Virus record (IMG/VR): IMGVR_UViG_3300026097_000119
Location: 1 to 21,865 of that record
Source of the DNA: a virus
Reading direction: 5' to 3' (one strand)
Length of the DNA: 21,865 nucleotides
Part shown: positions 1-21,865 of the stretch, in pieces
Layout: each line of letters opens with the position of its first letter
Numbering within the stretch: the stretch's first letter is position 1
Translations under genes and position numbers: made by a program
Notes under the pieces: model-generated
Database searches by the model: none
The model's input: only the letters and a program-made list of their open reading frames with translations
What the model was told of the DNA's origin: nothing

Positions 1-52
1 TAGCCCCAGACGCCGTTAATATACGATCGATATTTTTATATTGTGATAACAT
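1..52 (-). CDS. Partial CDS, N-terminus only, probable tail/baseplate protein
   Basis: An ATG at 50-52 overlaps the stop codon of the preceding gene (TAATG, one shared base). This is the same junction type seen at 936, 4344 and 17080. The frame stays open to the window edge and gives 17 residues beginning MLSQYKNIDRILTASGA. The rest lies outside the window, so no function can be assigned. Its position at the downstream end of the baseplate block makes a further tail or structural protein likely. The start is supported only by the coupled overlap and the open frame. Confidence 0.6.
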   Translation of the reverse strand, partial: MLSQYKNIDRILTASGA

Positions 53-936
53 TAATTTATAATATTATTATTTCTGACAACGTTTGCTTCATTATTTGTA
101 ACTGTAAAAATTAAATTATTATTTATATCAACATTTAAATCATTATTTGTAATTGACCAAAAACTTCCTAAACTTATTATCGTATGCCCTTCTTGTCCAG
201 CATCAACTCCAATTTGAAAACGATCTCCTACATTGAGATCATTATTATTAATAACAACATCATAATTTTTAGTTATTACCTGGCCATCGGGATATAATCC
301 ACCATCTGGTAATTGTTTAAACGTTCTATCAACATTTCCATTATTATCTATTTTCATTAAATAAAAAAATATTGTACCGCCATTGTTGTTATTTTGTGAA
401 TTAAAAACATGCTCTAATTGAATTCGCATTCGTAAATCAGCCCCAGAATTTTTAATCAATTCATTAATCGTATAACTATTTGGAATAATTTGCGGATCAC
501 CACCAATAACATTATCCATTAATACCGAATTTATATCAGGTGCATCTTGTGCATTTTCAATATCAAAATCAGCGCTTGGCGCATATTTCGCAAACACAGG
601 ATCATTAATTTCGTCATCTAAATCAATATTGATATCTATCTCCGTTGTATTTTCAATTGGAAATTTAAAATATTTAAATCTAGTATCAATATTATCAATA
701 ACACTTTTATTGTTATAAAATAGAGAAACTGATTCTATAACTAAATTTTGGTTATTTGTATTGCCTTGCTCTAATAAAACATTGCCATTATCATCGCGTC
801 TAACAAATTCGGTTTGATTTGTTTTATATAATAATCCATTTTCTATATATGGAATTACACTATTAGGATACGGTGTTGGTACCGGTACCCTAATACCACT
901 TGGCGCTAATGCTAAAATATTATTATTTTGTGCCAT
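52..936 (-). CDS. Putative tail/baseplate appendage protein, Asn-rich
   Basis: This is a 294-aa protein with no recognisable catalytic motif. It is rich in Asn, Asp and Ile with alternating polar/hydrophobic stretches, consistent with a beta-rich virion protein. Runs such as DNNGN and NNNDLN recur, and the C-terminus is almost repetitive in Asn. The N-terminal 40 residues are Pro-rich (PVPTPYPNSVIPYIENGLLYK), suggesting an extended attachment segment. The start codon overlaps the stop of the DNRLRE-like gene upstream (TAATG), so the two are probably translationally coupled. Location downstream of the gp25/gp6 cluster supports a structural role; the exact component is unknown. Confidence 0.6.
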   Translation of the reverse strand: MAQNNNILALAPSGIRVPVPTPYPNSVIPYIENGLLYKTNQTEFVRRDDNGNVLLEQGNTNNQNLVIESVSLFYNNKSVIDNIDTRFKYFKFPIENTTEIDINIDLDDEINDPVFAKYAPSADFDIENAQDAPDINSVLMDNVIGGDPQIIPNSYTINELIKNSGADLRMRIQLEHVFNSQNNNNGGTIFFYLMKIDNNGNVDRTFKQLPDGGLYPDGQVITKNYDVVINNNDLNVGDRFQIGVDAGQEGHTIISLGSFWSITNNDLNVDINNNLIFTVTNNEANVVRNNNIIN

Positions 937-2090
937 TATCTAATTACTTTGAAATAATATTCATCATCAAATCGTTGTTCCGAAATACCATCCTGTATTT
1001 TAAATTCTAACCGGTAATACCGCTCTGGCATAAAACTATTCATATCAATATAAATAAAATTACTTGTTTCATCACAACTGACTTTATTATAAATAGTATC
1101 ATAAGGAATTATGACTTCATCTGTGTGAGCGTCTAATATAGAATAATATGTTGTTGTTGGTAATCGTTTTATAGTTTGTATCGGGAATGTATTCGTAGGA
1201 GATTTCCTGGGATATTTATCCCGGCCGTAAATTCTAATTTTTACTATGTCAGTATCCCGATATTCTGCTTTTAATTTAGTATACAACGTAAACGATTCTA
1301 AATCAATTTGTGTTAAACTTTCGTCATATTGTGAATCATCCCAATACATTATTAATTTAGGAACATATATTGTATGGGTTTCACGGCTAAAAAATCTAAT
1401 GTATCCCTGCTTATTATTATCTAATTCGTCTAAATCGGAAAATTTTAAAATAAAACCATTATTTTCAATGTCAACATTATTTGATCCAGATATCCACAAT
1501 TTTATAGCTTCAGAAACATCCATATGTATATCTGTCGGCCTATATGAAAATGATTCTGATTCTTCGAGGCCGGGTTGATAAAAATAGGAACTATTAAATG
1601 ATGATGTATTAAAAATTCCAGACCCACTTTGATAAAACCAACTCCCTCCGGCTCCAGATCCGGAAATATACAAACTTGTTCCGTTAATATTTATCTGTTG
1701 TGAGCTAGATATCCAACTTGATCCACTTAATGGGTTATCCCAAGATACACCATCAGTTTTAATCGGATTTGAATTTTCAAAACCTGTACCATTATTCCAT
1801 GACTGAGCTACGATATTTGCATCAATTGAATATTCAGCTGGTAAATTTTTTGCGTGAGTTGTATATAACTGTAACATGAATTTACAATTATCAATGTTGA
1901 TATTATATTTTTCTAATATAGTTTCAACTTCACGTGTATTGAATTTTATAACAGATCTTGTTTTTTCTAAAGCATCTCCGCTATTTGATAAACGTTTGCC
2001 TACTTCTAATATTTCATCAATTCCGGTATTTTTAGTTGGAGATGATTCATATAAAGTAGAATCTGATTCTGCATAAAATATTCTAAACAT
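936..2090 (-). CDS. Beta-sandwich virion protein with DNRLRE-like N-terminal domain
   Basis: This 384-aa protein is probably displayed on the baseplate or tail. Residues 1-100 resemble the DNRLRE/CBM96-type beta-sandwich module found in surface and carbohydrate-binding proteins: a start like FYAESDSTLYESSP, then a RSVIKFNTREV strand, then LQLYTTHAKNLP and ANIVAQSWNNGTGF. A Ser/Gly/Trp/Tyr-rich insert around 115-180 (ISGSGAGGSWFYQSGSG) follows, then a second strand-rich region with HMDVSEAIKLWISG and GYIRFFSRETHTIY. The C-terminal 110 residues form a separate beta-rich domain. The family assignment comes from remembered motif shape and was not searched. A role in contact with host surface glycans is an inference. 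Confidence 0.6.
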   Translation of the reverse strand: MFRIFYAESDSTLYESSPTKNTGIDEILEVGKRLSNSGDALEKTRSVIKFNTREVETILEKYNINIDNCKFMLQLYTTHAKNLPAEYSIDANIVAQSWNNGTGFENSNPIKTDGVSWDNPLSGSSWISSSQQININGTSLYISGSGAGGSWFYQSGSGIFNTSSFNSSYFYQPGLEESESFSYRPTDIHMDVSEAIKLWISGSNNVDIENNGFILKFSDLDELDNNKQGYIRFFSRETHTIYVPKLIMYWDDSQYDESLTQIDLESFTLYTKLKAEYRDTDIVKIRIYGRDKYPRKSPTNTFPIQTIKRLPTTTYYSILDAHTDEVIIPYDTIYNKVSCDETSNFIYIDMNSFMPERYYRLEFKIQDGISEQRFDDEYYFKVIR

Positions 2091-2103
2091 TATATTTCTT
2101 TTT

Positions 2104-2430
2104 TTATAGCGATCCAGTACCTAAACTGATCTGTAAAAAACTTCCGCTACGCCATAATTGTCCATTTACATTTGGATCCGTCGTAGGCAATGAAGCAGTA
2201 TAAAATAATATAGTTCCATTTGTTATAAATGACTCAGATACATTTAAATGATTAATTGATCCTGATTGTGACGTTATAATTGAACTACTATTAATAATAT
2301 TTATAGACCCAGAAATATTTATATCTTCTTGTTCATTACCTGTTAATATGTCATATAAATCAGAAACAAAACTAGCTGAAATTAATCCTCCGTTTGTAAT
2401 TTGCGATCGGTTTGTATCTAATATACTCAT
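2104..2430 (-). CDS. Small tail-fibre-like structural protein
   Basis: This 108-aa protein is rich in Ser, Ile, Asn and Gly. Residues 40-75 have repeated short strands (SGSINI, SSSIIT, SGSINH), as in triple-stranded fibre stems. The C-terminus carries TASLPTTDPNVNGQLWRSG, a segment of the type often seen near the ends of phage tail-fibre and neck proteins (LPTxDPxxxGQLW). It has its own promoter-like box just upstream and precedes the DNRLRE-like protein gene, so the two may be co-expressed components of one appendage. No enzymatic motif is visible. Confidence 0.55.
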   Translation of the reverse strand: MSILDTNRSQITNGGLISASFVSDLYDILTGNEQEDINISGSINIINSSSIITSQSGSINHLNVSESFITNGTILFYTASLPTTDPNVNGQLWRSGSFLQISLGTGSL

Positions 2431-2443
2431 AATATACTTCTTT

Positions 2444-2459
2444 CTTTAATATAAATATA
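2444..2459 (-). promoter_or_regulatory. Promoter-like AT box for the fibre genes
   Basis: On the minus strand this reads TATATTTATATTAAAG, ending 13 bases before the ATG at 2430. It is one of the clearest copies of the recurring box and is contained in the short gap after the gp6-like gene. Confidence 0.5.
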
Positions 2460-2463
2460 TAAA

Positions 2464-4344
2464 TTAATAATTTACTACACGACCCTTAATATCTGAATTA
2501 GGAAATTTTATCTCAAAAATACTAGGGTCTAATGAAGGATATATAATACCGTTTCGAGTTGATGATTTCAAATCATACTGGTTGCCAGAATATCCCAATT
2601 CTGTATCGAATTTATTATTCATTACTACATTAACAACATTTTGAACGCCAGGTGTATTTGAAATTATTTTAATAACTTCGGATTTTATAATCGGCTGATT
2701 TATTTGCCATCTATCGATATTAAAATAGTCTTTGAGATTATTAATAGTATCAATTAATATTACATTACTATTATAATTTGGTAATACTGTTATTTCAAAA
2801 TCTACCGATATATTAATTATAAACGCATTATTAATGTTAATCGCATCTGTTAATATTCGATAATAATCTAAATAATTTTTTAAATTTTCTTTTATTGCAT
2901 CATTTAAATTGACTAATTGTTTATTCGAATTATATCCTAATACATATAAATTCATTGCATATGGGTTATTACTATTTTCAGTAATAATTTGTTGTTGTGA
3001 TAATTGATCATCAGCTACAATATATGCTTTTGCAACACTGCCGAATTTAGCCGGCATGGAATAACATCTAATAATATAATCTTCTAATGTCACAGCTCTA
3101 TTCTGAGTAGCAAAATTAGTTATAGCATTAGTTTTTATATCTATTAAACTTTCTCGAGATTTTGCGCCAACTGCCGGTTCTGAATTATTAACCGTTAAAC
3201 TTCGTTTTGCAAATTGTAATGTATTATTAGATACCGAAGAATTAATATTGTCAATAAATTCAACAAATTCTATTTTAGTAAGAGTATTTGATTCAACGTT
3301 ATCCGATATACCATTATTAACCGTGTAGGTAACAGTTAATGTAGTGTTAGACGGCGCCTGGCCATATGCTCTAGTATATAAAAAATTCGAAGGGTCAATA
3401 TCAACGTCTACTGGTCGTCTAAAGCCAGCTAAACCATTTCCTACATTGTCTGCATTTGGTATGATTTCTTCATCATTATTATCTGAAATGCCTGCTCCGA
3501 ATTGCAATTCTAATTTATTATCACTTCGTAATCTAGTAACAAATCGTTTTGACGTTTTTTTCAATTTTAATAAACTACTGACACTACTTCTATATTGACT
3601 TAATTCCGGATCATTTTCTACTAAATTTGGCACTTCTTCAAATATAGTATCTTGTCCTAAATATGGTACTTGATACCAATTATCACCATCTGCTTCTTCT
3701 ACACTAACTATATCTATAATGTTTTGATCTGGTAATACTATTTTATCATATGGTACTGGAGAATTAAATGTAAATGTAGCACTTCGAATCGTTCCGGAAT
3801 TAGCTCTTGTAGTTTTCTTTAAAAGATAATATATTGGTAAATTTGTTGAGTCGTCTACTTCATATATAGTTACGTCGGTTGGATCTATAGATGATGATAA
3901 TGAAAAATCAACTGTGTCTAATGTCCTAAATTCTGTTGTATTATTAGTATGTTTTACACGCATGCCCGGTCGTATATTCAATGCATAATCAAAATCCGGC
4001 CGGACGTTGTTACCAGTACCTATAGCAGGGACTAATTGAAATATATTTAAATTTACATATGCTGGTACTGAATTTTTCGCCGTATACCCCAATGTACGGG
4101 CAAGATCATATATATTTGATCTTTCAGTTGCATGTTCTAATAATGATTCTTTTAAATTAGTATCTGCATAATATGATAAAACATCCCCAACATATGCTGA
4201 CAATTCTAGTAACATTGTACCAGGATCTGACTCATTGAAATCAGTATATGTATTAGGAAAATATTGTTTTGTAAAATCAATTAAATTTTTTCGAAATTGA
4301 CTAAAATCTTTTCCTAAATATGATATATCTTTTTTTACATCCAT
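2464..4344 (-). CDS. Baseplate wedge protein, T4 gp6 / phage Mu gp47 (J-like) family
   Basis: The product is a large baseplate wedge subunit of 626 aa, close to the 660 aa of T4 gp6. In T4, gp6 dimers form the ring that joins the wedges and controls sheath contraction. The N-terminus has the family signature: DFNESDPGTMLLELSAYVGD followed by LSYYADTNLKESLLEHATE and ARTLGYTAK (about residues 35-92). The middle has the hallmark GAGISDN...NGLAGFRRP strand region. The C-terminal third has NFATQNRAVTLEDYIIRCY and FGSVAKAYIVADDQ, typical of baseplate_J-type proteins. It lies directly downstream of the gp25-like gene with a one-base TAATG overlap, the conserved gene order of contractile tails. Confidence 0.9.
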   Translation of the reverse strand: MDVKKDISYLGKDFSQFRKNLIDFTKQYFPNTYTDFNESDPGTMLLELSAYVGDVLSYYADTNLKESLLEHATERSNIYDLARTLGYTAKNSVPAYVNLNIFQLVPAIGTGNNVRPDFDYALNIRPGMRVKHTNNTTEFRTLDTVDFSLSSSIDPTDVTIYEVDDSTNLPIYYLLKKTTRANSGTIRSATFTFNSPVPYDKIVLPDQNIIDIVSVEEADGDNWYQVPYLGQDTIFEEVPNLVENDPELSQYRSSVSSLLKLKKTSKRFVTRLRSDNKLELQFGAGISDNNDEEIIPNADNVGNGLAGFRRPVDVDIDPSNFLYTRAYGQAPSNTTLTVTYTVNNGISDNVESNTLTKIEFVEFIDNINSSVSNNTLQFAKRSLTVNNSEPAVGAKSRESLIDIKTNAITNFATQNRAVTLEDYIIRCYSMPAKFGSVAKAYIVADDQLSQQQIITENSNNPYAMNLYVLGYNSNKQLVNLNDAIKENLKNYLDYYRILTDAININNAFIINISVDFEITVLPNYNSNVILIDTINNLKDYFNIDRWQINQPIIKSEVIKIISNTPGVQNVVNVVMNNKFDTELGYSGNQYDLKSSTRNGIIYPSLDPSIFEIKFPNSDIKGRVVNY

Positions 4345-4796
4345 TATTCTATTTCTATATTTCCGTTAGTCGAAGTAAAAGTAATATCATCTCCTGAAAA
4401 TTGTCCAATTGTCCATTTTAGATTTATAACAATGTCATAATCTATATTCACATCATCTTGGGATGATTTTATTTCAATGTTATTAATCGTTATATATGGA
4501 AGCCATGTTGATACAGCTGACAATATTGTATCATTAATTTTTTGTTTTAATGCGTCTGAAATTGGATTAAAAATTAATCGCAATAAATCCGAACCAAAAT
4601 TTGGGTGATATAAACGCTCTTTTTTAGTTGTTGTAAGTAAATTAATTAAATTAACACGAGCTTGTTCATTACTAGTAAATGTAGACCGTATACTATTTTC
4701 ATTAGTTAATAAAAACTTAATACCGACTGCAGATGACGGAGAATTAGGCTGATTCCCCGTATTGGTATTAATATCTGTTAAAACTCTAAATCCCAT
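4344..4796 (-). CDS. Baseplate wedge protein, T4 gp25 family
   Basis: This is a 150-aa gp25-like wedge protein (T4 gp25 is 132 aa). In contractile injection systems it helps join wedge to tube/sheath and carries the conserved EPR-type core. Here NLLTTTKKERLYHPNFGSD (about residues 49-67) is the recognisable core, with ER in place of EPR, followed by LLRLIFNPISDALKQKINDT and a C-terminal beta hairpin region. The older lysozyme label for this family is not supported by anything visible. It starts one base before the stop of the upstream coiled-coil gene and overlaps the gp6-like ATG, indicating tightly coupled expression. Confidence 0.88.
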   Translation of the reverse strand: MGFRVLTDINTNTGNQPNSPSSAVGIKFLLTNENSIRSTFTSNEQARVNLINLLTTTKKERLYHPNFGSDLLRLIFNPISDALKQKINDTILSAVSTWLPYITINNIEIKSSQDDVNIDYDIVINLKWTIGQFSGDDITFTSTNGNIEIE

Positions 4797-5291
4797 TTAT
4801 CTATTTTTTTTCTTGTCAATTGCCTTCATTAATGCAGAATAATCTCGATTAATAACTTTGTCTACTATAGGAGTGGCTTCTAGAGGAGCTCCCGTATCAG
4901 GGTCAGTTAATACATTAGATGGCGATATATTATTTTGTCTAGACATTTTTCGCGATGCCCCAAAATTCATTGCATCTTGTGATGTCATTGTAATATCTTC
5001 TGTCATTAAATCCGCATATGAATTCGCCGTTAATGGCGATGTATCATTGAGTTTTTCAGTGTTATTTAATATATTTGAAAATTTATTTTCTTTGAAATTT
5101 ACTTTACTAGATGTTTTTGGAGAAGCATCCCGTTGTTTGGGTATTCTATTATATTCTGGCTCTGATTTAATTTCATTAATAGTTGATTGTAACCCTTCTT
5201 GCAATATATCGGAAAGTTCTTGTTTAATTACATTACGAACTTCTTCTGCTACTACTTTTCTTAAAACCGAAATTAATTTTGATTGACTCAT
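4797..5291 (-). CDS. Coiled-coil, disordered protein next to gp25
   Basis: This 164-aa protein has a strongly helical, amphipathic N-terminus (about residues 1-45: LISVLRKVVAEEVRNVIKQE, then LSDILQEGLQ) and a long polar, Pro/Ser/Asn-rich remainder. That remainder predicts disorder, with a basic C-terminus (AIDKKKNR). No known domain is recognised. It is the first gene after a promoter-like box and sits immediately upstream of gp25 with no gap. An adaptor or chaperone in baseplate assembly, or a minor virion component, would fit, but this is inference from position only. Confidence 0.6.
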   Translation of the reverse strand: MSQSKLISVLRKVVAEEVRNVIKQELSDILQEGLQSTINEIKSEPEYNRIPKQRDASPKTSSKVNFKENKFSNILNNTEKLNDTSPLTANSYADLMTEDITMTSQDAMNFGASRKMSRQNNISPSNVLTDPDTGAPLEATPIVDKVINRDYSALMKAIDKKKNR

Positions 5292-5301
5292 AATTACTTT
5301 T

Positions 5302-5317
5302 TTTAATATAAATATTA
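5302..5317 (-). promoter_or_regulatory. Promoter-like AT box for the gp25/gp6 unit
   Basis: On the minus strand this reads TAATATTTATATTAAA, ending 10 bases before the ATG at 5291. It is nearly identical to the box before the 2430 gene. Confidence 0.5.
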
Positions 5318-5335
5318 GTAATCATAATTTATGAG

Positions 5336-6181
5336 CTATATCCAAGAGTTATTAGTAGGCTTAGGGCCAAATAATTGATTTGTTTGGGTATCAATATAAA
5401 AATCACCGGAATTTCCTATATTATTAGTAGGAGGACCTTGATTTCGAATAACTTGACTAGGAAATTCATTTAAATTATTTAAAACATCAAAACCTCCGTC
5501 TATCAATTCAACAATTTCTTGATATCTATTATTTAAATCAGTATCAGACACATTTAATTCTGTATAAAATGTACTTGGATATTCATCTAATAGATCTTGT
5601 ACAGATATAAAATCTGCCGTACTTACATCTATATTTATATTTTCATTATTTCCTAAAGCCGAAATTACTGATGAAACATTATCGTTATTTTCATTACATA
5701 AAGTATTAAAAAAATTATCAGCACTGGAAATAGTTGGTAAAATGTTTTTAACTATATCGAGAAATTGCTGAATAATAATACGTATTATCTGGATAACCGT
5801 TTTTCCATTAGTGCCAGCTAATCCGGAAGCACGTGCTGCAGTAACTAATGCCCCAGGTGGAACTGGAACGATATTAATCGCACTCGCAACACTTATAGCT
5901 ATCGTCGCAGCTATTTCTAAAATATCTAATATTGTTTTTATTATATTAATTAATGGGTCAAATCGATCTAAAATATTTAATAATTTGGTTAATTCGCCCC
6001 GTAATTCTCTTGCTTCTACATCGTTACATGAAACATTGGTCGGTATATTATCTAATAATGTATTAATAGAATTTGTTTGTAAACTTAATTTAGATATAAG
6101 ATCAGTGAGTATTGGAACTACTTTATTTGCAACTAATACTGGAACTGATGCTAACCGATCATATGGAGGAGGTACAGACAT
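5336..6181 (-). CDS. Hydrophobic-core tail protein with fibre-like C-terminus
   Basis: This 281-aa protein has three visible regions. Residues 1-75 are helical and polar. Residues about 75-150 are highly hydrophobic (IINIIKTILDILEIAATIAI, then SVASAINIVPVPPGALVTAA), compatible with membrane insertion or a buried helical bundle. The C-terminus (about 245-281) has GPPTNNIGNSGDFYIDTQTN and LFGPKP, a Gly/Pro turn motif (GDFYIDT..N.LFGPK) common at the ends of phage fibre and collagen-like proteins. It lies two bases after the stop of the gp5-like hub gene. A tail-tip protein that contacts or penetrates the host membrane is an inference; alternatively it could be a tape-measure-like accessory. Confidence 0.55.
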   Translation of the reverse strand: MSVPPPYDRLASVPVLVANKVVPILTDLISKLSLQTNSINTLLDNIPTNVSCNDVEARELRGELTKLLNILDRFDPLINIIKTILDILEIAATIAISVASAINIVPVPPGALVTAARASGLAGTNGKTVIQIIRIIIQQFLDIVKNILPTISSADNFFNTLCNENNDNVSSVISALGNNENINIDVSTADFISVQDLLDEYPSTFYTELNVSDTDLNNRYQEIVELIDGGFDVLNNLNEFPSQVIRNQGPPTNNIGNSGDFYIDTQTNQLFGPKPTNNSWI

Positions 6182-6183
6182 AA

Positions 6184-7176
6184 TTATATAAATCTTTTAT
6201 CTTGTTGTATTTTTGGATTCAATATAGTATTCATTTTTAAATATGCTGTTTGTAAACTAGTTTGATCAAATGCAGATGTTATTATAGTATTATCTACAGT
6301 TTTAAATCCTGACGATAATACATTTAATATATTATTTAATACTTCAATTAATTGAGTACTTTGTATTCCAGGTTCTTTAATATTACTAGTTCCGAAAACT
6401 ACTTTATCTGTATTTAATTCAATATTATTAGGCGCATTAATAGTTACACTATCCGTTTTAGCAGCTAAATTAATTCGATCTGCTATGCCTATAAATTGTG
6501 ACTGATATTGATTTTCTTGTTTTAATGATTTAGTAACAGTATATCCCGATAATTCTTGTGTGCTAGTTAAACATAACGTTGAATAATCGTCATTAAAATC
6601 TTCGGTTTCCAATTGGTTATTATTTGAATTTCGATTTGAATTTGAAATAATTATAATTGGATCATTTTCTTGTCCCCTCCATGGTGGTGATTTAAAATAT
6701 AAATTTCTTTCATTGCTAGATATAGTTGACCCTAATCGTATTGTATTACCAAACCTACCTTGGAGTACATTATCTCCTTTAAATATTTGTTTAGGAGATA
6801 TAGGACGATGAATTGTTTCATCTGCAGTATTTTCAATTGAAATCCCTGGTAATGCATTTTGGTTTATATTACTATTAATCGATATTGGATTCATATAATA
6901 CCATTGAGTCCGTCGATCGAATATTTCTCTATTACCACCAGGGGAAATCGCAGTAAAAACTATTACATGTTCTCCTTTTAAAGGAATTTTTATATTGTTT
7001 AAATCATATGGTTTAGCTACAATTGGATATGATTGATTATCATCATCATATAATCTAGCTTCTATAGTATAAAGATATTCTCTATTCGTATCATTGTCAT
7101 CGGTATCAACATATTGATATGTATCAACAGTCTTAATAACTTCTGCCCAGTGAAACGGTATTTTCGAATTATTCAT
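6184..7176 (-). CDS. Baseplate hub/central spike protein, gp5/VgrG-like OB fold
   Basis: This 330-aa protein has an N-terminal OB-fold-like region (about residues 8-100) containing WAEVIKTVDTYQYVD, YTIEARLYDDDNQSYPI and IPLKGEHVIVFTAISPGG. That pattern matches gp5 N-terminal/baseplate-hub OB domains. The C-terminal part (about 225-290) has short repeating strands such as INLAAKTDSVTINAPNNIEL, resembling the beta-helical needle of VgrG/gp5 proteins. No T4-lysozyme domain lies between them, so it would be a non-enzymatic spike. Its start overlaps the end of the upstream gene by 8 bases. Confidence 0.65.
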   Translation of the reverse strand: MNNSKIPFHWAEVIKTVDTYQYVDTDDNDTNREYLYTIEARLYDDDNQSYPIVAKPYDLNNIKIPLKGEHVIVFTAISPGGNREIFDRRTQWYYMNPISINSNINQNALPGISIENTADETIHRPISPKQIFKGDNVLQGRFGNTIRLGSTISSNERNLYFKSPPWRGQENDPIIIISNSNRNSNNNQLETEDFNDDYSTLCLTSTQELSGYTVTKSLKQENQYQSQFIGIADRINLAAKTDSVTINAPNNIELNTDKVVFGTSNIKEPGIQSTQLIEVLNNILNVLSSGFKTVDNTIITSAFDQTSLQTAYLKMNTILNPKIQQDKRFI

Positions 7177-7618
7177 TATTATTTTGTTTTTTCGATGTCA
7201 TATCTTTTACTTCGTCGACTTTGGACTTGATATCATGATGCTGGCTTTCTACTCGTTTTATTTCTTCAATTTCATCTTCTAATTCAGCAATATAATTACT
7301 ATCTGCGATTTCTAACAATTGTTTCTTTTCTTCATCGCTCATTAAACCATCAGCGCCGGATATTGTTTGTTTTGTAGATATATACCTCTGTGTAATTGAA
7401 GCTAATTTTATAAGATGATCATCATTTTTTACTGATATATCTAAATATTCTTTAATCAATGGAACAATTATAGTAGCATCAGATGAATTCTTTATAAGTG
7501 GCTGTAATTGAGCGATCATTTGATTGATTTGCCTATCTTTCTTTTTAGAATTATGATATATATCAGACATTAAATCTGAAAATGAGGTATTTTTAAATAA
7601 TTTATCATCTTTATCCAT
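7169..7618 (-). CDS. Helical protein of unknown function; small-terminase-like shape
   Basis: This 149-aa, almost entirely helical and highly charged protein has segments LIKNSSDATIIVPLIKEYLD and ISVKNDDHLIKLASITQRYI, then a long Glu/Lys coiled coil (ELEDEIEEIKRVESQ) and a Lys/Asn/Gln tail. The layout (helical core around residues 40-85, coiled coil at 95-140) loosely recalls T4 gp16-type small terminase subunits. I see no decisive motif, so this remains a guess. It is the first gene after a promoter-like box and overlaps the gp5-like gene by 8 bases, so it is expressed with the baseplate block. Confidence 0.5.
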   Translation of the reverse strand: MDKDDKLFKNTSFSDLMSDIYHNSKKKDRQINQMIAQLQPLIKNSSDATIIVPLIKEYLDISVKNDDHLIKLASITQRYISTKQTISGADGLMSDEEKKQLLEIADSNYIAELEDEIEEIKRVESQHHDIKSKVDEVKDMTSKKQNNNE

Positions 7619-7627
7619 ATAACAACT

Positions 7628-7644
7628 TTTTAATAATAAATATT
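7628..7644 (-). promoter_or_regulatory. Promoter-like AT box for the hub unit
   Basis: On the minus strand this reads TAATATTTATTATTAAA, ending 9 bases before the ATG at 7618 and overlapping the stop codon of the sigma-factor gene. It is a slightly diverged copy of the recurring box. Confidence 0.4.
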
Positions 7645-8353
7645 AAAACGGCAATTTTATGAATTCTGACTCTTTATATTCATTAAATTTTTCTTCATAT
7701 AATTTTTTAAGTATTTTCATTACTCGAGTAATATATGTAGTTTGATTTGGTTCTAATTTAGATCGCTCGCGTATTAATATATAAAGTGATTTTTTATTAA
7801 AATTCTCAATATTTATTCTGTTTTCAAAGAAGTGTAAAACAGAATCTGCTACATGAATATCTATAGATGAATTAAAGATAGAATTTAAATTGGCATAACA
7901 ATATTCAACAAAATAATCCATGAATATTTTTAGATTATCCTGCATTTCATCATTATCTTGTTCGTTAATAATATTTCTGTCATCATCAACATTGAATTCA
8001 TCAACTTTTGATTTAAGTTTTTTATATGCCTTTGAATTCTCTGCGATTAAATAATGCCAGGCTGTGCGAGTAAAATATGAATATCCTTTACCTTTATCTC
8101 GTTTTATTTTCGGTAACCGCTCGGTTAAGTATGTAACTAAATCTGTTTGTAAATCAATAAATGACTTATCAATATAATCTGCCTTCATTTGATTGATTCG
8201 GTTTTCACTCAATTTCATTAATGGTTTGAATAAAAATCTTCGATAAATTTTCTCACGTAATACAGAATCTTCACTGCATTGATTGTATGCTTGTATTGCA
8301 TGTTCTGTTATTGTCGTCCAATATCTATTACTCGCCTTCTTCTTGCGTCCCAT
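7643..8353 (-). CDS. Late-transcription sigma factor, T4 gp55 family
   Basis: The product (236 aa) is likely the phage sigma factor that redirects host RNA polymerase to late promoters. A basic N-terminus (MGRKKKASNRYW) is followed by a helical region like sigma region 2 (about residues 40-115): KIYRRFLFKPLMKLSENRIN, then DLQTDLVTYLTERLPK and GYSYFTRTAWHYLIAENSKA. The last has the aromatic-rich shape of the promoter-melting helix. An acidic linker and a C-terminal helical segment (NKKSLYILIRERS, YITRVMKILKKLYEEK) complete the family layout. I chose the second ATG because related proteins, as I recall them, begin with MxRKKK. A start at 8365 adds four residues. It overlaps the end of the upstream TM gene by 26 bases. 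Confidence 0.8.
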   Translation of the reverse strand: MGRKKKASNRYWTTITEHAIQAYNQCSEDSVLREKIYRRFLFKPLMKLSENRINQMKADYIDKSFIDLQTDLVTYLTERLPKIKRDKGKGYSYFTRTAWHYLIAENSKAYKKLKSKVDEFNVDDDRNIINEQDNDEMQDNLKIFMDYFVEYCYANLNSIFNSSIDIHVADSVLHFFENRINIENFNKKSLYILIRERSKLEPNQTTYITRVMKILKKLYEEKFNEYKESEFIKLPF

Positions 8354-8627
8354 TAAATTCTTCATTTAAATTTGTTAATACTTCTTTCAATAAGCTAAAA
8401 GTAGTTCCTGATTCGTCATCCTTTTCAAATGCACCTAATCGATCGATTCGTTTTAAATTTTCATGTGCATGATCAATTGATCTATACATGTATTCAGATA
8501 ATTCTTCAATCTGATTAGTATAATCAATTTGGTCTTCTAATAACCCAGCTAGAATATAACCTCGATATATAAAATATATTACAGCTATTAATAGTATAAT
8601 ACATGTTATTAATAATGTTATCAACAT
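8328..8627 (-). CDS. Single-TM membrane protein with cytoplasmic tail
   Basis: This 99-aa protein starts with a strong transmembrane helix (about residues 2-22, LITLLITCIILLIAVIYFIY). It continues with a charged helical stretch (QIEELSEYMYRSIDHAHENL) and GAFEKDDESGTTFSLLKEV, and ends in an acidic tail. The FEKDDESG..F..LKE motif recurs, as I remember, in small membrane proteins of marine T4-like phages, whose function is unknown. It lies between the HD-domain gene and the sigma factor and overlaps the latter. No holin or spanin signature is visible beyond the single TM. Confidence 0.6.
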   Translation of the reverse strand: MLITLLITCIILLIAVIYFIYRGYILAGLLEDQIDYTNQIEELSEYMYRSIDHAHENLKRIDRLGAFEKDDESGTTFSLLKEVLTNLNEEFNGTQEEGE

Positions 8628-8632
8628 AATAA

Positions 8633-9409
8633 TTATTTTGATTCTTTAGTAAATTCACTGAAAATATCCGTAACTGATTTTGCAATTTCCGGATTATTTT
8701 CTGCTATATTTTTTATTGCATTACTTCTAGTTTGTTTTGATTTTGGAGAATGAACTTTTGGTGTCTTATTATTTCTCCATCGTTCATATTCAATTTGTGC
8801 TGCCATATGGTCGCCGTGATGTAAAATGATAGGTAAATTTGTTTTTAATTTAGCTTGAGCTGTCCTGGCAATAAAATACGGTTTATTTGCATCATCATAC
8901 ACGCCATCATGTATTTTAATTGCTTGATATTCATTCCATGAAATTTTAACATCATATTGTTGTAGCAACCATAATGAAAGATCAGGTACCATTGAAAATG
9001 GTATATTTTCATTATATTTATACATTCGGCCCATATTTTTTCGATGCCAATCCGATGTTTCAACTTGATATACTTCATTGCCATCGCCAGGAAATCCTAC
9101 TTTACCTAAATCATGATGCATTGCTGCAAACATCATTTCTTCTTTAGTATAACCAGACATATCAGAACCCATTTCTTTCCACGATTCATATAATTTAGCT
9201 GTACAATCCATAACACGCAATACGTGGTCTATATAACCTCCAGCAAATGCATTATGATAATGGGCAATAGACGATGCTGGCATCAGTACTATGCGATCTT
9301 CTAAATCGTCATATAATCGATTTAATTGCGATACACGAGTAGGAAATAAATTGGTTATTCGAGATCGATATTCTTCCCAGTTTGATTTAATTTTTTCTGC
9401 TTCTAACAT
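8633..9409 (-). CDS. HD-domain metal-dependent phosphohydrolase
   Basis: This 258-aa protein has a complete HD-type metal site. H62 lies in GGYIDHVLRV, H98-H99-D100 in AAMHHDLGKVG (the HD signature), H167-D168 in IKIHDGVY, and H197-H198-G-D200 in LHHGDHMA. HD proteins hydrolyse phosphate esters of nucleotides or cyclic nucleotides. In phages this group has been proposed to act on nucleotide pools or signalling nucleotides; the substrate here is unknown. The preceding ASSIAHYHNAFAGGYIDHV block is like HD proteins seen in other T4-like marine phages. The C-terminal 40 residues are basic and probably flexible. The gene opens the run that ends in the sigma factor. Confidence 0.8.
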   Translation of the reverse strand: MLEAEKIKSNWEEYRSRITNLFPTRVSQLNRLYDDLEDRIVLMPASSIAHYHNAFAGGYIDHVLRVMDCTAKLYESWKEMGSDMSGYTKEEMMFAAMHHDLGKVGFPGDGNEVYQVETSDWHRKNMGRMYKYNENIPFSMVPDLSLWLLQQYDVKISWNEYQAIKIHDGVYDDANKPYFIARTAQAKLKTNLPIILHHGDHMAAQIEYERWRNNKTPKVHSPKSKQTRSNAIKNIAENNPEIAKSVTDIFSEFTKESK

Positions 9410-9415
9410 AACTTG

Positions 9416-9430
9416 TTTTAAATATAATTT
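9416..9430 (-). promoter_or_regulatory. Weak promoter-like AT box
   Basis: On the minus strand this reads AAATTATATTTAAAA, ending 6 bases before the ATG at 9409, in the gap after the zinc-ribbon gene. It is a shortened version of the recurring box and may be only AT-rich leader. Confidence 0.25.
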
Positions 9431-9436
9431 AATTAA

Positions 9437-9604
9437 TTAATTTCGTTCTTCCAATATTTTACCTTCAACCAATTTATGCGTGCACATAGAGCATGTAACT
9501 TTAACTGCGCGAATATCACATCGTGGTACGGCTGTACCGCAATATTTACACTTCAATACATGAAAATTCGAACCATGTATATTCTTTAATTTAGATTTTT
9601 TCAT
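9437..9604 (-). CDS. Zinc-ribbon microprotein (55 aa)
   Basis: The ATG at 9602-9604 overlaps the TGA of the upstream membrane-protein gene (ATGA), giving a 55-aa frame that ends at TAA 9437-9439. The protein is basic at the N-terminus (MKKSKLKNIHG) and contains two CxxC knuckles, CKYC (residues 19-22) and CSMC (38-41), plus C29 and H43. This is a classic zinc-ribbon arrangement, usually binding nucleic acid or RNA polymerase subunits. Its ATGA coupling to the membrane protein suggests co-translation. A partner role in transcription is possible, but there is no direct evidence. Confidence 0.75.
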   Translation of the reverse strand: MKKSKLKNIHGSNFHVLKCKYCGTAVPRCDIRAVKVTCSMCTHKLVEGKILEERN

Positions 9605-10575
9605 TTATTTATTTTTTTTCGTTTGGCAGCCGATCTCCAAACATTATGCAATGACGGTGGTTTATATAGTTTTTGGTTCGGAGTATCAGTAGGCAGTTCA
9701 TTTTTTATATTTTCATTTTTTTCATTAGTTGACTGAGAAGAGTCTGACACTGTATTGTTTTCCTTAAACTTATTATTTGATATAGTTAATTTACTCGATA
9801 ACAATTTATTTGCCGAAATTAACATGATAATTGCTAGTGGATCAAACACTATAATAAACAACAATATAAACCAATTCACTACACGATCCATACTTATTTG
9901 TAATATATTAGCTATATAAGTTAATGGACCTAATTCAGCAACTACATCATTATTTGTTTTTAAATTAAAAATTTGCATTTCAATTGAATTTATTGAATCT
10001 GAAATTGCAATTTCATTGCCTGCAATTTTATCTCTTCTAATTAAAGCTAAATCCAATTGTTCTTGCAATGTTTTTCTAGTTGTTCTAGATGTCGTAGTAA
10101 TCCGATTTCCATCGTCATCTACATAGCTTATAACGTTGTTTGCCAGCCCCTTTGTCAATTCTGATATATTGGTATTCAAGGATTGTTTTTCTGCTTGTAT
10201 AGCACCTAAATTCGCTGTATAACGGCTTTTTTTAAGATCTAATACTGAAACTTTACTTTCAATTTCTGACATTTTATATGCAGTTTCCTGATAAGAAGAA
10301 ACCATGAATCCATATATGCCTAACGACGTAATAGACATCAATACAATTACAGCTACTGCAAAATATGTCTTTGTAATCCATTTTATATTTGCCCAATGTC
10401 GATGTAAATATGATGCTGCAATTAATTTAGACATTTCCAATATAGATGCCATTATAATAACCGCTGTTTCTTGTGCCGAAAAGAGTTTACTCAATCCAAA
10501 TATACTATAATATGCAGCTGTCGCTGCCAATGATAATGCTGATAACAACATTAAAAAGGGTAATATACGTTTCAT
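9601..10575 (-). CDS. Polytopic membrane protein with long coiled-coil loop
   Basis: This 324-aa protein has predicted membrane segments near residues 4-24, 36-56 and 69-91, then a long helical, coiled-coil-prone region (about 95-212, with a short YVDDDGNRITTTSR turn). A fourth TM helix follows (about 231-255, WFILLFIIVFDPLAIIMLIS), then a polar 60-residue tail ending in RSAAKRKKINK. The TM-coiled coil-TM arrangement with the FDPLAI motif is one I recall from conserved but uncharacterised proteins of marine T4-like phages. It might remodel the host membrane or form a scaffold under it; this is inference. It is followed by the ATGA-coupled zinc-ribbon gene and preceded by a 5-base gap. Confidence 0.7.
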   Translation of the reverse strand: MKRILPFLMLLSALSLAATAAYYSIFGLSKLFSAQETAVIIMASILEMSKLIAASYLHRHWANIKWITKTYFAVAVIVLMSITSLGIYGFMVSSYQETAYKMSEIESKVSVLDLKKSRYTANLGAIQAEKQSLNTNISELTKGLANNVISYVDDDGNRITTTSRTTRKTLQEQLDLALIRRDKIAGNEIAISDSINSIEMQIFNLKTNNDVVAELGPLTYIANILQISMDRVVNWFILLFIIVFDPLAIIMLISANKLLSSKLTISNNKFKENNTVSDSSQSTNEKNENIKNELPTDTPNQKLYKPPSLHNVWRSAAKRKKINK

Positions 10576-10580
10576 AATAA

Positions 10581-10760
10581 TTATTCTCTGTCTACATAGT
10601 ATTTAGCCGACTCAATTTTTTTAATTGCACGGGCTAAATTATCTAGGGTTGATTGTTTATCAATTTTACCTTCATTGAGCATTTTTCCTACATTTCTTAC
10701 GATTTCATGTGCTTCAATAAGATCATCTGTAACTTTTTCTTTGTATTTGTAATACGCCAT
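10581..10760 (-). CDS. Small helical protein (59 aa)
   Basis: An ATG at 10758-10760 opens a frame of 59 residues ending at TAA 10581-10583. The product begins MAYYKYKEKVTDDLIEAHEI and ends ESAKYYVDRE. It is lysine- and glutamate-rich and almost entirely helical, and I recognise no family. Support comes from its fit between neighbours (5 bases before the membrane-protein ATG, 34 bases after the UvdE stop), an AT box just upstream, and the absence of a better frame. It could be a small regulator or the cytosolic partner of the membrane protein. Confidence 0.65.
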   Translation of the reverse strand: MAYYKYKEKVTDDLIEAHEIVRNVGKMLNEGKIDKQSTLDNLARAIKKIESAKYYVDRE

Positions 10761-10775
10761 AATTTATTTGTTTTA

Positions 10776-10794
10776 TTATTTATATATAAATATG
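10776..10794 (-). promoter_or_regulatory. Promoter-like AT box after the UvdE gene
   Basis: On the minus strand this reads CATATTTATATATAAATAA, 15 bases before the ATG at 10760. It matches the recurring box and would start the unit of 59-aa protein, membrane protein and zinc ribbon. Confidence 0.4.
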
Positions 10795-11814
10795 TTACGT
10801 TAATAATTGCGGCTGGCAACAAGCGATATTTGCTTTTTTCAATGTTAATTCTTTTGCCTTGGCTTCTACTTCGATATCTAAATCATTAACGCCATATGTA
10901 TCAGGTAAATTTACAATATAATCTGAATGAGCTTGTTCTTTGATCTTGGTGAATGCCTTGTATTCTTTGTGGAATGTCGGCCATTGCTCAATATTTTCCA
11001 TGTTGATACCATGATGTTCAAACATTCGCTCTATCTGTAATTGCTGCTCGCGTCTACGAGACTCTGAGTAATGAGTACACTGAATAACCCCATGCTTCTC
11101 CCACGTCTCTCGTGCCATAAAGAATGCTTCTTCTTCGGATAAACCACCAGTATTAAAAGTATGATGCCAATAGTCAAAAGTAATAGGAATATCAGTTACA
11201 GAATGTACCATTTCATATAAATCTCGTACCGAATACATGGATGCCTTGTCATCATTTTCGAGAACTAGTCTAGCTCGTAAATTATCAGATAATTTTTCAT
11301 AGTTAGACACCCATCTGTCTATAGTAGCTCGTTTATCGCCATATGTAGCACCTACATGAATATTGATAAGATTTTCAAAGCTAGGTGCATAACCCATAAG
11401 ATCAAACATTTCACTATGTCGTTCTAAACCTATAATGCTATTTTCAACAATCTCTTGTTTTTCTGCACCTAATATGTGAAATGGACCTGGATGTGTAGTT
11501 AGTCGATGTCCGTGCTCTCGAGCATAATCGCCGGCGGTACGAAGATGATGAGTAATTTCTTCTATATCAGGAAGATCTGATATCTCATAATGATTCCAAC
11601 GAGGAAATATTTCAGATCCGATTCGAAACAATCGAATACCATTCTGCTCATTCCATTGTAGTATAGGAAGTAAATCTTTTGCATTTTTTAAGGATATATC
11701 AGATGCTAACTGCATACCACCTTCTATAAATTTGCGTTGAATCATAGTACGACCCGTACGGATATTATCTTCACTCAAAGTCATATTATTACAACAGTAA
11801 CCAAATCTAATCAT
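10795..11814 (-). CDS. uvdE: UV-damage endonuclease UvdE (UVDE) family
   Basis: The enzyme nicks DNA 5' to UV photoproducts (and some other lesions), starting UvrABC-independent excision repair. The 339-aa length is normal. The TIM-barrel signatures are present in order: RFGYCCNNMTL (residues 3-13), IRLFRIGSEIFPR (60-72), RLTTHPGPFHILGA (104-117), NIHVGATYGDK (151-161), RLVLENDDK (182-190), ITFDYWHHTF (211-220) and CTHYSESRR (246-254). Probable metal ligands H108, H153, E186, D214, H217 and H248 are all kept. The C-terminal DIEVEAKAKELTL segment also fits the family. The gene reads away from repeat copy A. A phage copy would protect virion or replicating DNA in sunlit water. Confidence 0.93.
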   Translation of the reverse strand: MIRFGYCCNNMTLSEDNIRTGRTMIQRKFIEGGMQLASDISLKNAKDLLPILQWNEQNGIRLFRIGSEIFPRWNHYEISDLPDIEEITHHLRTAGDYAREHGHRLTTHPGPFHILGAEKQEIVENSIIGLERHSEMFDLMGYAPSFENLINIHVGATYGDKRATIDRWVSNYEKLSDNLRARLVLENDDKASMYSVRDLYEMVHSVTDIPITFDYWHHTFNTGGLSEEEAFFMARETWEKHGVIQCTHYSESRRREQQLQIERMFEHHGINMENIEQWPTFHKEYKAFTKIKEQAHSDYIVNLPDTYGVNDLDIEVEAKAKELTLKKANIACCQPQLLT

Positions 11815-11862
11815 AATTTTTTTTTAATTTTTCGTTAACTATTTAATTATTTAAATACACCA

Positions 11863-11877
11863 ATAATATAAGTATAA
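11863..11877 (-). promoter_or_regulatory. Promoter-like element for uvdE
   Basis: On the minus strand this reads TTATACTTATATTAT, within repeat copy A and about 48 bases upstream of the uvdE ATG. It matches copies B and C through TTATACTTATATT and then diverges. It lacks the full TATTTATA extension, so it may be weaker. Confidence 0.3.
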
Positions 11878-11940
11878 TTTTTCAGAAGTCCTAATAATAA
11901 CGGGTTTTTAATTGTGATATATTTATATAAAAATAGAATA
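11865..11940. repeat. Mosaic intergenic repeat, copy A (right arm)
   Basis: This 76-base segment matches 13715-13790 with, by my count, three mismatches. Shared landmarks are TTTTTCAGAAGTCC, AATAACGG and the plus-strand box GATATATTTATATAAAAATAG. It lies between divergent genes (uvdE on minus, the 395-aa gene on plus). The side facing uvdE is only loosely similar to the other copies, so identity is concentrated in the arm that faces the plus-strand gene. Confidence 0.85.
11918..11932 (+). promoter_or_regulatory. Plus-strand promoter-like AT box
   Basis: TATATTTATATAAAA reads toward the plus-strand gene and ends 15 bases before its ATG at 11948. TTGTGA lies directly before it, as at 13762. 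It is the same box seen on the minus strand elsewhere, flipped with the gene. Confidence 0.5.
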
Positions 11941-11947
11941 TATATAT

Positions 11948-13135
11948 ATGATACGTTTAACAGATTTATTGAATGAACAGACCCGCGTAACTGATGCTGT
12001 ATATCGGACTGAAGCGGCTAGTTATACTAGACAACAATTACCTAGCATAATTGATCGATACAATCCAAATTCTGGATATTTAGTTATAACTGATGGAAAC
12101 CCATGGTTAGCTGAACAACGAGCGCGTAATTTAGCTTCATTTTTAGCTAAAAATGTAGAATCTCAAGTAAAGATACCATTCAATAAAAATTCAGTTAAAG
12201 TTTTAGAAACTGCTGTATCTAAGAATAAAGGAGATGAATATCAATATGTTGAAGGTACTTTGTATGCAATTATGGAAAAAAGAGGTGTCCCTGCTGAACA
12301 ATATGCATACGACTTATTATATAACTTTTATGAAATTAATGGTAATCCACATATTGTAGTAACTAAAGAGGGTGCTGGAACACCTTATAAAATAACTAAA
12401 GAAAAATATAAAAAATACCCTGTAGAAGCTGTAAAACACGTCACAAGAAATGCAATTGACGCAATTAACGATAAAGGTTTTGCAGTTTATCAGGCAAATG
12501 CCGGTGATGAGGGCAATATAGGTATCTTAGTACCTATCCCTAAAAATTATGCAAAAAAGGTGGGTAATAGATTATACTTTAATGATAAAGAATCGTTAAT
12601 GAATATGAGAACATTTATCGGGAAATATACAGAAGGTAAGGATGAATTCACTAAAGATGAATCTAATCATCTATCATCAGATTGGACTAAACGAACCAAT
12701 ATTGGAGGTCCGGGAAATTACATATTCGGCCGCGAAGATGGTTCTCGTGCAAAAATAGTTTCAGGGTCAGATAAAGATAAGGACATTGTGATTAAAAGAA
12801 CTTACCGCAAAAAAAGTGGAGATCCCGGAATTGCCAAAGCAGGAACAGCTGTTAAAAACAAATGGGTTAAGATAGGTGAATTTAATTTAACAAAAGCAGA
12901 AGGCGCGTTCGCAGACAATATGATAAAAGTGCAACCTGGTGCATATCAAAAAATATTTAATGAATTAAAAACTGTGGTAGAAAAATATCTTGCAGAAGAA
13001 TTAATTATTAAAGAAATATCTGCTACTGTTAAAGGGTATGCATCTGCAGATCGAGCAACAAATAGAACTAATATTGGAACACCTGATCACGATTGGGGAG
13101 TTGGTTTCCCTTCAAATAAATGGATCTCTAAATAG
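11948..13135 (+). CDS. Unknown 395-aa protein with capsid-targeting-like N-terminus
   Basis: One of only two plus-strand genes, its product matches no family I recognise. The N-terminus MIRLTDLLNEQTR has a short amphipathic helix ending in L-x-E (L8-N9-E10), like the capsid-targeting peptides of T4 internal proteins (MKTYQEFIAEA). The rest is soluble and mixed alpha/beta, with GTLYAIMEKRGVPAEQYAYD (about 98-117), a Lys-rich stretch near 145-165, GGPGNYIFGREDGSR and a basic DKDKDIVIKRTYRKKSGD segment (about 275-293). It is expressed from repeat copy A and its stop abuts the stop of the convergent CAP gene with no gap. An internal or injected virion protein is a hypothesis. Confidence 0.6.
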   Translation: MIRLTDLLNEQTRVTDAVYRTEAASYTRQQLPSIIDRYNPNSGYLVITDGNPWLAEQRARNLASFLAKNVESQVKIPFNKNSVKVLETAVSKNKGDEYQYVEGTLYAIMEKRGVPAEQYAYDLLYNFYEINGNPHIVVTKEGAGTPYKITKEKYKKYPVEAVKHVTRNAIDAINDKGFAVYQANAGDEGNIGILVPIPKNYAKKVGNRLYFNDKESLMNMRTFIGKYTEGKDEFTKDESNHLSSDWTKRTNIGGPGNYIFGREDGSRAKIVSGSDKDKDIVIKRTYRKKSGDPGIAKAGTAVKNKWVKIGEFNLTKAEGAFADNMIKVQPGAYQKIFNELKTVVEKYLAEELIIKEISATVKGYASADRATNRTNIGTPDHDWGVGFPSNKWISK

Positions 13136-13672
13136 TTATTGAAATCTTCTAAATTGAACTACAAAATATGGTTCATGTTGACCTTTTTCTGTCATACGGT
13201 AAAATGAACCTACTCCTATATATTTAGCATATGGATCTAAGATATTATTTCTATGTGCCGGTGACCCTATCCAAACACGAACAGCCCGTGTTGCTATCGA
13301 ATAATGTGTAATCCATTGAATCGTAGTAGCTATCGTAATATTTTCCGAAAAATTATATTTTCGGTGATCGGTGTGGTTTGGAACTCGCTCATCATTAATA
13401 TGACAAAGGATTCCGTTAGTCGCCATCCATTCTGCGTGATTATTAGCTAACCGCATTAAGGCAGTATCAATTTTACATGGCTCTAATCCGTTCTCAACTC
13501 GATACTCATTAACCATTTCAAACATGATGGCGTTAATCGTTTCAATGTCAAAAAAGTCATCTGTGATAGTATCGTGGCGATAAGGTTGTTCTAAAATAGT
13601 GTCATGTAAAGGATTTTGTGATATAGACAAACCACTAACTAACAATGCTAATACCATTAATAACTTTTTCAT
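13136..13672 (-). CDS. Secreted CAP/SCP-domain protein
   Basis: The 178-aa protein has a signal peptide (MKKLLMVLALLVSGLSISQ, cleavage near residue 18-19), a polar linker, and a CAP domain (about 45-178). CAP signatures are MVNEYRVENGLEPC, LANNHAEWMATNG, FSENITI, GSPAHRNNILDPYAKYIGVG and YFVVQFRR. The four cavity residues H79, E81, E110 and H140 are present, as is H91. Bacterial CAP proteins are exported and often tied to cell-envelope functions, but their biochemical activity is mostly unknown. The upstream 70 bases and the signal-peptide DNA are shared with the secreted 172-aa protein gene (see repeats). Export from the infected host, or alteration of the envelope, is inferred. Confidence 0.9.
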   Translation of the reverse strand: MKKLLMVLALLVSGLSISQNPLHDTILEQPYRHDTITDDFFDIETINAIMFEMVNEYRVENGLEPCKIDTALMRLANNHAEWMATNGILCHINDERVPNHTDHRKYNFSENITIATTIQWITHYSIATRAVRVWIGSPAHRNNILDPYAKYIGVGSFYRMTEKGQHEPYFVVQFRRFQ

Positions 13673-13744
13673 AATTTCTAAATTTTAATTTGTTAATTAT
13701 TTAATTATATTATAAATATAAGTATAATTTTTCAGAAGTCCAAA
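13631..13744 (-). repeat. Promoter plus signal-peptide cassette, copy B
   Basis: This is repeated at 15014-15126. It comprises the first 42 coding bases of the CAP gene (13631-13672; 38 of 42 match by my count) and the upstream leader 13677-13744 (67 of 68 match), separated by a short non-matching spacer. Beyond residue 14 of the signal peptide the two proteins are unrelated. Confidence 0.85.
13709..13722 (-). promoter_or_regulatory. Promoter-like box for the CAP gene
   Basis: On the minus strand this reads CTTATATTTATAAT, about 37 bases before the CAP ATG. It is identical, apart from the final base pair region, to the box before the 15055 gene and close to that before the 20399 gene. Confidence 0.45.
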
Positions 13745-13790
13745 AAATAACGGTTTTTTAATTGTGATATATTTATATAAAAATAGAATA
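13715..13790. repeat. Mosaic intergenic repeat, copy B (right arm)
   Basis: This segment pairs with copy A at 11865-11940 over 76 bases with three mismatches. Copy B is the only one that carries both arms: the CAP-facing arm shared with copy C and the plus-facing arm shared with copy A. Confidence 0.85.
13768..13782 (+). promoter_or_regulatory. Plus-strand promoter-like AT box
   Basis: TATATTTATATAAAA, preceded by TTGTGA, is identical to the box at 11918-11932. It lies 26 bases before the ATG at 13809. Confidence 0.5.
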
Positions 13791-13808
13791 TTAAATTGTA
13801 GAAACAAT

Positions 13809-14459
13809 ATGAAAAACAAAAACCTTCTAGCAGAAAACATGCTAAGATTCCGAGCAAAAAACCTTTCTGAGACTACTAAACGTAAGATTGTGAAGTTGGC
13901 TGAGATTATTACAGAACAAGATCAGTCAAATAAAGATGAACTTTATCAAAGCTCTAATATAACACTACAACTAGATTCGATTATGAGTGGCAAAAAAGTT
14001 GCACGAATTGATGGTAATGTGGACTTTTTTTCATTTCCAACCCAAATGGAAGACGGTCGTCCTCTTATTGCCGGAAGCTGGTCAACTCAACGAAAAGCTA
14101 GTGCGTTATATAAACTTTCTGAAAACCAATATATTGTTGTAGGAAATATAGGAAAACTTAATAGGGACTATAAAGTTCAAGGTGCTAAGCCACTAGCATT
14201 TATAGTCGCAATGAGCCAGGTAACCGATTCTGAAGGAAAGACAGTAAGATTACCAATTACGCCAATTGAAATCAAAAACCCGGGGCTTGTAATTGTGGAA
14301 TTAATTAACAAGGTTATGCCTAACTTTAGTGCTAAGCCTGAGGCGGCAAAGGAGTTTGTCGATAATATGATTAATACATTTAAACTATCGGCTTTAAGTC
14401 AGGATATATCGGATGTGGATAAGTTGAAAGAACGCATTTTGACACGTTTAGACATATAA
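13809..14459 (+). CDS. Unknown 216-aa protein with LLAENMLRF N-terminal motif
   Basis: The start is set at the ATG at 13809, because the longer frame (GTG at 13764) would begin inside the promoter box shared with copy A. The N-terminus reads MKNKNLLAENMLRFRAKNLS and is followed by a basic helix and EIITEQ. It contains L-x-E/I-x-E sites at residues 7-9, 19-21, 30-32 and 34-36, the type of site cut by T4 prohead protease. I recall similar LLAENMLRF-type starts on otherwise unrelated marine phage proteins. The body (about 55-150) is beta-rich and has no known active site; the C-terminus is helical. Packaging in the capsid is a hypothesis. Confidence 0.65.
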   Translation: MKNKNLLAENMLRFRAKNLSETTKRKIVKLAEIITEQDQSNKDELYQSSNITLQLDSIMSGKKVARIDGNVDFFSFPTQMEDGRPLIAGSWSTQRKASALYKLSENQYIVVGNIGKLNRDYKVQGAKPLAFIVAMSQVTDSEGKTVRLPITPIEIKNPGLVIVELINKVMPNFSAKPEAAKEFVDNMINTFKLSALSQDISDVDKLKERILTRLDI

Positions 14460-14493
14460 ATTTTACGTAATAAATTTTGTTATTAATAAATAA

Positions 14494-14514
14494 AATGGGG
14501 CAATTTGCCCCATT
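14494..14514. terminator. Bidirectional terminator hairpin between convergent genes
   Basis: AATGGGGC and GCCCCATT pair around a 5-base loop. On the minus strand the stem is followed by TTTTATTTATT, a good U tract that would end transcripts coming from the plus side's opposite gene only if they ran leftward, i.e. past the end of the 15055 gene. The plus-strand side has a weaker T-rich tail. It sits between the stops at 14459 (plus) and 14537 (minus). Confidence 0.8.
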
Positions 14515-14536
14515 ATTACTAATTATTGACTATTAC

Positions 14537-15055
14537 TTATTTATATAACGAACGCTTGTTATCTGATATAGAACGAAGAGCATATTCATAGTAATGAAAT
14601 GATATATCTCTATATTTATTAGTTTCCTTATTCGTAATAGTAAGATATTCCGTCGAAAGCTGCTTTCCATCTGCCTGATCAGATTCAATATAACGGTACC
14701 GAACATCATATTGGGACGTATCAATCACTTGAATTGAATTTAACCATTTATCATATGTACATGTTTTCAATAAGTCTTCGGGATGAACTGCATTAATAGC
14801 TAATTTGGTAATATCTGGATTAATCTTGCCATACATATACTTTACTGAGTCATTAAAAAAAATATTTTTCAACAATCCAACTACTGCCATATCATCACCA
14901 CCTACCTTAAATGAATTTGTAGTTTTATACCATTCTTCATACTCAGTCATTGCATTATCTAGATATGATTGAGTTGTTGAATCTAACTCTATTTCTTCTT
15001 GACTAAATACAGCGCCACTAATTAACACTGCTAATACCACTAATAACTTTTTCAT
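14537..15055 (-). CDS. Secreted protein of unknown function
   Basis: The 172-aa product has a flavobacterial-type signal peptide (MKKLLVVLAVLISGAVFSQ, likely cut after Q19 or just before it). The mature part is acidic and soluble and matches no family I know. It contains a YLDNAMTEYEEWYKTTNSFK helix, a single Cys at about 109 (KTCTYDKW), and a beta-rich C-terminal half (YDVRYRYIESD, YLTITNKETN). The signal-peptide DNA and the upstream leader are nearly identical to those of the CAP gene, although the mature regions are unrelated. There is no lipobox, so it should be periplasmic or released. It may act together with the CAP protein in the host envelope; this is inference. Confidence 0.7.
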   Translation of the reverse strand: MKKLLVVLAVLISGAVFSQEEIELDSTTQSYLDNAMTEYEEWYKTTNSFKVGGDDMAVVGLLKNIFFNDSVKYMYGKINPDITKLAINAVHPEDLLKTCTYDKWLNSIQVIDTSQYDVRYRYIESDQADGKQLSTEYLTITNKETNKYRDISFHYYEYALRSISDNKRSLYK

Positions 15056-15126
15056 TGCTCTAAATTTTAATTTGTTAATTATTTAATTATACTATAAATA
15101 TAAGTATAATTTTTCAGAAGTCCAAA
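15014..15126 (-). repeat. Promoter plus signal-peptide cassette, copy C
   Basis: This is the counterpart of 13631-13744. The leader part (15059-15126) and signal-peptide part (15014-15055) are shared. Identity stops right after CAGAAGTCCAAA, and the plus-facing arm of copies A and B is missing. Beyond it lies the end of the KOW-like gene. Confidence 0.85.
15091..15104 (-). promoter_or_regulatory. Promoter-like box for the secreted 172-aa protein
   Basis: On the minus strand this reads CTTATATTTATAGT, about 36 bases before the ATG at 15055. It is the copy C equivalent of the box at 13709-13722. Confidence 0.45.
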
Positions 15127-15135
15127 TTATCAGAG

Positions 15136-15696
15136 CTAATTTTTTACGAATCCACTTAAAAAGTCTCTTTGCTGTTGTGCCGTTTTATTTAATTTGGTCT
15201 TTTTTCTTGTAACAGATTGTGATTTTTTCTTATTGACATATGAAGTGCCATGCTCATGAGAATTTTTTGTGTCAACATTTTTTCTGATTCTGCTATTTGA
15301 TGTTGATTTGTTATTGTTATTAATAGATTGTCTAGAGCTTGTTGACGAATCTGGTGTGCTACTAGCTGCCCCGCGGGGCTTTCTAGATATTGTTGAATTG
15401 TTGAATTCTTTTCGTAACGAACTTTGTCCTGAGTTGTCGGTTTCGTTGGCAAGTATGAATCCTGGTGCGTCCCGGGATGATTTGTAATTATTGATTTCAA
15501 TCCCACACGTATATAATTTACCAATACTTTTAACTTTATAATAACTTTGTTCATTGCGTTTAATAATTTCAATTATTTTACCGATTTTACGTTCTCCTAA
15601 CCAGGTTATATAGACAACATTACCTACTTTATATTGTGGCTTTTTAAATTTAGCTTGTATATATTTAGGAATAATTTGTGTTTTCTTTTTTGCCAT
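15136..15696 (-). CDS. SH3/KOW-like basic protein with disordered tail
   Basis: The N-terminal 75 residues form a small beta-barrel-like module: YKVGNVVYITWLGERKIGKI, then IEIIKRNEQSYYKVKSIGKL and YTCGIEINN. This resembles KOW/SH3-like domains that bind nucleic acid or ribosomal partners. The remaining 110 residues are low complexity and rich in Ser, Asn, Lys and Arg (SRKPRGAASSTPDSSTSSRQ), with a basic end (KKSQSVTRKKTKLNK), consistent with RNA or DNA binding. The N-terminal module is similar to the protein at 16808-17080. The start ATG lies one base after the stop of the upstream gene. No enzymatic site is seen. Total length is 186 aa. Confidence 0.6.
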   Translation of the reverse strand: MAKKKTQIIPKYIQAKFKKPQYKVGNVVYITWLGERKIGKIIEIIKRNEQSYYKVKSIGKLYTCGIEINNYKSSRDAPGFILANETDNSGQSSLRKEFNNSTISRKPRGAASSTPDSSTSSRQSINNNNKSTSNSRIRKNVDTKNSHEHGTSYVNKKKSQSVTRKKTKLNKTAQQQRDFLSGFVKN

Positions 15697-15697
15697 A

Positions 15698-16183
15698 TTA
15701 ATTGGGACATATAATCGAATTGATCCCGATTATATTATATACACGAAGATATCTTGTTAATTTATCTTTACGAAACATTTTTTCGGTTTCTTTATCTCGT
15801 TGCAAAACATAACCGGTATCGAAAAAGTTATATATGATATGTTTTAAAGATTTTAAACTATTCGATTCGATTAAAATATGATCGTCGTCAATCAAAATAT
15901 CAACACGATTTTTTGAATTAATATCGTCTTCAGGAATATATTCAATAGTTGTTTGTGAGTCTTCTTGTGAATCTAATTCAATCGTTGAATTTAACTCATC
16001 ATATATTTCATTGAAAAATTTTCCTAATGTATCATCGGTATCAATATTATTTTTTACGTGTATATCAAATAAATCAGTAATATATTGAAATTTTTCATAC
16101 GCAGTATAATCCAACATCAATTGATATTCATGTTTAGTTACATCAACATGTTGAAAAATATTGTTCATTTCATTACAATTCAT
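15698..16183 (-). CDS. Unknown acidic 161-aa protein
   Basis: This soluble, acidic protein has no recognised domain. Residues 75-105 hold a Glu/Asp-rich patch (STIELDSQEDSQTTIEYIPE), followed by VDILIDDDHILIESNSLKSL. The C-terminal quarter is basic (RDKETEKMFRKDKLTRYLRV). Two in-frame ATGs exist. The first (16183) overlaps the stop of the upstream 53-aa gene, and the second would start at 16168 and avoid that overlap. It belongs to the closely packed run of small genes from 17289 down to 15136. Confidence 0.5.
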   Translation of the reverse strand: MNCNEMNNIFQHVDVTKHEYQLMLDYTAYEKFQYITDLFDIHVKNNIDTDDTLGKFFNEIYDELNSTIELDSQEDSQTTIEYIPEDDINSKNRVDILIDDDHILIESNSLKSLKHIIYNFFDTGYVLQRDKETEKMFRKDKLTRYLRVYNIIGINSIICPN

Positions 16184-16334
16184 TAGTTACTGTATATAAT
16201 TTAATAAATTTATTAACTGGTATTTTTTTTAATTTTGAAAAATATTCAATTGCTTGTTTGATATTATTACATTTATATTTTGAAATAATCTCATTTGTTG
16301 AATCGATATTAGAATAATAGCCAAATTTTTGCAT
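16173..16334 (-). CDS. Small helical protein (53 aa)
   Basis: This frame from the ATG at 16332-16334 encodes MQKFGYYSNIDSTNEIISKY, then KCNNIKQAIEYFSKLKKIPV and NKFIKLYTVTNEL, and stops at TAA 16173-16175. It overlaps the next gene by 11 bases. The AIEYFSKLKKIPVNKFIKLYTV pattern looks like a short helical motif found in small Bacteroidetes phage proteins, but I cannot name the family. It has its own promoter-like box (16337-16352), which supports it as a real gene. Confidence 0.6.
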   Translation of the reverse strand: MQKFGYYSNIDSTNEIISKYKCNNIKQAIEYFSKLKKIPVNKFIKLYTVTNEL

Positions 16335-16336
16335 AT

Positions 16337-16352
16337 TTTATTATAAATATAA
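16337..16352 (-). promoter_or_regulatory. Promoter-like AT box for the 53-aa gene
   Basis: On the minus strand this reads TTATATTTATAATAAA, just 2 bases before the ATG at 16334. It overlaps the end of the preceding gene. The distance is short for a leadered message, so this box may double as the translation leader. Confidence 0.35.
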
Positions 16353-16739
16353 TCCCAATTGATATTTTCTGGTTATACTTGTCAATGAATCTTCAACTGT
16401 TTCATATAACCGATTAATTTCTGTTATGTTCATTTTAAATGATTTATATCTAATCCGGATATCATGTTTACATTCAATATCTTCTGTAATATTTTTTATA
16501 TTTGTTTTTAATATTAATTTTAATTCTTCTAAATCATTCAATGTAACTGGTATATGTTGTTGTAATATTACTAATTCACCAACCACAGTTGACGTCGGAT
16601 TATCACGTAATGATTTTATAGTGATAGGTTTTAAAATAAAATCAATACTAGCCCATAATGAGCCATATTTGTTTATATATTTATCTGAAATGCCCCATGG
16701 CTGGTTTATACTATTCATATTCATGTTCTTTATATTCAA
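16341..16739 (-). CDS. Unknown 132-aa protein
   Basis: This is a soluble, mostly helical protein. It has a WGISDKYINKYGSLWASIDF N-terminal stretch, then LILKTNIKNITEDIECKHDI and a C-terminal helix (EINRLYETVEDSLTSITRKY). I recognise no family. Several ATGs occur within the first eight codons (MNIKNMNMNS), so the exact start is uncertain. The region upstream holds an AT box inside an inverted repeat (16752-16792). Confidence 0.5.
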   Translation of the reverse strand: MNIKNMNMNSINQPWGISDKYINKYGSLWASIDFILKPITIKSLRDNPTSTVVGELVILQQHIPVTLNDLEELKLILKTNIKNITEDIECKHDIRIRYKSFKMNITEINRLYETVEDSLTSITRKYQLGLYL

Positions 16740-16751
16740 AAATTAATGATT

Positions 16752-16792
16752 ACAGTTTATATATAACTATATAAATATTATTGATAAACTGT
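16752..16792 (-). promoter_or_regulatory. Inverted repeat enclosing a promoter-like box
   Basis: ACAGTTTAT (16752-16760) and ATAAACTGT (16784-16792) are perfect 9-base inverted arms. They flank a minus-strand box TAATATTTATATAGTT (16765-16780) before the gene starting at 16739. This could be an operator pair around a promoter, or a hairpin in the leader. Neither arm is followed by a U tract, so it is unlikely to be a terminator. Confidence 0.4.
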
Positions 16793-16807
16793 TGTATTCG
16801 TTCGGTA

Positions 16808-17080
16808 TTACCTAGTATACGGTAACATATCAGTTTCTACTAAATCTGCATATGGAATATTGCTTTTTATAACTTCCGTGTCAATTAACATTTTTGTTAA
16901 ACTATTATCTATATAGATATTTTTAGATTTTGCTGTATTAACACATGTAATACAAGATCTAGATTCTAATAAAATGTCATAAAACTGATTTTTATTAACT
17001 ATGAATTTTTTTATTATTTTTCCTACCTGATTGGTGCCTCGTACATTAACGATAACATCATTTCCTTCTTTATATGCCAT
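16808..17080 (-). CDS. SH3/KOW-like small protein
   Basis: This 90-aa protein has the N-terminal half YKEGNDVIVNVRGTNQVGKI, then IKKFIVNKNQFYDILLESRS. It lines up with the N-terminal module of the 15136-15696 protein: a GN.V......G....GKII core, about ten residues, then .FYD/.YYKV strands. The C-terminal half (DNSLTKMLIDTEVIKSNIPY) differs and lacks the Ser/Arg tail. The ATG overlaps the stop of the DUF4494-like gene by one base (TAATG). A nucleic-acid-binding or translation-related role is possible by analogy with KOW/SH3 folds. Confidence 0.6.
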   Translation of the reverse strand: MAYKEGNDVIVNVRGTNQVGKIIKKFIVNKNQFYDILLESRSCITCVNTAKSKNIYIDNSLTKMLIDTEVIKSNIPYADLVETDMLPYTR

Positions 17081-17289
17081 TAGTCAATAATTTTTATTAT
17101 TTTACTTTGCGTTATACCCTTTACTTCGAATGGTACAGAATAACCTTCAAAATCTTTAATAACTTTAGCTTCTGCCTCTGTAACAGACATTGCTTCTACT
17201 AAGTATGATTCTGTAATTTTTTTTGATTTTACACCGCGAGGCGTATCAATTTCATCAATGATTTGAACTTTTGTTACGTAATAACTCAT
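17080..17289 (-). CDS. DUF4494-like protein
   Basis: This 69-aa protein is read from the ATG at 17289. A longer frame adds a poorly conserved N-terminus. The core VKSKKITESYLVEAMSVTEA followed by EAKVIKDFEG and FEVKGITQSKIIKIID matches the pattern I know for DUF4494 (KVTEPYLVDALSFTEAEARI ... FEV). That family is found almost only in Bacteroidetes and their phages, and its function is unknown. It is one of the clearest hints to the host lineage. Confidence 0.7.
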   Translation of the reverse strand: MSYYVTKVQIIDEIDTPRGVKSKKITESYLVEAMSVTEAEAKVIKDFEGYSVPFEVKGITQSKIIKIID

Positions 17290-17353
17290 AAATTTAAAAT
17301 ATTTAGTTTCTATAATTATAATAGAAAATATATTGGATATAACCAATAAATAT

Positions 17354-18307
17354 TTATTTTTTAATTAAGTTACGTAATTTATTTTGATTTTTATAAAATG
17401 TATATGATCGTAATATTTGGTTTGGCGTTAAGCCAAAATTATGAGCTAAATTATCTAATATATCTGCTACTAAATGTTCTTTTTCAATCGTATTGTGTAT
17501 TTTATTACTTAAATTTTTAATTATTTTTTCAAGCAATATTAAATACCCACTAGGTAATCTTTTTAATACACGAGATTTAGATGCTCGTTTACGAAAAGAA
17601 ATAGATTTATTTTGTTCTGATAATAATTTTTTAGCTATATGAGCTGATTCTTTTAAAATTTCTGGATACGTAAAGTGAGAATGTACATCATATGACATTT
17701 CATATATTAAATTTCCGGTTTTACTGAATGATTCTTCTGGTCCTTCGTCTGGTATTTCTTCTGGTTCATTGTCAGCTACATCTTCACCTGTATCTGTTCC
17801 ACCTGTATCAGGTACCTCTACATCACCTTCGCCTGTATCATCACCGCCGATATCTCCAGTTTCAAGATCAGCAGTTGTCATTCCACCACCGCCGCCTGAA
17901 AAGTCACTATCCGGTACCGTTGTGTCAGTAGGGGTATCAGATTTATCATCATTTGGCTCGTCATTTGTACTGAATGCAGTTAATGTTTCTAGCGGAACAT
18001 TGCATTTTATTGTATAATCTGTATTTCTACTATATCCAGTATACGGAATTATAGAAATTACATTAGATTTCAATAATGACGCAATTACATCTGGAGTAGC
18101 ATTATATATAGCACCACTACGATTTATAAATTCTTGTATACCTATATCAGATCTAGAATATAATATACCTAAAGAATCATTTCCAGACTTACCAAAATGT
18201 GCTAAAAATTTTTGTTGTTCTGGAGTATATACAGATTCTGTTCCAGTAATATCACCCTCTTGCTCTATTAATAATTCATTTACTATGCGTTCAAATAATT
18301 TTTTCAT
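17354..18307 (-). CDS. Acidic-linker protein with capsid-targeting-like N-terminus
   Basis: The start is placed at the ATG at 18305-18307, which forms an ATGA overlap with the Hc1-like gene. A longer frame adds ten residues. The product (317 aa) begins MKKLFERIVNELLIEQEGDI, with L-x-E-type sites (L13-I14-E15). A globular region (about 25-112) is followed by an extremely acidic, Asp/Gly/Thr/Pro-rich linker (about 114-194) with TGDIGGDDTGEGDVEVPDTG repeats, then a basic helical C-terminus (SFRKRASKSRVLKRLPSG, LSNKIHNTIEKEHLVADILD). Such a charge-segmented layout suits a scaffold-like or packaged protein, or a DNA mimic region. None of this is proven. Confidence 0.6.
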   Translation of the reverse strand: MKKLFERIVNELLIEQEGDITGTESVYTPEQQKFLAHFGKSGNDSLGILYSRSDIGIQEFINRSGAIYNATPDVIASLLKSNVISIIPYTGYSRNTDYTIKCNVPLETLTAFSTNDEPNDDKSDTPTDTTVPDSDFSGGGGGMTTADLETGDIGGDDTGEGDVEVPDTGGTDTGEDVADNEPEEIPDEGPEESFSKTGNLIYEMSYDVHSHFTYPEILKESAHIAKKLLSEQNKSISFRKRASKSRVLKRLPSGYLILLEKIIKNLSNKIHNTIEKEHLVADILDNLAHNFGLTPNQILRSYTFYKNQNKLRNLIKK

Positions 18308-18495
18308 TTTTGTATTTGTTTCGATTCTCGTAAACACGCAGTGCGATATTGCCCCGAAATCTTTTTTAATTCTAATATAGATTTTCTAGCACGACTCCCG
18401 GCAGCTTTTACTTGTTTATTATGGAATCGAATATGATTTTCTTCGAATATTTCCCATAATTGTTTCATTTCTTCATATAATTCTTGTGAATTCAT
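18304..18495 (-). CDS. Histone H1-like protein, Hc1 family
   Basis: This 63-aa protein (start at 18495; a start at 18504 adds three residues) has a helical N-terminal half. The signature follows: NKQVKAAGSRARKSILELKK, then ISGQYRTACLRESKQ. This is the Hc1-type block found in small DNA-binding proteins of Bacteroidetes and Chlamydiae (KAAGxRARKxxxELxKxxxxFRxxSxxxSK). Those proteins bind and compact DNA. The gene is coupled by an ATGA overlap to the acidic-linker gene below it. A role in condensing phage or host DNA is the natural inference. It lacks the long Lys/Ala-rich tail of chlamydial Hc1. Confidence 0.75.
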   Translation of the reverse strand: MNSQELYEEMKQLWEIFEENHIRFHNKQVKAAGSRARKSILELKKISGQYRTACLRESKQIQK

Positions 18496-18496
18496 A

Positions 18497-18706
18497 TTAA
18501 TCATATAAAAAATTAGTTTGTTCTGTATCTGACTTCATTGCATATATTCGTTCTGCCAATTGTATATAAGGTAAATTCGTTGTTATTTTTAACCCGTTTG
18601 TTAATTGAATAAGTGTCGAATTATTTAATTTAGACAAATATATTATATGATATATATTCACCATATATATACAATCATTATGATCGGTTATTTGTATAAG
18701 TTTCAT
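18497..18706 (-). CDS. Small beta-rich protein (69 aa)
   Basis: This short, mainly beta-strand protein reads MKLIQITDHNDCIYMVNIYH, then IIYLSKLNNSTLIQLTNGLK. The layout (strand, sensor loop, strand, TNG turn) resembles small FlbD-like or Bacteroidetes phage hypothetical proteins, where L..G..I.V...I. patterns recur. The C-terminus is helical (IQLAERIYAMKSD). It starts 5 bases after the previous gene's stop and overlaps or abuts the Hc1-like start, so it is probably in the same transcript. Function is unknown. Confidence 0.55.
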   Translation of the reverse strand: MKLIQITDHNDCIYMVNIYHIIYLSKLNNSTLIQLTNGLKITTNLPYIQLAERIYAMKSDTEQTNFLYD

Positions 18707-18710
18707 AAAC

Positions 18711-19121
18711 TTAATCTAATGGCATTCTTGGAAATATACTACGTGGATCAATATTGGTGTTTACAATATTATCCATGGATGTCGATGTGTCAGTATCGTC
18801 ATCTTCATAGAAATCACTATCGTCTATAGCTACTCCTTTTAGTTTATCAGCAACATCAATTAATGTTTTTAAATAATATTGAGATGGATTACCTTTTGAT
18901 AGGAAATTTATTATTGTATTATAATCTTGTACACCTAATTTAAAGTCTTTAACTAAATCCGCATTCTCTTCAAACCAGTTTAAAACTTTTTTTCTCGAGA
19001 ATTGTTTATTACGTATATTATTTTCAAATATCCTCGTAGCATTATTTTTTTTAAATTTAGAAATTTCTTCAGCAACGATTCTTTGATGTCGTACGTTTGT
19101 TAAATCTAATAATTTTATCAT
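18711..19121 (-). CDS. Unknown helical protein with acidic tail
   Basis: This 136-aa helical protein begins MIKLLDLTNVRHQRIVAEEI and has a basic segment (NNIRNKQFSRKKVLNWFEE), then QDYNTIINFLSKGNPSQYYL and KTLIDVADKLKG. It ends in a flexible acidic stretch (DDSDFYEDDDTDTSTSMDNI). No family is recognised. A role as adaptor or small structural protein is possible. The gene sits in a compact row with gaps of 4-6 bases on each side. Confidence 0.5.
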   Translation of the reverse strand: MIKLLDLTNVRHQRIVAEEISKFKKNNATRIFENNIRNKQFSRKKVLNWFEENADLVKDFKLGVQDYNTIINFLSKGNPSQYYLKTLIDVADKLKGVAIDDSDFYEDDDTDTSTSMDNIVNTNIDPRSIFPRMPLD

Positions 19122-19127
19122 AATATT

Positions 19128-19490
19128 TTATTTTAAATTTTCTAATTTGTATATTGTAGTATAGATCAATTCAATTACTCCGTCATATAAATTTTGTAAA
19201 TATGAATCGTCTGGTAACTTATCGTATATTTTTTCACAGAATAATGCCAATCCTTTGAAATACGTTATAACTTTTTTATCCATATAATTATCTAATCCTG
19301 CAGGCGGAGTATAATTTTTAATGATTCCATGTTTTCCTTGATATGATTCTGTAATAGAATCTATTAAATCTACAATATTTTCATAATAATCTTGTAATGC
19401 CTCGTGTTCGGCATATGATTTTGTTTGTAAATGATAAATGTGAGCTTGAGTTCGACTCGCGAATAATGTAGATATAAACTTTTCTATCAT
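19128..19490 (-). CDS. Dps/ferritin-like helical protein, DUF5856-like
   Basis: This 120-aa four-helix-type protein has the segments FASRTQAHIYHLQTKSYAEH and EALQDYYENIVDLIDSITES. The H-x-x-H-L/W-x-x-x-x-x-x-x-x-H-x-x-L-x-x-x-Y spacing resembles the metal-site helices of Dps-like ferritins, where conserved His, Glu and Asp bind iron. The remembered DUF5856 family of marine phage proteins has the same look. Whether it binds metal or DNA is unknown. It has its own promoter-like box, and a terminator lies just upstream of that. Confidence 0.55.
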   Translation of the reverse strand: MIEKFISTLFASRTQAHIYHLQTKSYAEHEALQDYYENIVDLIDSITESYQGKHGIIKNYTPPAGLDNYMDKKVITYFKGLALFCEKIYDKLPDDSYLQNLYDGVIELIYTTIYKLENLK

Positions 19491-19504
19491 GGTTGTATTT
19501 GTTA

Positions 19505-19519
19505 TTTAATATAAATATA
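19505..19519 (-). promoter_or_regulatory. Promoter-like AT box for the Dps-like gene
   Basis: On the minus strand this reads TATATTTATATTAAA, ending 14 bases before the ATG at 19490. The terminator just upstream indicates that a new transcription unit begins here. Confidence 0.55.
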
Positions 19520-19526
19520 TAATCAT

Positions 19527-19554
19527 AAAAAAACCCAAGCTAATTAGCTCGGGT
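19527..19554 (-). terminator. Rho-independent-type terminator
   Basis: On the minus strand, ACCCGAGCT pairs with AGCTTGGGT (one C·A mismatch) around AATT and is followed by TTTTTT. It closes the unit holding the 105-aa and 53-aa genes, just before the next promoter-like box. Confidence 0.85.
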
Positions 19555-19565
19555 CTTGCAACTAA

Positions 19566-19585
19566 ACGTCTAAGGTAGCAGACGT
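19566..19585 (-). other. Short hairpin after the 53-aa gene
   Basis: ACGTCT (19566-19571) and AGACGT (19580-19585) can pair around an 8-base loop. It lies 4 bases past the stop codon and 12 bases ahead of the terminator stem in transcription order. It has no U tract. It may stabilise the transcript 3' end or be incidental. Confidence 0.35.
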
Positions 19586-19589
19586 GTGG

Positions 19590-19751
19590 TTAATCTTTTA
19601 TTTTAATAGTTAGTTCCTGACTTTTTAATTCCACTTTAAAATTACTTGGTATTAACCGCTCAATATATTCTTTATAATATTCAGCGCGATCGAAATCTGG
19701 TTTCTTGGATTCTTTCTTTTTTTCAGATAATATGTCTCGCAAACTAATCAT
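19590..19751 (-). CDS. Small protein (53 aa) with L-x-E start
   Basis: An ATG at 19749-19751, four bases past the stop of the 105-aa gene, opens a frame of 53 residues ending at TAA 19590-19592. It reads MISLRDILSEKKKESKKPDF, then DRAEYYKEYIERLIPSNFKV and ends KSQELTIKIKD. The start resembles MKLKNILLE of its neighbour, with an L-S-E site at residues 8-10. The rest is charged and helical with a basic strand-like end. No family is recognised. It shares one transcript with the 105-aa gene, bounded by a promoter-like box and a terminator. Confidence 0.65.
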   Translation of the reverse strand: MISLRDILSEKKKESKKPDFDRAEYYKEYIERLIPSNFKVELKSQELTIKIKD

Positions 19752-19755
19752 CGTG

Positions 19756-20073
19756 TTATTCTGCGTCTAGTTCAGCCTGGTATCCGATATCTCCTAATAT
19801 ATCCAACAATTCATTGAATGCATGCAAATATCCCATTTTTTCTTCACGTTGCAAAACACTGTTAGTAGCCATATTACTACGTATGTTTTGAAGCATATCT
19901 TCTGCATCTGATACTAACTCTAATACTGAATAATTAGATCGATCTCTAGAAGCTTCTGTGGTTAACCTAGTGTTAGCTTGGTGAGCGGCCGTTGTGTCTG
20001 CCAATGTAGGAAGAGAACCATCGGCACGACGTTCCCATGCGTATCCTTCTAGCAATATATTTTTTAATTTCAT
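19756..20073 (-). CDS. Unknown 105-aa protein with capsid-targeting-like N-terminus
   Basis: The product begins MKLKNILLEGYAWERRADGS, with L7-L8-E9 as a potential prohead-protease-type site. The body is a helical, acidic region (SVLELVSDAEDMLQNIRSNM, then EEKMGYLHAFNELLDILGDI) of the sort seen in internal virion or coiled-coil proteins. No family is recognised. It is the first gene of a two-gene unit with a good promoter-like box and terminators on either side. Packaging in the head is a hypothesis based only on the N-terminus. Confidence 0.6.
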   Translation of the reverse strand: MKLKNILLEGYAWERRADGSLPTLADTTAAHQANTRLTTEASRDRSNYSVLELVSDAEDMLQNIRSNMATNSVLQREEKMGYLHAFNELLDILGDIGYQAELDAE

Positions 20074-20089
20074 GTATATCTTTTATTAA

Positions 20090-20105
20090 TTTAATATAAA
20101 TATAA
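20090..20105 (-). promoter_or_regulatory. Promoter-like AT box for the 105-aa gene
   Basis: On the minus strand this reads TTATATTTATATTAAA, preceded closely by TTTGTG, and ends 16 bases before the ATG at 20073. It lies directly after a terminator, making it the best-isolated copy of the box. Confidence 0.6.
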
Positions 20106-20108
20106 CAC

Positions 20109-20135
20109 AAAAAAAAAGACCCCATAACGGGGTCT
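20109..20135 (-). terminator. Rho-independent-type terminator
   Basis: On the minus strand, AGACCCC and GGGGTCT form a perfect 7-bp stem with a 5-base loop and are followed by a run of T. It ends transcripts of the 78-aa gene at 20163-20399. Confidence 0.9.
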
Positions 20136-20162
20136 AATTATGGTAGTATATATGAAAAAAAA

Positions 20163-20399
20163 TCAATCAAATGCAGCTTGCATTTTTTTAGTTAACGGAT
20201 TAACTTCTTGCTGTACATATTTCATAACATGTTTTGATTCAGTTGCCAATGTACCATGTTCGCCATGAGTAACAACTGCATTTCCTGCAGGAATATTCAA
20301 TTTCAAAGTACCATGTCCCATGTCTATTACACGAATTTCTTCCGAATGCATTGCATGAGTGTTTGTGCTCGGCTCGAGCGTTACTGTTTCGTTTTTCAT
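20163..20399 (-). CDS. Unknown 78-aa protein
   Basis: The start is placed at the ATG at 20399, because a longer frame reaches back into the promoter-like box. The product reads MKNETVTLEPSTNTHAMHSE, then EIRVIDMGHGTLKLNIPAGN. It has two HGTL repeats (GHGTL and EHGTL) in its middle and a helical C-terminus (HVMKYVQQEVNPLTKKMQAA). It is His-rich and short, with no known family. It forms a single-gene unit between a promoter-like box and a strong terminator, so it may be expressed independently at high level. Confidence 0.6.
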   Translation of the reverse strand: MKNETVTLEPSTNTHAMHSEEIRVIDMGHGTLKLNIPAGNAVVTHGEHGTLATESKHVMKYVQQEVNPLTKKMQAAFD

Positions 20400-20421
20400 A
20401 CTTAAACTTTTTAATTTATTA

Positions 20422-20437
20422 ATATTATAAATATAAG
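20422..20437 (-). promoter_or_regulatory. Promoter-like AT box for the 78-aa gene
   Basis: On the minus strand this reads CTTATATTTATAATAT, ending 22 bases before the ATG at 20399. It is very close to the boxes of the CAP and 172-aa secreted-protein genes. Confidence 0.5.
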
Positions 20438-20466
20438 AAAAAACTATTATATATCCAACCAAATAT

Positions 20467-21225
20467 TTAACTTTGTGCGGTTAATAATTCAAAATATTGA
20501 TCTGATGAAAGAGGAACCAAATCTCCTTTAGGATCTATGTCTGCAGATAATTCTACTAGTAATATATCGCCTTGTCGTTTGAGCTCTTTAATAAATGGAA
20601 TTAAATTTTCGTGAATCCGGAATGTTGAAGCAATTGCTTCTAATGGATCGTCTTTATATCGATCTTCAATCCACAACCAATGCTCTTCTTCAGTCGTAGT
20701 GCACCAACAACGGATTGCATATATTTCGTCTCTCAAATTCAATTGAGCACCAAATACCATATGGGTTTCGAAAATTACATCATATTCTCGATAGCCGGTG
20801 AAATTGCCTTCTGGATCAAATTGTTTATGACGAACTTTCCGCCCTGCAGTTTTAAGTCTTTTATGTCCTAATTCTTTGATCATTTGCGGCACGCGTATTT
20901 GACCAAATACAACAGACTGAAATTCAAGATTTTGAATTGCAAATGCATCTCGATAACCATATGGTTTAGCTCTATCATATTCAACATCAAAAAAATCAAT
21001 CAGATCTCGTAGAGATTCAGGCACAACTTCAATTGAATTGATCATTGCATGTATTGGAGAAGAAAAATTTGCATCATATACTCCTCGATTACGATATCTC
21101 AATTTTATGTATTTCAACATGGCATTAGGACTTATTACATCCCTAGGTAATCGTTCTATAAAAAACGCATTTTTCTTAGTATCAAAAAATAACGTTGACG
21201 GGTCATTAAAAAAATATACTCTCAT
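20467..21225 (-). CDS. Unknown conserved-looking 252-aa protein
   Basis: This soluble, mixed alpha/beta protein has many aromatic and charged residues and no TM helix. It includes KNAFFIERLPRDVISPNAML, a GHKRLKTAGRKVRHKQFD basic patch, and a distinctive AIRCWCTTTEEEHWLWIEDR segment that may mark the core. I recall similar CWC(T/S)...EHWLW segments in hypothetical proteins of Bacteroidetes phages, but not a function. Its base composition is slightly richer in GC than the small genes to its left. It starts 12 bases after the stop of the MORN-like gene. Confidence 0.6.
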   Translation of the reverse strand: MRVYFFNDPSTLFFDTKKNAFFIERLPRDVISPNAMLKYIKLRYRNRGVYDANFSSPIHAMINSIEVVPESLRDLIDFFDVEYDRAKPYGYRDAFAIQNLEFQSVVFGQIRVPQMIKELGHKRLKTAGRKVRHKQFDPEGNFTGYREYDVIFETHMVFGAQLNLRDEIYAIRCWCTTTEEEHWLWIEDRYKDDPLEAIASTFRIHENLIPFIKELKRQGDILLVELSADIDPKGDLVPLSSDQYFELLTAQS

Positions 21226-21237
21226 AACTCTTAAATT

Positions 21238-21468
21238 TTATAAGTTAAAATATAATTCTTGCACACTTTTACCTGATTTACCATGGTAAGTCCAGATACC
21301 GATCTGATTGCCATTAATAAATTCACCATTCCACTGTATACGACCGGATCTCCAATATCCAGACATTTTACCAGTTTTCTTATTTGAATTCACTCCGCGT
21401 TTCAACCCCGGGGCTCCAAACTGCCTAGCATCCTGCCTAGCTTTGTTATACTCTCTAGAATTATTCAT
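21238..21468 (-). CDS. MORN/YwqK-like small protein
   Basis: The start is set at the ATG at 21468; the longer frame would begin in the AT-rich leader. The 76-aa product has a basic N-terminal segment (NNSREYNKARQDARQFGAPG) and a MORN-variant repeat region: KMSGYWRSGRIQWNGEFING, then NQIGIWTYHGKSGKSVQELY. The G.W....G......G.Y/F.NG...G.W.Y pattern is that of YwqK-type antitoxin/MORN-like repeats. Here there are about two repeats. Such repeats usually mediate protein-protein contacts. Function is unknown; a toxin-antitoxin pairing has no support because no toxin is adjacent. Confidence 0.6.
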   Translation of the reverse strand: MNNSREYNKARQDARQFGAPGLKRGVNSNKKTGKMSGYWRSGRIQWNGEFINGNQIGIWTYHGKSGKSVQELYFNL

Positions 21469-21484
21469 ATATCTTATTATTTTC

Positions 21485-21496
21485 TTTAAATATAAG
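21485..21496 (-). promoter_or_regulatory. Promoter-like AT box for the MORN-like gene
   Basis: On the minus strand this reads CTTATATTTAAA, ending 16 bases before the ATG at 21468. It is a shortened copy of the recurring box with the TAnnTTTA core kept. Confidence 0.4.
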
Positions 21497-21528
21497 AAAA
21501 AAATCGATACATAACAACCTATAATCAA

Positions 21529-21667
21529 GAAAAATTTAAAATATTAAAAAAATAGAATTTAAAAGACTAGTACGCCCTTACAGGTCATACTATTGCACAT
21601 ACTACCACGCATACATGTCCAGCACATACATATGCACCAGTCAGCGCATCACGTCAATCCGGTGTAT
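21529..21667. other. Gene-free stretch with higher GC and CATAC repeats
   Basis: No open frame of credible length is seen on either strand. The first 35 bases are A-rich. From about 21565 the GC content is clearly above that of other gaps, and CATAC recurs at 21586, 21598, 21610 and 21625 (steps of 12, 12 and 15). No tRNA shape or strong terminator stem was recognised. It may hold an RNA gene, a control region or remnants of a coding sequence. Confidence 0.4.
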
Positions 21668-21865
21668 TTACATGTTGGGGTCACCCGGAGTATCAATGCC
21701 GGTTGCATCAAATTTAGTAGGGTGTAAAATTATTTTAGGCAATCGATCGACTAATTCACGGTAGGTTCTATTAACACGCACTGCCCCGACGTCGAATCGC
21801 ATATAGCTAGGTTTTGTTTGCATGTCATATATGGTGATGAGTCCGTTGCTGTCAATGCCAACGTT
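21668..21865 (-). CDS. Partial CDS, C-terminal 65 residues
   Basis: The frame is open from the window edge (AAC at 21863-21865) to TAA at 21668-21670. The encoded end reads NVGIDSNGLITIYDMQTKPS, then YMRFDVGAVRVNRTYRELVD and finishes DTPGDPNM. It is balanced in composition and looks like the tail of a globular protein. The family is not recognised. The N-terminal part is beyond the window, so size and function are unknown. Its GC-richer codon use differs from the genes to its left. Confidence 0.65.
   Translation of the reverse strand, partial: NVGIDSNGLITIYDMQTKPSYMRFDVGAVRVNRTYRELVDRLPKIILHPTKFDATGIDTPGDPNM

Follow-up and report, generated by a model that had tools for sequence, protein, structure and literature searches.

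Mobile regulatory cassettes of T4-type phages, termed PeSLs, were reportedly described by Arbiol et al. in 2010 and by Comeau et al. in 2014. According to one account (PMC4503421), a PeSL combines a promoter with a stem-loop terminator, and this repeated regulatory DNA lets genes shuffle in T4-type phages. The T4 internal proteins IPI-III and Alt carry a short N-terminal propeptide which ends at an (I/L)xE site and is followed by divergent mature parts; by means of such propeptides, unrelated proteins reach the head, and the propeptide of gp21 itself is a suspected targeting signal (PMC9026906). In Bacteroidetes, the so-called Q-rule describes Sec/signal peptidase I substrates with a glutamine at position +1 after the cleavage site (PMC5837995), and the -33/-7 promoter consensus is TTTG/TAnnTTTG (PMC6847099).

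The stretch of DNA analyzed here (the window, 21,865 nucleotides) is a metagenomic fragment of a large virus and corresponds to positions 1..21,865 of the IMG/VR record IMGVR_UViG_3300026097_000119. A second contig, IMGVR_UViG_3300007609_000209, carries the same arrangement with proteins 100% identical to those of the window, which argues against an assembly chimera. The baseplate gene of the window is similar to its counterparts in Microcystis phage Mel-JY01 and Flavobacterium phage immuto, and the HD-domain gene to that of immuto, in which no such island as described below was found beside the HD gene. Both predicted exported proteins of the window carry a glutamine directly after the predicted cleavage site (Q following SIS and VFS, a match of pattern only), and under the Q-rule this points to a Bacteroidota as the likely host. 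For comparison, 80 relatives were fetched via a neighbouring gene and not via the cassette, and 79 further loci were added by a search with the tag of the opposite arm; the contigs of the relatives are fragments, and a simple script was used to call their start codons.

We consider it probable, on the strength of these sequence comparisons, that the locus is a cargo-swapping island of T4-like Bacteroidota phages, built on two address labels and on recombination between repeated walls. The repeated units would be bidirectional intergenic walls, in which one arm would combine a promoter of host-like type with a leader and a Sec signal peptide, and the other would join a promoter of the structural-gene type to an N-terminal tag that resembles a capsid-targeting sequence and contains (I/L)xE protease sites. 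Neighbouring walls would enclose a convergent cargo pair, of which one member would be exported, to the periplasm or beyond the cell, and the other would probably enter the phage head and so reach the next host. Through homologous recombination of near-identical walls, cargo would be added, deleted or swapped, with expression and addressing kept.

The right edge of the island is formed by uvdE/uvsE, a conserved UV-damage endonuclease gene (10795..11814, minus strand; Pfam UvdE E 2e-57; TIGR00629 193 bits), and its left edge by a conserved flanking gene of cluster c15 (15136..15696, minus strand; 23 members). Wall 1 (11815..11947), a bidirectional intergenic module, separates uvdE from a tagged gene of 395 aa (11948..13135, plus strand), which has a relative in L012 and a type B N-terminus, MIRLTDLLNE followed by Q. 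This gene lies tail to tail, at 13135/13136 and with zero gap, with the gene of an exported CAP-domain (YkwD-like) protein of 178 aa (13136..13672, minus strand), which passed the curated Pfam CAP cut-off with 55.5 bits vs 21.1 (E 1.3e-14) and matched the YkwD family TIGR02909 (E 3e-13). Its signal peptide codons (13619..13672, minus strand) correspond to MKKLLMVLALLVSGLSIS with Q at +1. Wall 2 (13673..13808), again a bidirectional intergenic module, stands between the CAP gene and a second tagged gene of 216 aa (13809..14459, plus strand), whose N-terminus is of type A, MKNKNLLAENMLRFRAKNLSETTKRKIVKLAEIITE followed by QD, and whose capsid-targeting-like tag covers 36 codons (13809..13916, plus strand). 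The last cargo gene encodes an exported acidic protein of 172 aa (14537..15055, minus strand), with signal peptide codons at 15002..15055 (minus strand) corresponding to MKKLLVVLAVLISGAVFS and then Q. Relatives of the acidic protein were found only in L062/L064, profile searches placed it in no known family, and an AlphaFold2 model from 3 sequences had a pLDDT of 42, too low for a fold search. The tag, the acidic protein and the 13809-14459 protein were not found in the collections of isolated phages searched, nor were the tag and the acidic protein found in the bacterial genomes searched.

A preliminary description of this DNA had noted near-identity between about 13631-13744 and 15014-15126. 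By blastn, the two segments match at 93% over 112 bases (E 5.4e-44), far above chance even in AT-rich sequence, and the coordinates given for them are correct, the minus-strand ATG codons lying at 13672 and 15055. The counts made by eye were reproduced exactly, with 67/68 bases in the leader (the longest run with <=1 mismatch) and 38/42 among the first coding bases. The 68-base run begins 3 bases upstream of the ATG; the 5-6 bases adjoining the ATG differ between the copies and include one indel. In the CAP arm the promoter core runs from TTTGGA (13739-13744) to TATATT (13717..13744, minus strand), with host-like -33/-7 spacing. The leader half of the other cassette (15056..15126, minus strand) has TTTGGA at 15121-15126 and the shared core at 15099-15123. 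Away from the CAP gene, the repeat continues in the direction of a divergent gene. The promoter half occurs a third time upstream of uvdE, where intergenic positions 11835-11941 match 13685-13791 at 89% over 107 bp and the uvdE arm contains an exact copy of the shared promoter core GGACTTCTGAAAAATTATACTTATA (11867..11891, minus strand); the repeat therefore reaches the genes which start on the opposite strand at 11948 and 13809. The proposal of a single module placed before varied cargo is supported, with the refinement that the cassette forms half of a bidirectional module, the opposite arm of which carries a capsid-targeting-like tag. A weak fourth leader match was observed at 20414-20437, preceding the 20163-20399 gene of the main-strand operon.

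Between the conserved flanking gene and uvdE, genes on the opposite strand which share the N-terminus LAENMLRFGxKNLSE and repeated (I/L)xE sites alternate with the exported genes. We counted 131 tagged proteins of types A and B, falling into 57 mature families (E<1e-3), and a divergent tagged gene stood beside 51 of the 54 uvdE genes of unique relatives. The tag is about 20-36 residues long and usually has two or three sites: an (I/L)xE occurs at the tag anchor in 41/41 and a second one 12 residues later in 30/41, and the density of such sites is 0.076 in the tag vs 0.005 in the protein body, a difference of about 14 times. A gp21-type (T4-type) prohead protease (PF03420, E about 1e-34) is encoded in five of the eight long relatives and does not occur in the fragmentary window. 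From gene order and similarity, we take the genes beside it in the long relatives to be portal- and capsid-like. A two-site pattern with a central Phe, composed after inspection of the tagged and protease sequences, was present in 30/40 tagged proteins and in 0/771 other proteins. The same pattern occurs in the N-terminus of the protease itself in two genomes and in a neighbouring protein in a third; the protease of L098 misses the strict form. Given this pattern shared with the protease and the precedent of the T4 propeptides, we infer that the common N-terminus of the opposite-strand genes is a capsid-targeting tag, by which their products would be packaged. Like the T4 capsid-targeting sequence, it is an (I/L)xE propeptide carried by different mature proteins in phages with a gp21-type protease. 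It differs in being longer, in lacking demonstrated sequence homology to the T4 tag, in serving dozens of cargo families and in alternating with exported genes.

Outside the island, a second tag-like N-terminus, MI/KxLxxILxE, was observed on many small and diverse genes (window 17354-18307, 19590-19751 and 19756-20073; L073 4-2278), which possibly encode more head-targeted proteins. In L036 (4002-7467), three tandem tagged genes belong to one mature family, which suggests local duplication on the tagged arm.

The two arms carry different promoter motifs. The pattern TTGGA-N16..20-TWATW was found in the exported arm in 31/36 cases (shuffle mean 0.8), and before 0/41 tagged and 0/118 structural genes; it is close to the Bacteroidetes -33/-7 consensus. 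Conversely, ATATTTAT was found at 38/41 tagged genes (shuffle mean 2.2), at 116/118 structural genes (shuffle mean 3.4) and in only 6/36 exported arms. In the window, this structural-gene type of promoter motif lies at 11919..11926 (plus strand) for the tagged gene at 11948 and at 13769..13776 (plus strand) for that at 13809. Its association with structural genes suggests that the two arms, if active as promoters, would differ in early vs late timing. The T4 late motif TATAAATA was also weighed for the walls; the motif held in common with the structural genes of the clade is ATATTTAT, on the tagged strand. A hairpin with a GC-rich symmetric stem, AATGGGGCAAATTGCCCCATT (14494..14514, listed on the minus strand), lies between the convergent genes of the acidic and the tagged protein and is likely to be a two-way terminator. 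No terminator-like hairpin was found in the walls at 11815-11947, 13673-13808 and 15056-15135.

The exchange of cargo could be followed between close relatives. In L009, the exported leader and signal peptide of the acidic gene are kept (94.5% over 109 bp), as are the convergent partner's leader and tag (88% over 174 bp), and the roughly 1.1 kb between these conserved ends are unrelated, with a different exported protein at the same locus; homology on the tagged side stops about at the junction of IITE and QD. Similarly, L015 and L037 have uvdE genes 97.3% identical and entirely different cargo, and L058 and L063, which are 97.8% identical, differ by extra modules. An island which lies between conserved genes and changes its content beside a 97% identical uvdE would also be expected of an ordinary moron hotspot, where the repeats merely mark past insertions and are neither recombination sites nor paired-address modules. 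We consider this unlikely. Exported and tagged genes alternate on opposite strands in a near-invariant manner, a convergent tagged neighbour lying beside 62 of the 65 exported genes, and the island has two dedicated tags and two promoter classes. Moreover, convergent pairs are co-inherited, though not strictly, with 25 matches observed vs 1.1 in permutations. Conserved ends, changed cargo and co-inherited pairs are most simply explained by homologous recombination between the walls, which we regard as the probable mechanism of the swaps.

A swapping island of this kind has much in common with the PeSLs, namely repeated intergenic regulatory DNA, presumed homologous recombination and a reshuffling of small genes among phages of T4 type. 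A promoter pattern is conserved within the repeated intergenic DNA (31/36, with leaders repeated within genomes), and adjacent genes are shuffled between relatives (window/L009, L015/L037, L058/L063). A PeSL has its terminator inside the repeat; the island, with its hairpin between convergent cargoes, is in this respect no PeSL, and its repeat is bidirectional and continues into the codons of two targeting peptides.

As a check, the preliminary description had suggested a search of related phages for the cassette before different proteins. The related genomes bore the idea out, the cassette being found before many different exported proteins and also before uvdE. Among the relatives and the loci found with the tag, 65 unique exported proteins fell into about 19 families (E<1e-3), and most exported proteins of the relatives have a glutamine right after the predicted cleavage site. 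They share this +1 Gln with the Q-rule exports of Bacteroidetes, with the difference that the signal peptide of the island is phage-encoded and reused as an exchangeable module. A scan with the leader of another lineage recovered 6 stretches in 5 viral contigs, two of which had two or three copies. The repeat could instead represent a conserved promoter class only, selected for RNA polymerase binding without any module being moved, and TTTGGA..TATATT is indeed common to 31/36 exported genes and is found before some other genes as well. Such an origin appears very improbable to us, because the identity spans the whole leader and enters the codons, far past the motif. Leaders of non-homologous exported genes of the same genome had a median score of 42 (11 pairs) and the leader pair of the window a score of 66, whereas control gene pairs (n=7085), which include pairs with the same promoter type, had a median of 9 and a maximum of 28. 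The conservation of both ends of the swapped block between the window and L009 likewise goes beyond a promoter class.

How far the repeat enters the coding sequence differed between genomes. In L116, which has a CAP-like cargo, and L142, which has a different one, codons 1-19 match at 55/57 nucleotides and the next 33 bases at only 18. The signal peptides of L108 and L159 are identical at 18/18 residues, with divergence directly after. When synonymous codons were randomised, such identity was rare for most of the top pairs (p 0.0005 to 0.02), two pairs giving 0.12 and 0.04. The idea of a joint promoter and signal-peptide module before different cargoes is upheld by its recurrence, but has to be narrowed: in most genomes the clear DNA repeat consists of the promoter and 5' leader, and the signal-peptide codons were clearly copied along with it only in some. 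In one observation apart, L015 (1056) and L020 (1057) have the same leader and the same cargo (78% mature identity) with dissimilar signal-peptide codons, which were either swapped or are evolving very fast.

The two exported proteins of the window had been described as sharing no mature part, one being a CAP protein and the other acidic. The BLASTP match ends within the signal peptide, Pfam and family searches likewise return a CAP domain for one and no known family for the other, and hhalign gave a probability of 0.35% between the CAP and acidic families, so that no profile homology links the mature parts. By hhalign, a distant CAP relationship was seen among several exported families, and part of the exported diversity thus reflects divergence within one family. 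We give hardly any credence to the duplication of one secreted gene with fast divergence of the mature part and purifying selection on the leader, despite these CAP relatives and the tolerance of signal peptides to change, because the CAP and acidic proteins show no profile homology, because a mostly non-coding leader is 67/68 identical beside unalignable mature parts, and because L009 has a third, unrelated protein behind this leader and signal peptide at the same locus.

A wall-based island with swapped cargo suggests that this phage lineage has made protein address into exchangeable DNA, one label for export being set opposite another which probably directs packing into the head. In the limited literature searched, we found no description of these two labels in one exchangeable module. 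If true, new periplasmic and virion-carried functions could be acquired directly, and modularity driven by recombination could be tested at the level of protein address. The labels may also serve as a ready marker for effectors of Bacteroidota phages, since dozens of uncharacterised families stand behind them.

As to the function of the cargo, a search with PADLOC returned no defence or counter-defence match. CAP domains among the exported proteins, an exported L,D-transpeptidase lipoprotein in L035 and peptidoglycan-binding or LysM domains among the tagged proteins hint at the envelope, and the cargo may serve to manipulate the host envelope or to compete. As a working guess, the exported proteins would alter or shield the envelope of the infected cell, and the tagged proteins would have an early role in the next host. 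We also entertain, as a rather doubtful possibility, that each convergent pair is a functional unit of an exported protein and a virion-packed partner for the next host, such as an envelope effector with its partner or a superinfection-exclusion pair, the tandem array being reshuffled as an arsenal. The gene for the exported L,D-transpeptidase lipoprotein lies in the island between two tagged genes, in L035 (1327-1947) as in L053 (6605-7225).
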